A stretch of 64,000 nucleotides of DNA from Saccharothrix ecbatanensis. Lineage in GTDB: Bacteria > Actinomycetota > Actinomycetes > Mycobacteriales > Pseudonocardiaceae. The first letter of the stretch is position 1. Each line of letters begins with the position of its first letter. This document shows, in pieces, positions 1 through 64,000 of the stretch. The stretch spans positions 3,348,001-3,412,000 of the forward strand of contig NZ_JACHMO010000001.1 in the NCBI RefSeq assembly GCF_014205015.1. Reading direction: 5' to 3'. Below the pieces are notes generated by a model. The model did not search any database. It was not told the origin of the DNA and saw nothing but the letters and a program-made list of their open reading frames with translations. A program made the position numbers and the translations under genes.

Positions 1-615
1 CGCGGAGCAAGCCGTGCAGGCCTACCGCCGTGCCGCAGACGTGGAGGGCGAGTGCCACGCGCTGGTGGCGATGATCACCGTGCTGACCGACGTACCGGAT
101 CCGCAGCGGCTGGCAGTCGCGCTGAACCGACTGTCCACCCTGGACGCGGACAGCGCCCGGTGGTGGCGCGAGTACTCCACCACGATGCACTCCGGTGACC
201 TCGACCGCACGATCAGCGGCCTGCGTTGGTGCGTCGACCACGCCGGGCTGTTGGGCTACCACGGGCGCGCGAACCGGAAGTGCTGTGGTACGGCGAGCTG
301 GCGCGGTACCGGCTGAGGGCCCGGCTCTTCGTGCTCGCGGCGTGCCACGCGGGTACCGGCTCGGTGGAGTTCGGCTCGGAGTACGTCGGCTTCCCCGGCG
401 CGTTCCTCGCGGCAGGCGCACGTCAGGTCCTCGCGCCGCTGTGGGCGGTGTCCGACACCTCGACCGCCCTGCTCATGCGGCACTTCTACACGGCGCTCGC
501 CACTCCGGTGTCGCCGGCGGCGGCGTTGCGCGAGGCCCAGCAGCAGGTAGCGGCGAACCCCGCCACCGCACACCCGTACCACTGGGCGGGTTTCCAGCTG
601 TTCGGTGCCGCATGA
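1..615 (+). pseudogene. Broken CHAT-domain protein, C-terminal fragment entering from the left edge
   Basis: Two reading frames together look like the end of a TPR-CHAT protein. Frame 2 (from the window edge to a stop at 316) gives a helical, TPR-like stretch (AYRRAADVEGE) and ends near GYHGRAN, which resembles the His-containing CHAT strand. Frame 1 (about 270 to 615) gives the second half of a CHAT protease: LFVLAACHAG with the catalytic-type Cys, then GFPGAFLAAGARQVLAPLWAV, and a typical CHAT tail ending HPYHWAGFQLFGAA. The frame change lies between about 265 and 300. Most of the region normally found between the TPRs and the His strand is missing, so a deletion plus a frame change is the simplest reading. 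A separate downstream start (226) making only the CHAT tail is possible but would lack the His strand. The stop overlaps the ATG of the next gene (ATGA). Confidence 0.6.
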
Positions 616-1877
616 CCGGGGCGCGGGACCGCGACATCGAACCACCGGCATCGGCCACCCGGGTCGCGTCCTGCCCGGAGTTCCAGATCGGCTTCTTCTT
701 GGAAGAGGTCTTCTGCGCCTACGTCGAGTGGCCCGGGGTGATCACCCGGGGTCATCCGGAACCGGAGGTCGCGCGGCTTCAGGACATGGGTGGCTGGGCC
801 GCCGACGAACTGCGCGGCCGAGGCGTGGACCCGGCCCTGGTCGACCGGTTCGAAGAAGTGCTGGCCGGGGTGCCCGGCACGGGAGACGTCCCCGACCGGT
901 TCGACGAGCAGTGGGCGCACGAGCTGGAGCGGATCAGCCAGTGGATCGAGACCTTCATCGGCGTGGCGCGGAACGCGGTCGGCTCCCGGCGTGCTCGCTA
1001 CTTCGACTTCGGGGTCATGCTGAGCCGCATCGGCGTCTGCGCCCGGACGCTGCGGATGGCGGACTTGCTTCCGCCGGAGATGGACGGGCTCCGGTCGGCG
1101 ACCAAGGCTCAGTACCAGCCAGAGCTCGCCCGCGCGGTCAGGGTGCTCCTGGCGTTCGTGACCGATCGCAGTGCCGCCCGGCCACCTGATCCGGACCAGC
1201 ACGAGCTGGACCGTGCGGTCGACGACTTCGCCCGCTACGCGGTGACGTGGTTGGCCTCCGACGACGATGCGGAGCAACTGCACGGGCGTGGCAAGGAGGT
1301 GACCTTCGCCGCCGGGATGCACAGCAGCGACGCGATCTCCCGCCACGTGATTCGACGCAAGTACCCGGAGCCACTGCCCGAGGAGGAACGGATCCCGCTC
1401 GCGGTGCCGCACTCCGACGACGACCGCTTCCACCTTCACGCCCTCTGGCAGGAGATCAGAACGCCTCGGGGCGACGATTCGGCGCGCTACCACGAGATCC
1501 TGCGGGATTTCGTGGAGCTGACCCGGCGCGTCCTCGGCCCCGTCCACCCGTTGACCCTGCACATCCAGGTGGACTTCGCCTCGTCACACGTCATGGTCGG
1601 CGACCCGGACACCGCCGTCCTCATGCTGCTCGACATCGCCGAGACCGCGTTGCGGCACTACGGGCCGACACACCCGGAGCGGTACCTGATCGTCGGGAAC
1701 GTCCACTACTGGCTGCTCTTGTGGAACCCTGCCCTAGCGCGACAGCTCTACGAGTTCCCGTTGAAGTCCTTCGCGCTGAGTGACGAGGACTCGGTCTCCG
1801 AAGCGCTGCGCCGGCCGCGCGCGGTGATCCGCCAGTCCCTGGGGCTCGACGACGCCGACCGGCCGCCGGCGGAATGA
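612..1877 (+). CDS. Helical protein of unknown function with TPR-like C-terminus, coupled to the CHAT fragment
   Basis: The 421-residue product starts at an ATG that overlaps the stop of the upstream CHAT fragment (ATGA), so the two were translated as a coupled pair. It has no signal peptide or membrane segment. The sequence is acidic and mostly helical. Residues about 295-380 resemble kinesin-light-chain-type TPR units (VLGPVHPLTLH, YGPTHPERYL). The N-terminal part (CPEFQIGFFLEEVF onward) matches no family I can name. The position directly behind a CHAT protease suggests it is a partner, substrate or sensor of that protease, but this is inference from context only. It ends 6 bp from the convergent stop of the next CHAT gene. 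A longer reading from 195 in the same frame is a shadow of the CHAT fragment and was rejected. Confidence 0.72.
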   Translation: MTGARDRDIEPPASATRVASCPEFQIGFFLEEVFCAYVEWPGVITRGHPEPEVARLQDMGGWAADELRGRGVDPALVDRFEEVLAGVPGTGDVPDRFDEQWAHELERISQWIETFIGVARNAVGSRRARYFDFGVMLSRIGVCARTLRMADLLPPEMDGLRSATKAQYQPELARAVRVLLAFVTDRSAARPPDPDQHELDRAVDDFARYAVTWLASDDDAEQLHGRGKEVTFAAGMHSSDAISRHVIRRKYPEPLPEEERIPLAVPHSDDDRFHLHALWQEIRTPRGDDSARYHEILRDFVELTRRVLGPVHPLTLHIQVDFASSHVMVGDPDTAVLMLLDIAETALRHYGPTHPERYLIVGNVHYWLLLWNPALARQLYEFPLKSFALSDEDSVSEALRRPRAVIRQSLGLDDADRPPAE

Positions 1878-1883
1878 CGGCGA

Positions 1884-4800
1884 TCAGGGGCCGATGTGGT
1901 GGTAGCCGATCCAGGCCGCGAGCGGGTGGTCGGAGCGCACTTCCCTGAGCACTTCGGTGAGGCACCGCGCGGCGTCCGTTGCGGTGAGCCGTCCCGGTGC
2001 GCGCAGCCGCTCGTACACCATTCCTGCGACCAGGCGGGCGGTGCTGTCGCCGACGGAGTTCAGGTTCGCCACCACGTGGCGGAAGCCGGCGACGTGGAAC
2101 GCGCCCGCGAGGTGGATCGCCTCGTCCGGCAGGTCCGCGCCGCCGATTCCGCTCTCGCACGACGACAGGTAGGCGAACTCGGCGGTCGAGAGGTCGAACC
2201 GGGCCAGGTCGATCGCCGCCAGGCCGCCGTCGTGCAGGTCGAGTCGGGTCTCGGCGGGGTGGCGCAGGTCCTGGCTGCTGTGCCCGGCGTAGTGCAACCA
2301 CGAGTGCCCCGACACCGCCGTGCGGACCGCCGTCACGGTCGCCTGCGCGGAGTCCAGCACGCTCCTGACCGTGCCGAGGGACGCGATCTCGTCCAGCGCG
2401 TGTGGCAACGGTGTCTTCCCGGGCGTCTCCGGCATTGCGACGGCCAGCACGTCCGCCTCCACCTCGGGCCGCGCGCGTGCGGTGAGGAGCGCGCGCAACG
2501 TCGGTGTGTACGACGAGACGACCTGATCGAGCACACCGGTGTCGGACAGCGTCACGGGGTCGTACCACTGTGCCGCGTGCAGTGGGAGGAGGCCGAACGG
2601 TCCGACCGGGCACCACCACAGCCGGTCGGCGCCGTCGACGACGGCCAGCACCTTCTCCGCGACCGAGCGCCACAGCCACTCCAGCACGGCGCGGAGCCTG
2701 CCGTTCACCTCGGCCCGCTGCTCGCCCGGCAGGCCGTAGTAGTCGCGGACGCGCACCACGGTGTCCAGGTACAGCCGGGCGACCTCACCGGGGTCGAGCC
2801 GACCGAGCTCGACGACCTCGATCCGGCCGTCAGCGATGACCAGCGCGTCGCACCGGCTCGACGCGGCATTCACGACCACGACCGGCCCGTGGTCGCCGAC
2901 CGCCCGGAGTCGGTCGAACGACGGTGCGCGCAGGAAGTCCGGGAAGCCGTCCGCACGCACGGACGCGACCAGGCGGTCCCACTCGGCGGCCAACGCGGTG
3001 CGCCGGTCCGCGTCACCGGTCGAACCGTCCAGCGCCGCTCTCAACTCGTCCAGCCGGGCGGTCGTCGCGGGTGGGAGGTCGGCCCGGTCGCGGCGGACGC
3101 CGACAACCTGGTTCCACAGCACGGAACGCCCCTGCTCCAACAGTTCTACCGCGCACTCCGGCACACCGGCGGAGATCGCCGCGGCAGCCGCCTCCCCCGC
3201 GACGGCGCCGAACCTCGTCAGCAGGAGTTCCTGGTCACGGCGGCCCAGACCTCTCCACGCCAGCGTGTCCAGCAGGTCCACGGCGTGCCCGTAGCCCTCC
3301 ACCGCGGCCACATGATCGCCCACCTCGCCCATCAACTCGCCCCACGCGCGGGCCGCCGACGCGCGGATCAGCACCGGAGCGCCCACCTCGGCCACCGCGC
3401 GGCGATAGGCGTCGTGGGCGGCACCCGGGCCGTCCGGGTCGGCGAGCCGCCGAAAGCGCGTCGCGTGCGCGTTGCCGAGGTTGTACAGGTGGGTGGCGGC
3501 ACGCCGGTCGCCCGGTGGTGTGCTGTCGACGGCGTCGTCCAGGGCCGTGATCGCGGCGTCCATGGTGGCAGGTTCGCCAGTGACCTCGTACTGTCGGAAC
3601 AACGTGGTGCCGAGTCCGCCGAGGTGGGTCGGACGGTCGATGTGTCCCAGGTCGAGCGCGTCCAGTGCTTCGCGCCGCAACGCGATCGCCATGTCGAGCA
3701 GTTCCATGTCACCCGTGCGCCGGTGCAGGTCCACCAGCCCTGAGCTGAGGTTGCCCTGCCGGCCGGGCAGGGACGGATCACCGGGCGCGGAGGCGTGGAC
3801 AGCCGCGGCCAGCGTTTCGACGGCCTGCTTCAGGACTTCGTCGCGGCGCTCCACCTCGAACCGGGCCGACAGCGCGTTGCCCAGGTTGGTCAGCGAGTGG
3901 GGGCGGTGCGGGTGGCCCTCGGCGGCGGCCTCGACGGCGTCGCGGTGCACGGCGATCGCCTCGTCCAGCGACGGCGTGTCGCCGGTGTGCTCGTACCGGC
4001 GCATCAGCACGTTGCCGAGGTTCGTCAGGTAGGCGGCGCGTCGCGGGTCGAGCGGCTGGTTTCCGTCGACCGCCGCGCGCGCCACCCGGACCGCCGCGTC
4101 GATTGCCGCCACGTCGCCGGTCAGCTCGAACCGGGTGCCCAGTGCGGTCGACAGATTCGTGGCGTGGACCGGGTGGTCGGCATGCCCTGGTGGGGTCTCG
4201 TCGACAGCCGCCTCGGCGATGGTGAGGGCATGGTCGAGCAGGTCGGTCCGACCGGTCCGCCCCGCCATTTCGGTGAGGGCCATCGCCAGGCTCGACAACA
4301 GCTCCGGACGGCTGGGGTCGCCGGGTTCCAGCGCGTCGACGGCGTCCTGCGCGGCCTTGGTGGACTCCTGGAGCACGAGGAGGTCTCCGTTGCGCCGGAA
4401 CGCCGTGCGCAACAGGGCACTCCACCCGCTCAACACCCGCGCCGTCCCGGTCGGCAGCACGCGTTCGTGCTCGTGCAGTGCCTCGGCGAGCGCGTCTTCG
4501 TCACCGGCGTGCTCGAACGACAGCCTCAGCGCCGCGGTGAGCCCGGTGGTGAACAGAACGCGGTCGGGGCTCGTGTCGGGCACGGCGGCGACCGCCGACC
4601 GGTAGTGCGTGACCGCCTCCGCCAACGCGTCCAGCGCGCCGGTCAGGTCGAACCGCTCGCGCAGCGCGTTGGCCAGGGCGAACGCCTTCCGCGCGTGGTC
4701 GACGCCGCCGTCCGCCAGCGCGGCGCGGAGCACGTCGACGGACCGTTCGACCACCTCGACGTCGCCTTTCGCAGCGCCTCGCAGGCGCAGGGCGGTGCCC

Positions 4801-5624
4801 AGCCCGAGCAGGCAGCGCGACCGCTCGGGGTGGCCCGGGGGTGTGCTCGGCAGGAGGTCGGAGAGCATGGTGAGCGCGTCGTCAACGAACCCGTGACCGC
4901 CGGTCCGATGGTGGAGTTCGATGAGCAGGTGCCCCAGGTTGCACGCGGCCACGACGCGGACCGGATGCCCTTCCGGCGTCGAGCCGACTGCGTCGCGGAG
5001 CAGTTCCAGCGCGCGGAGCCCGTCTTGGACGCCGCCTGTCGCGGCGTACCGACGTAACAGCACGCCGCCGAGGGCTCCGGCAGCCATCGGGTTGGCCGGT
5101 GCGAGACGGGTCGCTTCCTTCAACACGGCCACCGCGCGGTCCAAGTCCTCCCGGTCGCCCTGCCACTCGAACGACACGCGCAGCCCGTCGCCGAGGTTGA
5201 CCAGGTAGAGCGGCAGGTTGTCGGTGGCGTCGGTGGCGGCGATCTCCAAGGCGGTGACCGCGGCCGTGAGCACTTCCGGATCTGGGGCGAGATCGAGTCC
5301 GCGAAGCAGGGCGACGCCGAGGAACAGGTGGCAGTTCGGGCGGTGCGGGTGGCCGGGTCCGGTGCGCTCGGTCGCCTCGGTGAGCAGGTCCAGCGCGGTC
5401 CGGAGGTCCCGCGGGTCGCGGCGCAGGTGGAAGCGCAGCGACCACGCGCTGCCCAGGTTCCCCTGCCGGGCCGGGCGCATCGGATCGTCCTGGGCGGTGG
5501 CTTCCAGACCGGCGGTGAGCAGCTTGATCCCCCGGTCGAGCGCCTCCTGGTCGCCGGTCGCCTCGGCGGCCTGCAAGAGCGGGGCGGCGGCGGCGGTGAA
5601 CGCGCGCGGGTCTGGTTCGGTCAT
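1884..5624 (-). CDS. TPR-repeat CHAT-domain protease (last gene of a CATRA-like operon)
   Basis: The protein has 1246 residues and looks cytoplasmic. Residues about 10-830 are tandem helical repeats of the actinobacterial TPR type, with recurring units such as NLGNVLMRRYEHTGD about every 45 residues. The C-terminal third is a CHAT (caspase-HetF-associated) peptidase. The catalytic-type His is in LHYAGHS (about residue 1115) and the Cys in AYLSSCESG (about 1155). The family-typical DEAIHLAGAFHVAGFRHVV follows. The usual LWPVDD strand is altered to NLNSVGDS, a small deviation. The ATG was chosen because it overlaps the stop of the upstream cyclase-like gene (ATGA at 5622-5626). It is the final gene of a four-gene overlapping operon. 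The likely role is a protease effector released when the TPR part senses a partner. That role follows from the family; the trigger is unknown. Confidence 0.85.
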   Translation of the reverse strand: MTEPDPRAFTAAAAPLLQAAEATGDQEALDRGIKLLTAGLEATAQDDPMRPARQGNLGSAWSLRFHLRRDPRDLRTALDLLTEATERTGPGHPHRPNCHLFLGVALLRGLDLAPDPEVLTAAVTALEIAATDATDNLPLYLVNLGDGLRVSFEWQGDREDLDRAVAVLKEATRLAPANPMAAGALGGVLLRRYAATGGVQDGLRALELLRDAVGSTPEGHPVRVVAACNLGHLLIELHHRTGGHGFVDDALTMLSDLLPSTPPGHPERSRCLLGLGTALRLRGAAKGDVEVVERSVDVLRAALADGGVDHARKAFALANALRERFDLTGALDALAEAVTHYRSAVAAVPDTSPDRVLFTTGLTAALRLSFEHAGDEDALAEALHEHERVLPTGTARVLSGWSALLRTAFRRNGDLLVLQESTKAAQDAVDALEPGDPSRPELLSSLAMALTEMAGRTGRTDLLDHALTIAEAAVDETPPGHADHPVHATNLSTALGTRFELTGDVAAIDAAVRVARAAVDGNQPLDPRRAAYLTNLGNVLMRRYEHTGDTPSLDEAIAVHRDAVEAAAEGHPHRPHSLTNLGNALSARFEVERRDEVLKQAVETLAAAVHASAPGDPSLPGRQGNLSSGLVDLHRRTGDMELLDMAIALRREALDALDLGHIDRPTHLGGLGTTLFRQYEVTGEPATMDAAITALDDAVDSTPPGDRRAATHLYNLGNAHATRFRRLADPDGPGAAHDAYRRAVAEVGAPVLIRASAARAWGELMGEVGDHVAAVEGYGHAVDLLDTLAWRGLGRRDQELLLTRFGAVAGEAAAAAISAGVPECAVELLEQGRSVLWNQVVGVRRDRADLPPATTARLDELRAALDGSTGDADRRTALAAEWDRLVASVRADGFPDFLRAPSFDRLRAVGDHGPVVVVNAASSRCDALVIADGRIEVVELGRLDPGEVARLYLDTVVRVRDYYGLPGEQRAEVNGRLRAVLEWLWRSVAEKVLAVVDGADRLWWCPVGPFGLLPLHAAQWYDPVTLSDTGVLDQVVSSYTPTLRALLTARARPEVEADVLAVAMPETPGKTPLPHALDEIASLGTVRSVLDSAQATVTAVRTAVSGHSWLHYAGHSSQDLRHPAETRLDLHDGGLAAIDLARFDLSTAEFAYLSSCESGIGGADLPDEAIHLAGAFHVAGFRHVVANLNSVGDSTARLVAGMVYERLRAPGRLTATDAARCLTEVLREVRSDHPLAAWIGYHHIGP

Positions 5625-6748
5625 CAGCGTTCCGGGACGTGGATCCAGGCGGGCTCGGTGAACCCCTTCTCCGGCTGGTCCACCGTGGCCGGGTGGAACG
5701 ACTCGGGAATGAGGTCGCCGTAGCCGTGCGCGATGACGTCCCGGTAGAGCGAGTCGGGCACGATCAGCGCCAGGTCGGCCCGCGGTGTCGTGGCCAGCGC
5801 CCGGCGCAGCGGCGCGGAGTCCAGCATTCGGTGCACGGCGATCGCGGCGGTGCCGACCCACCCGTTGGGCACCGCGCCGATGGTGCCCCGGTGCAACGCG
5901 ACCCGGATGCGCAGCCTGGCGTGGTCGTTGAGATCGGCGTTCGCGCGTCGCAGTGCCGTGCCGAGGCCCGCCACCAGACCGGGGATTACCGCGGTCTCGT
6001 CCAGCCCCGTGGGCAGGACGGCGAACTGCCCGTCGCCCGCGTTCTCCACCCGCACGGCCGACTCGTCCACACCCGCGAGTTCCCGTGCCATGCTCAGGAG
6101 TTCGCGGAACCGCTCCTGGGCACGGGCCGCTTCGGGGTTGCGGAACCGGCGGTAGTTCTCCACGTCGGCGGCCAGGCACAGACGAACGGTCGGAGTGGTC
6201 GACGGCACGGTCCGAACCGGACGGCCGACCGGCGCCCGTCGGTCCGCGGGCAGCGGCTCGGTGAACACCCACGGCCGCTCGACGCGGGCGTGGCGGATCC
6301 TCCGCAGCGGCACCACAGGCAGGAGCGGACCGGTCAGCGAGGCGTCGAGCCGTACCCGCACGGCGAGCACGTCGACACCGTCGGGCACGTCCAGCGCAGC
6401 GGTCGCGGTGAAGCGCCGCACATCGAGCGCACGGTCGTTGAAGCCACCGAGGAACCACCCGAACGTGCGATCGCCGAGGCCGGAGACGGCCACCGGCACG
6501 CCCGCGTCGCACCACAGGTCCACCGGCCGGATCCGGTTGTCATCCAAGCCGACGCGCAGGAACAGCGCGGTGTGACGCCACCTGGGGAGCAGGTCGCCGA
6601 GTTCGACGCGGACCACCATCCGCACCCGACCGTTCCCGTCGACGTCGAGGACGGGCCGTCCGACGGCCGCCGTGGTCACCGGCCGAACCCGCGTGCCGCC
6701 CGCCGACCACCGCCGCACGGTCATCTCGCGCGGTTCGAGCGCGGTCAT
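5624..6748 (-). CDS. Nucleotidyl-cyclase-like protein with N-terminal beta-rich domain (CATRA-like)
   Basis: The product has 374 residues. The first ~170 residues form a beta-rich domain (LFLRVGLDDNRIRPVDLW, FGWFLGGFNDRALDV) that I cannot assign to a named family. Residues about 195-330 read as a class III nucleotidyl-cyclase fold. ADVENYRRF carries the first metal-type Asp, NAGDGQFAVLP the second, and RIRVALHRG and GTAAIAVHRMLD follow. In the last motif the usual transition-state Asn position is Ile while the Arg is kept, so activity may be altered or lost and the domain may only bind nucleotide. Both ends are translationally coupled: the start ATG overlaps the NUDIX stop and the stop overlaps the CHAT start. 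The arrangement resembles the caspase/TPR-associated component of conflict systems called CATRA, a name recalled from memory and not checked. Confidence 0.72.
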   Translation of the reverse strand: MTALEPREMTVRRWSAGGTRVRPVTTAAVGRPVLDVDGNGRVRMVVRVELGDLLPRWRHTALFLRVGLDDNRIRPVDLWCDAGVPVAVSGLGDRTFGWFLGGFNDRALDVRRFTATAALDVPDGVDVLAVRVRLDASLTGPLLPVVPLRRIRHARVERPWVFTEPLPADRRAPVGRPVRTVPSTTPTVRLCLAADVENYRRFRNPEAARAQERFRELLSMARELAGVDESAVRVENAGDGQFAVLPTGLDETAVIPGLVAGLGTALRRANADLNDHARLRIRVALHRGTIGAVPNGWVGTAAIAVHRMLDSAPLRRALATTPRADLALIVPDSLYRDVIAHGYGDLIPESFHPATVDQPEKGFTEPAWIHVPER

Positions 6749-7452
6749 TGGACCGGGGGCAGGTCGGCCCCGGTGCGCCGGGTGCCGACGAGGTAGGCAG
6801 TGTGCGGCGCGATGAGGGAGTGCCCGGCCCGTCCGTGCACGATCTCCGCGGCGGTCGCGCTGACCACCGTCGACACCCCCGGGTCGACGCTCAGGGCCAC
6901 TACCGCCTCCCTCAGGCGTTCCGAGGCGCCGCCGGTGACCACCAGGTCGTGCACCTCGAACAGGCGGGCCTGGCGGTAGTCCTTGCCGGACACCGGGTAC
7001 GGGCCTTCCGACACCGTCCGCACGTGCGCCAGGCCGACCTCGCGCACCCGGTCGCCCAGGTCGGGGAAGCCGACCTCCGTCAGTTCCTCGGTCAGCTCCC
7101 GGCGCAGGCACTCCTGGGCGTCCTCCCGGTAGGCGCCGCTGGCAAACCACTGCCGGAAGCCCGCGAACGAGCGCAGTGGCAGCACACCCCGCAGGTCCGC
7201 CCGCGTGCGCACGCCGCGCGAGCTGTGCCGCTCGGGTTGGAAGCCCAGGTGTTCCAGCAGTTCGACCGCGGGCGGGAAGTACTTGAACACGCCGCCGGGC
7301 GGTGCATAGGCGCCCGGACGGGAGGAGGTGTGGAACAGCACGAACCGGTCGTCGTCCCGGATGCGCAGCAACGCGCAGTAGGAGATCCGCACGGCCCGGC
7401 TGGGTCGTGCACTGCTCGGCCGTGGGCCAGGCCGGAAGACCAGCGAACCCAT
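6745..7452 (-). CDS. NUDIX hydrolase of the SMODS-associated type
   Basis: The product has 235 residues. A near-canonical Nudix box is visible at about residues 120-140. It contains CLRRELTEELTE (the R-E-x-x-E-E core) with the upstream Glu at the expected spacing, while the final Gly of the consensus is not present. The preceding PPGGVFKYFPPAVELLEHLGF is the segment typical of SMODS-associated (Cap16-like) NUDIX proteins, which process or sense nucleotide signals in defence operons. The ATG at 7452 lies 5 bp after the stop of the small upstream gene, and its own stop overlaps the start of the cyclase-like gene. The pairing of a NUDIX with a cyclase-like fold suggests that the operon makes, senses or clears a nucleotide signal. 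That is inference; substrate cannot be read from sequence. Confidence 0.75.
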   Translation of the reverse strand: MGSLVFRPGPRPSSARPSRAVRISYCALLRIRDDDRFVLFHTSSRPGAYAPPGGVFKYFPPAVELLEHLGFQPERHSSRGVRTRADLRGVLPLRSFAGFRQWFASGAYREDAQECLRRELTEELTEVGFPDLGDRVREVGLAHVRTVSEGPYPVSGKDYRQARLFEVHDLVVTGGASERLREAVVALSVDPGVSTVVSATAAEIVHGRAGHSLIAPHTAYLVGTRRTGADLPPVQ

Positions 7453-7457
7453 ACCCG

Positions 7458-7817
7458 CTACCCGCTCGGCCGCATGTCCGCCGCGAACAAGTCGCAGCTC
7501 GGTGACCGCCCGAGCACCGGCGTGGCCAGCCGGTCGCACACCTCGTCCGGGCACACGTGGTCGGACGCCTCCGGTGCCGCCGACCACGGCCGCCACGGCC
7601 GGTCGGAGTCGCCGTTGCGCGACCCGCCGGACTCCTCCGCCGCACGCAGCCGCTCGATGTCCGCCAGCAGCACGCGCCACTCCGGCAGCGCCCGGGTGCC
7701 GGCACGTGTGCGCTCCACGAGCCGGGTCAGCCGCGCGCGCAACCCGAACCGGTTCGCGTCCCGCAGGATCTCCTGGAACTCCGCGCAGATCCGCGCCCAC
7801 TCGGCCGCATCGCCCAT
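7458..7817 (-). CDS. Small helical protein with C-terminal Cys motif (CATRA-associated small protein type)
   Basis: This is the first gene of the four-gene minus-strand operon. From the ATG at 7817 it encodes 119 residues. That start follows GGGAG closely; an ATG at 7832 and a GTG at 7844 are alternatives. Residues 1-60 are amphipathic helix (ARICAEFQEILRDA). The C-terminus carries CPDEVCDR, then GRSPSC and a Met, which looks like a three-Cys metal or redox motif. A divergent small protein at 62.1 kb next to another TPR-CHAT gene has the same layout and motif (CPDGSCDR then ALPRC). The gene ends 5 bp before the NUDIX start. It is probably a regulatory or adaptor subunit of the system; no enzymatic domain is seen. 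Confidence 0.7.
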   Translation of the reverse strand: MGDAAEWARICAEFQEILRDANRFGLRARLTRLVERTRAGTRALPEWRVLLADIERLRAAEESGGSRNGDSDRPWRPWSAAPEASDHVCPDEVCDRLATPVLGRSPSCDLFAADMRPSG

Positions 7818-7895
7818 CCCGCTCCCACCCATGTCGAGTGCCACCGGGTACCACCCTGCCGGCAGACTCTACGTTCCGCTCCGAACGGGGGTCCT
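7818..7895. promoter_or_regulatory. Short divergent promoter region between the CATRA-like operon and the kinase-NTPase gene
   Basis: Only about 50-80 bp separate the divergent genes, so both promoters must overlap here. A perfect 10-bp palindrome, CTGCCGGCAG (7856-7865), sits near the middle and could be an operator shared by both directions. No clear -10/-35 pair was recognised. The rightward GTG start is preceded by a G-run (7887-7891). Confidence 0.35.
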
Positions 7896-10800
7896 GTGGT
7901 GGACGTGGAAATAACCTTCGCGCCCGACATCAACCTCACGGTCCGCAGAATTGCGGAAATACGGACGGCATTGCGCCGGATTCCGCCGCGCCCGCTGCCC
8001 GGCGGGTGGAGCGTCACGCCCGACCACATCGAGGTGACCGGGCTCATCGGCGGCGGTCTCAGCGGCGCGGTGGTCGCGCAGGTGCTCCTGCACCGCGGCG
8101 ACCAGCAGCTGCGCCGGATCGCGAAGATCGCCCCGGCAGCCGAGATGATGAGGGAGCTGCGGAACTACACCGACATCGTGCAGTCCCACGTCAACGCCGT
8201 CTGCGCGCCGATCGACGCCTCGTCGGTGCCCGCGGACGGATCGTCCGACCAGCTCGAAGCGCTGGTGTACGACCACGTGGCGCAGTTCGCGGGCAGTCCG
8301 GACACCGAGGCGATCACGTTGGAGGACCTTGTCCGCCACGGCGACAGCGATCGCGCCGTCCTCGCGGTCGAACGCCTCTTCACCGGCATGGCGTCGCCGT
8401 TCCACCAGCGGACGGCGCTCCGCAAGCACAAGTCGCTGCGCGACTTGAACGCGACGCTCGGCCCGGACATCGTCCTCCGCGCCGGGGAAGTGGACTGCGA
8501 CCACACGTTGGGGGAGGAAATCTTCCAGACGTCCCTCGGCGCGGACGGGGTCGTGGCGGGCAGCGGGATCAGGCTCAAGGACGTGGAGTGGTGGGCAGGG
8601 ACGCCGCTCGGCAGGCTTGAGGACATCACGGTCCTGCTGGAGGGCGGTGACCCGGGCTCGGTCGTGAGCGGTCACGTGGTGCGGACGCGGTTCGACTGGC
8701 ACGCCGAGCGCATCGCGGGCGCGTTCGGCAGCTTCACGCGCGTTGGCGGTGCCCACGGCTCTGACGACTGGGTGGTAGCCGACGGGGTGCGGTGCGGCGA
8801 CCCGTCCGCAGGTTTGCGCAAGGCGTTGACCGACACCAGGTTCGGTCGCGCGCTCACCGTGGTGCACGGCGATCTCAACCCGCGCAACGTGATGGTGGTG
8901 CCGGGCGGCGACCAGGTGATCCTGATCGACTACGCGCGCACGGCCGAGGAGCAGCCGGTGCTGGTCGACCCGGCGTGGCTGGAGGTCTGCCTGTTGCGCA
9001 ACGTCCACTCGGAACTGGGGTTCGCCGAACTGTTGCGGCTGCAACGGGCGTTGGGGCTCGCCGGCCGGCTGCTGTCGCTGGGCTGCGCCGCCGACGACGT
9101 CGGGACGGCGTGCGCGGGCGTCGTCGGGGACGGGCCGGTGTCCGCCGCGTTTCGAGTGCTGTTCGCGATCCGTGCGCAGGCGGCGAGGGCCTACCCGTTC
9201 CGGGACGAGTGGTGGGCCGCGCACGCGGCGATGCTGCTGCTGTGCGCCCACCGCACCGTCAAGTGGGACGACGATAACCAGACCGACGCGCGGTTGCGGG
9301 TTGCCGCCGCGGTCGCGTCCGTGGCGGGCGAGTGGCTGGCCGACGCCGGACCGTTCACCCATTGGGTGGATCTCGAACCGGTGTTGCACGCGGTCACGTC
9401 CGTGCTCCGCCCCGCCACCTCAGAGGCGGTGGGGTTCGTCTCCGCACTGGCGGCGGCGGTCGGTCCATCGGTCGCCGTGGACGACCTGCGCGACCAGGTG
9501 CTGCGGAACACGCGCCGGGAGGAAGCGGGCCGGGTGGTGATCGGCTTCGCCGACGATGCCGTCGAACTGGTCGAGCTCGACGGCGACGCGGTCGGCCCGG
9601 AGGGCGGCGAGTTCGGTCAGGTCTGGCGGCTCGTGGCCGACCGGATGGAGTGCACCCTGGTCGCCGAGTCGGGCGGGGGCAAGACCACCGCCATGCGAGC
9701 GCTCGCGTACCGGATGGCGCTGGACGTGGTCGGCGAACGCGCCCGAACCGCGCTCGACGGTCCGATGCGGATGGTGGCGCACGTGGACGCGCGGGCGATC
9801 GCCGACCGGGGCGACGACGCGCTGCCTGAGCGCGCCCTGCTCGTCCTCGGCGCGGCGCACCTCGTCGTGGACGACTTCGGCCTGCTCCCACCGCCAGCAC
9901 GCGCGCGGGTCGGCCGCCGGCTGCGCGAACTCCGCCGCCGCTACCCCCGCACGCCCGTGGTGGTGCTCGAACGCGACTCCGACCACGCGCCGCCGATGTT
10001 TCCCGAGGTGCGGATCCGACCGCTCACCCCTCAGCAGGTCTACGACCACATCGAGCGACTCGTGGTGCTGCGGCGGACGCAGCCCGCGTACGGCCGGCTG
10101 CTCCTCGACCGGCTCCCCACCACCTGGCCGGAATCGCACCGCGTGTTGCAGCTTCCCGCCGGCCTCGCGGAGTTCATCCGCATCGGCCACATCGCGCTGA
10201 CGAGCGCGGCGGTGTTCACGGCGGGACTCGGCGAGGAGGAGAAGACCGGTCTGCCGGCCGTCGCCGCGCACGTTCTCGACGACGGCGGTGACGCGAGGGC
10301 GTTCCGGTCGCGGGCACAGCTCGACCACTTCGCCGCGCTCGCGTTGGACCGCATGTCCGATCACGAGGTGCGGCTGCGGGCACGCCGGTTCCGTTGGCGC
10401 GAGTCCTGCCTGCTCGCGGTGGAACTCGCCGGCACGGGTTCCAGGATCACCCAGGCGATCGTCACCGAGGCGATCGACACGGACCCGCCGTTCGCGGGCG
10501 CGTTGCTCGCCCGGCTCCGTCACCCGCCGGCCGATCTGGTGTCGCGCTTCCTCGTGGCGCAACGGGAAGTGCTGGACCAGGACTGGCGCAGCGGCGCGGA
10601 GGTGGACCGCGCGGTGCGGGCGCTCGTCGCGTTCGGCAGGCCGGACGCCTACCACGTTCTGGTCGAGACCGGGTCGTTCAACGGGATGGCGGCGCTCCGC
10701 CGTGGCATGCGCCCCGGACCGGACCGTGACCGGGTGGACGAGGCCTTCCGGCAGGTGGCGGCGCCGGCGTTGGACCCGGTGGCGTCGGATGGCACGAAGG

Positions 10801-12218
10801 TGGCGGCGTTGCGGGCCGTCGTCGGTGTGCCAGGGCTGGAACTGTTGATCGGCGAACTGGTCTCGGACCCGACCTGGGCGGTGGCGGACGAGGCGTGGAC
10901 TGCGTTGTTGCGCCTGGGCTCGGCGGTGCCGCCGCGGCTGCAGGAGGCGTACGTCCACCACCTGCGTGACCGGCTCGCCGCGGTCGAGGCAGAGCTGCCG
11001 CGCACGGCCGTGGTCGCGCGCAAGGTGTCATTGCAGGACGAGCGCGTGAATCTGCTGCGGCACTTGGCCGATCCGGAGGCCTTGCTCGAACGGAGGTTCC
11101 GCTACGAGATCGCGGACGAGGTGGCCGACTCTCTGCACGGCCTTGGCGCGTTCGTCGGCGAAGTCGACAGCGTGTACGGGCTGGCGGACCTGCCCGTGCG
11201 CGAGGCGGAACTGATCGCCCACCAGGCGCTGACCGAGCACGCGGACGCATTCGTCGCGGCGGCGTCAGCGACGTCGGGTGAACACCTGCTGCTGATCGCC
11301 GCCGCCGCGCTGCCGCACGCCGGGAGTGCCGCGGTGCCGCATGTGGTCCAAGTGGTGCGCGACCTCGTCCCCGTGGTGGAGGAGGACCGGTTCGAGGGGT
11401 GCGCCGCGTTGCTGAACGCCGTCGCGGTGGTGGACGCGGCGGAAGGCGCCCGGCTCGCCGAGACGTGCGCGGAGACCCTGTTCGAGCGGAACGTGCGGGG
11501 CAGGCTCACGTGGCCGTGGTCGACCTCGATCGCCCGTGCCCGTGCCGGGTCGACCGGGCTCGGCGCCCTGGCCGCGGACGACTTCCACCGCGACGGAAGG
11601 CGGCCGAACGAGGTGCCCGCCGAGCTGGACGGCCTGGTGGAGCACAGCGCGACCCCGCTGTGGGCCGTCGCCGTCGCCACGGCCGGTCTCACGGAGGCAC
11701 TCCCCCGGATCCGGCCGTTGGTCGCGGAGTACGCCGACCAGGCACCGGTCCTCGTGAGCAGCCCGCGTTACGGCGTGCTGGAACTCGCGCCGGCAGCCGA
11801 CATGCTGTCGTCGGTCGGGTACCTGGCCAGGCTCGCGCACGACCAGGGTGAGCAGGAGGCCGAGGTGGCGAACATCGTGCGCCTGCTGCACGACACCGGT
11901 CTCGACGCGAAGCACTCCAGCCTGCGCGAGGCCAGGCTCATCGGCGCCGGCTACCTCGGCGACTGGGTTCCGCTGGTCGAGGCGTTGGACGACGGTGAAC
12001 GGCTGCGGGTGGCGGCCGCGCACGCGGTGAGCCAGTGGACACCCGGTCCGGCCACCCCCACCGCGTTGCGGGAGTCCGTGGCGATCGCGCAGTGGCTGGC
12101 GGACCGGCTCGCCGACCCTGGCTTGTCCCGGTCGGCACGCGAGGTGCTGGTGGCGCTGACGGACGTCGTGGAACAGCGAGCCGGCGCACGGGCCGGCCGA
12201 GGCGTCGCCGGTCCGTGA
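7896..12218 (+). CDS. APH-like kinase / P-loop NTPase / alpha-solenoid protein (ternary-system type)
   Basis: The product has 1440 residues. The N-terminal ~480 residues carry an aminoglycoside-phosphotransferase-like kinase core: VVHGDLNPRNVMV at about 321-333 (catalytic loop) and ILIDYA about 15 residues later (the DFG-equivalent Asp). This resembles the kinase-like domain I recall as ternary complex associated domain 9; the name is unchecked. A second core follows: Walker A AESGGGKTT at about 588-596 and Walker B-like HLVVDDFG at about 655. From about residue 800 to the end the protein is helical, HEAT-like solenoid without further motifs. The GTG start follows GGGGG at a 4-nt gap. The gene is divergent to the CATRA-like operon and ends 3 bp from a convergent caspase gene. 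It may be the NTP-dependent switch of the neighbouring protease effectors, by inference. Confidence 0.75.
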   Translation: MVDVEITFAPDINLTVRRIAEIRTALRRIPPRPLPGGWSVTPDHIEVTGLIGGGLSGAVVAQVLLHRGDQQLRRIAKIAPAAEMMRELRNYTDIVQSHVNAVCAPIDASSVPADGSSDQLEALVYDHVAQFAGSPDTEAITLEDLVRHGDSDRAVLAVERLFTGMASPFHQRTALRKHKSLRDLNATLGPDIVLRAGEVDCDHTLGEEIFQTSLGADGVVAGSGIRLKDVEWWAGTPLGRLEDITVLLEGGDPGSVVSGHVVRTRFDWHAERIAGAFGSFTRVGGAHGSDDWVVADGVRCGDPSAGLRKALTDTRFGRALTVVHGDLNPRNVMVVPGGDQVILIDYARTAEEQPVLVDPAWLEVCLLRNVHSELGFAELLRLQRALGLAGRLLSLGCAADDVGTACAGVVGDGPVSAAFRVLFAIRAQAARAYPFRDEWWAAHAAMLLLCAHRTVKWDDDNQTDARLRVAAAVASVAGEWLADAGPFTHWVDLEPVLHAVTSVLRPATSEAVGFVSALAAAVGPSVAVDDLRDQVLRNTRREEAGRVVIGFADDAVELVELDGDAVGPEGGEFGQVWRLVADRMECTLVAESGGGKTTAMRALAYRMALDVVGERARTALDGPMRMVAHVDARAIADRGDDALPERALLVLGAAHLVVDDFGLLPPPARARVGRRLRELRRRYPRTPVVVLERDSDHAPPMFPEVRIRPLTPQQVYDHIERLVVLRRTQPAYGRLLLDRLPTTWPESHRVLQLPAGLAEFIRIGHIALTSAAVFTAGLGEEEKTGLPAVAAHVLDDGGDARAFRSRAQLDHFAALALDRMSDHEVRLRARRFRWRESCLLAVELAGTGSRITQAIVTEAIDTDPPFAGALLARLRHPPADLVSRFLVAQREVLDQDWRSGAEVDRAVRALVAFGRPDAYHVLVETGSFNGMAALRRGMRPGPDRDRVDEAFRQVAAPALDPVASDGTKVAALRAVVGVPGLELLIGELVSDPTWAVADEAWTALLRLGSAVPPRLQEAYVHHLRDRLAAVEAELPRTAVVARKVSLQDERVNLLRHLADPEALLERRFRYEIADEVADSLHGLGAFVGEVDSVYGLADLPVREAELIAHQALTEHADAFVAAASATSGEHLLLIAAAALPHAGSAAVPHVVQVVRDLVPVVEEDRFEGCAALLNAVAVVDAAEGARLAETCAETLFERNVRGRLTWPWSTSIARARAGSTGLGALAADDFHRDGRRPNEVPAELDGLVEHSATPLWAVAVATAGLTEALPRIRPLVAEYADQAPVLVSSPRYGVLELAPAADMLSSVGYLARLAHDQGEQEAEVANIVRLLHDTGLDAKHSSLREARLIGAGYLGDWVPLVEALDDGERLRVAAAHAVSQWTPGPATPTALRESVAIAQWLADRLADPGLSRSAREVLVALTDVVEQRAGARAGRGVAGP

Positions 12219-12221
12219 CGG

Positions 12222-14132
12222 TCAGTGGGCGCAGGCGTCGCCGCCCGGGCACAGCGAGAACGTCAGGTTCCTGATCAGGAACCGCACCGCCGCCGGGTCG
12301 ACGCCACCGACGTCCCGCCGGCCCGACCGCAGGATGTCGGCCAACTCCTCCGACGCCGACCGGGGACGTCCACGGTGGCCGACGCCGTCCTGGGTGAGGC
12401 CGCGCAGGTCTTGAGGGCTGTCCGAGAACACCGCGAGCAACGTCTCGAACCGCGCGGACCCGGCCGGCAGGTCTCGCGGCCACGTCAGCGGCAGCCCCGG
12501 CTCGTGCCCACCCGGCTCGGCGCCCAGCGGGCGCGTGACCCCGGCGCGAAGCTCGACACCCGAGGGTTCGGTGCTGTTCAGGATCGTCACCCGGCCACCG
12601 ACACCCAGGTCGACGACGTTGGCGTAGACCGGCTTCCCGTTCGCCGCGCCGTTGCGCACGCGGATCCGCAGCCGCTCGCCCACGTGCACGACCGGGTTCT
12701 CCGCCGACAGCGACCGACCGCCGACCACGGTGACGGCCAGCTCGACGGGGGCGTCGAAGTCGCCGTCGTCCGCCCGCAACGACAGGTCACGCAGCCGTGC
12801 CGCGGTGACCAGGTGGCCGACCTCCCGCCGGAGGCGGTCGACACCCAGGCTGTCCACCGCCCGCCGGTCGGCGTGCAGCGCCCGGCCCGCGGCGTCCTCC
12901 AGCCGGTAACCGCCATCGGTGAGGACCACGGTCGCGAGCTCCCCACCACAGGCCGTCCCGCCCTGGTGCACTTCGACAACATCCGCCAGTGCCGTCATCA
13001 GGTCGACCGGCGGCGGACCGGAGAGGCTGTCCACCCGGACGACCTGCTTCGACCGCCTCGGCTCGACCCGCCGGGCGACTACGCCCGGCGGCACCTCCGC
13101 GCCGCCCTCCACGACCAAGTACGCCGAGCCGCCGCTCACCACGTTGACCGTCGCCCGCACGGCCTCCGCTCCCCCGACGCGCTCGACCGGAACCAGCAGC
13201 AGGCGCTCACCGCGCTCCAAACCGTGCAGGAACGCACCGTCGACGCGTGCCTGTCCGGTAAGGAGGTCGACGCTCACCGGCAGGGTCGGCGAGGCAGCCT
13301 CCGTGTCCTCGGTGAACACCACCCGCTCCACCGGCCCCTCGATCTCCGGGCGCTGTGACGGGTTGAGGTTGAGCACACCGGGCCGGATGCGATCCGCCAC
13401 GTCGTGCCACGTCGTGTGCGGCGTATCTGCCAGCTCGGCGACCAATGCGGCGGTCAGCAACCCGTGGACCCGCCCCAACCGGGGCGAGTGGCGTTCGTGG
13501 GCGAGCTGGCTCTGGCTGCACGCGAGGACTCGGACCGCGTGCGGGTTGGCGTCGTACCACTCGGAACCCGGGTGCGCCGCCCTCAGTCGGCGGAAGTCCT
13601 CGGCCGCTGCCTGCCTGCGCGCCTCAATGCCGCTGCTCGGCCACTTCCCGGTCCTGGCCCGCGCTTTGAGGCCGGCCTGAGGCCAGTCGCGCGACATCCG
13701 GCCGGAGAAGCAGCAGTCGAGGATCGTCGTGACGTTGGTCGTGCGCAAGGAAAGCCGCCATTGCAGGACGCTCAACTCCTCCGCGAGCACGCCGCGAAAA
13801 TCGTCCTCCGTGCTGTCGTCGATGTCAGTCGGCTGGATGAAGCGGAACTCTTCGTCGCCGTTCTCGTCATCAACGAAGAGACCGCCGTGCCCGGCATAGA
13901 AGAAGACCGCCGCGTCTCCCGGTCGGCTGACCCGCACCAGTCGGTCGTAAGCGTCGAGGATGCCCGCGCGCGTCGCTGTGGACCCTCCGATCCGGACGAC
14001 GTCGAAACCCCTACGCCGCAACAAGGACTCGACAACCTCGGCATCGTTGTTGCAGCCGGTCAGGCCGCCGACCTCGCAGGCGACGACAAGCGCGCGACGC
14101 GCTCCGCCGGGCTGTCCACCTGATCGCCACAC
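12222..14132 (-). CDS. Caspase-family (metacaspase-like) protease with C-terminal beta-rich domain
   Basis: The product has 636 residues. The N-terminal caspase fold is clear: RALVVACEVGGLTGCNNDA, then FFYAGHGGLF with the catalytic-type His (about residue 82) and TTILDCCFSGR with the Cys (about 140). The C-terminal half has beta-rich segments (HVGERLRIRVRNG, KPVYANVVDLGVGGRVTIL) resembling DUF4384, which often follows peptidase C14 domains. The GTG start at 14132 was chosen because GAGGAGG lies 6 nt upstream. The longer reading to 14180 would overlap the upstream CHAT gene. It is encoded 16 bp downstream of the 1535-residue TPR-CHAT gene in the same direction, so two caspase-superfamily proteases of different clans are co-transcribed. 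No signal peptide is seen, so a cytoplasmic protease is expected. Confidence 0.82.
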   Translation of the reverse strand: MWRSGGQPGGARRALVVACEVGGLTGCNNDAEVVESLLRRRGFDVVRIGGSTATRAGILDAYDRLVRVSRPGDAAVFFYAGHGGLFVDDENGDEEFRFIQPTDIDDSTEDDFRGVLAEELSVLQWRLSLRTTNVTTILDCCFSGRMSRDWPQAGLKARARTGKWPSSGIEARRQAAAEDFRRLRAAHPGSEWYDANPHAVRVLACSQSQLAHERHSPRLGRVHGLLTAALVAELADTPHTTWHDVADRIRPGVLNLNPSQRPEIEGPVERVVFTEDTEAASPTLPVSVDLLTGQARVDGAFLHGLERGERLLLVPVERVGGAEAVRATVNVVSGGSAYLVVEGGAEVPPGVVARRVEPRRSKQVVRVDSLSGPPPVDLMTALADVVEVHQGGTACGGELATVVLTDGGYRLEDAAGRALHADRRAVDSLGVDRLRREVGHLVTAARLRDLSLRADDGDFDAPVELAVTVVGGRSLSAENPVVHVGERLRIRVRNGAANGKPVYANVVDLGVGGRVTILNSTEPSGVELRAGVTRPLGAEPGGHEPGLPLTWPRDLPAGSARFETLLAVFSDSPQDLRGLTQDGVGHRGRPRSASEELADILRSGRRDVGGVDPAAVRFLIRNLTFSLCPGGDACAH

Positions 14133-14148
14133 CGGCCGCCTCCTCGTT

Positions 14149-17100
14149 TCACGGGCGTAGCACGAAACCACCTGGATCACCCTGGCAGATGAACGCGCCC
14201 CAGTAGTACGGGTGCGGCCGTTGCCTCCTCAGCTCCAGCTGTGCGTGTCGCAGAGCGGCAGCCCGTCCCTCACCGGCCACGATCCGCCGGTAGAAGTCGG
14301 TCATCAACGTCTGCGTCTCGTCATCAGGCACCCGCCACAGGCTCATCACGACCGTGCGTGCCCCGGCCGAGGTGAACGCACGGCGCAGGCCGAGCACGCC
14401 CTCACCGACGTGGTGGCTGCCCAGACCGGTCTCGCAGGCCGACAGGGTGACCAGCTCGGTCCCGGCCAGATCCATCCCCGACACGTCCTCCGCGGTGAGG
14501 ATCCCGTCCTCCGCCTCGGCCGGCAGCACGCCACCGGCCAGCCAGGTGTTCGCCCCGGCCAGGGCGAGGCCGGAGTGCAGGAACGGGCTGTCGCGGGCGT
14601 TCGACAGTCGGCCGAGCAGCGGGGCGGCGAGGGCAGCCGGCGCTGGGCGATCCCGCTCCCGGTCGGTGTCCGGCAAGAAGTAGCCGTGGGTGGCGATGTG
14701 CAGGACCGTCGGGCGCAGGCAGGACTTCGCGGCCGCTTCGGTGGCGGCGGCCCCCATGAGCGGGCGCACGCCCAGCAGTGCGGCGACCGCCCGACCCTCC
14801 CGGTTGGTGCCGTGCAGCCGGTCGAAGCTCAGCCCGGCCTGGCGCAGGCCCCTGGTGGTCCGGTCACCTGGATCTCTGGACGTACCCGATGCGGACAGGT
14901 CGAAGTCGGGATCCGCGATGACCACCGAGGCCGTGCCCTCTCCCGTCGACGGGGTCGAGACGCGCAGCAGGTCGCGTCCGCATCCGAGGTAGCTGATCTC
15001 GTAGTCGTCGATGAGGCGACGGTCGGACGAGACGGGCAGCACCTCCCAGGGCAGGCGGGACATGTCGCCGTCCGGGCAGAGGAACAGGCGGCGGGCATCT
15101 CCGAGAGCCGGGCGGAGGGGGTCGAAGACCGCAGCTCGCAGGGCGGTGCCCGCGTCGAGTTCGGCGGTGTCCGCAGCCGGTTCGTGCGGCACGAGGTCGC
15201 GGGCGGTCCCCGTCCCGACGGCCTCGTCCCGGTAACCGGCCACCAGCCGATCGATCTTCTCGGCGTCCCCGAGGTCGATCAGCCGCAGACCCTCATCGGG
15301 CCGCAGGATGAAGGCCCAGTACCGCATCCGCGTCCTGGCCGGGTCCTGGCCCGACTTCGGGACCGTGAACGAGAGCAGCCCGAAACACACGATCTCGACC
15401 AGCGCCGAGCGCGGCGGCAGCAGGGACCGCAGTGATCGCCCGCTCAGCTGCCGCACGCGTTGTTGCAGGTGTGTCGCGGGAACGGCCCGTGACAGCTCGG
15501 CCTCCAGGCGTTCCTTCTCCTCGGTCCAGGCGACGAGCACGTCCAGGTGGGCCCTTTGCCCTTCCGGCCCTGGACCGCTCAGCGTCTTGCGGGCGATCTT
15601 CTCCCGCAACGAGCGCACGTGCGCGATTCTCGGCTCCAGGTCGGAAACACCGCCCACCCGGATCTCGTCGCGCACCGACGCCTGCGCCTCGCCCGAGAGC
15701 CCTTTGCGGCGCAGGACCAGGTCAAAGGCCTGCGCGACCTCGTCATCAGGGGCGCCGAGGGCGGCCACCAGGCTCAGCAGGGCGGACAACTGCAAGTACT
15801 GGCGACCGAGCCGGTTCACCTGCAGCCGCTCCGAGGCGGTCGCGAACGCGTCGAAGAGCAGGCGCGAGTGGACGTGCTCAGCTTCCATCGTCAGGGCGAA
15901 CGCTCCGCGTGTGTCGCCCTCCAGGGCGTGCAGCACGCCCAGGTTGGCGACCACTGTGGCGCTGAGCGGGTGCACAGGTCCGACAAGCCGGTCCAGGGTC
16001 GCGCGGCTTTCCAGCAGGACGCCCCGTGCCTCGTCGAACCGCCCGGTCATCATGTAGGCGTTGGCGAGCAAGCCTGCTCCCACCGCGCGACCAAGGCTCT
16101 CGGCCCGACCGGCGTTCCGGCTGATTTCCAGCGCGGACCGCAACTCGGACTCGGCGTCCTCGTACCGCTGCTGCTCCAGGTACAGGTGGGCCAACGCCTG
16201 ACCGGCGGTGGCCAGATCCGGATGACCCGCGGGCAGCACCGCCCGGAAGGTCTCCTGCGCCTGCACGAGGCAGTGCTCGGCCCGCTCGTACTCGCCGATC
16301 TCCATGAGCATTCCGCCGAAGTTCTTCAGCGTCCGCGCGTACTCGGGATGATCCGGCCCGAGTGACTCCCACATGGACCGCAGCGCCGCGTTGCAGAGGA
16401 GGATCGCCCGCTGGGTATCGCCCATCTCGCGGCAGACCTCTGCCAGGTTGGCCTGCACCTGTGCGTATTGCGCGTCCTCGGTGCGGTCCGCGAGCCGAAG
16501 TTGTTCCAGCGCGTCGAGCAGCACCGGCTCCGCCAGTTCGAACCGCGCGAGATCGGCGTGGATGTTGCCGAGGACGTTCAGCGCACCGGCGACCAGGAAC
16601 CGGTTGCCGTGTTCCTGTCCTTTCGCGACGGTCACCAGGTCGCTCAGCACCTGCTCGGCCCGGACCAGGTCTCCTGCGTAGTAGGTCACGAGGCCGACGT
16701 TGTAGTGACTTTGCGTCCGCTCCGGGGAGTTCTCCTCCAGACCGGCCGCCAACCGCAGGCTCTCCTCGGCCAGGCCGGCGGCCTCCGCGATGTCCTTGCG
16801 CGCGAGCAGATCGGTCGCCTTCGCGTTGATCTCCTGGACCCGCGCCGCCAGGTCGCGATCGGACGCACGCGGGGCGGCACGCAGGATCCGTCCTGCCATC
16901 CAGGCCTCGAAGCAGTCCACACCGGAGGCCGCGCAGGCGCGCAACCCGGCAACCGCATCGTCACCGCGACCTTCGACGAAGTGCCGCTGGGCCGCGTAGT
17001 AGAGCAGTTGACAGGCTTTCTCGTCGTCGGCCGGCCACTCAACCTCGGTGGCTCCGGTTCGACCCAGCGTCAGCGCGATGAGCTGGAGCTGCCACGGGTC

Positions 17101-18756
17101 GGCGACGAGCATCCAGAGTGCCACCTGGAACTCCGGCAATCCCCGTGTGCTGTCGGAACTGCACATCAGGAACATCTGCAGACCCTCGTGCGTCGTGTCC
17201 TGCGCGTTGAGGAGGACGGCCAGTCGCAGTGCCTCACCGTACGAGCCCTCGGCGAAGCATTCGGCGAGCTCGCCGAACAGCCGCTGGTAGGAAGGAGAGC
17301 GCCAGTCCGTGGCTCCACCGACAGGTTCGGGGTCGCCGTCCGCCTGCGGCAGACCCGACCAGATCAACTGGAACAGCGGCGCCAGACCAGGGATCGGGTG
17401 CAGCGCGTGAGGGCCGCTGCCCGGCACTGGACGACCTTCGGGCCGCAACCGCGCCATCAGCCGGTCCGAAGCCTCCTGCTGACCGGTCGCCTGGTAGATC
17501 CGGAGGAGGGCGCTCAGCGTGATCAGTGAATTGGGATGGCCGGTCCCCAGCTTCCGCTCCGTGATGTCTGCGGCCTGGCTCAGCAGCGGCTCGGCCTCCG
17601 CGAAGCGACCCTGGTCCAGGTACAGGTGCCCGAGGTTGTTCAGGCAGGACGCGTACGTCGGGTGATCCTCGCCGATCCGGTCGCGGTGGTGGTCCAGGGC
17701 TTGGTGGTACAGCCGCTCAGCACCGTCGGGATCGCCCTTCTTCTCCCGGACGATCGCCAGGTTGCCCAGCGTCATGGCGTACAGCCCGTCGTCGTCGTCA
17801 GCAGGGTCGACCAGGTCCAGGACCCGCTGGAACAGCGGCTCCGCCTGATCGAGGTCGCCGCGGTCGGCCTCCAGCTGGGCGAGGTTGTGCAGCACGGTGG
17901 CGTTCTTGCCCCGATGCTCCTCCGAACGGCCCCAGATCTCGGCCGCGGACCGGTAGAGCGACCTCGCCTCGTCCAGGTCGCCGCCGGCCTTGTGCAGGTA
18001 GGCGACGGTGTTCAGGAGGTTCGCGAACTCGGCGTCGACGGCGTGGTGCTCACGGGCGAGCCGAACGGCGAGTGGCGCCAGTTCCATCGCCTGTGACACA
18101 TGACCGGCGGTGCTGAAAGCGAGCATCAGGGTGTGCAGCCCCTGTACGAAGCGCGCGTCGTCCTGCCGGAAGGTGCGCCGCGCGAGATCGTAAACTTCTT
18201 CGGCGACGCGAATGGCTTCGCCGGGATGGCCGTGCCGCATCAAGGCATGTGCGCGCTGGTTGTGGAAGTCGAACGCCTGCTCGGCCGTCCCCGTCGTGTC
18301 GGCGTCCGACAGCGCCGCCAGATCGATCTCGGCGAGGTTCCGCTCCACGCAGTCGGCGTCCTGCTCGACGGCTCCGCGCAGACAGCGTTCCGCCTCCGCC
18401 TGCCGACCGGTCGCGAGAAGCCTGGCCCCGGCGTAGTAGAGCGCCTGGCAGCGGCGCTCCGCGTCCGTCGCGAACGGCCAAACGGAGTCCAGGGTGTCCT
18501 GGCCGAACGTCAGCCGGATGAGGGACTCCTGCCAGTCGTCGGCGGCGAAATCCAGCATCAGGCGAGGCAACTCCGCCAAGTCCCGCGATTGTCCGAGGCG
18601 TTGCAGGCAGATCGCGATGAGCTGGTAGAAGACGAGAAGCCGGGGCGGTCCATGCACCGGGAAGTTGCTGATCGCGGTTTGATAGCAGGTCACGTAGTCA
18701 CGGGCCGCGAAGGCCGCGAGGCAGTCCGGCATGCGAGGGTCGTCCGGCTTGTCCAA
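14149..18756 (-). CDS. Very large TPR-CHAT protease
   Basis: The product has 1535 residues. Most of the first 1000 residues are TPRs of the kinesin-light-chain type (GEDHPTYASCLNNLGHLYLD, GPDHPEYARTLKNFGGMLME). The N-terminal half and a middle block (from about residue 480) look like an internal duplication: both open with a loading helix and a segment containing ACQLLYYAAQRHF or RCQALYYAGARLL. The C-terminal CHAT domain has HIATHGYF (His near 1355) and LSACETGLG (Cys near 1440), and ends HPYYWGAFICQGDPGG. Both catalytic-type residues are kept. The start is a TTG with GGAG 7 nt upstream; the in-frame ATG at 18732 lacks a ribosome binding site. It is the first gene of a two-gene unit with the caspase. 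Role: proteolytic effector triggered through its repeats, by family inference. Confidence 0.85.
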   Translation of the reverse strand: MDKPDDPRMPDCLAAFAARDYVTCYQTAISNFPVHGPPRLLVFYQLIAICLQRLGQSRDLAELPRLMLDFAADDWQESLIRLTFGQDTLDSVWPFATDAERRCQALYYAGARLLATGRQAEAERCLRGAVEQDADCVERNLAEIDLAALSDADTTGTAEQAFDFHNQRAHALMRHGHPGEAIRVAEEVYDLARRTFRQDDARFVQGLHTLMLAFSTAGHVSQAMELAPLAVRLAREHHAVDAEFANLLNTVAYLHKAGGDLDEARSLYRSAAEIWGRSEEHRGKNATVLHNLAQLEADRGDLDQAEPLFQRVLDLVDPADDDDGLYAMTLGNLAIVREKKGDPDGAERLYHQALDHHRDRIGEDHPTYASCLNNLGHLYLDQGRFAEAEPLLSQAADITERKLGTGHPNSLITLSALLRIYQATGQQEASDRLMARLRPEGRPVPGSGPHALHPIPGLAPLFQLIWSGLPQADGDPEPVGGATDWRSPSYQRLFGELAECFAEGSYGEALRLAVLLNAQDTTHEGLQMFLMCSSDSTRGLPEFQVALWMLVADPWQLQLIALTLGRTGATEVEWPADDEKACQLLYYAAQRHFVEGRGDDAVAGLRACAASGVDCFEAWMAGRILRAAPRASDRDLAARVQEINAKATDLLARKDIAEAAGLAEESLRLAAGLEENSPERTQSHYNVGLVTYYAGDLVRAEQVLSDLVTVAKGQEHGNRFLVAGALNVLGNIHADLARFELAEPVLLDALEQLRLADRTEDAQYAQVQANLAEVCREMGDTQRAILLCNAALRSMWESLGPDHPEYARTLKNFGGMLMEIGEYERAEHCLVQAQETFRAVLPAGHPDLATAGQALAHLYLEQQRYEDAESELRSALEISRNAGRAESLGRAVGAGLLANAYMMTGRFDEARGVLLESRATLDRLVGPVHPLSATVVANLGVLHALEGDTRGAFALTMEAEHVHSRLLFDAFATASERLQVNRLGRQYLQLSALLSLVAALGAPDDEVAQAFDLVLRRKGLSGEAQASVRDEIRVGGVSDLEPRIAHVRSLREKIARKTLSGPGPEGQRAHLDVLVAWTEEKERLEAELSRAVPATHLQQRVRQLSGRSLRSLLPPRSALVEIVCFGLLSFTVPKSGQDPARTRMRYWAFILRPDEGLRLIDLGDAEKIDRLVAGYRDEAVGTGTARDLVPHEPAADTAELDAGTALRAAVFDPLRPALGDARRLFLCPDGDMSRLPWEVLPVSSDRRLIDDYEISYLGCGRDLLRVSTPSTGEGTASVVIADPDFDLSASGTSRDPGDRTTRGLRQAGLSFDRLHGTNREGRAVAALLGVRPLMGAAATEAAAKSCLRPTVLHIATHGYFLPDTDRERDRPAPAALAAPLLGRLSNARDSPFLHSGLALAGANTWLAGGVLPAEAEDGILTAEDVSGMDLAGTELVTLSACETGLGSHHVGEGVLGLRRAFTSAGARTVVMSLWRVPDDETQTLMTDFYRRIVAGEGRAAALRHAQLELRRQRPHPYYWGAFICQGDPGGFVLRP

Positions 18757-18915
18757 TTCTCGGCTCCGGTGTCATCGTCGCTGTCTGCGCCCGGGGTTAC
18801 CGACACAGACGTGCAGCGCTGGGCCGAGATGCCCGCGCAACTTGATGGTCATGGACTGCTCGCCGCCGTGCTCGTGGAAGTCGCTGAGCCGACGGTCTAG
18901 CGGGATACATCCCGG

Positions 18916-19116
18916 TCACGACCGACGGCCAGTCGCACGGACGGCTCTCCGCTGAATCGCTCGTGCGCCGCTGTCGTTCAACGCGCGGATGATCTCCGGG
19001 CGTTCGGCCGGAGAAGTGCCGCGTAGTGCGATCATGAGGCCGAGCACGCGCCCGGCCACAACACAGAAAGTCACCAGCGTGCCCACTGTCCCTACCGCTC
19101 CAAGGCTCGACCACAT
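18916..19116 (-). CDS. Small single-span membrane protein
   Basis: The product has 66 residues with one hydrophobic span near the N-terminus (GTVGTLVTFCVVAGRVLGLMIAL) followed by a basic tail containing LRGTSPAERPEIIRAL. Proteins with a tail like this (ALRGTxPxERPxIIRA) recur in actinomycetes as uncharacterised small membrane proteins. The ATG at 19116 was chosen because GGGAGG ends 5 nt upstream; a GTG two codons earlier would overlap that site. The gene stands alone between the CHAT gene and the decayed mobile patch. Function unknown. Confidence 0.6.
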   Translation of the reverse strand: MWSSLGAVGTVGTLVTFCVVAGRVLGLMIALRGTSPAERPEIIRALNDSGARAIQRRAVRATGRRS

Positions 19117-19433
19117 GGTCACCTCCCGTCAACAGTGAAGCACCGATTGGCCTGCTCACACGTCATCTCCCTTGGGAGGGACACAAAAACTTCGGCGACC
19201 GCACCTGTAGTTCGTAAAGTGACGCACCACTCTGCGTATACGATGGGAGGTGCCGGTAGCGGCTACTCGTTAGCCGACGACGGCTATCGCTCTCATCGGC
19301 CCGTTTTGGCCGGCGACTATTCCAACCCGGTCCGCTCAGGCTGCCCGACCCACTCGCGCGGCCCGGCGATGTGCGGCGATCCCGGCCACCCAGAACCAGA
19401 TGCCGTCGACCAGCGGGTTACCGCCAGCTCACG
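19117..19433. other. Intergenic region, no intact gene
   Basis: About 310 bp without a supported gene. On the minus strand at about 19349-19430 a frame reads NPLVDGIWFWVAGIAAHRR and then stops, which looks like the tail of a lost membrane protein. A TATACGAT stretch near 19237-19244 resembles a -10 element but has no convincing -35. The region leads into the transposase remnant, so it may be an old insertion boundary. Confidence 0.35.
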
Positions 19434-20156
19434 TCACAACTCGACATACGTCCAACCAGAACGGCCGTCGTAGGCGGCGAGTAGGCCAGCGTGCCGCCAC
19501 GGGAGTACTCGGATTCCACCCGCATCGGCCGATGGACACCGGCGGGCAGCGTGTCGTAAAACCGGTACCGGGCCGGCACGCCGGGTTTCTCGTCCGCGCT
19601 GAGCACGAAGTCGTCCTCGCCCAACGGATCGCCATCCCAGACGCGGGCGTACAGGTCGAGCACCCGGGCCGCCTTGACCGCGAAGTACGGGTCGCGCGGA
19701 ATGATCCACGACCGGTGCTGCCACGGCTTGATCGCGTCGGCGGCCGGCCACCGCCGCACAGTGGATGTCGACACCCGCTCGCAGACACCGCGCGACCGCC
19801 TCACGGGCCGGCTCCAGGCAGCTCCACCGCGCCAACGGCACGTCGCCCTGCGTGGGCAGCTCGCGGGCCAGTGCCTTGACCTCCGCCACGACCGCGGCCT
19901 CCCACTGCGCGGCCGGTCCCGGCAACCCTTCATGGCAGCGCCACTTGCGCCACTTGCGCACCGTGTCCTCAACGATCCGCAGTTCGCGGGCGATGCCGGC
20001 GTTGGACCGCCCGTCGGCGGCGGCCGACACGATCCGCGCCCGCAGCACCCGGCGATGCTCGGCACGGCCACTGCGCGCCAGCGCTTCCAGTGCCTGCCGA
20101 TCCGCCGTGTCCAGCATGACCACATACGGGCTTCGTGCGGCCACCAATCCACCCAT
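19434..20156 (-). pseudogene. Decayed IS630-family transposase
   Basis: The start (ATG 20156) opens a frame with an IS630-type helix-turn-helix: ADGRSNAGIARELRIVEDTVRKW. The catalytic half continues in a second frame with WIIPRDPYFAVKAARVLDLYA and FVLSADEKPGVPARYR, the typical IS630 DExKP-type strand, then EYSRGGTLAY. It then returns to the first frame for LAAYDGRSGWTYVEL before a stop. At least two frame changes and loss of the C-terminal DDE segment make it non-functional. No terminal inverted repeats were recognised. It marks a past insertion at the right edge of the conflict-gene island. Confidence 0.75.
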
Positions 20157-20289
20157 CCCGATACCGTCTATTGAAATGGACGGTATCGGGCAGGACCGCA
20201 GCCATGGCCTCTCCCGCCCGAGGCGACCAAAGTCTCGCCGCGCCAACGCCTGCTGGCCCGTACCGGGAACGCCGGCCGCAACTGGCCAC

Positions 20290-20655
20290 TGTGCGGATCT
20301 GCCACCACCTGGGGCTTCGCCATCTACCGCGCCAGCCACGACGACTACGAGAACTCGATCCTGACCAGCGAACACCCTCCGGCACACCACAGGAAGCACT
20401 CGACTGTGCCTGCGGGCTCTACCTCAACGACATCACCGCGTGGCGACTGCCCGACCGGGTCATCACCGCGCTGCGCCATCAACGACTGAGCCAACCCGGC
20501 GACGACCTTGTCTTCCACAGGCACGACCGCAGGCCGCTGCGCCCCCGAGTACTTGCTCCGGCACTTCCACCAACTCGCCGACGCCGCAGAACTACCCAGG
20601 ATCCGCGTCCACGACTACGACTCTTCGCCGCCACCATGCTCGACTCGGTTCCAAG
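20290..20655 (+). pseudogene. Fragmented tyrosine recombinase preceded by a broken actinobacterial hypothetical gene
   Basis: Three frames must be joined to read the relics. First, WGFAIYRASHDDYENSIL and then, in another frame, EALDCACGLYLNDITAW look like a broken hypothetical protein common in actinomycetes. Then RVITALRHQRLSQPGDDLVF followed by PEYLLRHFHQLADAAELPRI and VHDY resemble the catalytic-domain segment of a phage-type integrase, up to the HDLRH motif, here degraded to HDYDS. The catalytic Arg-His-Arg and Tyr region beyond this is absent. Together with the adjacent transposase relic this indicates a worn integration hotspot. Confidence 0.55.
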
Positions 20656-20797
20656 TGATCAACCGGCGGTTCGACAGTGGGCTGAACGGCGTATTTCGGG
20701 CAAGGTGTGCAACACATCGTCGCCCCGGATGTATGCACCAGGTGGACGCCCGTCACAGGAGGTGTGGGGGCGCAGGGGACTTTGGGGGAGCTTTCGC

Positions 20798-22288
20798 ATG
20801 CCCATCTTGAGATCGCTCGCGGTCGTCGCGGCCGCGTTACTGGGGACGCTGGTGCCGGGCGTGGCACACGCGGCACCACCGGACAACGACGACTTCGACG
20901 CATCGACGCCGATCACGGCACTGCCGTTCACCGCACAGCTGGACAGGACCGAAGCCACCAGAGCACTCGACGATCCGACCAACTGCGTGGGGTGGCCCGC
21001 GGAAGGATCTGTCTGGTTCCACCACACCACGACCGAGGACGGAATCGTCCGCATCGACACGGACGGCAGCGACCTCGACGTGAAGCTGTCGGTGCTCATC
21101 GGCAGTCGAGGCGACCTGCGGTCCCTCGGGTGCAGCGGTCCCGGAGGCCCGCTGACGCTGCGGGTGACCGCGGGCCAGACGTACTACTTCATGGCCGCCG
21201 ATGGGTACAACGGTCGCGGGGCCAGGCTGAACCTGAGCGTGCGGCAGATGACGCCCGTGGCCAACGACAACTTCGCCGACGCGCAGACGGTCACGTCGCT
21301 GCCGTTCAGCGCACCACAGCCGGACTTCACGCTCGCCGGCGCCGAACCGGAAGAGCCTTGGGCGACGACGTGCGCCGGTGTGCGAGAAGGCGCACCCACC
21401 GTCTGGTTCACCTACACACCGACTCGCACGGAGTCGGTCCTCGCCCACGTGAGGGCGAACAGCATCGGCCCCGTCCTGTCCATCTACGAAGGCTCGTCCT
21501 TGCCGGAGCTCCGGTCGCTCGGGTGCACGGAGGGCCACTCCTGGAAAGGCAAGGCGTTCCGGCTCGTTGCGGGCACGACCTACCACCTGCAACTGCAGTA
21601 CAGCTTCTACAGCTCTACCGAGGCCACCATGGTGCTGGCGGAGGCGCCGCCGCTGGAGACGGAGGTTTCTCCCAGCTCGTCCGGTGAGTGGTCGATCTTC
21701 AACGACATCGACTTCAGGCTGTACCACCGCAACGACTACGACCAGCCGGTGACGACGGAGTGGGACTTCGGCGACGGCACGAGCGTGCCGCCGAGCACCG
21801 AGAAGCAGGCGGTCCACCGCTACGCCAAGGACGGCAACTACACCGTGACCGTCCGCTCCACCTCCGAGGACGGCCGTGTCGCCACCGACACGACCCCTGT
21901 TGTGGTGAAGACGCACGACGTCGGAATCGCCAAGTTCACCACGCCGTCCTCGGCGCGGGCAGGGCAGCAGAAGCAGATCTCCGTGCAGGTGTCGAACACG
22001 CGCTATCTGGAGAAGGACACCACGGTCACGTTTTACAAGTACGGCGAGTGGGGATGGCAAGAAGTCGGCCTGATGAAACTGGACGTGCCGGCGCACCCGA
22101 CCCGCAAGGTCACCTTCCCGTTCGCCTACACGTTCACGCAGGAGGACGCGGTCAGGGGCAAGGTGACTTTCCGCGCCGTCGTCTCCTTGCCATACCCGTC
22201 GCGGGACGCGCTGCCGCTGGACAACGAGGTGATCTCCACCGCCACGACCGTCCTCCCGGCGGCCACCGTCACCGCTCACGTGAACTGA
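20798..22288 (+). CDS. Secreted protein with PKD-like domain (paralogue 1)
   Basis: The product has 496 residues with a clear Sec signal peptide (SLAVVAAALLGTLVPGVAHA, cut after AHA). Two related beta-sandwich modules follow, each beginning NDDF or NDNF and containing SVWFHHT or TVWFTYTP and a TYYFM-type strand. They resemble bacterial pre-peptidase or carbohydrate-binding-like modules. A PKD-like domain follows (WDFGDGTSVPP, HRYAKDGNYTVTV) and then a C-terminal beta domain. No catalytic residues were recognised. The ATG has GGGGGAG 7 nt upstream; the same frame is open further upstream, but that part is relic sequence without a start signal. The downstream paralogue begins 12 bp after its stop, so the two form an operon. 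Likely an extracellular binding or surface protein. Confidence 0.82.
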   Translation: MPILRSLAVVAAALLGTLVPGVAHAAPPDNDDFDASTPITALPFTAQLDRTEATRALDDPTNCVGWPAEGSVWFHHTTTEDGIVRIDTDGSDLDVKLSVLIGSRGDLRSLGCSGPGGPLTLRVTAGQTYYFMAADGYNGRGARLNLSVRQMTPVANDNFADAQTVTSLPFSAPQPDFTLAGAEPEEPWATTCAGVREGAPTVWFTYTPTRTESVLAHVRANSIGPVLSIYEGSSLPELRSLGCTEGHSWKGKAFRLVAGTTYHLQLQYSFYSSTEATMVLAEAPPLETEVSPSSSGEWSIFNDIDFRLYHRNDYDQPVTTEWDFGDGTSVPPSTEKQAVHRYAKDGNYTVTVRSTSEDGRVATDTTPVVVKTHDVGIAKFTTPSSARAGQQKQISVQVSNTRYLEKDTTVTFYKYGEWGWQEVGLMKLDVPAHPTRKVTFPFAYTFTQEDAVRGKVTFRAVVSLPYPSRDALPLDNEVISTATTVLPAATVTAHVN

Positions 22289-22300
22289 TCAGGGGGAACC

Positions 22301-23749
22301 ATGTTCAGACGGGCAAGCTTGACATTCATCGCGTTCGCCGTGGTCGCGGCGCTCGCACCCGCCGTCGCCCACGCGGCGCCGGCAGGCGACGACTTCGACT
22401 CCGCCACCGAGATCACCTCGCTGCCGTTCACCACGACGATCGACACCACCGGATCCAGCAAGGCCGACGACGACCCGAACCCCTGCTACTTCTGGGGCGA
22501 GGGTTCCGTCTGGCAGAAGTACACGGCGCAGAGCGACGGGCTGTTGCGGGTGGCCGCGCGCACGGACGCGTGGGGCACGATGCTCGCCGTCTACACAGGA
22601 CAGCGCGGCGCGCTCGACCTGGAGCCGAGCGCCTGCGTCCACAACGGGAACTACACGGTGCACGCCGAGGCGGGCACCACGTACTACTTCATGCTGGTCG
22701 AGTATGGCGGGAGCGCCGCCGGCGCGGTCTCGTTCACACTGCGCGAGACCACCCCGGAGCCCAACGACGACCGGGCGGCGGCCACGGTGACGAGCGTGCC
22801 CGGCGACCACCAGGCCGACCTCACCCGCGCCACGGCCGAGCAGGGCGAGGTGCCACCGAGCTGCGCTCCCGAGGCAACCCGGTCGGTCTGGTACCGCTAC
22901 ACGCCCGCGTACGCCAAGTTCGTCCAGGTCACCTCGGTGCAGGCGATCAGCGTTCACCGCGCGGGCGATCTGTCCGAAGTAGACTGTTCGGCCCCTCGCT
23001 CGACCGCGGTGTTCCACGCGGCCGCGAACGAGAGCTACCTGATCAGGATGGCCGCCTCCCCCCAGGCGACCGACGGGTTCCAGGTCAGTCTGCGAACCGC
23101 CCCCGACATCGTTCCGCACACGACCACGTGGCCCCGAGTCCCGAACGTGCTCAGCGACACGACCCTCGGCGCGTCGTCGGGCGACCCGATCTACCAGCCG
23201 GTCGCCAGCGGCACCATCGATCTCGGTGACGGCACCGTCATCCCGGTGACCGGCAACAACGTGACGCACCGGTTCACCAAGGACGGCGACTACCGCGTCA
23301 CGACCACGGTCACGACCCCCGACGGCCGCACCGGCACAAGCGTACGAACGCTCAAGGTCGAGACGCACGACGTGTCGGTACCCGCGCTGACGGTGCCGAC
23401 CTCGGCACGGGCCGGCCAGAGCAAGCCCGTCAAGGCGTTCGTAGCCAACATCCGTAGCGAGGACGACGTCACCGTCACCTTCTACCGCGTCGGCCAGAAC
23501 GGGGAGAGCGACAAGGAAATCGGCCGTCTCACGCAACGGGTTCCGGTCTCGCTGACCGGCACAACCGAGTTCCCGTTCGCCTACACCTACCGGCCGGAGG
23601 ACGCGACCGCGGGCCATGTGACATTCCGGGTGCGCGCCGAGGTAGCCGGCTACGGCTGGAGCGGCGACGACAAGGGTGACGACAACGAGGCACGAGCCAC
23701 CACCACCTCCGTCCGACCCGTCGCCACCATGAGCGCGCGAATCGAGTAG
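22301..23749 (+). CDS. Secreted protein with PKD-like domain (paralogue 2)
   Basis: The product has 482 residues with a Sec signal peptide (FIAFAVVAALAPAVAHA). It follows the same plan as the upstream paralogue: GDDFDSATEITSLPF module, a second NDDRAAATVTSVPG module with SVWYRYTPA, then a PKD-like strand pair (IDLGDGTVIPVTG, HRFTKDGDYRVTT). A C-terminal beta domain with the shared segment VPTSARAGQSKPV follows, seen as TPSSARAGQQKQI in the partner. AGGGGG lies 7 nt before the ATG. The two genes are a tandem duplication now well diverged. It is followed by a strong inverted repeat that probably ends the transcript. Confidence 0.82.
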   Translation: MFRRASLTFIAFAVVAALAPAVAHAAPAGDDFDSATEITSLPFTTTIDTTGSSKADDDPNPCYFWGEGSVWQKYTAQSDGLLRVAARTDAWGTMLAVYTGQRGALDLEPSACVHNGNYTVHAEAGTTYYFMLVEYGGSAAGAVSFTLRETTPEPNDDRAAATVTSVPGDHQADLTRATAEQGEVPPSCAPEATRSVWYRYTPAYAKFVQVTSVQAISVHRAGDLSEVDCSAPRSTAVFHAAANESYLIRMAASPQATDGFQVSLRTAPDIVPHTTTWPRVPNVLSDTTLGASSGDPIYQPVASGTIDLGDGTVIPVTGNNVTHRFTKDGDYRVTTTVTTPDGRTGTSVRTLKVETHDVSVPALTVPTSARAGQSKPVKAFVANIRSEDDVTVTFYRVGQNGESDKEIGRLTQRVPVSLTGTTEFPFAYTYRPEDATAGHVTFRVRAEVAGYGWSGDDKGDDNEARATTTSVRPVATMSARIE

Positions 23750-23761
23750 TCGAACCGGTCG

Positions 23762-23816
23762 CCCTACCCGGCCCAAGAAAGTCCGCTGGACCACCCGGCG
23801 GAGGGCCGGGTAAGGG
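23762..23816. terminator. Bidirectional hairpin between convergent genes
   Basis: CCCTACCCGGCCC (23762-23774) pairs with GGGCCGGGTAAGGG (23803-23816), a 13-bp GC-rich stem with one bulged base and a 28-nt loop. It lies between the stop of the second PKD gene and the stop of the convergent NACHT gene, as expected for a shared terminator. There is no T-tract, which is common in high-GC actinobacteria. Confidence 0.7.
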
Positions 23817-23839
23817 CCGTGCCGCCGCGCCGGGCGTTC

Positions 23840-26098
23840 TCACGTGACTTTGGCGTCTTTGCCCCGACCGCTGGCCTCGTCGCCGTACGGGTTATCGATT
23901 GTCGGACGGTCCTTGTAGACCAACGAGTTGCCGTGTGTGGCGAGGCGGGCCAGGTCGACGAGATCCCGGTAGGGCATGGGCGGGTCCCGGCGGAACCGGC
24001 GGGGTTGGTGCGAGCGGGCGAGATGGCGTTGCAGCCGTGCGTGGCGGAACTGGTAGACGGCGCCGTTCTGCCTCAGGACACCTCGTCGATGGGCGTCTTC
24101 CAAGAAGTCCGCCGGCCTTCGGGGCGCTTGATCGGTCAGTGGCAGCCACACGCAGGTCAGCAGTACCCATTGACCCCAGGCGGTGCCCGCGAGTCCGCTC
24201 CACAACGCCCGGTCACCAAGGAAGATCGTCATCACCATGACGCAGAACCCGAGCTCCTGGCTGCGGCCCTTCACGATGATGAGCAGCGCGGCGACGAAAC
24301 CGAGTCCCAGTACCAGGAACTTGGCGAGAGCTTGGAGGATCGTGTTCGTCCGGTCGGCATCCCTGAGGCTCCAGGGTGCGACCACGGTCGTGAGGTCGAC
24401 CCGAGTCCGCCACCTCGGCATCGAACCGTTCACGACCAGGAACACAACCGCGACAGCGATGGCCGCGATGACCACCCAATAGTCCCCACCGGACGCCAGG
24501 TGAATGGCCGACCACAACCCCAGGGTCGCCGCGGACATGACCACGGGGCCTATCCGCACGAGGGTGAGCATCCGGAGCAACCCCGGGAACACCCGGTGGG
24601 CACGCGAGGGGATGCCGCCGGTTCCAAACCGTCCGGCCAGGTAGCCGTACCACGCGCCTCTGCCGGATATCAACATCAACGGGACCACGAACAGCGTGTA
24701 CACCATGGTCGGCTCACCCCAGGAGTCGCTCAGGATGAAGGGGAGCACGGGAAGGGTCAGCAGGCAGGCGAGCACGGGTTCGAGCGCGCCGATCAACGCG
24801 AGCCACAGCGCCCGGGTCGGCCCCGACACTGCGTCTCTGAGTCGCCACCACTCCAGGTCCCGTGTGCCCCAGCTGGTCATGTGCCATGCGAGTGCGGACA
24901 GATGGCGCTTGGACACCTCGGGATCGCGTGCGGACGTGCCCGGCGGCGTATCACCGTAGGCGACCGGGACGAACGTCGAGAGCAGGTGGTCCTCCAGAGC
25001 CGGGACATCGGCGTACCGCGTGGAGTCGAGGAGTTCCAGCGGGTCGTGGTCGATGGTGTCGCTGTAGATCGTCCGAGCCAGGGAGAGCATCAACGGCGTG
25101 CTCAGCACCGCGGTGAGATTGACTGCGGCAGGCGTGGGCGGTGAGTCGTGCAGGTGCTGGAGCACCGGTTCCCAGACTGTGCTCGCCGACGCGCCGGGAC
25201 GGGTGCTGCGGGGAAGGTAGTCCGCCACGTCCGAAAGGCCGAGCGGAGCCAGTTCCACGCACGCGGCGGCGGTGACGACATCGGTCGACGCGACGGCGTC
25301 GGCGTACTCCTGCACCCGGCTGGTCATCAGGAACCACGCCACCGTGCGGTTCAGCGCGAGTACGGCTGGCGCCCGCAAGCCTGGTGCCATCTCGTCGAAA
25401 CCGTCCAGAACCGGCAGCACGAGACCGGCGTCGAGGAGCGCCCACGCGAGCGGCAGCCCGGTGGGAGAGGGCTCGGCGAGCACCGGGTAGTCCTGCGCCA
25501 ACCGGTCCGCCAGCCAGTCGCGCAACGACCGTGCCCGGGGGTCCCACGATCCCAGGTCGAAGACCGCCGGCACCGGATCGGCGCCCGTTCGCGCGTCGAG
25601 CATGTCGAGCACGAACCTCAACGCCAGCACGGTCTTGCCGGATCCCGCCGGGCCGAGCACGACGAGGCGTCCGGACGGCACGCGCCGAAAGACCTCGACG
25701 ACCTCGTCCAGGCGGCCGTCCAGTCGCAACGCACCCGCCGCGCCCCCTGCCGGACTGCGACGGATGTTGCTCCAGTGATCCGACAATCCCTCGACTGAGG
25801 TGTGCCACCGAACCGACAACGGGAACGGATCATGAACCCGCCGCAACTCCTCCTCGCGCCGCCAACGCACGGCGACATCACGCGCCAGGAGCGCGGCGGC
25901 GTCGAGGAGGGCGTCCCGACCCGTGGAGTGCACGACAGTGAACGACCCGTGCACCGTCCCAGCCTGGATCACCGGACCTTGCACGACGCCCGTCGAGGTG
26001 TTGTCGACCGATCGCCGCGAACCCGGTCCTCCACGATGACGTCCCACACATCCCCCAATGCGCCGGAAACGATCTGGTTCAGAAGCTATCGCCCCCAC
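23840..26098 (-). CDS. NACHT-type NTPase membrane protein
   Basis: The product has about 752 residues. Near the N-terminus GVVQGPVIQAGTVHGSF matches the short motif that often precedes NACHT modules in actinomycetes. Walker A is VLGPAGSGKTVLAL (about residue 150) and Walker B VLPVLDGFDEM (about 230), followed by TSRVQEYADAV as sensor region. Residues about 430-650 hold several membrane spans (ALIGALEPVLACLLTLPVLP, YWVVIAAIAVAVVFLVV, FLVLGLGFVAALLIIV), and the C-terminus is FRHARLQRHLA, typical of the family. The start is uncertain: GTG 26098 has GGAG about 10 nt upstream, and another in-frame GTG lies near 26043. Role by family: NTP-driven sensor in stress or anti-phage response, anchored in the membrane. 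Confidence 0.85.
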   Translation of the reverse strand: MGAIASEPDRFRRIGGCVGRHRGGPGSRRSVDNTSTGVVQGPVIQAGTVHGSFTVVHSTGRDALLDAAALLARDVAVRWRREEELRRVHDPFPLSVRWHTSVEGLSDHWSNIRRSPAGGAAGALRLDGRLDEVVEVFRRVPSGRLVVLGPAGSGKTVLALRFVLDMLDARTGADPVPAVFDLGSWDPRARSLRDWLADRLAQDYPVLAEPSPTGLPLAWALLDAGLVLPVLDGFDEMAPGLRAPAVLALNRTVAWFLMTSRVQEYADAVASTDVVTAAACVELAPLGLSDVADYLPRSTRPGASASTVWEPVLQHLHDSPPTPAAVNLTAVLSTPLMLSLARTIYSDTIDHDPLELLDSTRYADVPALEDHLLSTFVPVAYGDTPPGTSARDPEVSKRHLSALAWHMTSWGTRDLEWWRLRDAVSGPTRALWLALIGALEPVLACLLTLPVLPFILSDSWGEPTMVYTLFVVPLMLISGRGAWYGYLAGRFGTGGIPSRAHRVFPGLLRMLTLVRIGPVVMSAATLGLWSAIHLASGGDYWVVIAAIAVAVVFLVVNGSMPRWRTRVDLTTVVAPWSLRDADRTNTILQALAKFLVLGLGFVAALLIIVKGRSQELGFCVMVMTIFLGDRALWSGLAGTAWGQWVLLTCVWLPLTDQAPRRPADFLEDAHRRGVLRQNGAVYQFRHARLQRHLARSHQPRRFRRDPPMPYRDLVDLARLATHGNSLVYKDRPTIDNPYGDEASGRGKDAKVT

Positions 26099-26184
26099 GA
26101 CCGACGATCTCCGCACTACGAGGGTCTGTCTCGTGGTCGGTGTCTCCGGCGTTGTGCGCCACCGACGACAAGTGGACGTGGTGG

Positions 26185-28836
26185 TTACCGGGCGTAGGGG
26201 CCGAGGCCGATCAGGCAGTGCACGGTGCTGCTGATCGGCACTCCGCCGCGGGTCCACGTCACCGAGTAGGTGTACTGGGTCTCCGGCACGGCGTCGCACC
26301 GTGACATGTCGGTGGTGCCGTAGAAGGACTCGATCGAGCGGTAGTGCGCGTCGGGACTGGCGCAGTCGACCACCGACACACCCGACGCCGCGGTCACGAC
26401 ACCGGTGTCGGGGATGACGCCGCCGAAGCAGGTTCCGGGCGTCTTCGGCGGACGCGTGACCGACGTGACCTGGTGCGGCGGGTTCTGCGGCAACGCGACC
26501 GGCACCGGCGGAGGGGCCTGCCCGGTCGCCGGTGTCAGCAGCGTGGCCGGGTGGGCGGGGCCGGGCCAGTTCACGAACCAGATCACCGCACCCACCACGA
26601 CGACGAGCCCGACCGTAGTCTTGATCGCCAGGGGTACGCGGCAGATCCGGACCTGGAACGCGTGCCCCTCCGGGCCGGTCAACGGGTCGCGGTCGCTGCT
26701 GCCCGCCGGCACCTTCACCTGTACCCGGTCACCCATCACGTAGGCGTCGGTGGTGGTGCCGACACGCGCTTCGCCACGGTCCACCCACACCCGCGCGGGC
26801 CGCTTCCGCAGCCGCTCGACGCGCGCGCCGACGATCCCCCGGAGGAACAGGAGCGCCACCAGTCCGCCCACGGCGATGCCGGCCCACGCCCACTTACCCA
26901 GCGTCGTCGGTTGTTCCGGGACCGTGGCCAGCACCTCCGCGGCCTGCGGGGTGCCCCGAACGCCGAGCCAGGCATGACTGGAACCGTCGGTCGCACGGCG
27001 GGTCGCCGAGTCGAGCGCCGCGGCGGCCACGTCCGGCCAGCGGGCCCGCAGGGCGTCGTCGTCGACCTCGGTGAACGGCACCTGGCTGAAGTCCACGCCG
27101 CCGTAGACATAGGTGTGGGTGACGATGTACTCGCCGCGCTCCTCCTCGTGGGAGACGTTGAACTCGCCGTTGGTGTAGGAGGCGACGTACTCGTCGAAGA
27201 CCTGCCGGGGCGACCACGGCTCCCGGGCGGGCCAGGGCAGCGCGTCGCCGCGGTCCACGTACCCGGCGTAGGTGGTGACCCGGCGGGAGCTCAGCTCCCG
27301 GTACCAGGCGGCGGCCACCCGGCTCAGGTGCACCCGCCGCAGGTCGGCGTACTCCGGCGCGCTGTCGACGGCCTTCTGCACCTCCGGCAGGATCAGTTCG
27401 CGGTAGACCCGCTCGTTGTGGTCCATCACGTCCTGCCCGGCGGAGCCGCACGCGGGGCCGTCCTGCCCGAGGTCGCGCCGGTACTCCGACTCCAGCTTCA
27501 CCTCCAGCGGAGCTTCGAGGATGTGGACGCTGTCCTCGCCGGAGTGCACGGTGGCGGGCGCGGGCACGATCCACTGCCGGAACGACAGGCACACCTGCTG
27601 GTCCGGTCCGGCGCGCAGGCGCTCCCAGAACTCGGCGCCCAGTTCGGTATCGGGGTGGATGAGGCGGCCGACGCTCCTCTTCAGCTCCAGGTCGGCGCGC
27701 AGCAGCACCCTCCCCGCGTCGGTGGCGGCCAGGGCGGGGTCGATGATCCGGTCCGGTTCGGCGGGGTTGAGGTTGACCCAGAACTTGTCCGGGGTCAGCG
27801 ACAGCCACACGAAGAACGCGTCCGACGCCTGCGCCAGGTTCGCCCGGCCCGCCTCGTGGCCGGTGTCCCGCGGAGCGACGGCGCCGCGGGCGGAGTAGCG
27901 CATCCCCTTGTCGGGCCCGGGGTCGGCGAGGTGGCGCAGCTCCACCGTGGACAGGTCGATGCCACCGGTGTCGCCGGGCGGCGCGGGACCGTGCAGTGCA
28001 TCCACGAGTGGTCCTGCGTGGGGTTCGGCGGCCACGGCACCCGGCACGACGGCGCTGAACGCCTGTTCGGGCACCGGTCCGATGAGCGAACCGCCCGCCC
28101 GCCACGTCTTGAGCGCCTCCTTCAGCCGGCCCATGCCCTGGTCCGCGATCTTGTGATCCTGCGCGATCGTCGCCTCCGGTCCCTGGCTGCCGTCCTCCAC
28201 CGCGACCGCGTTGTGGATCTCGACGTTGTAGTAGGCGACGGTCATGTTGGGGAACATCGGAGGTTCCGATGCCGTCCCGCGCAGTCTGTTCCAGCAGTCG
28301 ATACCCGCGGTCACGCAGAACTGGCGCTCCGACTCCACGACCGTGACCAGGTGGTCGACTCCCCGCAGCAGCGTCCAGGACTTGAGCAGCGGCTCGGCGT
28401 GGAAGATCCCGCTGTCGTCCGCCGGGAGCTCGAGGGTGCCGAGCCCGTCGCCTCCGACACCCGACGACTTGAAGCTCTCGGTGCGCGGTGGTTCACCGTC
28501 CCGGTAGACGTCGAAGTCGATCGTCGCGTCCGCAGGGCGGGTCTGCCGGTTGAAGCTGGCGGTGACGACCGCCGTGCGCACGCCGTCCTGTTCGAACAAC
28601 ACCACGACGACGTTGCGGCCGGGAGTCACGTCGGGGTGGTTCCTGCGGTACATCTGGATGTACTTGCTGTAGGCCGAGGTCCCCCATTGGACCTGGACGT
28701 ACCTGATGGCACCGGCCTGGACGTTGCCCGTGCTCGGCTGCGCCTGGGCGGTGTCGGGTCGGGCCAGCACAGCGGAGGGCGCGCCCAGCAGTGCCAGCAG
28801 TGCCAGCAGCAGGCCGAGCAGACGACGGGAGGTCAT
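26185..28836 (-). CDS. Large secreted/membrane protein with C-terminal LppU-like domain
   Basis: The product has 883 residues and a signal peptide (LLGLLLALLALLGAPSAVLA). A long extracellular part of unrecognised fold follows (TPDKFWVNLNPAEPDRI, WYRELSSRRVTTYAGYV). A span near residue 645 (WAWAGIAVGGLVALLFL), a cytoplasmic-type basic segment and a second span near 740 (TTVGLVVVVGAVIWFV) come next. The last ~80 residues carry four Cys in the pattern PGTCFGGV, VVDCASPDAHYRSI, TDMSRCDAVP, VHCLIGLG. This resembles the LppU/SCO3897-type domain of actinobacterial envelope proteins. The ATG at 28836 overlaps the stop of the upstream SUKH-4-like gene (ATGA), so the two are coupled. Function unknown. 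Confidence 0.75.
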   Translation of the reverse strand: MTSRRLLGLLLALLALLGAPSAVLARPDTAQAQPSTGNVQAGAIRYVQVQWGTSAYSKYIQMYRRNHPDVTPGRNVVVVLFEQDGVRTAVVTASFNRQTRPADATIDFDVYRDGEPPRTESFKSSGVGGDGLGTLELPADDSGIFHAEPLLKSWTLLRGVDHLVTVVESERQFCVTAGIDCWNRLRGTASEPPMFPNMTVAYYNVEIHNAVAVEDGSQGPEATIAQDHKIADQGMGRLKEALKTWRAGGSLIGPVPEQAFSAVVPGAVAAEPHAGPLVDALHGPAPPGDTGGIDLSTVELRHLADPGPDKGMRYSARGAVAPRDTGHEAGRANLAQASDAFFVWLSLTPDKFWVNLNPAEPDRIIDPALAATDAGRVLLRADLELKRSVGRLIHPDTELGAEFWERLRAGPDQQVCLSFRQWIVPAPATVHSGEDSVHILEAPLEVKLESEYRRDLGQDGPACGSAGQDVMDHNERVYRELILPEVQKAVDSAPEYADLRRVHLSRVAAAWYRELSSRRVTTYAGYVDRGDALPWPAREPWSPRQVFDEYVASYTNGEFNVSHEEERGEYIVTHTYVYGGVDFSQVPFTEVDDDALRARWPDVAAAALDSATRRATDGSSHAWLGVRGTPQAAEVLATVPEQPTTLGKWAWAGIAVGGLVALLFLRGIVGARVERLRKRPARVWVDRGEARVGTTTDAYVMGDRVQVKVPAGSSDRDPLTGPEGHAFQVRICRVPLAIKTTVGLVVVVGAVIWFVNWPGPAHPATLLTPATGQAPPPVPVALPQNPPHQVTSVTRPPKTPGTCFGGVIPDTGVVTAASGVSVVDCASPDAHYRSIESFYGTTDMSRCDAVPETQYTYSVTWTRGGVPISSTVHCLIGLGPYAR

Positions 28837-29333
28837 TCCGACGTCGCCGCGTCGAAGTAGCCCTGCCACGCCGTCGAGGGCGCCAGTGACGGCGGGTCCA
28901 GGTCGGCCAACTCGGCGCGGAGGTCCTCGACCCGCCGCAGACGCTCTGAGGGGGGCGCGTCCCCGAAACCGCGGTACAGCTGGTCGAGGCGACCCAGGGC
29001 GTGCAGGAACAGCGGCAGGCTGGAGTTGATCAAACAGGGCGCACCCGACTGCGCCCTCCACACCGACCCCGCGATGACGTCGACCACGATGGGCACACCG
29101 TGGTCGGACCCCAGCACGGCGAACTCGCGACCCCCGGAGCGCACCGGTGGCTGCGGCGGCAGGTCGTGGAACCGCGCGTGCCACGGGTTGTCCGTGGGCA
29201 GCCCGACCGACTCGACGAACTCCCGCAACGCGGGCGGCAACGCCGGGTGCGGCGCATCCGGCGGCACCGGCCGCAACCTCTCCCCCCAGGCGCTGCGTGC
29301 GCGTTCGACCAGGTCCGAGTCCACAGCGAACAC
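28833..29333 (-). CDS. SUKH-4-like immunity-type protein
   Basis: The product has 166 residues. The fold signature is readable: ALREFVESVGLPTDNP at the front, a beta strand FAVLGSDHGVPIVVDVIAGSVW, then CLINSSLPLFLHALGRL, matching the SUKH-4 family pattern. SUKH proteins are usually immunity partners of contact-dependent or polymorphic toxins, but many actinobacterial members have no known toxin. The GTG at 29333 was chosen because AAGGGGGG lies 7 nt upstream; a GTG at 29378 would add an unlikely N-terminus. Its stop overlaps the start of the 883-residue membrane protein, so that protein is its most likely functional partner. Confidence 0.75.
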   Translation of the reverse strand: MFAVDSDLVERARSAWGERLRPVPPDAPHPALPPALREFVESVGLPTDNPWHARFHDLPPQPPVRSGGREFAVLGSDHGVPIVVDVIAGSVWRAQSGAPCLINSSLPLFLHALGRLDQLYRGFGDAPPSERLRRVEDLRAELADLDPPSLAPSTAWQGYFDAATSE

Positions 29334-29482
29334 AGCTGTGCCCCCCTTGTTCACCGTGTGATGAAACCCCCTGGGCACAACGATAGGACTGGAAGAGCCC
29401 GAGTCCGAGCCCTCGCCCGGTGGATCACGCTTTCGGGTTACCTAGTGCCGGCCATCGGGCTGCGAACACGGGCACAACGGAC

Positions 29483-30466
29483 TCACTGCAGGACCAGCGG
29501 CGCGAGGGCCGGCGCGACGCTCAGTTCTCCACGCAGCAGGGACAACTTCAGCGGGGTGTCCGGTGGCAGCTCCCGGCGCAGATCGTCGGAGATGTAGTCC
29601 ATCGTGGCGATGCGCTCGGCGTAGTCGAGGAACCGGTGGCACCCCACGGCCCGCACGTCGGCCGGGCGCGGGGCGTCGAGCACGTCGGCCAGGGTGAAGC
29701 CCCCGGCCGCGGTGGACTGGATGACCTCGACGGCCGACAGATGACGCATGGCTACCCGTTCGAGGAACAGCAGGCACGCGAAGTGCCGGTACAGCACGTA
29801 CTCCGACGCGCCGGTCCACTTCGACGACTCGCTGGTGGCCAGGAATGCCCGCCAGAACGGCACGCCGTGCGCCTGTTCCACCCGGCGGGTCAGCTCCGCC
29901 GACACCACCCGTTCGAACACCATGTGGTGCTGCATCCCGCTGAAGTGGTCCACTGGACGCCACCCCGGCACCAGGCGGGCTGCGGCGCTCAGCGCCGAGT
30001 GGCGCAACGGTGCCGCGGCTCGCGTGCCGTTCACCCAGCGCAGCGGATATCCCATGGGCAGCCGTGCCCGGCCGTCGTGATCCACGAACGACACATCGGC
30101 GACGAATGCGATGTCGGCGTCGACGACCAGCACGTGATCCGGCGCGTCGGCGTCGAGCAGGTCGAAGCAGCGCAGTTTGAGCAGCTGTTGGAAGTACCAC
30201 GACGCGTTGGGGTGAGGTGAACCGGCGGCCCGCAACGCGTCCCGGATCTCCCCGATGCCCGGCTCGATCGATGTCTCGTCCAGCCATCGCACGCGTTCAT
30301 CGGCCGCCGTCACCGGGAACCGCGACACGACGTGCACCGCGCGAACGGGGTTGCGGCAGTGGCGCAGCACGGAATCCAGGCACAGCCCCACCTCACCCGC
30401 GTCCTTCGGCGCGATCGGGATGACCACGTCCAGTTCCGGCAGGCTCACATCGACGGCAGACGGCAC
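29483..30466 (-). CDS. Glycosyltransferase-like protein (DUF6492 type)
   Basis: The product has 327 residues with no signal peptide. The start LDVVIPIAPKDAGEVGLCLDSVLRHC is the nucleotide-binding strand and helix of a GT-A-like fold. HVLVVDADIAF (about residue 115) carries the DxD-type metal motif. The later GMQHHMVFERV and WTGASEYVLYRHF match the pattern of DUF6492-type proteins. The GTG start has GAGGA 7 nt upstream. It stands alone between the SUKH-4 unit and a divergent secreted protein. Donor and acceptor cannot be read. A role in surface polysaccharide or secondary-metabolite glycosylation is possible. Confidence 0.7.
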   Translation of the reverse strand: MPSAVDVSLPELDVVIPIAPKDAGEVGLCLDSVLRHCRNPVRAVHVVSRFPVTAADERVRWLDETSIEPGIGEIRDALRAAGSPHPNASWYFQQLLKLRCFDLLDADAPDHVLVVDADIAFVADVSFVDHDGRARLPMGYPLRWVNGTRAAAPLRHSALSAAARLVPGWRPVDHFSGMQHHMVFERVVSAELTRRVEQAHGVPFWRAFLATSESSKWTGASEYVLYRHFACLLFLERVAMRHLSAVEVIQSTAAGGFTLADVLDAPRPADVRAVGCHRFLDYAERIATMDYISDDLRRELPPDTPLKLSLLRGELSVAPALAPLVLQ

Positions 30467-30755
30467 GAGGTCATCCTCATGTGGCCACGGGCCGCACGCA
30501 CCGCCGATCAGCGGAACCGCGTCATGTGCCGGGGCCGGTCCTCCACGTCATGCGCCGTCCTTGCTGCACCCCCGCCCGCTGCTCGTCGCGTCGGCCGACG
30601 ACCAGGCACGGTGCCACCTCCGAGCGCCGACGGGTGACGGGTTGCGATCGTGCCGTAACGCACCGCAAGGCCGGGCGATATGACCTGTGGCACTCATCGA
30701 GGTCCGGCTCGACCGACTCGGGCGACGCCGGTCCGACACCAGAGAGGTCTCACGG

Positions 30756-31283
30756 ATGAACGGAAGCAAAGCCGCCTTACGAACCGCCGCCGTCTGCCTG
30801 GTCGCCACCGCGACGCTGTCCGGCGCGGCGCCGACGGCGCACGCGGCAGTCGAGCAGTCCTGCCTCGTCAACGAAGTGGTGGCCTTCAGCGAGCCTGTGA
30901 CCAACACCCCGAAGACCGTCACGGTCACCGTTCAGGGCCAGCTCTTCAACTGCACCAACGGCTCCGCCGCCACCGGCGCCTACACCGAAACCGCCACGCT
31001 GCCGAACTACACCTGCACCTCGCTCTTCTACCAGGGCAGCGGCACCCGCGTCTTCACGTGGACCGACCCGGCCGTCGCGCCGAGCACGTACTCCTACAAC
31101 CGGACCTCCAGCCGGGTCGGCGCGAACATCGTGATCCTGCTGTTGGGCTCGACAACGTCCGGCACGTTCACCGCAGAACCGACGAAGATGCAGCTCACGG
31201 CGCTGAACCCCGATCCGATCGCCTGCGCGACCACGGGGATTTCCCATCTGACGCTCCTGGGTGTCCTCACCGTGGGCGTCTGA
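30756..31283 (+). CDS. Secreted protein of unknown function
   Basis: The product has 175 residues with a Sec signal peptide (AAVCLVATATLSGAAPTAHA). The mature part is beta-rich and has Cys in SCLVNEVVAF, FNCTNGS and YTCTSLF, and a late Cys in IACATTG, allowing two disulfides. The ATG at 30756 follows AGAGAGG 7 nt upstream; an earlier in-frame ATG at 30687 lacks such a signal. It is divergent from the glycosyltransferase-like gene and convergent to a small secreted Cys protein. No family recognised. Confidence 0.75.
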   Translation: MNGSKAALRTAAVCLVATATLSGAAPTAHAAVEQSCLVNEVVAFSEPVTNTPKTVTVTVQGQLFNCTNGSAATGAYTETATLPNYTCTSLFYQGSGTRVFTWTDPAVAPSTYSYNRTSSRVGANIVILLLGSTTSGTFTAEPTKMQLTALNPDPIACATTGISHLTLLGVLTVGV

Positions 31284-31285
31284 CC

Positions 31286-31308
31286 GAGCGCCGACGACCA
31301 GTCGGCTC
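31286..31308. terminator. Short hairpin between convergent secreted-protein genes
   Basis: CCGAC (31291-31295) pairs with GTCGG (31301-31305) around a GACCA loop, extended by GAG/CTC on the flanks after a small bulge. It lies between two convergent stop codons, so a shared terminator is plausible. The stem is short. Confidence 0.4.
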
Positions 31309-31311
31309 CCG

Positions 31312-31692
31312 TCATCCTGGGCAGATCGGGTTCCCGTCCAGGTAGTACGTGGGGCCTCCCTGGACGTCCATCTTTCCGTAGAGGCACGAGGGTGCTGCCT
31401 TGTCGTAGAAGAAGATCCAGTCACCCGCCGCGGCCGGCAACCACGCGCTGTAGGAGGTATCACCGGCGTAGTACCACCAGGCGAGCCGCACGGTGACCGG
31501 ATCGCCGTCGTACTTGCGGTACGACAGCGTGACGAGACTCTCGCCCTCGCCGGAGCCGTCAACGCTCATGCAGAAATTTCCGTTGCCGATGTCCTGGCAG
31601 TAGGTCTGGGCGGCGGCGGTTCCGGTTGCCGTCACGGTGGCCGCGGCCGTCAGGGACAGGGCAGCGGCGAGCCGGGCTGTCTTGGAGAACAT
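31312..31692 (-). CDS. Small secreted Cys protein (paralogue of the next upstream gene)
   Basis: The product has 126 residues with a signal peptide (LAAALSLTAAATVTATGTAAA). The mature ~98 residues carry four Cys (TYCQDIGNGNFCMSVD, PSCLYGKMDVQGG, NPICPG), suggesting two disulfides. The protein at 31773-32162 shares the frame CxDIGNGxxCMSVD, the DVQGGPTYYLD/EVQGGPEFYLD strand and the terminal PIC. The pair arose by duplication. No catalytic signature is visible; a secreted binding or inhibitor role is possible but not shown. Confidence 0.75.
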   Translation of the reverse strand: MFSKTARLAAALSLTAAATVTATGTAAAQTYCQDIGNGNFCMSVDGSGEGESLVTLSYRKYDGDPVTVRLAWWYYAGDTSYSAWLPAAAGDWIFFYDKAAPSCLYGKMDVQGGPTYYLDGNPICPG

Positions 31693-31772
31693 GGGTCTTC
31701 GACTCCTCTGATCATTTTGCGACTAGGTCAACGAACCGTGGGACGGATCGAGGGGAGACCGGGATCCAGGCG

Positions 31773-32162
31773 TCAGCAGATCGGGTACTTGTCCAGGTAG
31801 AACTCAGGGCCGCCCTGAACCTCCAGACCTCCGCCGTAGCAGTCGGACCCGGTCCGCAACTCCCGCCATGAGGTCACCTCGCCCGCCGCGATCGTCCGCC
31901 AATCGCTGCGGACTTCCGGGGGGAAGTTGCGTGGCTGGTAGAAGAAGCGGACCGTGGCCGGGTCGCCGAAATGCTTCTCGTACCACATCGACACCACCTC
32001 CGTCGGCTCGCCGGGCTCGCCGGTGTCGTCGACGGACATGCAGACGGTGCCGTTGCCGATATCCGTGCAATGGCCGTCGGCGGCGGCGGTACCGCCCGCC
32101 ACCGCGGTGGCGGCCACGACGAGCGGTAGCACAGCGGCCAGACGGGCCGTGATTCCGGGCAT
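31773..32162 (-). CDS. Small secreted Cys protein (paralogue)
   Basis: The product has 129 residues with a signal peptide (LAAVLPLVVAATAVAGGTAAA). The four-Cys layout matches the downstream paralogue (HCTDIGNGTVCMSVD, SDCYGGGLEVQGG, YPIC), with an inserted acidic stretch (GEPGEPTEVV). The start is ambiguous. AGGAG lies 9 nt before the ATG at 32162 but only 3 nt before the ATG at 32168, so the former is preferred. Its start lies 43 bp after the stop of the large SGNH-type protein on the same strand, so co-transcription is plausible. Confidence 0.72.
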   Translation of the reverse strand: MPGITARLAAVLPLVVAATAVAGGTAAADGHCTDIGNGTVCMSVDDTGEPGEPTEVVSMWYEKHFGDPATVRFFYQPRNFPPEVRSDWRTIAAGEVTSWRELRTGSDCYGGGLEVQGGPEFYLDKYPIC

Positions 32163-32205
32163 GGTCATGTACTCCTCGATCGAGTGCGAACGAACGCAGG
32201 TCGTG

Positions 32206-35200
32206 TCAGATCCCCAGTTCTCGTAGTTTCTCGGAGTAGGTCTCGGCGAGCAGGTCCACCCCTGCCCGGTTCGGGTGGAACGACTGCGCGGAGTGCGGCA
32301 CCAGGTCGCTCAGCGGCCGGTCTCCCGGTGTCTTGTCGAGGATGATCGTGTTGATCGCCTTCGACGCGCTGCAGATGCGCCTGCCGGTGAACCGGTCCGT
32401 CGGATCGGCGAAGTGCACCCGGTCTCCGGCCGCGGCCACCGCGGCCTGCACCGCCTCCCGCATCAGGCCGGCCATCTCGTTCAGCCAGTTGCTCTCCTGC
32501 TTGCTGATCAGCCCGGTGCAGTCGGTGTCCGGCTCGAACATCGGCGCGTACCCCAGCACCACGATCCGCGCGTGCCGGGCCGTCAGCTTGATCTCGTGGA
32601 GCAGGTCGGTGATCGCCGGAGTCACGCCGGTGCGCAACCGTTTCGGCAAGGCCACCTTGAGCGGTTCCGTGTCACCGGCGAGAGTGCTGTCGAAGCAGTA
32701 GTTGACCGCATCGGTGATGCACTTCGTGATCACGTCACTGAAACCGGCGTCGTTGCCGCCGACGGTCAGCGAGACCAGGGTGGTGTTCTCGTCGAGGAAG
32801 CCGCGGTCGAGTTGGGACACCTCGCGGAACATCCCGGGGCCCTTGGCCCTGATCTCGTGCGTCCGCGCGCCGGAGCACGCCAGGAAGTGGAAGTCCACGT
32901 GCGGAGACCGTTCCTCGACGAGCGTGCGCACCGGCACGTCGCCCAACGAGCTCAGCCTGCCCAGCAGCGGCCAGCCGTCCTTCGAGCGGTGGCACGCGTT
33001 GCGGTGCACGTTGTCCCCGTTGTTGTCGGTCTCGCGGTAGAAACGCTCGCCGGTGGCGCCACCGGTGCCCTCACCCGAGGAATAGGAGTCGCCCAGTGAC
33101 ACGATCTGGTGCTCGGGCTTGCCCGGCAGCGGTTCGAAGGCGATGGCGTCCCAGGCCACGTCCTCGATGCCGTTCCACGCCTTCTTCGGCTTCGCCGGAT
33201 CGGGCTTGTTGTCCTTGGTGATGTTGTCGAGCGACACGCTCGGCACGCCGGTGAACTCGAACACGCCGAGCGACACCCAGCTGTGCTCCTGAGTGCGCTG
33301 CAACAACACCCGCTCGTTCGGCACGGTGCCGTTGCCGCGGTCGACGCGGTAACGGGCTTGCTGCGTGTGTGCCCCGTGGTCGGGCATGTGCACGAGGACG
33401 CGTGCCCACCCGTTCATCGGCCGGTTCAGCCGCCATGTGCCGGTGACCTTCAGCTTGTCCGCCGGGCCGTTGGTCCACGTGTGCGCGAACCAGAAGTGCG
33501 CGCCGTAGCCGCCACCGATCTGGTGCGTGTCTATTTTGGATGGATAGGAGCCGTCGCCCGCGAAGGTGAACTGGAAGGTTCCGGAGTTCGGCGCACGCAC
33601 GCACGACGGGTTGCTCACCGGCGCGACGCCATCCGGGACGTCGTCGATCACCAGCGCGTTGGCCGGAAGGCCCGCGTCCGTGCCGGTGCCGCACCGCGGC
33701 GGATAGCTCGAGCCCCTCGGTTGCCTCGGCGCGTCCGGGTTCAAGAATCGCAGCATCTCCTGGCCGCACCGGTTGTTCTCCTCCACCCAGCAGTCCTTCC
33801 ACTCGATGGTGCCGTTCGCGAGTTTGCCGCCGACGCCGAAGTGCACCCAGCACCGCAGGTCGTACTGCTCGGCCGCGTTCCGGTGGTGGCACGGACCCGC
33901 GGGTTCGCCGATCACCTCGGGATCCGTCGGCTCGACCTTCGTTCCCCACCTGCAGTCGTTGTCGTAGACGGGCGGCTCGTTCTTGCAGAAGATCTGCGGG
34001 GGCGGTTGCACGAAGTCACGGGCCTGGTCGTCGAGCCACCCGCCGCCGCGGTAGCCGGGCACCGGCTTGCCCGGCGCCTCGAAACCCCACACGGGGTACG
34101 CGGCGAACCCCATCACCTTCTCCGGGTAGGGCCAGCGCTGCGGTGTCGCCAGGTCCTTCGGGTCCTTGCCGAACGGGGTGCGGTCAGCGGCGTAGCGCGG
34201 GTTCGCCGGGTTGTTCAGCCAGCCGAGACCCCAGGCGCCGTTCCTGCCCTCCTCGAACCGCTTGTCGTAGGCGTGAAAACCCGAGTTGTAGGCCCACACC
34301 ACGTAGAACCAGCTCTCCAGTCGCCTCGGGTTGCCGCCGTTGACCTTGAACCTGGCCAGCTCGTTCCACTTGCGGTGCAACAGCTGCAGGCCGGCGGCGA
34401 GGTTCGCCTCGTAGCTCGTCGCGATCGCGTGCTGCTGCTCGTACGGCAGCGCGACCTCACCCGGCTTCTCCCTTCCCTTCATGCGCATGCCGTCCGTCAT
34501 CTGGGTCATGCCGTATCCGCAGTCGGCCTTGTCCCAGCGGATGTCCCACTCGTTGGCGGGGTTCTGCGCGCTGCCGACGAAGCGGCCGTAGTAGTTGCCG
34601 ATCAACGGGTTGCCGGCCTGTCCCGGCATCACCGCGCGCCCCGCCTGCCACAGGTTCGACTCCTGCGCCATCACGCCGAGCAGCAGCTGGGCGGGCACCT
34701 GGCCACCGCGCTCGAGTGGCGGCAGCGGGAACATGCCCTGCGCCGGCAGCCTGCCGTACACGGCGTAGTTCGCTGCCCACTCCACCTCCCTCGGCGTCGG
34801 CTGGTACACCTGGACTGCCGGGTCGTTGCGGGCGACCGAGCACATCCGTTCGGCCTCGACCGTGTCGTGCGGCGACCCGGCCGCGCGCGACTCGGGTGCA
34901 CTGCCGACCGGCGCCGGCGTGCGGCCGGAGCCGGCGTTCGGCGAGACGTTCCGCGCCGGGTGCACCGACGACTCGGTGCTCCTGCCGGTCGCGGGCACCC
35001 GCACCGTCAGCTTGACCGGCTGGGCCTCGGTCGGTGTGACCAGCTGGTCCGCGGGGCGCGGCGGCGGTACGACGACACGGCCTGTGGTCGACACCGTGGC
35101 GTCTTTGTCGTCGGTGAGCACGACGGCGTCCCGGGCCTGGACCTGGTCGGCCTTGCCGGTGAGGAACACCGTGCCCTGTGCGGAACTCGCGATGCCGAGA

Positions 35201-36003
35201 TTCCGCAACCCTCCGGTGGCGAGGGTGGTGGTCTTGGTGTCGTGCACCCGGCGCACCGTCGCACGGTCGCCTTCGCGGTCCACGAACACAACGCCGCCAT
35301 CCGCATCCGCCCGGATCCGGTGCGGTACGGACGACGCCTTGGCAAGTCGGCTCCGCTTGCCGTCCTTGCCGACCTTGACCAGCATGTTCAGGTCCGCGGC
35401 CACGATGCCGTCCCGCGTCGGCGTTGCGGAGGTGAGCTGGCCGGGCACGTCGATCGGCGCGGCTGTCGTCGCGCTCGCGGCATCCAGCTCCAACAAGCGG
35501 GTGCGACCGAGGTCCTCCGTGCCCTCCTGGGTGAGCACCGCGGTCTCGCCCGTGCCGCAGCCGGGGTTGAAGTAGGCGAGGCTGGTGTGCACCGGCAGCT
35601 TGGTGACCTCGCCGGACGTCAGGTGCACGACAGCGGTGAACCCACCCCGGCCGGTCAGGTCCGGTTCGTTGGTGAACGTCCTCGGCGCGTACACGACGAC
35701 AGCGCGGTCCCCCGAACCGGTGACGCACGCGTTGCCGATCCACCGGTCGGTGTCGAACCCCGGCTCGGACAGTGTGGCGGCGGTGCGCCACGCGTAGCCG
35801 TCGCCCGCGTCGGCTACCAGCACGTGGAAGCCGTCACCGTCGCCGGACGTGGTCCACGCCCGGTCGCCGGAGGTCTGCCAGCCTGAGCCGAAGACGCCTT
35901 CCGGTGTCTCTGGTGCGGCTGACGCGGTGATCGCGGTGATCGTCGAAAGCAGCAGTGAAGCTGTGAGCACGGCCGGAATCGACCGTTTTCCGTCCCGTCG
36001 CAC
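32206..36003 (-). CDS. Very large secreted SGNH hydrolase with lytic-transglycosylase-like region
   Basis: The product has 1265 residues and a signal peptide (VLTASLLLSTITAITASAA). Residues about 40-320 read as a beta-propeller-like region. Residues about 430-620 contain QLLLGVMAQESNLWQAGR, DCGYGMTQMTDGM and VVWAYNSGFHAYDKRF, which fit the Glu-centred core of a soluble lytic transglycosylase. Residues about 760-960 form a beta sandwich of golvesin/CBM type (VLVHMPDHGAHTQQARYRVD). The C-terminal third is an SGNH esterase: SLGDSYSSGEG (Ser near 971), LTVGGNDAGF (near 1080) and SFHPN with the His near 1244. The GTG start has AGGAG 6 nt upstream. One chain would cut peptidoglycan or another glycan and de-esterify a polymer, by inference. 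Confidence 0.82.
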   Translation of the reverse strand: MRRDGKRSIPAVLTASLLLSTITAITASAAPETPEGVFGSGWQTSGDRAWTTSGDGDGFHVLVADAGDGYAWRTAATLSEPGFDTDRWIGNACVTGSGDRAVVVYAPRTFTNEPDLTGRGGFTAVVHLTSGEVTKLPVHTSLAYFNPGCGTGETAVLTQEGTEDLGRTRLLELDAASATTAAPIDVPGQLTSATPTRDGIVAADLNMLVKVGKDGKRSRLAKASSVPHRIRADADGGVVFVDREGDRATVRRVHDTKTTTLATGGLRNLGIASSAQGTVFLTGKADQVQARDAVVLTDDKDATVSTTGRVVVPPPRPADQLVTPTEAQPVKLTVRVPATGRSTESSVHPARNVSPNAGSGRTPAPVGSAPESRAAGSPHDTVEAERMCSVARNDPAVQVYQPTPREVEWAANYAVYGRLPAQGMFPLPPLERGGQVPAQLLLGVMAQESNLWQAGRAVMPGQAGNPLIGNYYGRFVGSAQNPANEWDIRWDKADCGYGMTQMTDGMRMKGREKPGEVALPYEQQHAIATSYEANLAAGLQLLHRKWNELARFKVNGGNPRRLESWFYVVWAYNSGFHAYDKRFEEGRNGAWGLGWLNNPANPRYAADRTPFGKDPKDLATPQRWPYPEKVMGFAAYPVWGFEAPGKPVPGYRGGGWLDDQARDFVQPPPQIFCKNEPPVYDNDCRWGTKVEPTDPEVIGEPAGPCHHRNAAEQYDLRCWVHFGVGGKLANGTIEWKDCWVEENNRCGQEMLRFLNPDAPRQPRGSSYPPRCGTGTDAGLPANALVIDDVPDGVAPVSNPSCVRAPNSGTFQFTFAGDGSYPSKIDTHQIGGGYGAHFWFAHTWTNGPADKLKVTGTWRLNRPMNGWARVLVHMPDHGAHTQQARYRVDRGNGTVPNERVLLQRTQEHSWVSLGVFEFTGVPSVSLDNITKDNKPDPAKPKKAWNGIEDVAWDAIAFEPLPGKPEHQIVSLGDSYSSGEGTGGATGERFYRETDNNGDNVHRNACHRSKDGWPLLGRLSSLGDVPVRTLVEERSPHVDFHFLACSGARTHEIRAKGPGMFREVSQLDRGFLDENTTLVSLTVGGNDAGFSDVITKCITDAVNYCFDSTLAGDTEPLKVALPKRLRTGVTPAITDLLHEIKLTARHARIVVLGYAPMFEPDTDCTGLISKQESNWLNEMAGLMREAVQAAVAAAGDRVHFADPTDRFTGRRICSASKAINTIILDKTPGDRPLSDLVPHSAQSFHPNRAGVDLLAETYSEKLRELGI

Positions 36004-36158
36004 GTGTCTCTCCTGGTGGTGAAGGGATGTGCCCGAACGATGCCCCACACACCCTGCGACAACCCCGCCGAGAACTTGAATCAGCAGGTCCAGCGGTCGC
36101 GCGACCGTTGCGCCGGCCGAGGGGTGTGACGATCCTCGGCGTTGTCGCGCCGCTCGAG

Positions 36159-36181
36159 GGACGGGCGGACCGCCTCCGTCC
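36159..36181 (-). terminator. Hairpin downstream of the AfsR-like regulator gene
   Basis: GGACGG (36159-36164) pairs with CCGTCC (36176-36181), and the inner GCGG with CGC, leaving a tiny loop. The repeat begins 16 bp past the stop of the regulator gene and lies upstream of the SGNH gene, as expected for a transcript end. Confidence 0.5.
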
Positions 36182-36196
36182 AGACCTTCTACCCGA

Positions 36197-38974
36197 CTAC
36201 CGACTGACGCCGGTGTCCAAGAGCTTCGATTCGATCTCGGCAGCGTCAGGGTGGGCCAGCGGTTCGAGGACCTCGAGCGCTCGCGTCCACGCTCGGCACG
36301 CCCCGGGCTGGTCGCCCGCTGCCTGCAACGCGTCGCCGAGGTGGTCGAGGCTCTTCGCCTCCAGGTAAGGGCTGCCCAGTTCGCGGAACAGGGCGAGTGC
36401 GTCCCGGTAGCACCGCGCGGCCTCGGTGTACTGGCCGAGGCCGTGGTGCGCACGTCCGAGGCAGTGGAGGTTGTGGGCCCGGCCGTCCCGGTCCCCGATC
36501 CGGTCCAGCAGCAGTTTCGCTTCGGCGCAGTGGGCGAGGGCTTCCGCGTGCTGGTCGGCCTTGCCGTGGTACCAGCCGATGGCGGTGAGGATGAACGCCT
36601 CCCACACGCGGTTTCCCGCCTCGCGGCACAGCCGCAATGCCTTGCGGGCGTGCACCAGCGCCGTCGTGTTGCGCTGACGCAGGTCGTAGGCCGAGCTGAG
36701 GGAGAAGTGGGCGACGGCCATACCGGTGGTGTCGTGCACGCGCGCGGAGAGGTCGAGCGCCCGTCGCAGGTGCTCCAGGGCTTCGTCCTGGTTGCCCAAC
36801 AGGATTTCGGCCCTGCCGAGCAGGTGGTGGCTGGTGGCGCGGGCGACGTCGTTGTCGAGGCGGTCTGCAGCCGCGAGCGCCGTGCGCTGGGTCTCGGCGC
36901 GGTACGCCCAGTGCCCTCGCCTGCTCAGGTACGTGCTGAGCACCCACGGCAACTGCCACGCGTGCACGTCCAGGCGCGCGCGGGCGGCTTCCGCCGTCGC
37001 GGCCAGCAGCGTGTCGTGCTCCGCGGTGAACCACTCCACAGCCCGGTCGTAGTCGGTGACGGGCAACTGCGCGACGTGCTCCTGCGCCGCCGTGAGTGTG
37101 ATCGGCGGCCAGTGCGGCGCCAGGTGTCGTTCAGCGGCGAACCCGGTGTGCAGGTAGAAGTCGAGGCACCGGAGCAGCGCGGTCCGCCGGTCGTGCGCGC
37201 TGTCCTCCGACTCGGCCAACTCGGCCGCGTACGCGCGGAGCAGGTCGTGCGAGCGGAAGCGGCCGGGGCGGTGCTCGTCCACGAGGTGCGTCCGCGCGAG
37301 CTCGCCCAGCAGGGCACGGCCGCGCGAGGCCTCGACCCCGGCCAGCGAAGCCGCGGCGAACAGGTCCGCGTCGGGGCCGGGGTGCAGGCCCAGCAGTCGG
37401 AACAGGCGGGCTGCGTCGGGGCTCAGCGTGCGGTACGACGACGAGAGCACCGCGCGCACGCCCGATGTCGTGCCGTCACTCTCCAGCACGTCCAGCCGTG
37501 CCCGTTCGTCCCGCAGTTCGCCGGCCAGCGCGCTCAGCGGGAACGTCGGGTTGCCCACCGCGCGGCCCGCTATCACCGCCAGGGCCAGCGGCAGCCGGGC
37601 GGAGTGCGCGACGAGCTGTGCCACCGCGTCCGGTTCGGCGGCCACGCGGTCCGGACCCACTCGTCTGGCGAGCAGCGACACCGCCTCCGACTCGTCGAGC
37701 ACCGTGAGGAGGACGGGCACGGCTCCCTCTCTGGCGACCAGGCAGGAAAGCCGGTCACGACTGGTGACCACCGCGAGGCAGTTCACGTCACCCGGTAGGA
37801 GGGGCCTGACCTGTTCGGCGTCGTAGGCGTTGTCCAGCACCACCAGCACCCGTCGACGGGCCAGCAGACTGCGGTACAGCGCGGCCCGCGCGTCCACATC
37901 GGTCGGAATCTGCTCCGGTGGCACGCCCAGCGTCTCCAGGAGGCCTTGCAGCGCGTCCGCCGGGCGCAACGGGCGGCCCACCCGGTCGAACCCGCGCAGG
38001 TCCACGTACAGCTGCCCGTCCGGAAACGTCCCGGCCTCGCGGTGCCCCCAGTGCAGTGCCAACGACGTCTTGCCCGATCCGCCGGCGCCCGTCACCACGA
38101 CGACGCCCGCGGCGGCATCGCGCGCGTCGTCGAGCAGGTCGAGTTCGCGGGTGCGGGAGACGAACCACGGTGACGCCGCGGGCAACTGCCGAGGCACCGG
38201 CCCCGGTGCCTCGTCCTCCCGCCGTGCGGAGGGAATACGCGGCACATCCGAAGCGAGCATCTGCTGGTGCAGGCGTTGCAGCTGATCGCCGGGCTCAACC
38301 CCGGTGTCGTCCACGAGCCGTGCGCGGAACTCGCGGTACTGTGTCAATGCCTCGGTCCGGCGCCCGCATCGGTACAGGGCGAGCACGTGCTGACCGGCGA
38401 TCCGCTCGTCGAACGGGTTCGCCGCGGTCGCGGTGGCCAACTCGGCCAGCAGTTCGTCGTGCATCCCGAGGTCCAGTGCCACGTCGTAACGCTGGACTTC
38501 GGCGGTGAACCGCTCTGCCAGCAGTCGATCGCGCACCGACGCCAGCCACGGACTGTCCAACTCCTCGAACGGCACGCCACGCCACAGCCGCAGGGCGCGG
38601 TCGTACAGGGCCAGCGCTCGCCGCTCTTCCGTCGCTTCGCGAGCTTGCCCGAGCAGGCTTCGGAACAGGTGCAGGTCGACGGTCCCGGCATCGACGTGCA
38701 GCACGTACGCGCCGCCCCGGCGGGCGATGTCGAACCCCGCGACGTCCCTCAGAGCGGTCCTGAGTCGACTGATGTAGCTGTAGAACGCGTGCCTGGCCCG
38801 GACAGGGGCCCGCTCACCCCACACGCGGTCGACGAGCTGATCGGTGGTCACGGTCCGGCCGGCCTCGATGAGCAGGACCGCGAGCACGCACCGCTGGCGG
38901 GCGTGCCCGATGTCCAGATCCCGTCCGTCGACCTGAACGCGGACGTCGCCGAGCAGGGCGAACTCCACACCCAC
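36197..38974 (-). CDS. AfsR/SARP-family transcriptional regulator with NB-ARC and TPR domains
   Basis: The product has 925 residues. Residues 1-95 are an OmpR-type winged helix (LLIEAGRTVTTDQLVDRVWG, SYISRLRTAL). Residues 95-245 are the bacterial activation domain (LALYDRALRLWRGVPFEEL, QHVLALYRCGRRTEALTQYREF). Together these make a SARP head. An NB-ARC-type NTPase follows with VTGAGGSGKTSLALHWGHRE (near 295) and LVVLDNAYDAEQ. The last 250 residues are TPRs (LHCLGRAHHGLGQYTEAARC). Such proteins switch on secondary-metabolite or developmental genes after NTP-dependent assembly. The GTG start has a G-run 4 nt upstream; a GTG two codons later is an alternative. No biosynthetic cluster lies beside it here, so its targets are not evident. 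The adjacent secreted SGNH gene on the same strand is one candidate. Confidence 0.9.
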   Translation of the reverse strand: MGVEFALLGDVRVQVDGRDLDIGHARQRCVLAVLLIEAGRTVTTDQLVDRVWGERAPVRARHAFYSYISRLRTALRDVAGFDIARRGGAYVLHVDAGTVDLHLFRSLLGQAREATEERRALALYDRALRLWRGVPFEELDSPWLASVRDRLLAERFTAEVQRYDVALDLGMHDELLAELATATAANPFDERIAGQHVLALYRCGRRTEALTQYREFRARLVDDTGVEPGDQLQRLHQQMLASDVPRIPSARREDEAPGPVPRQLPAASPWFVSRTRELDLLDDARDAAAGVVVVTGAGGSGKTSLALHWGHREAGTFPDGQLYVDLRGFDRVGRPLRPADALQGLLETLGVPPEQIPTDVDARAALYRSLLARRRVLVVLDNAYDAEQVRPLLPGDVNCLAVVTSRDRLSCLVAREGAVPVLLTVLDESEAVSLLARRVGPDRVAAEPDAVAQLVAHSARLPLALAVIAGRAVGNPTFPLSALAGELRDERARLDVLESDGTTSGVRAVLSSSYRTLSPDAARLFRLLGLHPGPDADLFAAASLAGVEASRGRALLGELARTHLVDEHRPGRFRSHDLLRAYAAELAESEDSAHDRRTALLRCLDFYLHTGFAAERHLAPHWPPITLTAAQEHVAQLPVTDYDRAVEWFTAEHDTLLAATAEAARARLDVHAWQLPWVLSTYLSRRGHWAYRAETQRTALAAADRLDNDVARATSHHLLGRAEILLGNQDEALEHLRRALDLSARVHDTTGMAVAHFSLSSAYDLRQRNTTALVHARKALRLCREAGNRVWEAFILTAIGWYHGKADQHAEALAHCAEAKLLLDRIGDRDGRAHNLHCLGRAHHGLGQYTEAARCYRDALALFRELGSPYLEAKSLDHLGDALQAAGDQPGACRAWTRALEVLEPLAHPDAAEIESKLLDTGVSR

Positions 38975-39217
38975 AACGCCCCCCTCGCTCCGCCCGAACT
39001 CCTTCCCCCACCTGCCGATTCAAGGTTAACGCGGTGAACGTGCAGGAATCATCACTCGAAGTAGTGGCGCTGAGGCCGGTGCTCGTCCCGGCTCGAACAC
39101 GGACGGTGGCGCCGACCGCGACACGAACGCGACGGCCGCAGGCGACGTCCACACAGGAGGCGCGCATGAAGCTCTGCCGTCCACGCGCCCGACATCACCG
39201 AGCTGCGCGGCGCCTGC

Positions 39218-39838
39218 TCAGCGAGCCGACAGGGCCGCGATCACGTCGTCCGCCGTGACCGGCACGGAGAACATCGGGTAGTCGAAGCGGAGCGCGTTGT
39301 CGTGCTCCTCCTGCGAGGTGGCCGCGACGCAGTCGGTCAGCGTGACGACCTTGTACCCGTTCTCGTAGCCGCTGCGCATCGTCGACTCGACGCAGCAGTT
39401 CGTCAGGAACCCGCCGAGCACGAGGGTCGTGATGCCCTTGCTGCGCAGGATGAAGTCGAGGTTCGTGCTGGCGAACGTGTCCAGCCCGCGCTTGCCCTCG
39501 ATGACGATGTCGCCGTCGCGCGGCGCGAGGTCGTCCACGATCGCCGCGCCCCAACTGCCCTTCACGAACGCCTTGCCGTCCACCACTCCCTTGAGGATGC
39601 CGTACGGGTGGGCGGAGATCTCGTTGTAGCCCTCCACGAACGAGATGGGCGCGTGCATGACCGTCACACCGGCCGCGCGCGCCGCCTCCACCAGGGCGAC
39701 GGTCTTGGGCAGCATGCCGGTGCTGCCCATAACCCCGCTGACCGCGCCGTGCAGCACACCGCCCTCGCTGGTGAAGTCGTTCTGGTACTCGATCAGCACC
39801 ACGGCGGTCGTCTTCGGGTCCAGCGCCAACTCGGTCAT
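39218..39838 (-). CDS. Isochorismatase-family cysteine hydrolase
   Basis: The product has 206 residues, the usual size. The catalytic triad positions are visible: Asp in VVLIEYQNDFTSEGG (near 20), Lys in VIEGKRGLDTF (near 116) and Cys in LGGFLTNCCVESTMRSGYENG (near 150). The family hydrolyses amides or vinyl ethers of small metabolites such as nicotinamide or isochorismate; the substrate cannot be told from this sequence. The gene stands between the regulator gene and the oxidoreductase gene, on the same strand, with about 150 bp before it, so it probably has its own promoter. Confidence 0.88.
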   Translation of the reverse strand: MTELALDPKTTAVVLIEYQNDFTSEGGVLHGAVSGVMGSTGMLPKTVALVEAARAAGVTVMHAPISFVEGYNEISAHPYGILKGVVDGKAFVKGSWGAAIVDDLAPRDGDIVIEGKRGLDTFASTNLDFILRSKGITTLVLGGFLTNCCVESTMRSGYENGYKVVTLTDCVAATSQEEHDNALRFDYPMFSVPVTADDVIAALSAR

Positions 39839-39988
39839 CGGGCAACTCCCACTGCTCGGCGGCGATCGCGGGATCGATTCAACGGCACCGCAACCGCGCC
39901 GGCAATGCGACGTACGGGTTCACTCCCCCGCTCGTGAACACACCCACCGGCGGCCTCGCCCACTTCCCCGGCACACCGGGCATCGCGT

Positions 39989-41026
39989 TCACGAGGCCGC
40001 TGCGCTGATCCGGGTCACCGGCCCAACCAGATCGGCTGTTCCGACATCGGCGTGGTGGAAGGCTTCGACGACCGTTTGCACCCGCAGGGCCGTCTCGAAG
40101 TCGGCCAAGCAGCGCGGGTTCTCGCCACGAACGACGTCCGCGAACAGCGAAAGCCGGGTCGCCTCGGAACCCCGCGGTCCCACCAGGGTCACCGGTTGCC
40201 ACCCGCCGCCATCGGACACCAGCAACTCACCCCAGTTCCGCAGCAGGTACGAGCGGCGGGTTCCCCACAGGATCCACTCGTAGAGCTCAGGCCCCGCAAC
40301 ACCGGAGAACGCGGACACGTGCACGGGAACCTTGCCCGCGCGAAGGAACCCGCGGGCGGCGACTTCGCTCGCGCGTGGATCGGCGAACGGGGTGTCGATC
40401 CCGACGTCGACCGGGTCCAGCGGCCCCAGCAGGCGATCGGTCAGGTACACGAAGTGGGACAGGACCTCGCGAACGAACCCGCCCTGGTCCCGGCCCGCGA
40501 GCCACGCCGCACCCGCCTGGAACTCCCGTGGCCACCGGGGGAACGACAATCGGATGTCGATCCCGCAGACCTCGCCGACCTCGCCCGCGGTCAGACCGCG
40601 CTCGACTTCGAGCACGGCGTCGCGGTCCGACAGCGCGAAGTTCACCGCGCCGACAGCACCGCGCTCGGACGCCGCCCGCACCATCCGGCGCCCGTCCGCC
40701 AGGCTGATCGCCAGTGGTTTCTCGCAGAAGACGGCCTTACCCGCCCCCATCGCGGCGATCGCGAGATCCGCGTGGAACATCGGCGGGGTGGCGATGTAGA
40801 CGGCGTCGACATCCGGCGACTGGATGATCTCCTGCGCGTCGGTCGTGAACGTGACGGCCGGATGTGCGGTCCGCACGCGGTCGATGGCGGCCGGATCGAT
40901 GTCGGACGCGCGGACGACGGTGTACTCGGGATGGGAAGCCGCCGCGGTGAGCATCTCGACGCCCATCGCGCCGAGCGCGACGATGCCGAGGCGGAGGGGA
41001 TCGGGCCGGTCTGTCCGAGATCGCAT
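39989..41026 (-). CDS. Gfo/Idh/MocA-family NAD(P)-dependent oxidoreductase
   Basis: The product has 345 residues. The Rossmann start LRLGIVALGAMGVEML (G-x-x-G-x-x-G variant) is followed by the family hallmark GKAVFCEKPLAI with the Lys-Pro of the active site (near residue 100). A GGGF/Y-type C-terminal segment appears as DQGGFVREVLSHFVYLTDRLLG, with the His expected for catalysis. These enzymes oxidise or reduce sugars, inositols or related carbonyl compounds. It is divergent from a LysR-type gene with 49 bp between, the classic layout for a LysR regulator and its target. Confidence 0.9.
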   Translation of the reverse strand: MRSRTDRPDPLRLGIVALGAMGVEMLTAAASHPEYTVVRASDIDPAAIDRVRTAHPAVTFTTDAQEIIQSPDVDAVYIATPPMFHADLAIAAMGAGKAVFCEKPLAISLADGRRMVRAASERGAVGAVNFALSDRDAVLEVERGLTAGEVGEVCGIDIRLSFPRWPREFQAGAAWLAGRDQGGFVREVLSHFVYLTDRLLGPLDPVDVGIDTPFADPRASEVAARGFLRAGKVPVHVSAFSGVAGPELYEWILWGTRRSYLLRNWGELLVSDGGGWQPVTLVGPRGSEATRLSLFADVVRGENPRCLADFETALRVQTVVEAFHHADVGTADLVGPVTRISAAAS

Positions 41027-41075
41027 GCGCCCAGCCTCGACGGGGCGGCCGGTAACGTCAATCTACAATATCCGA
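41027..41075. promoter_or_regulatory. Divergent LysR / oxidoreductase control region
   Basis: 49 bp separate the two start codons. The AT-rich core ATCTACAATATCCGAAT (41061-41077) stands out against the GC-rich surroundings and could hold overlapping promoters and the LysR site. No perfect T-N11-A palindrome was identified. Confidence 0.4.
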
Positions 41076-42008
41076 ATGGGACCGTTAAGCGTTGACTTCA
41101 TGGATGACCTGCGCCGGCTGCGGGTGCTCCGGGAGTTTCGCGAACGCGGGAGCATCACCGCCACCGCGGCAGCCCTGCACCTGACCCCGTCGGCGGTATC
41201 GCAGCAGGTGGCCAGGATCGCCCGCGACGTCGGTTTCGAGGTGCTCCAGCACGTCGGACGGCGGGTGGTGCTCACGCCGCGGGGACACGCGCTGCTCGCC
41301 CACGCCGACACCGTCTTCGCCGAAGTCGAACGCGCTCGCCACGAGCTCGATTCGTGGGATGACAGCGTTCGCGGAACCATCGCGATCGGCGCGTTCCCCA
41401 CCGCGATAGCGGGCCTCCTCCCGCATGTGCTCGACCGGGCCCGCGACGAGCTCCCGAACGTCAAGATCACGGTGACCGAGGCCGAGCCGCCCGCCCTGTT
41501 CGACGAACTCGACGCGGGACGTCACGACATCGCGCTCGCGGTCAGCTTCACCGGCTCACCCCCCGCGGGCGACCCGCGCTACCACCGCGTCGACCTGGGT
41601 CCCGACGAGCTGGACATCGCGCTGCCGCCCGGCCACCCGCTGCTGGGGCGGGAAGAACCGGCGCTCAAGGACTTCCAGAACGACTCGTGGATCATGGGCG
41701 ACGGCCAGGGCTGCTGCGGCGCCATCACCGCCACGGCCTGCGCCGCGGCCGGCTTCACCCCGGACGTGGCGCACCGGACCAACGACTGGCAGGCCCTCGC
41801 CCAACTGGTCGCCCACGGCCACGGCGTCGCGCTGATCCCCCGACTCGCCCAACGCGACCTGCCCGGCGCGATCACCATCCGCCAGGTCACCATGCCCCGC
41901 CCACAGCGGTGGCTCTTCGCCGCGGTGCCCGAAGGCGCCCAGCACTCGCCCCTGATCACCACGACACTCGACCTGCTCACGTCCGTGCGGAGACGAGCGG
42001 CGCCGTGA
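41076..42008 (+). CDS. LysR-family transcriptional regulator
   Basis: The product has 310 residues. The N-terminal helix-turn-helix is clear: LRVLREFRERGSITATAAAL and LTPSAVSQQVARIARDVGFE. The periplasmic-binding-like effector domain follows (GTIAIGAFPTAIAGLLP, HDIALAVSF, LAQLVAHGHGVALIPRLA). An in-frame ATG at 41100 (MDDLRRLRV) gives the more usual LysR N-terminus and cannot be excluded; neither has a strong ribosome binding site. It probably controls the divergent oxidoreductase gene and itself. A Cys-Cys pair in GDGQGCCGAITA sits in the effector domain and is common in this subgroup. Confidence 0.88.
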   Translation: MGPLSVDFMDDLRRLRVLREFRERGSITATAAALHLTPSAVSQQVARIARDVGFEVLQHVGRRVVLTPRGHALLAHADTVFAEVERARHELDSWDDSVRGTIAIGAFPTAIAGLLPHVLDRARDELPNVKITVTEAEPPALFDELDAGRHDIALAVSFTGSPPAGDPRYHRVDLGPDELDIALPPGHPLLGREEPALKDFQNDSWIMGDGQGCCGAITATACAAAGFTPDVAHRTNDWQALAQLVAHGHGVALIPRLAQRDLPGAITIRQVTMPRPQRWLFAAVPEGAQHSPLITTTLDLLTSVRRRAAP

Positions 42009-42083
42009 GTCGAGCCCGGTGGCCGCGATCACGCCTGGCAGACGGTGCGCCACGATGAGCATGCGGATCCGGCTCTCACGCAT
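42009..42083 (-). pseudogene. Truncated response-regulator start behind the histidine kinase gene
   Basis: An ATG overlaps the kinase stop by 8 bp and opens MRESRIRMLIVAHRLPGVIA, which resembles the first strand and helix of a NarL-type receiver (IRxLIVDDH). The acidic pair is lost and the reading frame then runs into the LysR gene end. The overlap is the usual coupling between a kinase and its regulator, so this is read as the stump of the lost partner gene. An intact regulator of the expected type is at 45484. Confidence 0.45.
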
Positions 42084-43218
42084 GGTCGTTCCCCTTCGGG
42101 ATGCGCAGCTCCACCTCGGTGCCGTGACCGGGACTGCTGCGGATGCGGACGCCGCCGGCCATGCGGTGCACCCTGGCCAGTACCGACAGCTTCAGGCCGA
42201 GCCCGCCTGTGTCCTGGTCGGGCGGGAACCCGACACCGTCGTCGCGGACGGTCACCGTGATGTCGCCGCCGTCGGGCAGCACGGTGAGCCAGACCTGGTG
42301 CGCCTGCGCGTGTTTGACCACGTTGGTGAGCAGCTCGGCGACCGCGGACGCGATCTCGGTGGCCATGCCCGTCGGCAGCGGGAACGGGCCCGCGGTGATG
42401 AGGCGGACTGGGACGTCGTCGTAGCGCTCAGCGAGTTCGGCCAGTCGGGCGCGCAGCGACACGACGCCGGGTGGCGGTGGGTCCGGCTCGGCGTCGCCCA
42501 GGCCCCGTAGGGCTGACTCCTGCCGGGCGATCCCCTCCGCGACGGCATCCAACGCCGGCCCGGCGGACAGCTCCCTGACGCTCGCTCGCAGCCGGCCGAG
42601 CTGCTGCAACACGTCGTCGTGGATCTGGGCGACGATCCGCTGCCGCTCGGCCATCCGCGCGGCCCGCTGCCCGTCGCGGGTGGCCCGCTCGTGCAACGCG
42701 TCGAGCTGGCGGGCAGCCGCCCCGATCGTGCCGCCGAGCAGCACGTAGGACAGCCCTCCGCCGATCATGGTCAGCACCTGGAGGAAGGACAGCCCGTCCA
42801 GCGCGATCTCGTTGGCCGCGTAGGCGAAGGGCAGGGACGAGCCGAGGATCAGCCCGGCCGCACAGCCGCCGCGCAGCCGGTAGACGACTCCGCAGGCTGC
42901 GATCGCCGCAGCCGGGTAGGCGCCCATGAAGGACGGGTGATTGGTCAGCATCGCGTGCGGAGGGTAGATGTGGCCGTACACCACGGTCAGCGCGATGGCC
43001 ACCGCCACGTCCGTCGTGAGCACCAGCCTCATCCGCCGGACCGCGGTCATCGTGAGCCAGGTCGTCCAGCAGCCGGTTGCGAGCAGCGCGATTCCTGCCT
43101 CGACGGGTCGCTGGATCTGCCCGCTGATCAACGCCACGACCAGCATCCAGCCGAACGCCAGCCAGCGCAGGGCGAGCACCAGCAGTATCGGCGCCGGATG
43201 TCTTGGGCCCTCCGACAT
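42076..43218 (-). CDS. NarL-type sensor histidine kinase
   Basis: The product has 380 residues. Five to six membrane spans fill residues 10-175 (ILLVLALRWLAFGWMLVVAL, AAAIAACGVVYRL, FLQVLTMIGGGLSYVLLGG). The dimerisation helix has the phospho-acceptor His in RQRIVAQIHDDVLQQLGRL (near 200), the HisKA_3 pattern. The ATPase part has VAELLTNVVKHAQAHQVWLT, VRDDGVGFPP and GLGLKLSVLARV. The ATG begins directly after the stop of the LGFP/FN3 gene, so the two are coupled. Its expected adjacent regulator is only a stump; the LuxR-type regulator at 45484 on the opposite strand is the probable partner. Confidence 0.88.
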   Translation of the reverse strand: MSEGPRHPAPILLVLALRWLAFGWMLVVALISGQIQRPVEAGIALLATGCWTTWLTMTAVRRMRLVLTTDVAVAIALTVVYGHIYPPHAMLTNHPSFMGAYPAAAIAACGVVYRLRGGCAAGLILGSSLPFAYAANEIALDGLSFLQVLTMIGGGLSYVLLGGTIGAAARQLDALHERATRDGQRAARMAERQRIVAQIHDDVLQQLGRLRASVRELSAGPALDAVAEGIARQESALRGLGDAEPDPPPPGVVSLRARLAELAERYDDVPVRLITAGPFPLPTGMATEIASAVAELLTNVVKHAQAHQVWLTVLPDGGDITVTVRDDGVGFPPDQDTGGLGLKLSVLARVHRMAGGVRIRSSPGHGTEVELRIPKGNDHA

Positions 43219-44460
43219 CTACGGCACTCTGACGATCACTGGGGGCGAGAACCTCGTGCAGGTCGAGCGGCGCACGAAATGCTTCTCGCACGCCTGAACC
43301 TGCACCATGTAGGTGGTCGCCGGGCTCAGGTCGCGCACGGTGAGCTCGTAGCCGGCGACCTCGCGCTCCACGCGTGACCGTGCCGGGCCGCTCTCCGGCC
43401 ACCAGGCCACGTTGAACGCGTCCGCGGCCTGGTACCGCCAGCTCAGGCGAATACCTGCCGCGTCGGAGTACGCCGTGGTGATGCAGGGCCAATCGAGGAC
43501 TTCGCAGGGGCCGCCGGGTTCGCGGGCGACGGAGTGGCGCCGTCCCATGTGGACTTGTGGTGTTCCACCACTGTGCAGCACGATCGCGCCGCCGCGGAAA
43601 TTCACGTAGCCCACCGTGTGATCCGCCGACTCCTCGATCGGTTCGCCGAGCCGCCCGGACGGTCCGCCCTCGGCGGCCCACGCGGCGAAGATGACCAACG
43701 GCATCACCATGAGGCGGTCGGACCGCGAGCCGTACATCACGTAGTCCGGCCCGAATCGGGTGCCTCGGTTCGGTGCGTTCCAAGGCGTGTAGCGCACGCC
43801 GCCGGCACCACTGCGGGTGTCACCGGCGGGACAGCCCGCCCCGGTTTGTCCATCGTTGTGCCGCAACCAATCGCGGACGGGCGCATCGACGACGAACGGA
43901 GGGCAGAAGCGGCCGGCCGGGTGCTGGTGGGCGAGGGCCACGACGACCACGCCGGCCGCCAGCCCGACCGAAAGCAGCAGGCCCGATGTGCGAATCGCCA
44001 GCGCCCGCGCGGATGGCCGGTCGGGCCGCGGGCCAGGGGCCAACGCGACAAGCATCCTGGCGACGCGTGCCTGCCTGGCGGCCCAACCCACGGCCAGCGG
44101 CAGGCACACGGTGAGCGCGCCGCTGAACGCGACGAACGGGTCGGCCCCCACCCACTCGCTGGCCAGCGCCAAGAGGTACATGACCGCGAGGACGGTCGCG
44201 CCCGAGAGCCGCACCCAGCGCCACCAGAGTGGCGCGGTCAGCCAATGACGCGCCCAACCCAGCGCGACGCCCCAGATCTCCGGATCAGGGAATCGGTTCC
44301 CACTTCGCGCCTGCCGGACCACGGCCCGGCGTGTCCGGAAACCGAGCTGCCACCACGCGACCTGCGCCCCCACGATCTCGGCGAGAGCGCGATGCCCTGC
44401 GTTGGCCCCGCCGATCGACCCCACAAAGCCAAGTCTGCTGGTTCGCGAGTCCGACCACAC
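43219..44460 (-). CDS. Membrane protein with LGFP-like repeat and C-terminal fibronectin type III domain
   Basis: The product has 413 residues. Membrane spans occur near 75-95 (LSGATVLAVMYLLALAS), 100-120 and 155-180 (GLLLSVGLAAGVVVVALA). The extracellular part has an LGFP-like repeat (GGPSGRLGEPIEESADHTVG and then NFRGGAIVLHSG), a motif tied to cell-wall anchoring in actinobacteria. A fibronectin type III-like end follows (VAGYELTVRDLSPATTYMVQ). The GTG start has no clear ribosome binding site. It leads directly into the kinase gene, suggesting that it senses the cell wall or a ligand for that kinase. Its last 55 residues have a close but broken copy at 45173 on the other strand. Confidence 0.75.
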   Translation of the reverse strand: MWSDSRTSRLGFVGSIGGANAGHRALAEIVGAQVAWWQLGFRTRRAVVRQARSGNRFPDPEIWGVALGWARHWLTAPLWWRWVRLSGATVLAVMYLLALASEWVGADPFVAFSGALTVCLPLAVGWAARQARVARMLVALAPGPRPDRPSARALAIRTSGLLLSVGLAAGVVVVALAHQHPAGRFCPPFVVDAPVRDWLRHNDGQTGAGCPAGDTRSGAGGVRYTPWNAPNRGTRFGPDYVMYGSRSDRLMVMPLVIFAAWAAEGGPSGRLGEPIEESADHTVGYVNFRGGAIVLHSGGTPQVHMGRRHSVAREPGGPCEVLDWPCITTAYSDAAGIRLSWRYQAADAFNVAWWPESGPARSRVEREVAGYELTVRDLSPATTYMVQVQACEKHFVRRSTCTRFSPPVIVRVP

Positions 44461-44661
44461 TCGTCCGCATGGGTGCAGAGCGGATGGGCATCCTCACCCA
44501 CGGTCACGTGGGTGACAGTGGAACTTACCCGCCCTGCCGTACCAGGTCAGGATCGGTGCGGGACCGGACTTTCAGGCACACCTGCCCGCGAGTCCAGCCG
44601 GCCCGCGTTTCGGCTGAATCCGATTCACGTCACCCAGTTGATTCCCCAGGAGCTACTCGAC

Positions 44662-45177
44662 ATGATACGCAAACTCGTTTTTATCGCGGTGGCGGTGGTC
44701 ACGCTCGGGATGGTGACGGGAGTATCGCCCGCGCATGCCGCGCAGGACTGGCGGTGCACCATGACCGGCAGCTTCAGCGACCTCAATCCGCCGTACTCGA
44801 CCCATTGGCGGGTCGGTTCCCGCACCGTCGGCTCGTCGAGCAGGGCTGTGTACTGGCTGCACGAGAAAGCCGTGAGCGGCGGGTACGTCTTCGACAAGGC
44901 CGATCGTGCCCACTGCGATCCCCCTTCACCGTTGCTCTTCCCGGTGATCGGCATGCAGCCACAATTGTTGGTCGGGCAGCCGGCCTGCACGTCGCCGGGA
45001 ACGTTCTCGGAGGTCAAAGACGGGAAAATCGTGACGAATCACTTCGTCGGCCAGGTCCGCAGCTACTTCAGCGGCACCTTGTACCCGTTCCCGTACACGT
45101 TCCGGGTCTGGCACGTCGAAGTTCAGCACCAGCCGGGCGTGTGGACATGGGAAGGTGGCCTCCTCGCCCGGTGCTGA
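44662..45177 (+). CDS. Secreted protein of unknown function
   Basis: The product has 171 residues with a signal peptide (LVFIAVAVVTLGMVTGVSPAHA). The mature part is short, beta-rich and has Cys in DWRCTMTGS, AHCDPPSP, PACTSPGTF and a terminal LLARC. The ATG has AGGAG about 9 nt upstream. It is divergent from the LGFP/FN3 gene, about 200 bp away. Its stop lies at the start of the degenerate FN3/kinase remnant, which suggests it was once the first gene of that second operon copy. No family recognised. Confidence 0.75.
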   Translation: MIRKLVFIAVAVVTLGMVTGVSPAHAAQDWRCTMTGSFSDLNPPYSTHWRVGSRTVGSSSRAVYWLHEKAVSGGYVFDKADRAHCDPPSPLLFPVIGMQPQLLVGQPACTSPGTFSEVKDGKIVTNHFVGQVRSYFSGTLYPFPYTFRVWHVEVQHQPGVWTWEGGLLARC

Positions 45178-45410
45178 AACAAGACACACTGGCCGAAGCG
45201 GCCGGGTACGAGTTCACCCCGCGCGACCTGCGGCCCGGCACCTCCTACGTGCTCGAGGTCGCGGCGTGCGACAAGCGCTTCCTGCTCCGGTCCGCCTGCG
45301 CCCGGCCGTCCTCCCGGGTGCAGGCGGACCGGCTGGATGGCTGTAGTCGGGACGTCCCGAATCAATGCTGCTTGCGCCGGCTCGCGTTCGGGTGGATGTT
45401 GGTCGTGGCC
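45173..45410 (+). pseudogene. Remnant of a second LGFP/FN3 gene fused to a histidine-kinase stump
   Basis: One open frame reads AAGYEFTPRDLRPGTSYVLE and VAACDKRFLLRSACARPSS. This aligns with the tail of the 413-residue protein (VAGYELTVRDLSPATTYMVQ, QACEKHFVRRSTC). About 25 residues later it reads LRRLAFGWMLVVA, matching the kinase N-terminus LRWLAFGWMLVVA. The order is the same as in the intact operon at 42.1-44.5 kb, but the strand is opposite and the rest of the kinase is missing. The intact response regulator follows at 45484, where a kinase partner gene would end. Confidence 0.7.
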
Positions 45411-45483
45411 GGCCCACCGTCCCGGAACCGAGGTGGAAGCCCGTCCCGGCGGGCGACGCCCCGGATGCGCGACTGCGGAGGGT

Positions 45484-46104
45484 ATGACCTTGGAGGACGT
45501 GGTTCGGGTGCTGGTCGTGGACGACCACCCGATCACCCGTGACGGTGTCCGGGCCGGGCTTGAGCGCAGCGGCCGTGCGGTTGTCGTGGCGGAGGCGGCG
45601 GACGCGCCGACCGCTTGCCTGCTCGCCGACCAGGTGCCGATCGACGTAGCCCTGGTCGACCTGCGACTGGCACGCGACAGCGGTCTCGACGTGATCCACC
45701 ACCTGCGCTCGCACTGGCCCGCCGTGCGGATACTCGTGCTGTCCCAAGCACTTCCCCGGGAGGTGCTCACCGCGATCCGGGCCGGTGCGCACGGCTGGAT
45801 CACCAAGGCTGCCACCTCGATCGAACTGGGCGAAGCGGTCACGGCGGTGCTGACCACGTCGGTGATCCCCGCAGAGCTCGCCGCCCACCTCGTCGGCGAG
45901 CTCCACCGGCAGACCCCACCGCTCACCGGCCGCGAGCAGGACGTGCTGCGCTGCCTGGCCAAGGGCTACGACAACCGTGAAATCGCCGAAGACCTCGGGA
46001 TCGCCCTGCGCACCGTCAACCGGCACCTGGAGAACATCCGCGCCAAGTTCGGCCGCCACCGCCGTTCGGAGCTGATCCGCATCGCCCGCGACCTGAACGG
46101 CTGA
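45484..46104 (+). CDS. NarL/FixJ-type (LuxR-family) response regulator
   Basis: The product has 206 residues. The receiver domain begins VRVLVVDDHPITRDGV with the acidic pocket. The phospho-acceptor Asp is in VALVDLRLARDSGLD (near 59) and the Lys in GWITKAATS (near 108). The C-terminal LuxR-type helix-turn-helix is LTGREQDVLRCLAKGYDNRE and then IALRTVNRHLENIRAKF. The ATG lies almost on GGAGGG, so the true start may be one of the GTG codons at 45499 or 45508. The kinase it answers to is likely the one at 42076-43218, since the kinase stump directly upstream is dead. Confidence 0.88.
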   Translation: MTLEDVVRVLVVDDHPITRDGVRAGLERSGRAVVVAEAADAPTACLLADQVPIDVALVDLRLARDSGLDVIHHLRSHWPAVRILVLSQALPREVLTAIRAGAHGWITKAATSIELGEAVTAVLTTSVIPAELAAHLVGELHRQTPPLTGREQDVLRCLAKGYDNREIAEDLGIALRTVNRHLENIRAKFGRHRRSELIRIARDLNG

Positions 46105-46205
46105 CGGGCCCCTGCGCGCGCCGCGTCCGGACGCCTGGAGCCCTTGTCCACAGCGTGTGTATGGCCCCGCGCGGGTGCGTGAGGCCATACCCCGTGCGAG
46201 GAACG

Positions 46206-48149
46206 TTATCGCGGTGGTTGTTGGCCGCTCAGGCTGCAGCCCGCAGGTGAGCAGGGTGGCCGGACCCGTGGGTTGTTGTCACGGACCGGAGGCTCCCGGC
46301 CGACGTACACGGCCGCCGCGGCCGCCGAGCCGAGTACCGCCACGTCCAGAACGCATGAGTCCCGCCAGGCCGGCGGGACCCCGGCGTTCTGGCAGACGCG
46401 GTCCGCCGACGCCCACGTCCAGTAGTCGAGGCTGTCGATGTGGAACGGCGCCGACGGAATGCCCGACGCCACCGCGTTGCAGGGCTGGAGCAGTGATGCG
46501 ATGGGAGCGACCCGCCAGCTCGGGCCGAAGACGTTGTAGAGGTCGTTGAAGGAGACCGGGACGTAGAACACGTGCCCGTCCTTGCCTTGCAGCGCGGCGG
46601 GGTTGTTGTCCGGGTGGCCGAGCAGACCGCGCACCGTCGTAGGCCAGGTCGCGAGACCGACGTCCAGGTTGACGTGATGCGGGGTCGCGGTCCGGTTCGG
46701 GGTGACCCGGATGCTGTTGCCGGCCTGGTCTTTGACGTGATAGGCGCCTTCGACGTTCCGGATCTGCACCCCGCTCGGCAGCGACAACGTGTCACCGGGG
46801 ACCAGCGTGGTGGTGCGTCCGTCCACCACCAGGCGCGTCCCTTCGCAGATCGCCACCCGGGTCGAGCCCATCCTCGTCGCGACCGATTGGTTGACGGACG
46901 TGTTCGGCCAGCGCTGGCCACCGGACGTCTTGCGGGTCTGCACCTCGAACGCGGTGCCGACCTGCGCCTCGACGAAGTCGCCCGTCGCCTGGAAGTCGTA
47001 GAGCAGACCGCCGAACGTGACCTGGTGGGTGTCCCCGATGGTCGTGGCCGCGTTGCAGGCCCCGGTCAGCCGGTTTTCGGGATCGTCCAGATTGATCATC
47101 TTCTCGTGGAAGAGGATGGCGGGCCCCGGCTGGATCCTGGGCGGTTTCGGCAGGACGAAGTTGAGGTTGTTGCTCTCGGAGCTGAAGCCCGCGGCCACGC
47201 ACTTGGGCTCGACTGTCGTGCCGTTGACGATGTCCGTGCGGACACGGAAATCCGCGCCCAGGTTGAACTCGGCAACCGAACCGTCGCCGTAGCCGAACAC
47301 GTTGTACTCGACCATGGTCCACGCTGGTTTGGGACCGAAGACGTTAGGGCCCGGCGCCAAGTAGAGCCGTGTTCCGTTCATGAAGGTGGCAACGTTCTGC
47401 ACGATGTCGCCGACCAGCCGGTAGTTCGACATGGCGTCCCTCATGAGCGGCATGTTCGGAACTGGAGCCGCCGCACTCTTCAAATAGCAGGAGAGTTTGC
47501 CGCCGATCGTGACGCTCTCCCAGTTCAAACCCATGCCCGGCGAGTCCGGGCAGGTCCCCAGTGGATCATCCTTGTACGACAGCAGCCAGTACTCGATGAA
47601 GACCTTGCCGCCGGTGGTGCCGTCATTGGCGAACACGAACTGCTGCCAGCCTCGACACAGTTCCGGTCCAAGCGCGCACAGCGAGGTTTTGAAGAACTCG
47701 GTGTTGAGCTGAAGCGTGTACGCGTTGGTCACCACACCATGCCCGGGCACGGGCGACTTCACGCTGATCGGGCCGGTGCTGCCGTTCATGTCGAACGAGC
47801 CGGTCGCCTGGGTGATGGGCTGCGCGGCCGGCATTTCCGCGACGACGCCGGCGCCCTCCCCGATGTTCAGCGGAGTCGGGTCAGGCGCTTTCGGCGCCAT
47901 CGGAACCGATGGCGGGGCCACGCATTCGATCTTCTCCCACGCCATCGAGGGGTAGTCGGCGGTAGCGCACCCCTCGGTCAAGGAGTTCACGTTCTTGGCC
48001 ATCATCGCCTGCCAGGCTTGCAGGTTCTCCGCGGTCGCCGGCACGTTTGCCGTCGCGCCGACCTGGGTTCCCGCCACCAACATGACCGCCATCATGGCGA
48101 TACCCACAGACCGGCGTCTTGTTCCACGTTTCCGCGGCAAATGCGTCAT
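46206..48149 (-). CDS. Large secreted protein with von Willebrand factor D-type domain
   Basis: The product has 647 residues with a signal-type N-terminus (RSVGIAMMAVMLVAGTQVGATA). A beta-rich central part has two Cys-containing segments (TSLCALGPELCRGWQQFVF). Residues about 370-520 read as a VWD-like domain: TTIGDTHQVTFGGLLYDFQA, GDFVEAQVGTAFEVQTRK and VRGLLGHPDNNPAAL. The next 90 residues are Cys-containing (LLQPCNAV, RVCQNAGVPPAWRDSC). VWD domains are typical of animal adhesion proteins and rarer in bacteria, where they occur in exported proteins. The ATG has AAAGGAAA upstream. It is an isolated gene with a dyad-containing leader region and may be an adhesion or matrix protein. Confidence 0.75.
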   Translation of the reverse strand: MTHLPRKRGTRRRSVGIAMMAVMLVAGTQVGATANVPATAENLQAWQAMMAKNVNSLTEGCATADYPSMAWEKIECVAPPSVPMAPKAPDPTPLNIGEGAGVVAEMPAAQPITQATGSFDMNGSTGPISVKSPVPGHGVVTNAYTLQLNTEFFKTSLCALGPELCRGWQQFVFANDGTTGGKVFIEYWLLSYKDDPLGTCPDSPGMGLNWESVTIGGKLSCYLKSAAAPVPNMPLMRDAMSNYRLVGDIVQNVATFMNGTRLYLAPGPNVFGPKPAWTMVEYNVFGYGDGSVAEFNLGADFRVRTDIVNGTTVEPKCVAAGFSSESNNLNFVLPKPPRIQPGPAILFHEKMINLDDPENRLTGACNAATTIGDTHQVTFGGLLYDFQATGDFVEAQVGTAFEVQTRKTSGGQRWPNTSVNQSVATRMGSTRVAICEGTRLVVDGRTTTLVPGDTLSLPSGVQIRNVEGAYHVKDQAGNSIRVTPNRTATPHHVNLDVGLATWPTTVRGLLGHPDNNPAALQGKDGHVFYVPVSFNDLYNVFGPSWRVAPIASLLQPCNAVASGIPSAPFHIDSLDYWTWASADRVCQNAGVPPAWRDSCVLDVAVLGSAAAAAVYVGREPPVRDNNPRVRPPCSPAGCSLSGQQPPR

Positions 48150-48484
48150 CGATTTCCTTTCCTGGGTCGACGGTCGGGCCGTCTTGCCTTAGGACATCGA
48201 TCCTAAACTCAGGCCGACCACGGAGGCAGCCGTCCGCCTTACCCATGACCAATGGGCAAACTTGCCCATGCGCACCTCGGCATTTCGTCCAGCGGAATTG
48301 ATGCGACCGACCGAATCGGCGCGGCAAATTCAGGCCGTCGTGGCACTTGATCTCAACCCTGATGTTTCGCCTACGCCCGGGCGCGACCACAAGAAAGGAC
48401 ACCGGTTCCGGTGGGGTGGACCGGCAGGGCGACGTCAGGACGGTTTGCGCGATCCTGGCGGGCGTTGGGTGGTCCAGCGACTGG
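48150..48484. other. Leader region of the VWD gene, no gene seen
   Basis: This ~335-bp stretch separates the VWD gene start from the stop of the tannase-like gene. The half nearest the VWD gene is less GC-rich than its surroundings and contains the perfect dyad at 48252-48269. Near 48340-48420 there is no frame with a family match. Confidence 0.5.
48252..48269. promoter_or_regulatory. Perfect inverted repeat upstream of the VWD gene
   Basis: ATGGGCAA and TTGCCCAT are separated by AC, giving an 18-bp perfect palindrome about 105 bp upstream of the VWD start. A half-site-like CCCATGACCAATGGG overlaps its left side. It looks like an operator; the regulator is unknown. Confidence 0.5.
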
Positions 48485-50122
48485 TCAGGGCGCGACCGGG
48501 CCGGGCTTGTGGTGCAGGTAGGGGCCGATCCAGTCGACCGCGTCACGGGTGGGACGAGCCGGTGGGGCGGGCCGGAAGTTCGCCGCGTCGTCGATGCTGC
48601 CGGTGCCGTCGTAGCGGGCGGTCAGCGGGTACGGGAACACCGGTCGGGTGCGCACCACCTCGCCCTCTGCGTCACGGCCGGCGGCGATGATCCGGTCGGG
48701 GGCGGTCCCGTGCTCGACCCACGCCAGCAGCGCGCGAATCGGGTCGAATTCCGTCAGGCCGGTCCCGCCGAAGCAGTGCTGGAGGCCGGGCACCATGAAC
48801 ACCCGCGCCCAGCGGCGGATGTCCCGGTCGTCGTGCCGCGCCAGCCGTTCGTAGTAGTCGAGCAGGCCGCGTGGCGGGATGCCCTGGTCGCTCCAGCCGT
48901 GCCAGAGGATCAACTTGCCGCCCGCACGGCGGAATTCGCCCAGGTCGAGGCTCATCGCGTTGCCGCGGGCGCCTTCCACGCCCAGCCGGGCGAACTCGCG
49001 GGTGGTGAACTCGACGTCGGCCAACGACGAGTGCGGCGTGCCGATCGGGTAGCCCATGTACTTGAGGTAGTTGTCCGCGAGCAGTGCGGCCAGCGAGGCG
49101 TCGCCGAACTCGGGGACGGGGATGACCCAGCCGGCCCAGGCCAGTTCGGAGCCGCGTTCCTGCCCGGCCGGGTAGAGCCGCCTACCGTGCGCGTCGGTGG
49201 GTCCGGCGTACAACCGGCGGACCGCGTCGACCTGGGCCGGGGTGAGGCACGTCGGCCGGTCGGCACCTGGCGGGCAGACCAGCGCGGCCGGGTCGTGGTC
49301 GCACCGGCGCGGGTCGTCGATCTGGCCGTCCACCAGGCCGTCGATGTGGTCGCAGTGCCGCATGACGGCGTCGTGCAGGGCGGGCAGCCGGTCGGCGGTG
49401 AGCACCGGTCGGCCATCCGCGCCGGTGTTGGCGCGGGCCAGCCAGGCCTGGTAGACGAGCAGCGGGGACAGGTAGTTGGCGGGTGCGCCGGCGATGATGC
49501 CGTCGAAGTCGTGCGGGTACCGCTGGGCCAGTAGCAACCCTTCCCGACCGCCGGTGGAGCAGCCGCTGAAGTAGGAGAACGACGGCGGCTCGCCGTAGAA
49601 GTCCTCGATGATCCGCTTGGCGGCCATCGACACCACGTGCGGCGCGCGGAACGCGAGGTCGTCGCGGGCAGGCTGGTCGTCGGCGGCCCACGTGCCGTCC
49701 GTGGACGGCACCGGGCCGTGGCCCACATGCCCGTCGTCGGTGGTGGCGACCGCGAGGCCGCCGACCTCCGCGCCGCAGTCGGGGAACGACGGCGGCACAA
49801 GCGCACCGCAGTACCCGCCGCAGCCGTGCTGGAGGTAGCGGCCCGTGTAGGTGGTGATGGGCAGCTTCAAGTGGAATCGCACCTGCGGCTCGACGTACCC
49901 GAGCACCGCGCAGTGCGCGGCCTCGACGCCCGCATGCACCGGCTCCGCCCGCGTCACGTGTGCGCGCGTACCCGGTATCGCGAAGTCGCGGACCAGGTTC
50001 GCGCACTCGACCACGGGACGGACCGTGCTGCTCCGAGCCGTGCTGCTCCGAGCGGCCGACGCGACGGAACCGGAGGTCAGCAGAGAAGCCATCAAACCGA
50101 CGACCACCAGCAAGCGGATCAC
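48485..50122 (-). CDS. Secreted tannase/feruloyl-esterase-family enzyme
   Basis: The product has 545 residues with a signal peptide (LLVVVGLMASLLTSGSVASA). The catalytic Ser is in SYFSGCSTGGREGLLLAQRY (near 188). The Asp is in LILWHGWSDQGIPP and the His in GLQHCFGGTGLTEFD, the usual tannase-family triad. Cys residues that bridge the triad in this family are present around the Ser and His. The GTG at 50122 was chosen because GAGG lies just upstream and it gives a clean signal peptide; the ATG-like reading to 50179 does not. It would release ferulate or gallate esters from plant polymers, and the GH8 xylan enzyme 5 kb away supports a plant-biomass theme. Confidence 0.88.
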   Translation of the reverse strand: MIRLLVVVGLMASLLTSGSVASAARSSTARSSTVRPVVECANLVRDFAIPGTRAHVTRAEPVHAGVEAAHCAVLGYVEPQVRFHLKLPITTYTGRYLQHGCGGYCGALVPPSFPDCGAEVGGLAVATTDDGHVGHGPVPSTDGTWAADDQPARDDLAFRAPHVVSMAAKRIIEDFYGEPPSFSYFSGCSTGGREGLLLAQRYPHDFDGIIAGAPANYLSPLLVYQAWLARANTGADGRPVLTADRLPALHDAVMRHCDHIDGLVDGQIDDPRRCDHDPAALVCPPGADRPTCLTPAQVDAVRRLYAGPTDAHGRRLYPAGQERGSELAWAGWVIPVPEFGDASLAALLADNYLKYMGYPIGTPHSSLADVEFTTREFARLGVEGARGNAMSLDLGEFRRAGGKLILWHGWSDQGIPPRGLLDYYERLARHDDRDIRRWARVFMVPGLQHCFGGTGLTEFDPIRALLAWVEHGTAPDRIIAAGRDAEGEVVRTRPVFPYPLTARYDGTGSIDDAANFRPAPPARPTRDAVDWIGPYLHHKPGPVAP

Positions 50123-50532
50123 GCTCACCTCATTCTGGGTCAGGGACGACCACGGACTCCGATCCGACCGTAACCCCACCCGCCGACCACCGGCAGGTCT
50201 TCACAGCCGAACGCGCGGATCACCGCACTCCCCCAGCACGACGAACACCCGAACCGCCGGCCGTTCCGGACGAGCCTGCCGTGCCGTCCTCTCAGGCGAT
50301 GGGCGCCTGCCTTCCGACCTCGCCGCGGCAAGGCCAGACCGACTCGACGTCACCGAAACGCCTGGTCGGGCGGCGACCACCTGGGCCCTCCCTCGCAGTG
50401 GGCCTGGTGATCGCCTCCTCGACATCGCTCACAGGAACGGCCGCACCTCGACCTTCCGATCGCAGACCTTCGACGCCTCGGTGGCGAGCTTGAGCGCCAC
50501 GTCCAAATCAGGTGGTTCGGTGGTCAGGGACT
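50123..50532. other. Intergenic stretch containing a YCII-family remnant
   Basis: About 410 bp without an intact gene. On the minus strand at about 50429-50515 a frame reads PPDLDVALKLATEASKVCDR and then KVEVRPFL before a stop. That matches the C-terminal end of YCII-related (DGPF) proteins. No upstream part survives because the RibD-like gene occupies the space. The rest shows no coding or structural signal. Confidence 0.55.
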
Positions 50533-51153
50533 TCAGGCCTTTGCATACTGCGGACGCCCGGCCGGCCGGTAGACCTGGATCGTCACGCCCTTTGAGTCGA
50601 CGCGCGACTCGACCAGGTCGAGCGCGAGATCCGGGCCGGTCTCCGGGAACAATCGCGCGCCCTGGCCGAGAATCACCGGGACCACGATCAGAGTCATCTC
50701 GTCGACCAGATCGTTCTCCAGCAGCCACCGGGTCAGGGCGGCACTGCCGTGCACCTGCAGCTCACCCCCCGACTTGGCCTTCAGGTCCGCGATGGCGGCC
50801 GCGACGTCTCCGGACAGGACGGTGGTGCCAGACCATGCCGGATCGGCGAGGGTGGTCGACGCGACGTACTTGGGCCGTGTGTTCAATGCCAGCATGACGG
50901 GCTCCCAGCCAGGGACGTCCTGGACCGTCAACGATCCCCAGGAGTCGGCGAACAGCTCGTAGGTCCGCCGGCCGAGCAGGAACGCGTCGGCGCGCTGGTA
51001 GGTCTGGTTGATGAACGCGTGGGTCTCGTCGTCACCCTTCCCCCGCGCCCATCCGCCGCGCTCGAACCCGTTCCTGCGGTCCTCGTCCGACGTGTGGCCG
51101 TTTCCCTGCATCACTCCATCGAGGGTGATCTGAGTCATGGTCGTCAGCTTCAT
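50533..51153 (-). CDS. RibD/dihydrofolate-reductase-like protein
   Basis: The product has 206 residues. The family pattern is clear: MTQITLDGVMQGNG at the front, ADAFLLGRRTYELFADSWG in the middle, and ELQVHGSAALTRWLLENDLV followed by LIVVPVILGQGARLFPETGP. These proteins have the fold of the RibD C-terminal reductase domain and bind NADPH, but substrates of the stand-alone group are mostly unknown. Remnants of a second copy lie just upstream (51281-51505) and of a YCII gene just downstream, a pairing often seen around sigma-factor loci. No sigma-factor gene is present here. Confidence 0.85.
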   Translation of the reverse strand: MKLTTMTQITLDGVMQGNGHTSDEDRRNGFERGGWARGKGDDETHAFINQTYQRADAFLLGRRTYELFADSWGSLTVQDVPGWEPVMLALNTRPKYVASTTLADPAWSGTTVLSGDVAAAIADLKAKSGGELQVHGSAALTRWLLENDLVDEMTLIVVPVILGQGARLFPETGPDLALDLVESRVDSKGVTIQVYRPAGRPQYAKA

Positions 51154-51280
51154 GATCGCTGTTCCTCACCTGGGCGTCGCCGCCCCTCGTGGGCGGCCTC
51201 ACCCCTGCTACGAACACCACCACCCCGATCCGACAACGCCCCCCGGATTTCTTTGAAGAACTTTCCGGGACGCCAGGCCG

Positions 51281-51505
51281 TCAGCGATCCAGCGACGCAA
51301 CGGGTTCGCGGCGACCGCGCTCCACTTCCTCGAGCGCGCCCAGCGCGAACAAGCGCTGGGACCAGTGGTGGCCGGCGTCGAATACCTCGGGCCCGACGTC
51401 AGGGCCGGTGTCGGGCAAGAGCCGCGTCCCTTGGCCGACCACCGGCGAAGATCTCGTAGGTCCGCCGACCGAGCAGGAAAGCGTCTGCGAGACGCGACGA
51501 ACTCA
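51281..51505 (-). pseudogene. Internally deleted RibD/DHFR-like gene
   Basis: The relic reads LADAFLLGRRTYEIF, matching ADAFLLGRRTYELF of the intact neighbour. It then jumps, with a frame change, to GQGTRLLPDTGPD, matching GQGARLFPETGPD. About 85 residues are missing between these points. A C-terminal tail unlike the family runs to a stop at 51281. It is a deletion-derived pseudogene of the paralogue, on the same strand. Confidence 0.65.
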
Positions 51506-51531
51506 TCGTCAACCCACCGGGGCGTGCGCCG

Positions 51532-51891
51532 TCATCCCGGACCACCGGGATGGGCGAGGTCGTAGGCGCGGGAGACCTTCTGGGGTACCACCATCCGCCA
51601 CGCGTCCACGACGAGCTCGCGGGCCTCGGTCGGGTCCAGCGCGGCGAGCTCCGCGTCGACCCAGTTGAACCGCATGTCCGACTCCGACGGCAGCCGAAAC
51701 TTCTCCGGCTCGCCGGCGACGAGCGGGGCGCGCTCCTCCTTGGGGAACGCGAACCCCATCACCACCTCGTCGAGGGAGAACGCGACGTAGACGATCTGTT
51801 TGACCCGGAACTTCAACCGGCCGCGCACGTAGACCGGGTAGGAGCGCTCGAGCTCCGAGCCCAGTGCGCGAACATCCTCGATCACCGCCAT
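51532..51891 (-). CDS. MmcQ/YjbR-family protein
   Basis: The product has 119 residues, the usual size. The family strand VKQIVYVAFSLDEVVMGFAF is followed by the helix-strand end ELVVDAWRMVVPQKVSRAY. These small proteins have a double-wing fold and are often called DNA-binding, though a function is not settled. The ATG has GAGGAGG 5 nt upstream, and this site overlaps the stop of the TetR fragment, so it was probably co-transcribed with that gene. Confidence 0.82.
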   Translation of the reverse strand: MAVIEDVRALGSELERSYPVYVRGRLKFRVKQIVYVAFSLDEVVMGFAFPKEERAPLVAGEPEKFRLPSESDMRFNWVDAELAALDPTEARELVVDAWRMVVPQKVSRAYDLAHPGGPG

Positions 51892-51900
51892 GACGCCTCC

Positions 51901-52038
51901 TCATCCGAGGACGAGGGCCGCCAGGTCGCGCACGGTGCGCGCAGGTTGCCGGTCGTCCGGGGTCGTTACCATCATCAGGGTGCCCTCGATCAGCCGGTGC
52001 ACCTGGTCGGCCGCGCGCTCCGGGGCTGCGTGGTCCAT
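51901..52038 (-). pseudogene. C-terminal fragment of a TetR-like regulator
   Basis: A 45-residue frame reads ERAADQVHRLIEGTLMMV and then ARTVRDLAALVLG before a stop. It resembles the final helices of TetR-family ligand domains. The DNA-binding part is absent; a different gene ends 3 bp upstream of its ATG. The stop abuts the ribosome binding site of the MmcQ/YjbR gene. It could be an expressed small ORF, but a truncated regulator is the more likely reading. Confidence 0.5.
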
Positions 52039-52041
52039 CTC

Positions 52042-52557
52042 CTACAGCTCCCGCATCAGGCGCTCACGAAGCCGCCGGCAGAACCCCTCGGTCTGGGCAT
52101 GGAATCGGACCACCACGGACCACGACGACAGCGTGATGGTGACCGGGGCGGGCCCCATCTCCCAGGTCGTGTCGGTGCGCCCGCGGTCGCGCCTGATGGA
52201 CGGACGCCCCAGCCGGGCCGCCCCTTCGCGCACCGCCGGCGTGAAGAGGTCGCCGAGGAAGGCCCTCGTCGCCGGTGTCTCCTCCGTGACCACGTCCGCG
52301 ATCCGGAAGCGCACGAACGACACGGTGTCGATGCCGGACATCGTCACCCCCGGTGGTGTGAAGGCCGGGTTGACCAGGAACCCCAGCCCGTCCTCGACCT
52401 CGATCGCCCAGCCGAGGCGGTCGACCGCCATCCGCTGGGCATCGGCGCGGGACACCGGCCAGGGGACACCGGCCCAGAAGTCGACGGCCTCCCAGACGCG
52501 CGACCAGGCGTCGATGCCACGCAGGACGTTCCCCTGCAGCTCATAGTGCGCGATCAC
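52042..52557 (-). CDS. Hypothetical protein, possibly DUF6301-like
   Basis: The product has 171 residues and appears soluble. It opens with helices and RMAVDRLGWAIEVEDGLGFL, followed by a beta-rich part (VSFVRFRIADVV, TDTTWEMGPAPVTITLSSWS) and a helical end. It resembles the DUF6301 family of Streptomyces and relatives in length and in the AxRLGW-type segment, but I am not sure of the match. It has an ATG start without a strong ribosome binding site. Codon use is like its neighbours. Function unknown. Confidence 0.6.
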   Translation of the reverse strand: MIAHYELQGNVLRGIDAWSRVWEAVDFWAGVPWPVSRADAQRMAVDRLGWAIEVEDGLGFLVNPAFTPPGVTMSGIDTVSFVRFRIADVVTEETPATRAFLGDLFTPAVREGAARLGRPSIRRDRGRTDTTWEMGPAPVTITLSSWSVVVRFHAQTEGFCRRLRERLMREL

Positions 52558-52613
52558 CGCGGCTCAACGCCTCGATGCAGAGTTCTGGAACCCCACGGGG
52601 TGTTCACCTCACC

Positions 52614-53720
52614 TCACCCCACCGCGAGCCGCCAGAGCGAGGTGACTTCGACGCCTCTCGCCGCGTGCAACGGATCGTCAGGATCGGACGCGCGCGGGTG
52701 GCACGGCCGGGTGTCGAGCCGATCGACGATGGACAACCCCGCCGCGTCGAACGCGCCGAGCAGCTCGTCACGCGACCGCAGCCCGAGGTGCTCGGCGAGA
52801 TCGGACAGCACCAACCATCCTTCCCCGCCGGGCGCGAGGTGCTTGCCGAGCCGGTCGAGGAACGCCTTGAGCATCCGGTTCCCCGGGTCGTACACGGCGT
52901 GCTCGATCGGCGAGGTCGGCTTGGCGGGCAGCCACGGCGGGTTGCACACCACCAGCGGCGCGCGCCCGGTCGGGAACACGTCGGTCCGCTCCAGCCGGAC
53001 GCGGTCGCCGAACCCGAGCCGGTCGAGGTTGTCGCGCGCGCAGTCCAGCGCCCTGGGGTCCAGGTCGGTCGCGACGACCGACTCGACACCGCGAGCGGCC
53101 AACACCGCTGCGAGCACGCCGGTGCCGATGTCGAAGGCGAGTTCCCTTGACGGCAGCGGCGCCCGCGCGACCAGCTCGACGTACTCCCCACGCACGGGCG
53201 CGAAAACTCCGTAGTGCGGGTGGATGCGGCCGTCGAGGCCCGGCACCTCGACACCGTTGATCCGCCACTCGTGCGCGCCGATCACGCCGAGCATCTCCCG
53301 CAGCGACACCACGGTCGGCTCGCTGTCCGGACCGTACGCCGCGAGGCACGCCTCGCGAACGTCGGGCGCTCGGCGCAGCGGGACGACGTAGCCGGTTTCC
53401 ATGGGCACCAACAGCTTCCCGAGCAACCGTGCGCGCCGGGCTTGGCGCTGCCGGTGCAGGTAGAACGCCTCGACGGGCGACTTCGGAGCGTGCCGGCGGC
53501 CGGAGCGGTCCGCCCGCCGGGTAACGGCTTTGATCAGTTGCCGTGCGTTCTGGAAGTCCCCGCGCCACAGCATCGCCTTGTCGGCGTTGGCCAGCCGGTG
53601 TGCCTCGTCGGCCGTGAGACCGTCGTCGACCACGACGATCTCGGCCGGCGGCGGCGCGCCGCTCTCCGAACGCCAGCGGGCGCTGAACTTCTCGCCACCC
53701 TCTACCCAGCGGACGTGCAT
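52614..53720 (-). CDS. SAM-dependent methyltransferase (PrmC/HemK-like)
   Basis: The product has 368 residues. The SAM-binding motif is ELAFDIGTGVLAAVLAARGV (near 200), followed by VVATDLDPRALDCARDNLDR. The catalytic NPPW (VVCNPPWLPAK) is typical of N-methyltransferases that act on Gln or Asn side chains or on bases in a small-domain context. The N-terminal 180 residues are a separate helical part (DKAMLWRGDFQNARQLIKAV, EAFYLHRQRQARRARLLGKL). The ATG at 53720 has a purine-rich leader. It lies 29 bp after the end of a decayed MFS gene. Substrate unknown. Confidence 0.82.
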   Translation of the reverse strand: MHVRWVEGGEKFSARWRSESGAPPPAEIVVVDDGLTADEAHRLANADKAMLWRGDFQNARQLIKAVTRRADRSGRRHAPKSPVEAFYLHRQRQARRARLLGKLLVPMETGYVVPLRRAPDVREACLAAYGPDSEPTVVSLREMLGVIGAHEWRINGVEVPGLDGRIHPHYGVFAPVRGEYVELVARAPLPSRELAFDIGTGVLAAVLAARGVESVVATDLDPRALDCARDNLDRLGFGDRVRLERTDVFPTGRAPLVVCNPPWLPAKPTSPIEHAVYDPGNRMLKAFLDRLGKHLAPGGEGWLVLSDLAEHLGLRSRDELLGAFDAAGLSIVDRLDTRPCHPRASDPDDPLHAARGVEVTSLWRLAVG

Positions 53721-53749
53721 GACTTTTCCCGTCCTGTCGTCCACGCCGC

Positions 53750-54232
53750 TCAGTGCCCGGCGAGCACGGGAGTGGACCCGGGGCGGGACTCGTCTGATGC
53801 GACAGCCCTGCGCGGCAACAGGAACGCGGGAACCAGGCACACGACCATCAGCACCAGCGCCCACAGCAACGTCGAGGCAAACGACTCGGCGACGGCCCGG
53901 GCGGCGGTATCGTGCGTGCCGGGATCAGCCGGCGCCGTCGTGGCCGCCAACGGGCCCTGGCTCGTCGGCACGCCGAACTGCTTGGCCGGCAACGCAGCCA
54001 GCACGATCGACATGACCGCCGCGCCGATCGCGCCGAACAGCTGCTGGATGGTGTTCGTCGCCGTCGAGGCTCGCGCGACCTGGTCGTGCCACAGCTTCTG
54101 GAGCGCGGCGACCATGATCGGCATCATGGCCGAGGCCGAACAGACGACCGCTGCAACCTTGAGCACATCGCGATCGAGTTTGTCGGTGGCCGGTACGGCG
54201 TCACCGGAGGTGGGAGGTCCAGCGGGGTTCAT
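53750..54232 (-). pseudogene. C-terminal remnant of an MFS (DHA2-type) drug exporter
   Basis: The frame reads MPIMVAALQKLWHDQVARAS and then TNTIQQLFGAIGAAVMSIVL, and later STLLWALVLMVVCLVPAFLL followed by PRR. These match the last three spans of EmrB/QacA-like 14-span exporters (NTxQQxxGAIGxAVxS). The first 10 or so spans are missing and no matching upstream sequence exists before the 54.3 kb intergenic region. A non-functional leftover is therefore likely. Confidence 0.7.
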
Positions 54233-54901
54233 GAAGTCCGTTCCGTTGAGCACGCGAAAGCCCGTGGACCCAAGCAGGGACGGCACAAACGTCCGGGGGA
54301 TCGACACAGGGCACGACGAGTCGGCGTTCCGGCGAGGGACCGCGCACGGACCTCGGACCGGAACTCACACGGACTTCGTCAGCGTATGACCGCTGCGTGC
54401 ACAGGAGTCGTCACGAACAGTGACGTTAGCAGGGCCGACACCGCTATCTCAAGAAAGGGCCAACACCGCAGGTGGCGCGGCGGGAGCAGGCGTTTCCTGA
54501 CCGGCCCTCCAACATGCCATGACGAACTGATGTCGCGAACCGCTCCGCTCTGACGGTAGACACCCCGGCAGCGGAGGCGTGGCAGCGCAGGGCGCGTGGT
54601 GGTCAACCCACCAAGAATCGACGGCGGGCGTAAAGCGGGCAATCCTCCTCGAAGTTTGTACGTATACGTAATTATTCATACCGGCGATCCGGGCCTGTGC
54701 AGGACAGACCGAGCGACCAGCGAGGCCAGGGCATCGGAAGCACACTTCGGAGAAGTATGCCAGCGTTTCGCAAACTATTCGAAATAGTTGACCGACTCCG
54801 ACGCGGCCCCAACAATCCTGGTAGCGAATTGCGTCTCAACAAGCGGCCTGATCCCTACGCCTCGATGCCACGTCTCCTTCCCAGCCGGCCAGGAGGTCCC
54901 T
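54233..54901. other. Long leader region of the GH8 gene
   Basis: About 670 bp without a supported gene. The half nearest the GH8 gene contains an AT-rich island at about 54655-54690 (GTACGTATACGTAATTATTC), unusual for this GC-rich window, and the palindrome at 54773-54789. These look like a regulated promoter for the xylan enzyme. Earlier parts show no coding match. Confidence 0.5.
54773..54789. promoter_or_regulatory. Perfect palindrome upstream of the GH8 gene
   Basis: AACTATT-CGA-AATAGTT is a perfect 7-bp dyad with a 3-nt centre, about 113 bp upstream of the GTG start. Size and symmetry fit a LacI-type or GntR-type operator, as used for xylan and cellulose genes in actinomycetes. No regulator gene lies beside it. 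Confidence 0.55.
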
Positions 54902-57571
54902 GTGACCCACAAATCAGGGCGGGGCTCACTCCTCCGCCTCGTCCTCGCCTCCGCCCTTGTGGCCGCGGTCGCGGTTGCCATGCCGTTGGCCGCGCGGCCT
55001 TCCTACGCGGCCACGCTGCTGACCACCGTGCAGGCGGAGTCCATGACCAACGGGGGCGGCTGCACAGCCCTCCAACAGGACCGCGCGGTCTACTACTGCA
55101 ACAACGACAGCACGTACACCTCGTACGCGTTCAGCCAGGTCGGGCGCTACAGCATCAAGGTCCGAGGTGCGTCCAGCGCTGCCAACGCGGCCGGCATCAG
55201 CGTGCTCGTCGGTGGCGCCAAGGTCGCCGGGCTCACGTTCACCGGGACGGCGTTCACCACGCAGTCGGCGATCTTCGACGTCACGTCCGGAGGCTCCAAG
55301 GAGATCCGACTCAAGCTGGAGACCGACAACGGCCAGAACGACACCTACGTCGACTACATCGAGGTGCACCACGAAGGTGCGATCCCGCCGCCGCCACCGG
55401 CGCCGAACCCGCCGTCGACCGGCGCGTTCGCCAGCGGGGTGTACCGCGACCTGTTCCGGGAGTGGGACCCGTCGCTGACCGACGCGGCCGTCACCGCCAA
55501 GCTCAACACCTACTGGGACCACTTCTTCACCAGCACGGACGACGCCAAGCGCCTGTACTACCCGGCCGGCTCCAACGCCAACGGCGCGCTGGCGTACATC
55601 AAGGACACCGGCAACAACGACGTGCGCTCCGAAGGCGTCAGCTACGGCATGATGATCGCCGTCCAGATGAACAAGAACGCGGAGTTCAACGCCCTGTGGA
55701 ACTGGGCGAAGACCTACATGCGGCACAAGACCGGGCCCCGCTCGGGCTACTTCTGCTGGCAGGCCGACTTCAACGGGTCGTGCCGGGACGACAACCCCGC
55801 CTCCGACGGCGAGGAGTACTTCGCCACCGCCCTGTTCTTCGCCGGCCACCGCTGGGGCAACGGATCGGGCATCTACGACTACACCACCGAGGCCAACAGC
55901 ATCCTCAACGACATGCTGCACAAGGAGGACATCAACGGCGGCGTCGTGGACAGCGTCACGAACATGTTCAACCGCAACCAGAAGATGGTCGTGTTCGTGC
56001 CGTACGCCACCGCCGCCACGTTCTCCGACCCGTCCTACCACCTGCCCGCGTTCTACGAACTCTGGGCCCGGTGGGCCACCGGATGGAACGGCAACCAGGC
56101 CGCGGACCGCCAGTTCTGGCGCGACGCCGCCGCCCGCAGCAGGCAGTTCTTCGCCCAGGCGACGCACTCCACGACCGGTCTCAACCCGGACTACGCCGAG
56201 TTCACCGGCGCGCCGAACAACACCGGCAACCACGGCGACTTCCGCTTCGACGCCTGGCGCACCTCGGTCAACTGGGCCGTGGACCACGCCTGGTGGGCCG
56301 CCGACGCCAACGCCAAGACCCTCACCGACCGACTGCAGACCTTCTTCGAAGCCCAAGGTGTCAACGCCTACGTCAACCAGTACTCCCTGGCCGGCAAGCC
56401 CCTGTCCGCAGAACGCTCCCCCGGCCTCATCGCCTCCAACGGCGCCGCCTCCCTGTCAGCCACCAACGCCCGCGCGTGGAAGTTCGTCGAGGCCCTGTGG
56501 AACCTCCAGCCACCCACCGGTCAGTACCGCTACTACGACGGTCTGTTGACCTTCATGGCCATGCTGCACGCCAGTGGCGACTTCCGCATCCACAAGCCGG
56601 GCGGTGACGTCGTCGACACCCAGCCGCCGACCGCGCCGGGCAACCTGACGTCCCCGTCCAAGTCGTCCACCAGTGCGACGCTGTCCTGGTTGCCGTCTTC
56701 CGACAACGTCGGCGTCACCGGGTACACCGCCTACTCGGGCACCGGCACAACGGGCGCTCCGGGCTGCACCGACGTCACCACCACCACGTGCACAGTCACC
56801 GGCCTCTCACCGAACACCACGTATGTCTTCACGATCAAAGCGCGCGACGCCGCCGGCAACACCAGCACGGCCTCCACGAGCCTCTCGGTGACGACCAACC
56901 CACCGTCGACCACCGCTCCGGCCGCGCCTTCGAACCTCACCGCCACCGCGTCACCCGGCTCCATCGCCCTGGGCTGGCGCGACAACGCAGGCGACGAGAC
57001 CGGTTTCCTCGTCGAGCGGAGCGTCGGCAGCGGAACGGGCTGGAGCCGACTCGCGTCAGTGGGCGCCGGCGTCACCGAGTACCACGACAGTTCGGTGACC
57101 GCCGGCACGCGGTACACCTACCGCGTGCGAGCCGGCAACCAGGCCGGCGACTCGGGCTGGTCGAACGAGGCGACCGCCACCGCCGTGGGCGCCGGCACCG
57201 GCAACCCCTACCAGCAGATCGAAGCCGAGTTGTACGACACCGGCTCCGGAGTCACCGAGGAGTCATCAGACGGCGGAACCGCGGTCACCTTCGCCGGCGC
57301 CGGCAGCTACATCGCGTTCAACAACGTGGACTTCGGCACCACAGGGGCGAGCCGCGTGCAGTTCCGCGTGGCCGGCGCTTCCCCCGGGATGAACGTCCAG
57401 GTCCGCGTCGGCAGCACCTCCGCCTCACCCGCCTGCACGGTGTACCCGGACGGCAACGGCACCTGGCACGTCAAGTCGAACTCCTGCTACCCGAAGGTGA
57501 CAGGACTGCGGGACATCTACATCACCGTCACCGCACCCGCCCGGATCAACCACTTCACCTTCGCGTCCTGA
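54902..57571 (+). CDS. Secreted GH8 enzyme (reducing-end xylose-releasing type) with CBM and FN3 modules
   Basis: The product has 889 residues with a signal peptide ([24 protein letters not shown]). Order: a CBM-like beta sandwich (about 37-160, ending [13 protein letters not shown]), a proline linker, and the GH8 domain (about 175-560). Two FN3 domains follow (from [15 protein letters not shown] and from [15 protein letters not shown]), then a C-terminal CBM6-like module ([14 protein letters not shown]). The catalytic acid is the Glu in [14 protein letters not shown] (near 244), and [13 protein letters not shown] is the second conserved patch. It most resembles oligosaccharide reducing-end xylanases. 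The GTG has AGGAGG 5 nt upstream. It acts outside the cell on xylan fragments and fits with the nearby feruloyl-esterase-like gene. Confidence 0.88.
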
Positions 57572-57622
57572 CCCGGACACACGACGGGCTGCTCGTCCTG
57601 CGAGCGGCCCTCCCCATCGGGT

Positions 57623-57660
57623 GCGCCGGGGTGCGACCACCACAGGTTGCACCCCGGCGC
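57623..57660 (+). terminator. Strong hairpin downstream of the GH8 gene
   Basis: GCGCCGGGGTGC (57623-57634) pairs perfectly with GCACCCCGGCGC (57649-57660), a 12-bp stem with a 14-nt loop, 51 bp after the stop. No T-tract follows. It is the cleanest terminator-like repeat in the window. Confidence 0.8.
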
Positions 57661-57724
57661 GGCAATCGGTTCCCCGCCTGGAAATCGACCGTTCGTGGGG
57701 ACTGGTTGACGGTGACCGAAAATT

Positions 57725-58276
57725 CCGATGTTGCTCGCTGGTGACGAGGTCGCCAGAACGCAGCGCGGCAACAACAACGTCTACTGCCAGGACAACGAGC
57801 TGGCGTCGTTCGACTGGTCGCTGACCGAAGCCAACGCCGACCTGCTCGACTTCGTCCGCAACGTGTTCGAGTTCCGGAGGGCCCACCCCGTGCTTCGCGG
57901 CGGACACCATCCGGACAGCCTCGACCCGGCCGGCGGCGGCCACCCGGAGATCAGCCGGCACGGGTTGCGGGCATGGCAGCCGGACTGGTCGCCCAGCAGC
58001 CGGCTACTCGCCGTGATGTGGTGCGGGCAGCACGCCGAGGGCCGCGGACCGGACTACGTCTACGTCGCGGCGAACGCGCACTGGGATGATCACGAGCTGG
58101 AACTGCCCGTTGTGGACGACGGGTGGGCCTGGCACCTGTTCGCGGACACCGCCGGGGAAGAGCCCGGGGCGTTCGTGCCGGGCGCGGAGGTACCGCTGCG
58201 TGATCCCCGTTCATATTCGATCAAGCCGCGTTCCGTGGTCGCGTTGGTCGCGCGCCCGGTGAGCGGGACACGGTAG
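57725..58276 (+). pseudogene. glgX: C-terminal remnant of glycogen debranching enzyme
   Basis: The frame begins PMLLAGDEVARTQRGNNNVY and CQDNELASFDW, then LLDFVRNVFEFRRAHPVLRG. These are hallmarks of the GlgX/isoamylase family near the end of the catalytic barrel. It runs to a normal C-terminal beta domain (YVYVAANAHWDDHELELP) and stop. The preceding ~500 residues, including the catalytic Asp and Glu, are absent. Sequence homology begins abruptly at 57725. The ATG at 57728 could be used but would give an inactive fragment of 182 residues. Confidence 0.8.
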
Positions 58277-58456
58277 CAAGGCGGTTCCGCCGATGGCAGG
58301 ACCGCCACAGGTCGCCGACGCGGCCGGGTGCACGAAGATTGTCGGCCGGTCGCAGGAGTGTGGACGCAGGCAGTGGCGCGAGTCCGCCGGAGCAACTCCC
58401 GGCCAGTCGGGGTCCGGGTGTGCTCGCCGAAATGTCATCCAAGGTCTGAGCTGCCC

Positions 58457-61400
58457 TCACGGGCCGCTGTGGACGAGTGACGCCCACAGGTGTGGTCGAT
58501 CGGGGAGCGCGGCGCGCAGTTCGCACGTGACGGCGTGCAGTGCGTACGGAGCGTGCGCGGCCGAGGACGTGGCCGGCATGAGCGCGTAGAAGCGTTCGGC
58601 GGCGGTGGCGGCGGTCCGGTCGTCCAGCGGCCAGAGGCTCGCGATCACGTGCCGGAACCCCGCGAGCTGGAACGCCGACGCCAGGTGGATGGACTCGTTG
58701 GCGTGCCTCCAACCGACCTGGCCGGTCGCGCATGCCGAGAGGTACGCCAGTTCCGCGGCGTGCAGTTCGAGGCGGCTGATCCGCGCGATCGGCAGCGGGC
58801 CGTCGTGCAGGTGAAGGCACCCTTCGGACGGTGTGCGTGGGTCGGTGCCCGCGTGGCAGGCGAAATGTGCCCAGCTCGCCTCCGGTAGCGCGGCCAGCAC
58901 CCTGTTCACCGTGACTTGGTCGTCGCTGATCACCGTGCCGGGATGACCGGACTGCGGACTGGTCGCCTCGGCGGCCGTGGCGGGAAGGTCCGGCAGACCC
59001 GGGGTGCGCTGCAGCGCCACGGTGAGCTGACGACGCGCCGAGGCCGGTGCTCCTCCGCGTGAGCCGGCGAGCGCGCGCAGTGTGGGCGTGTAGGAGGAGA
59101 TCACGCGGTCCAGCGCTCCCGGTCCTCCCCGCGGGGCCGCGGCGTGCAGCGGAAGGAGCCCGAGCCGTCCGGTCGGCATCCACCAGACGCGCCGGGTCGG
59201 CCGGCCGATCGGAGCGACGACGTCCAGCACCGGTCCCACGGCCGCGTCCCACAGCCACGCGAGCAGGTCCGACACGACCCGTTGGCGACGCAGTTCACCC
59301 ACGAGTGGGCTCGGATCGTTGATGGCGTCGGACATCTCTGTCGCCCACGACGTGACGTCGGCCGCGGCCAACCGCGGCAGGGGTATGTGGACGGGCTCGG
59401 AGGCCGCGATCACGATGGCATCGCCTTGTCCCCACCCGGCGTTGACGAGCACGACGACTTCGCCTGCTGCCGGCCGCAGCTCCTTCCAGGAGGGTGGAAG
59501 GAGGAACCGGTCCAGGCCGGGGCGGCTGCGGATGTCGTCCAGCAGGGCGTCGTACTCGGTCCAGAGCCGGGCACGGCGCTCGACGACGTCCGTGCCGAGG
59601 TCCAGCGCGTTGAGGTTGTCCCGCACCAGGCGGAACCGCCCAGCCAGCTCGGGGTGCGTCGTGGCGAGGTCGGTCAGGTCCGTCCGGCTGTCCAGCTGCG
59701 CGCCGAGCAGGATGCCGCGGCTGTGCTCGGCGACTTCGAGTGCTCCGCCCGGATCACCGAGCGCGCAGTGCGCGCCGATCGCCTCGCCGACGAGTCCGAT
59801 CCGTCCGCCGAGGCGGTGTTCCTGGTCGGTGTGCGATGTTTCGCGGGAAGCGACCGACGGCAGCAGCCGCACGGCGTTGTCCAGCAGACGGCGCGCGGAC
59901 TCGGGCTCGCCGAGAGCGCGTGCCAGCCTGCCGACCGCCCATCCCGCCATGATCCGGTCGCCGGGCGGGGCCGCGCGCACCGCGTCGACCTGGCTGATCA
60001 ACGTGGCGAGCTCGTCGTGGCTCGGCCGGTCAGCACCCGCGTCGAACCGGTTCTGGTACCCGAGCGCGAGACGGTAGAGCCGCGCCGCGCGGTTCGGGTG
60101 GTCGTCAGGAGTCGCGGCGAGGGCCAGCCGGGCCGCGGTCACCGCACTGTCCACGTCGAGCAAGGATCTGGTGTGCCGGAACCGGGCCTGGTGAGCGGTA
60201 CTGAGGGTGGACAGGGATAGGCCACGGCGGGGGTGGCCTTCGGGGGTCGTGCGGACGGCCTGCAGCGCGAGGTCCACGGCCAGGTCCACGTCGTCACCGG
60301 CACGCGCCTGTTCGAAGCGTTCCAGGTGAGCCTGGGCGAGGTTGTGCAGGCGCAGGGATCGGTCGGGGTGGTCCTCCGGGGTCGCGTCGACGGCTCGGCG
60401 GGTGGTCGCGATCGCACTGTCCACATCGGACAGCGACGAGGCGCGCTTGGCACGCGTCAGGTAGACGTTCCCGAGGTTGGACAGGCAGATGACGAGGCGG
60501 GGGTGGTCGTCCGGAGTGGCGGCCACCGCCCGTTCGTAGAACTCGACGGCTCGGTCCAGGTCGGACAGACTGCCGAGGTGGGCGTACCGCTCGTGGTACG
60601 CCGACGCGACGTTGTTCAGGCGCAGGGCGCGATCGGGATGGTCGACCGGCGTGAGCGCGACCGCCTCCCGACCGCACTCGACGGCCCGGTCGAGATCCGC
60701 TACGCGCCCGGTGCGCCCGTACCGCGCCTCGTGGGCCATCCCGAGGCCGGACAGGCGCTGCGCGCGGTCCGGGTGGTCGGCCGGGGTGAGCGCCACCGCC
60801 CGTTGCTTGCGGACGACGGCCAGCTCGAGATCGGCGAGGTCACCGGTGCACTCGTACCGGTAGTGGTGTGCCATACCGAGATTGGCCAGGAAGGCCGGCA
60901 GGCCGGGGTGCTCGTCCCGCGTGACGGCGATCGCCCGCCGGCCGGTCTCGATCGCGCGGTCGACGTCGGCGACGTCGCCGGTGTGCTCGTGCCGCTCGGT
61001 GTAGGCGCTGGTGAGGTTGGCCAGCCGGATGCCCTGCTCCGGGTGGCCGTCCGGGGTGGCGGCGACCGCGCGCTCGTTCAGCTCGACGGCGAGGTCGAGG
61101 TCGGCGAGGTGCCCGGTGCGCTCGAACCTGGTCTGGTAGCTGATCCCGAGGTTGGAGAGCCAAGTCGCGGTACGAGGGGAGTCGCCCGCCAGCGCGACCG
61201 CGCGTTGCCCGGCGTCGATCGCCCGATCGAGGTCGGACAGTCGTCCGGTGCGGTCGAACCTCGTCCGATAGGTCGTCCCAAGGTTGGACAGGCGCATGGC
61301 GAGACCGGCCTGCCGGTCCGGGGTGGCGACCAGCGCACGCTCGTGGTGCTCTATCGCCTGGTCGAGGTCGGTGAGGTCGCCGGTGCGCTCGTAGCGGGAG

Positions 61401-62104
61401 TGCAGGGTCGTCCCGAGGGTGCTCAGGAAGTACGACAGGTTGGGATTGCCGGGGTCCGCGGCGATCGCCTGCCGCGCGGCGTCTACGGCCTGATCGAGGT
61501 CGGTGAGGTCACCGGTGTGCTCGTAGCGGGAGTGCAGGGCCGCTCCCAGGTTGCCGAGGAACAGTGCCCGGTTCGGGTCGTTGTCACCCGTGGCGATCGC
61601 TTGGTGCAGGGCCTTGATGGCCTGGTCGAGGTCGGCGTGGTCGCCGACGATCCCGAACCGGGTCCAGCGCGCCGCGCCGAGGTTGCCGAGGTAGGTGCTG
61701 TGGAGCGTGATGGCCACCGCGCGGGTGAAGTGGTCGATCGCCCGGTCGAGGTCCGCCGCCTGCCCGGTCATCTCGAACCTCGACAGGTAGGTCGTGCCCA
61801 GGTTGCACCGGAAGAGCGCGTGGTTCGGCCCGACAGGGGCCGCCACGCCGTGTTCGAGGTGCACGATCGCCTGGTCGAGGTCCGCGACCTGGCCGGTGAA
61901 CCCGAACCTGGTCAGGTGGTACGTGCCCACGTTCGACACGAAGGTCACCCGATCAGGGTGGTCGACGCCCGCTGCGGCTATCGCCCGCAACCCGAGGTCG
62001 ATCGCCTGGTCCACCTCGTCGAGCCGCCCGGTCTGTTGCGCGCGAGTCCAGATCGCGAGCGCGTTTTCGGACAATGAGGTCGCATGATCGGATCCCGCAG
62101 CCAC
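58457..62104 (-). CDS. TPR-repeat CHAT-domain protease (second CHAT locus)
   Basis: The product has 1215 residues. About 15 tandem repeats of ~44 residues occupy residues 15-720, with units such as FLSTLGTTLHSRYERTGDLT and DLDQAI. The C-terminal CHAT domain has AHFACHAG (His near 1083), AYLSACATGQVG (Cys near 1124) and ESIHLASAFQLAGFRHVIAS followed by LWPLDD, all canonical. It belongs to the same subfamily as the protein at 1884-5624. The GTG start at 62104 has no clear ribosome binding site and lies only 3 bp from a possible GTG of the divergent gene. One of the two starts, or a leaderless transcript, may need correction. It is paired with the small Cys-motif protein rather than with cyclase and NUDIX genes. 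Confidence 0.85.
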   Translation of the reverse strand: MAAGSDHATSLSENALAIWTRAQQTGRLDEVDQAIDLGLRAIAAAGVDHPDRVTFVSNVGTYHLTRFGFTGQVADLDQAIVHLEHGVAAPVGPNHALFRCNLGTTYLSRFEMTGQAADLDRAIDHFTRAVAITLHSTYLGNLGAARWTRFGIVGDHADLDQAIKALHQAIATGDNDPNRALFLGNLGAALHSRYEHTGDLTDLDQAVDAARQAIAADPGNPNLSYFLSTLGTTLHSRYERTGDLTDLDQAIEHHERALVATPDRQAGLAMRLSNLGTTYRTRFDRTGRLSDLDRAIDAGQRAVALAGDSPRTATWLSNLGISYQTRFERTGHLADLDLAVELNERAVAATPDGHPEQGIRLANLTSAYTERHEHTGDVADVDRAIETGRRAIAVTRDEHPGLPAFLANLGMAHHYRYECTGDLADLELAVVRKQRAVALTPADHPDRAQRLSGLGMAHEARYGRTGRVADLDRAVECGREAVALTPVDHPDRALRLNNVASAYHERYAHLGSLSDLDRAVEFYERAVAATPDDHPRLVICLSNLGNVYLTRAKRASSLSDVDSAIATTRRAVDATPEDHPDRSLRLHNLAQAHLERFEQARAGDDVDLAVDLALQAVRTTPEGHPRRGLSLSTLSTAHQARFRHTRSLLDVDSAVTAARLALAATPDDHPNRAARLYRLALGYQNRFDAGADRPSHDELATLISQVDAVRAAPPGDRIMAGWAVGRLARALGEPESARRLLDNAVRLLPSVASRETSHTDQEHRLGGRIGLVGEAIGAHCALGDPGGALEVAEHSRGILLGAQLDSRTDLTDLATTHPELAGRFRLVRDNLNALDLGTDVVERRARLWTEYDALLDDIRSRPGLDRFLLPPSWKELRPAAGEVVVLVNAGWGQGDAIVIAASEPVHIPLPRLAAADVTSWATEMSDAINDPSPLVGELRRQRVVSDLLAWLWDAAVGPVLDVVAPIGRPTRRVWWMPTGRLGLLPLHAAAPRGGPGALDRVISSYTPTLRALAGSRGGAPASARRQLTVALQRTPGLPDLPATAAEATSPQSGHPGTVISDDQVTVNRVLAALPEASWAHFACHAGTDPRTPSEGCLHLHDGPLPIARISRLELHAAELAYLSACATGQVGWRHANESIHLASAFQLAGFRHVIASLWPLDDRTAATAAERFYALMPATSSAAHAPYALHAVTCELRAALPDRPHLWASLVHSGP

Positions 62105-62470
62105 GATGTGACAGTATCTGCCGCCGTGGACGTGGAACGGGCGGCTTTGACAAGCCTATGCAAAGAGTTCGACGCGCTGCGGGACGAGGCGCGGCGGCAC
62201 TCCGTCGAACGCGAGCGACTGCTCGACCAGATCCTGGTGGAGGCCAGAGCCCGGCGGCCCGTGCTCGGCCTGCTCGGCCGCCTGCTCGGCACCGACGGTG
62301 ACACCACGTTGCGCGCGTTGGGCGGCGGGTTGCCTGGAGGCGGGCCCGGCCGTGCGAGCGGAGAGCGGTTCAGCTGCCCTGACGGTTCCTGCGACCGGAC
62401 CGACGTGCCGCCTCCGGCGGGTGCCCTGCCGCGATGCCGGGTGACCGGTCAGCTCATGCGGCAGGCATAG
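62084..62470 (+). CDS. Small helical protein with C-terminal Cys motif, divergent to the CHAT gene
   Basis: The product has up to 128 residues. It is helical at the front (LCKEFDALRDEARRHSVERE), has a Gly-rich linker, and ends FSCPDGSCDR and then PAGALPRCRVTGQLM. The three-Cys end and the preceding helix (LCKEF, compare ICAEF) match the small first-gene product of the CATRA-like operon at 7.5-7.8 kb. The start is uncertain: ATG 62084 overlaps the divergent CHAT gene by 21 bp, while GTG codons at 62108 and 62126 do not. Its stop is followed 5 bp later by the ATG of the membrane protein, so these two are co-transcribed. Confidence 0.65.
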   Translation: MIGSRSHDVTVSAAVDVERAALTSLCKEFDALRDEARRHSVERERLLDQILVEARARRPVLGLLGRLLGTDGDTTLRALGGGLPGGGPGRASGERFSCPDGSCDRTDVPPPAGALPRCRVTGQLMRQA

Positions 62471-62475
62471 CCGCG

Positions 62476-63375
62476 ATGGGTGGATTCTTCCAGGAGCTGG
62501 CCAAGGTGCTTGCCCAGCGGTGGCTCAGCCTGCTCGCCATCCCGGGCGCCTTCTTCATCGCGGTCGCCTGGCTGGCCGTCACCCTCGGGCATGCGAAGGC
62601 ATGGGACCACACGCTGCTGTCTCAGCGCGCCACGGCCGTGGCCACCACGGTCACGAAACTGCCCGCCGGCGCCCAAGTGCTCCTCGCCGTGGCGTTCCTG
62701 GTGGCTCCCGCCGGCGTCGGTTTCGCCGTCCAGGCACTCGCCGGCGTGACGCGGCGGCTGTGGCTCGGGCAGTGGCCGAGACAGCTCGCGGCCCTGCCGG
62801 TCCGTCGCCGGCGTGCACGGTGGCATCGGCTGGTGGCGAAGCGCAGGCGCCTCGAAGAGGAGAGCCGTGAGCCGCGCACAGCGCGGGAACAGGACCTGAT
62901 CGACGCGGCCGCCGACCGGGTGAACCGGATGGCCATGGCCGAGCCGGGCAGACCGACCTGGATGGGCGATCGCATCCACGCCGTCGAGTCGGTCGCGCTG
63001 CACCGCAGCGGACTCGACCTCACCTTCGGGTGGCCGCGGTTGTGGCTGCTCCTGCCGGAGACCACCCGGACCGAGCTCGGCAACGCGCACGCGGCTTTCG
63101 CGGCCGCGGTCGCCACCGGCACCTGGGCGTTGCCGTACCTGGCGCTCGGCGCGTTCTGGTGGCCTGCCGCGGTGATCGCCGTCCTCGTCGGGCTGACCGG
63201 CTGGGCGCGTGCCCGTGCCGCGATCACCGACCTGTCCTCGCTCGCCGAAGCCGCCGTCGACCTGCACGGACGTGAGCTCGCGGCCGCACTCGGCGTGGTC
63301 GATCCCGAAGGCACGGGTCCGCTCACGGTCGACGACGGCGAGCGGACGACGGCTCTTATGCGCAAAGGCCGGTAG
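62476..63375 (+). CDS. Membrane protein of unknown function beside the CHAT locus
   Basis: The product has 299 residues. Hydrophobic spans at about 15-35 (WLSLLAIPGAFFIAVAWLAV), 65-90 (VLLAVAFLVAPAGVGFAVQA) and two near 200-240 (GTWALPYLALGAFWWPAAVI) bracket a long basic cytoplasmic segment (about 95-180). No known domain was recognised. The ATG at 62476 follows the stop of the small Cys-motif gene by 5 bp. By context it may be the membrane component or target of the CHAT system. Confidence 0.72.
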   Translation: MGGFFQELAKVLAQRWLSLLAIPGAFFIAVAWLAVTLGHAKAWDHTLLSQRATAVATTVTKLPAGAQVLLAVAFLVAPAGVGFAVQALAGVTRRLWLGQWPRQLAALPVRRRRARWHRLVAKRRRLEEESREPRTAREQDLIDAAADRVNRMAMAEPGRPTWMGDRIHAVESVALHRSGLDLTFGWPRLWLLLPETTRTELGNAHAAFAAAVATGTWALPYLALGAFWWPAAVIAVLVGLTGWARARAAITDLSSLAEAAVDLHGRELAAALGVVDPEGTGPLTVDDGERTTALMRKGR

Positions 63376-63414
63376 GACTTCACCCGTGAGCGGATACTGC
63401 CGAGTCCTTGACGT

Positions 63415-63917
63415 CTACGGGCCGACACGACCATGGCCGGCCGGAAGCGCGGCGATAGCGTCACGGACCGGGTGGTGCTGTACCAGGGTCAGGCGAATCG
63501 GGGACTTCGTCAACTCGTTGCGGTGCCGGATGACGATCTGAAAGAACGCTGAATCGTCGACGGAGTCGATCTCGTGGTCCACGACCGTGTGCTCGGCGAG
63601 GACGGTCTCGATCACGACGCGGTCCTTGTACACCGCGACGTGCAAGTTCGGATACTGGAAACGCACCCAGCCGATCCAGCCGGTGCACTCGTCCTCGGCG
63701 ACAGGTGCGGCAGCGGGTCGTGGAACCTCCCCCACAGGCCGCCCTCGCCCACGAGCGCCGGAAGAAGCCATCGGCACGTCGCGTACAGCAATGTGCCCAG
63801 CACCAAGACGAAGCCTATGTCACCGGGCAGTCCGGTCAGCCCGAAAGCGACGCACGCACCGAGGATCCCGGCGGCGGGCACCAGGAAATCGGCTATTCGC
63901 CAAGCAAGTCTGCTCAT
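63415..63917 (-). pseudogene. Membrane protein gene with a probable frameshift
   Basis: From the ATG at 63917 (G-run just upstream) one frame gives two membrane spans (FLVPAAGILGACVAFGLTGL, DIGFVLVLGTLLYATCRWLL) and GRFHDPLPHLSP, then degenerates. The other frame continues with ECTGWIGWVRFQYPNLHVAV and VVIETVLAEHTVVDHEID to a stop at 63415, as a soluble beta-rich tail. The switch lies between about 63700 and 63745, near a run of five G. Read together they make one protein of about 165 residues. It may be a true frameshift, a sequencing error, or two overlapping genes. Confidence 0.5.
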
Positions 63918-64000
63918 GCATCCCCCATAGCAGTACGCTCTGACACAGCGAGCGCTTTCCTGGTTGCGACTATTACGCGGTGCCACGGACTGACACCCGA

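What the first reader, a model, noticed from the sequence alone, without database searches (positions are those of the whole stretch)
5624..7817. Overlapping NUDIX / cyclase-like / TPR-CHAT operon with a small Cys-motif leader gene
Seen directly: the last two junctions are ATGA overlaps and the first is a 5-bp gap, so stoichiometry is probably fixed by coupling. The NUDIX has an almost complete catalytic box and the cyclase-like protein keeps both metal Asp positions. A CHAT protease with intact His/Cys ends the unit. Established: CHAT and SMODS-NUDIX proteins act in NTP-dependent conflict systems, including those I recall as CATRA. Inference: the operon links nucleotide synthesis or sensing to proteolysis.
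Basis: partly seen in the sequence, partly recalled or inferred. Interest (0 to 1): 0.82.

Follow-up and report, generated by a model that had tools for sequence, protein, structure and literature searches.

The report
Nucleotide-cyclase, NUDIX and protease gene operon
A soil-type actinomycete carries a tightly packed set of genes that looks like an alarm circuit: a protein built like the enzymes that make cyclic-nucleotide signals, next to a NUDIX protein that may read or clear the signal, and a caspase-like protease; relatives carry the same two-gene core with other proteases or with classic cyclic-nucleotide receptors.

Summary
The four minus-strand genes are real: small four-cysteine protein (7458-7817), Sa_NUDIX protein (6745-7452), class III cyclase-fold protein (5624-6748), TPR-CHAT (1884-5624). 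One junction is misdescribed: cyclase/CHAT is TGATG, not ATGA. The conserved unit is not the four-gene operon (2 of 24 loci) but the NUDIX-cyclase pair, found in 24 actinomycete genomes, with a 4-nt overlap in 15. Around it recur a TCAD9 kinase/P-loop protein (12 of 24), the small protein (8), CHAT proteases (12) and CRP-type cyclic-nucleotide receptors (13); 20 random regions have none. The 374-residue protein keeps both metal aspartates and the transition-state arginine in 24 of 24 pairs but lacks the purine-recognition lysine/aspartate and the asparagine. Two pairs keep a NUDIX without its catalytic glutamates. Best reading: a cyclic-mononucleotide signalling conflict module; the TCAD9 protein senses, the cyclase signals, the NUDIX reads or clears, a CHAT or CRP-like protein responds. 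It works like Pycsar/CBASS but meets neither definition as tested here, and shows no CATRA domain. Activity, ligand and defence function are untested.

The parts
7458..7817 (-). small four-cysteine protein (119 aa), family with invariant C11 and CP...C.R...P.C; no Pfam, NCBIfam or PADLOC match at E <= 1
   Evidence: relatives divergent from TCAD9-like genes and a paralogue at 62126-62470
6745..7452 (-). SMODS-associated NUDIX protein (235 aa, or 215 aa if it starts at 7392); catalytic Glu residues present
5624..6748 (-). 374-aa protein: N-terminal all-beta part (about 1-165) plus class III nucleotide-cyclase domain (about 180-374); D195, D239, R307 kept
1884..5624 (-). TPR-CHAT protease (1246 aa), His and Cys motifs intact
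   Evidence: PF12770 E 2.8e-32, PF20308 TPR-S 28.8 bits against cut-off 27.6
7896..12218 (+). divergent TCAD9 protein (1440 aa) with kinase-type and P-loop motifs, proposed sensor/switch; the only TCAD9 over cut-off in the genome. STAND/AAA matches are below cut-off
   Evidence: PF19974 E 9.4e-89; genome scan; motifs HGDLNPRN, IDYAR, GGGKT, LVVDDF (read by eye)
12222..14180 (-). caspase-like (Peptidase_C14) protein, next gene in the island and also next to TCAD9 in S. carnea; membership of the module uncertain
   Evidence: PF00656 E 4e-13; PADLOC caspase model 3.2e-11

Best explanation
The operon is the signalling and killing half of an NTP-dependent conflict (probably anti-phage, abortive) module whose core is a NUDIX-cyclase gene pair. 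Proposed steps: (1) the divergently encoded TCAD9 kinase/P-loop protein senses an invader cue, with the small four-cysteine protein as a zinc-binding adaptor (inferred); (2) the class III cyclase-fold protein, gated by its N-terminal beta part, makes a cyclic mononucleotide (fold and conserved metal Asp/Arg shown; activity inferred); (3) the Sa_NUDIX protein binds that nucleotide, and where its glutamates are intact may also degrade it as an off-switch (inferred); (4) the output is the TPR-CHAT protease here, other CHAT proteases or a CRP-like cyclic-nucleotide-binding regulator in relatives (co-occurrence shown; activation inferred).
Against: The purine-recognition Lys and Asp are replaced (Q/E/D and G) and the Asn position is I/V/T, so the domain could bind a nucleotide without cyclising it. 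No CRP-like gene was found in this window. 12 of 24 pairs have no CHAT hit in the stretch examined. Seven Amycolatopsis-type loci share one arrangement, so counts are not independent events; the counting HMMs were seeded partly from these loci; 2 of the 20 control regions come from a genome with NUDIX only (G1037). The STAND nature of the TCAD9 protein rests on sub-threshold matches. No experiment, no phage data.
Confidence: 0.5

Rival explanations
1. The cyclase domain is a catalytically dead nucleotide sensor: it binds an NTP or cNMP and holds the NUDIX and CHAT proteins inactive by protein-protein contact, with no second messenger made.
For: Three of six canonical class III active-site residues (canon recalled) are missing. 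Kaur et al. [quoted passage not shown]
Against: Both metal Asp and the Arg are kept in 24 of 24 pairs; Ma1120, solved as an adenylyl cyclase, shows Ala at the Asn position in the printed alignment; cNMP-binding CRP-like regulators recur next door.
Confidence: 0.25
2. The NUDIX is a hydrolase that removes the signal or an NTP damage product, and the cyclase-CHAT link is a developmental or stress switch of multicellular actinomycetes, not defence.
For: The 15 named pair carriers belong to Saccharothrix, Kutzneria, Lentzea, Actinokineospora, Actinomadura, Amycolatopsis and Actinosynnema (titles; 9 of 24 are unnamed or the own genome), groups that I recall as filamentous; CRP-like output suggests gene regulation; all three glutamates are intact in 21 of 24 pairs.
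Against: Patchy distribution (5 of 25 genomes of the genus), neighbours typical of conflict systems (CHAT, caspase, TCAD9, pPIWI-RE), two pairs with a NUDIX that lacks its glutamates.
Confidence: 0.17
3. Clustering in a defence island: TPR-CHAT, small gene and TCAD9 protein are separate systems; only NUDIX-cyclase is one unit.
For: Full four-gene order in 2 of 24 loci; the small protein stands at the TCAD9 gene even where the NUDIX is over 2 kb away on its other side (L043, L044); three CHAT stretches and a caspase in the first 18.7 kb.
Against: 5-bp gap and overlaps; TCAD9 divergent from small-NUDIX-cyclase in the window, L041, L047 and L106; a CHAT gene directly follows or faces the cyclase in 12 of the 12 CHAT-positive loci; 0 of 20 controls.
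Confidence: 0.2

Closest known systems
[quoted passage not shown]
   Same: class III cyclase-fold protein in a compact operon; fold matches BcPycC (7r65) and the Anabaena uridylate cyclase (8jsz); metal Asp residues 44 apart as in EaPycC D102/D146 and AnPycC D62/D106 (PMC11224242, passages)
   Different: partner is Sa_NUDIX, not a cNMP-binding TM or TIR effector; CHAT protease as likely output; of the base-recognition residues of AnPycC (F60, K104, F109) only F109 has a counterpart by spacing (F242); those of BcPycC (Y50, D94, R97) could not be placed
CBASS with Cap16 (TM segments fused to a NUDIX domain)
   Same: same NUDIX family, PF18167; three PADLOC 2TM-effector models and RTasNUDIX match it
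   Different: no SMODS in the operon; the genome's one SMODS match lies at 7.63 Mb, the window at 3.35-3.41 Mb; no membrane stretch seen by eye in this NUDIX
VMAP/MoxR-vWA and related NTP-dependent conflict systems (Kaur et al. 2020)
   Same: cNMP cyclase domains, caspase-like proteases and STAND NTPases in multicellular prokaryotes (PMC7159879, passages); TCAD9 is named as associated with vWA-MoxR-VMAP (PMC10910872, figure legend)
   Different: no MoxR, vWA or VMAP match among the 16 window proteins scanned with Pfam
Craspase TPR-CHAT (Csx29)
   Same: TPR-CHAT architecture
   Different: no NCBIfam Csx29 match for this protein at E <= 1; proposed activation by a nucleotide module instead of Cas7-11

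Membership tests
class III nucleotide cyclase fold | class III catalytic domain fold | tested here: met
class III nucleotide cyclase fold | two metal-binding Asp | tested here: met
   D195 and D239 in 24 of 24 pairs
class III nucleotide cyclase fold | purine-specifying Lys/Asp and Asn/Arg pair (canon recalled; positions from the 3mr7 and Ma1120 alignments) | tested here: not met
   only Arg307 kept; 235 is Q/E/D, 296 is G, 303 is I/V/T in 24 pairs (alignment). Speaks against adenylate specificity, does not exclude activity
Sa_NUDIX (PF18167) | Pfam match over cut-off 25 bits | tested here: met
   115.7 bits
CHAT protease (PF12770) | Pfam match over cut-off 24 bits and His/Cys pair | tested here: met
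   112.7 bits
CBASS | CD-NTase (SMODS, PF18144) gene in the operon | tested here: not met
   no SMODS match in the six genes scanned; the single genomic SMODS match is over 4 Mb away
Pycsar | effector with cyclic-nucleotide-binding domain beside the cyclase | tested here: not met
   no CRP-like cNMP-binding match in the 64-kb window (HMM of CRP-like proteins); present as CRP-like regulators, not TM/TIR effectors, in 13 of 24 relatives
Pycsar | synthesis of cCMP or cUMP and phage protection | not testable with these tools
   needs enzyme and plaque assays
CATRA | CATRA domains with caspase and TPR repeats | tested here: not met
   no CATRA model matched the operon proteins at E <= 1; CATRA-C 0 matches in the genome, but no control genome rang. 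The defining paper is not held
VMAP/MoxR-vWA ternary system | MoxR ATPase, vWA protein and VMAP in one neighbourhood | tested here: inconclusive
   none among 16 window proteins scanned with Pfam; the remaining window genes were not scanned

The most novel reading that the evidence does not exclude
A Pycsar-like immune circuit for which I found no description in the library searched: a class III cyclase with non-adenylate base recognition makes a cyclic mononucleotide read by a stand-alone Sa_NUDIX receptor, switching on a CHAT protease, under control of a kinase/P-loop sensor (TCAD9); in relatives the same signal drives CRP-like transcription factors instead of, or beside, the protease.
Probability: 0.3. 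Interest if true: 0.82.

Novelty: new variant of a known kind. Interest (0 to 1): 0.6.

Why it matters
If true, it joins two arms of bacterial immunity that are usually studied apart, cyclic-nucleotide alarms and caspase-like proteases, and gives Sa_NUDIX domains a partner outside CBASS. The presence of a CHAT protease, a CRP-like regulator or both beside one conserved signalling pair makes the ligand question testable with a small set of purified proteins.

Full report
Observation. The window is G000:C1:3348001-3412000 of a 9.69-Mb genome. On the minus strand lie, in order of transcription, a 119-aa ORF (7458-7817), a 235-aa ORF (6745-7452), a 374-aa ORF (5624-6748) and a 1246-aa ORF (1884-5624). 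The first gap is 5 bp, or 65 bp if the NUDIX starts at 7392 as my gene caller and the database copy P0044 have it. NUDIX/cyclase is an ATGA overlap. Pfam gives Sa_NUDIX (115.7 bits), CHAT (112.7 bits) with TPR repeats, and nothing over cut-off for the small and 374-aa proteins. Divergently, 78 bp upstream, is a 1440-aa TCAD9 protein (PF19974, 298.9 bits) with P-loop and kinase-type motifs, then a caspase-like gene.

Neighbourhood survey. Whole-genome searches found the NUDIX in 31 of 390 genomes of the own family at E <= 1e-10, in 12 of 341 of the family of an Actinomadura genome at E <= 1e-40, and in 1 of 396 of a phylum sample, the own genome. The cyclase follows the NUDIX on the same strand in 18 of those 390 genomes (16, plus two Actinosynnema-type genomes) and in 6 of the 341: 24 pairs in 24 genomes, 15 of them named. 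Several secondary NUDIX matches had no locus fetched and were not examined; in three unpaired loci (L059, L071, L093) the contig ends just behind the NUDIX, so a cyclase could not be seen. NUDIX stop and nearest in-frame cyclase start overlap by 4 nt in 15 of 24 (taking the nearest start favours short distances). In the genus, 5 of 25 genomes carry a (near-)full-length match; among the 36 loci fetched those five have NUDIX in the fetched stretch and the other 31, which match mainly the C-terminal domain, do not (many further paralogue matches were not fetched).

Partners. With profile HMMs built from several members, the 24 loci (about 10 kb on each side where available) hold CHAT in 12, CRP-like regulators in 13, TCAD9 in 12 and the small protein in 8; 20 random 20-kb regions hold none of the four (Fisher 1.3e-4, 5.0e-5, 1.3e-4, 4.9e-3). 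Caveats: the HMM seeds come partly from these loci; seven loci (L054, L068, L107-L111; two named Amycolatopsis) share one arrangement; locus lengths differ; for L066 the small protein and TCAD9 come from a second stretch, 11-12 kb away (L113); 2 of the 20 control regions are from G1037, which has NUDIX without cyclase, the other 18 from pair carriers. Among the 17 named NUDIX loci without a cyclase the counts were CHAT 2, CRP 1, TCAD9 1, small 1, though Pfam shows partial TCAD9 matches over cut-off in two of them, L062 and L063, that my HMM missed. CHAT neighbours come as TPR-CHAT (window, S. carnea), stand-alone CHAT plus a second CHAT (Actinomadura terrae, Pfam) and a CHAT with a NEW3-like N-terminus facing the cyclase (Pfam for L106; by HMM in L047 and the seven Amycolatopsis-type loci); 16 of the 17 CHAT rows aligned keep His and Cys, the other being cut by the end of the stretch (its Cys is there) (three of the rows are the window's CHATs). 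CRP-like genes carry PF00027 and the Crp HTH in the five loci tested (L106 with two copies, L042, L043, L047, L049), and the GE of the phosphate-binding cassette is kept in 19 of 21 copies beside pairs. TCAD9 divergent from small-NUDIX-cyclase recurs in the window, L041, L047 and L106 (L106 is Kibdelosporangium phytohabitans judging by its contig length). The small family has four invariant cysteines in 11 sequences; a paralogue at 62126-62470 of this window is divergent from another TPR-CHAT.

Mechanism. Shown: gene order, families, fold, conserved residues, co-occurrence. Inferred: that the cyclase makes a cyclic mononucleotide, that the NUDIX reads or clears it, that CHAT or CRP-like proteins respond, that the TCAD9 protein senses, and that the purpose is conflict. 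The CRP-like neighbours are the strongest argument for a cNMP; the invariant Asp/Asp/Arg is the strongest for catalysis; the missing Lys/Asp/Asn is the strongest against.

Membership. It works like nucleotide second-messenger immunity. It is not CBASS as tested (no SMODS in the operon; the one SMODS match is at 7.63 Mb), does not meet the Pycsar effector criterion in this window, and has no CATRA domain. PADLOC matches the NUDIX to three 2TM effector models and RTasNUDIX and the caspase gene to a caspase model; its TCAD9 matches are weak and the small, cyclase-like and CHAT proteins have none at E <= 1. No held paper was found that describes the pair (searches under Tried and rejected); two likely sources are not held, so novelty is provisional.

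Noticed in passing
window 58457-63375: A second TPR-CHAT gene (58457-62074, minus) with a divergent paralogue of the four-cysteine small protein (62126-62470) followed by a 299-aa gene without Pfam match: the small family may go with CHAT or TCAD9 genes in general.
   Followed up: partly
window 14149-18732: A 1527-aa TPR-CHAT protein directly behind the caspase-like gene; with the operon's CHAT and a CHAT tail at 280-615 this makes three CHAT stretches and a caspase in 18.7 kb.
   Followed up: partly
window 14-615: CHAT C-terminal part at 280-615 in a different frame from the ORF at 14-316, at the window edge; may be a broken or cut gene. A 796-aa gene with a CHAT match stands at the like place in S. 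carnea (L041 14657-17047).
   Followed up: no
L112 3-9915 (G010): A same-genus genome keeps the NUDIX, but no cyclase was found beside it; 5 of 6 neighbouring proteins scanned match phage head, portal or terminase families (PHROGs).
   Followed up: partly
L113 1-17080 (same locus as L066, Saccharothrix sp. ALI-22-I): The pair sits beside a pPIWI-RE gene, with a caspase-helicase fusion and a small-protein/TCAD9 pair further on.
   Followed up: partly
L060, L062-L064, L072 (Streptomyces by title) and L055, L058, L061: Cyclase-less relatives of the NUDIX. In A1 three cyclase-less type proteins (P0159, P0161, P0163) begin with a hydrophobic stretch like a membrane anchor (by eye). In L062 and L063 the next gene has a partial TCAD9 match; in L065 (Micromonospora) the next gene has NACHT and a weak TIR match.
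   Followed up: partly
L054, L068, L106-L111: Conserved gene run facing the cyclase: NEW3-CHAT, an about 80-aa and a 554-642-aa cysteine-rich protein (zinc-finger-like by eye), a 488-517-aa protein without a Pfam match in L106, two CRP-like regulators and, in 7 of the 8 stretches, a large protein resembling the C-terminal half of the TCAD9 protein.
   Followed up: partly
own genome, G000:C1:7632808-7633302: Single SMODS (CD-NTase) match, a probable separate CBASS-type locus.
   Followed up: no
L058 / P0163: A 498,000-base contig titled Rhodococcus rhodnii has the same length as the contig of P0163, which a source names Kibdelosporangium aridum: one of the two labels may be wrong.
   Followed up: no
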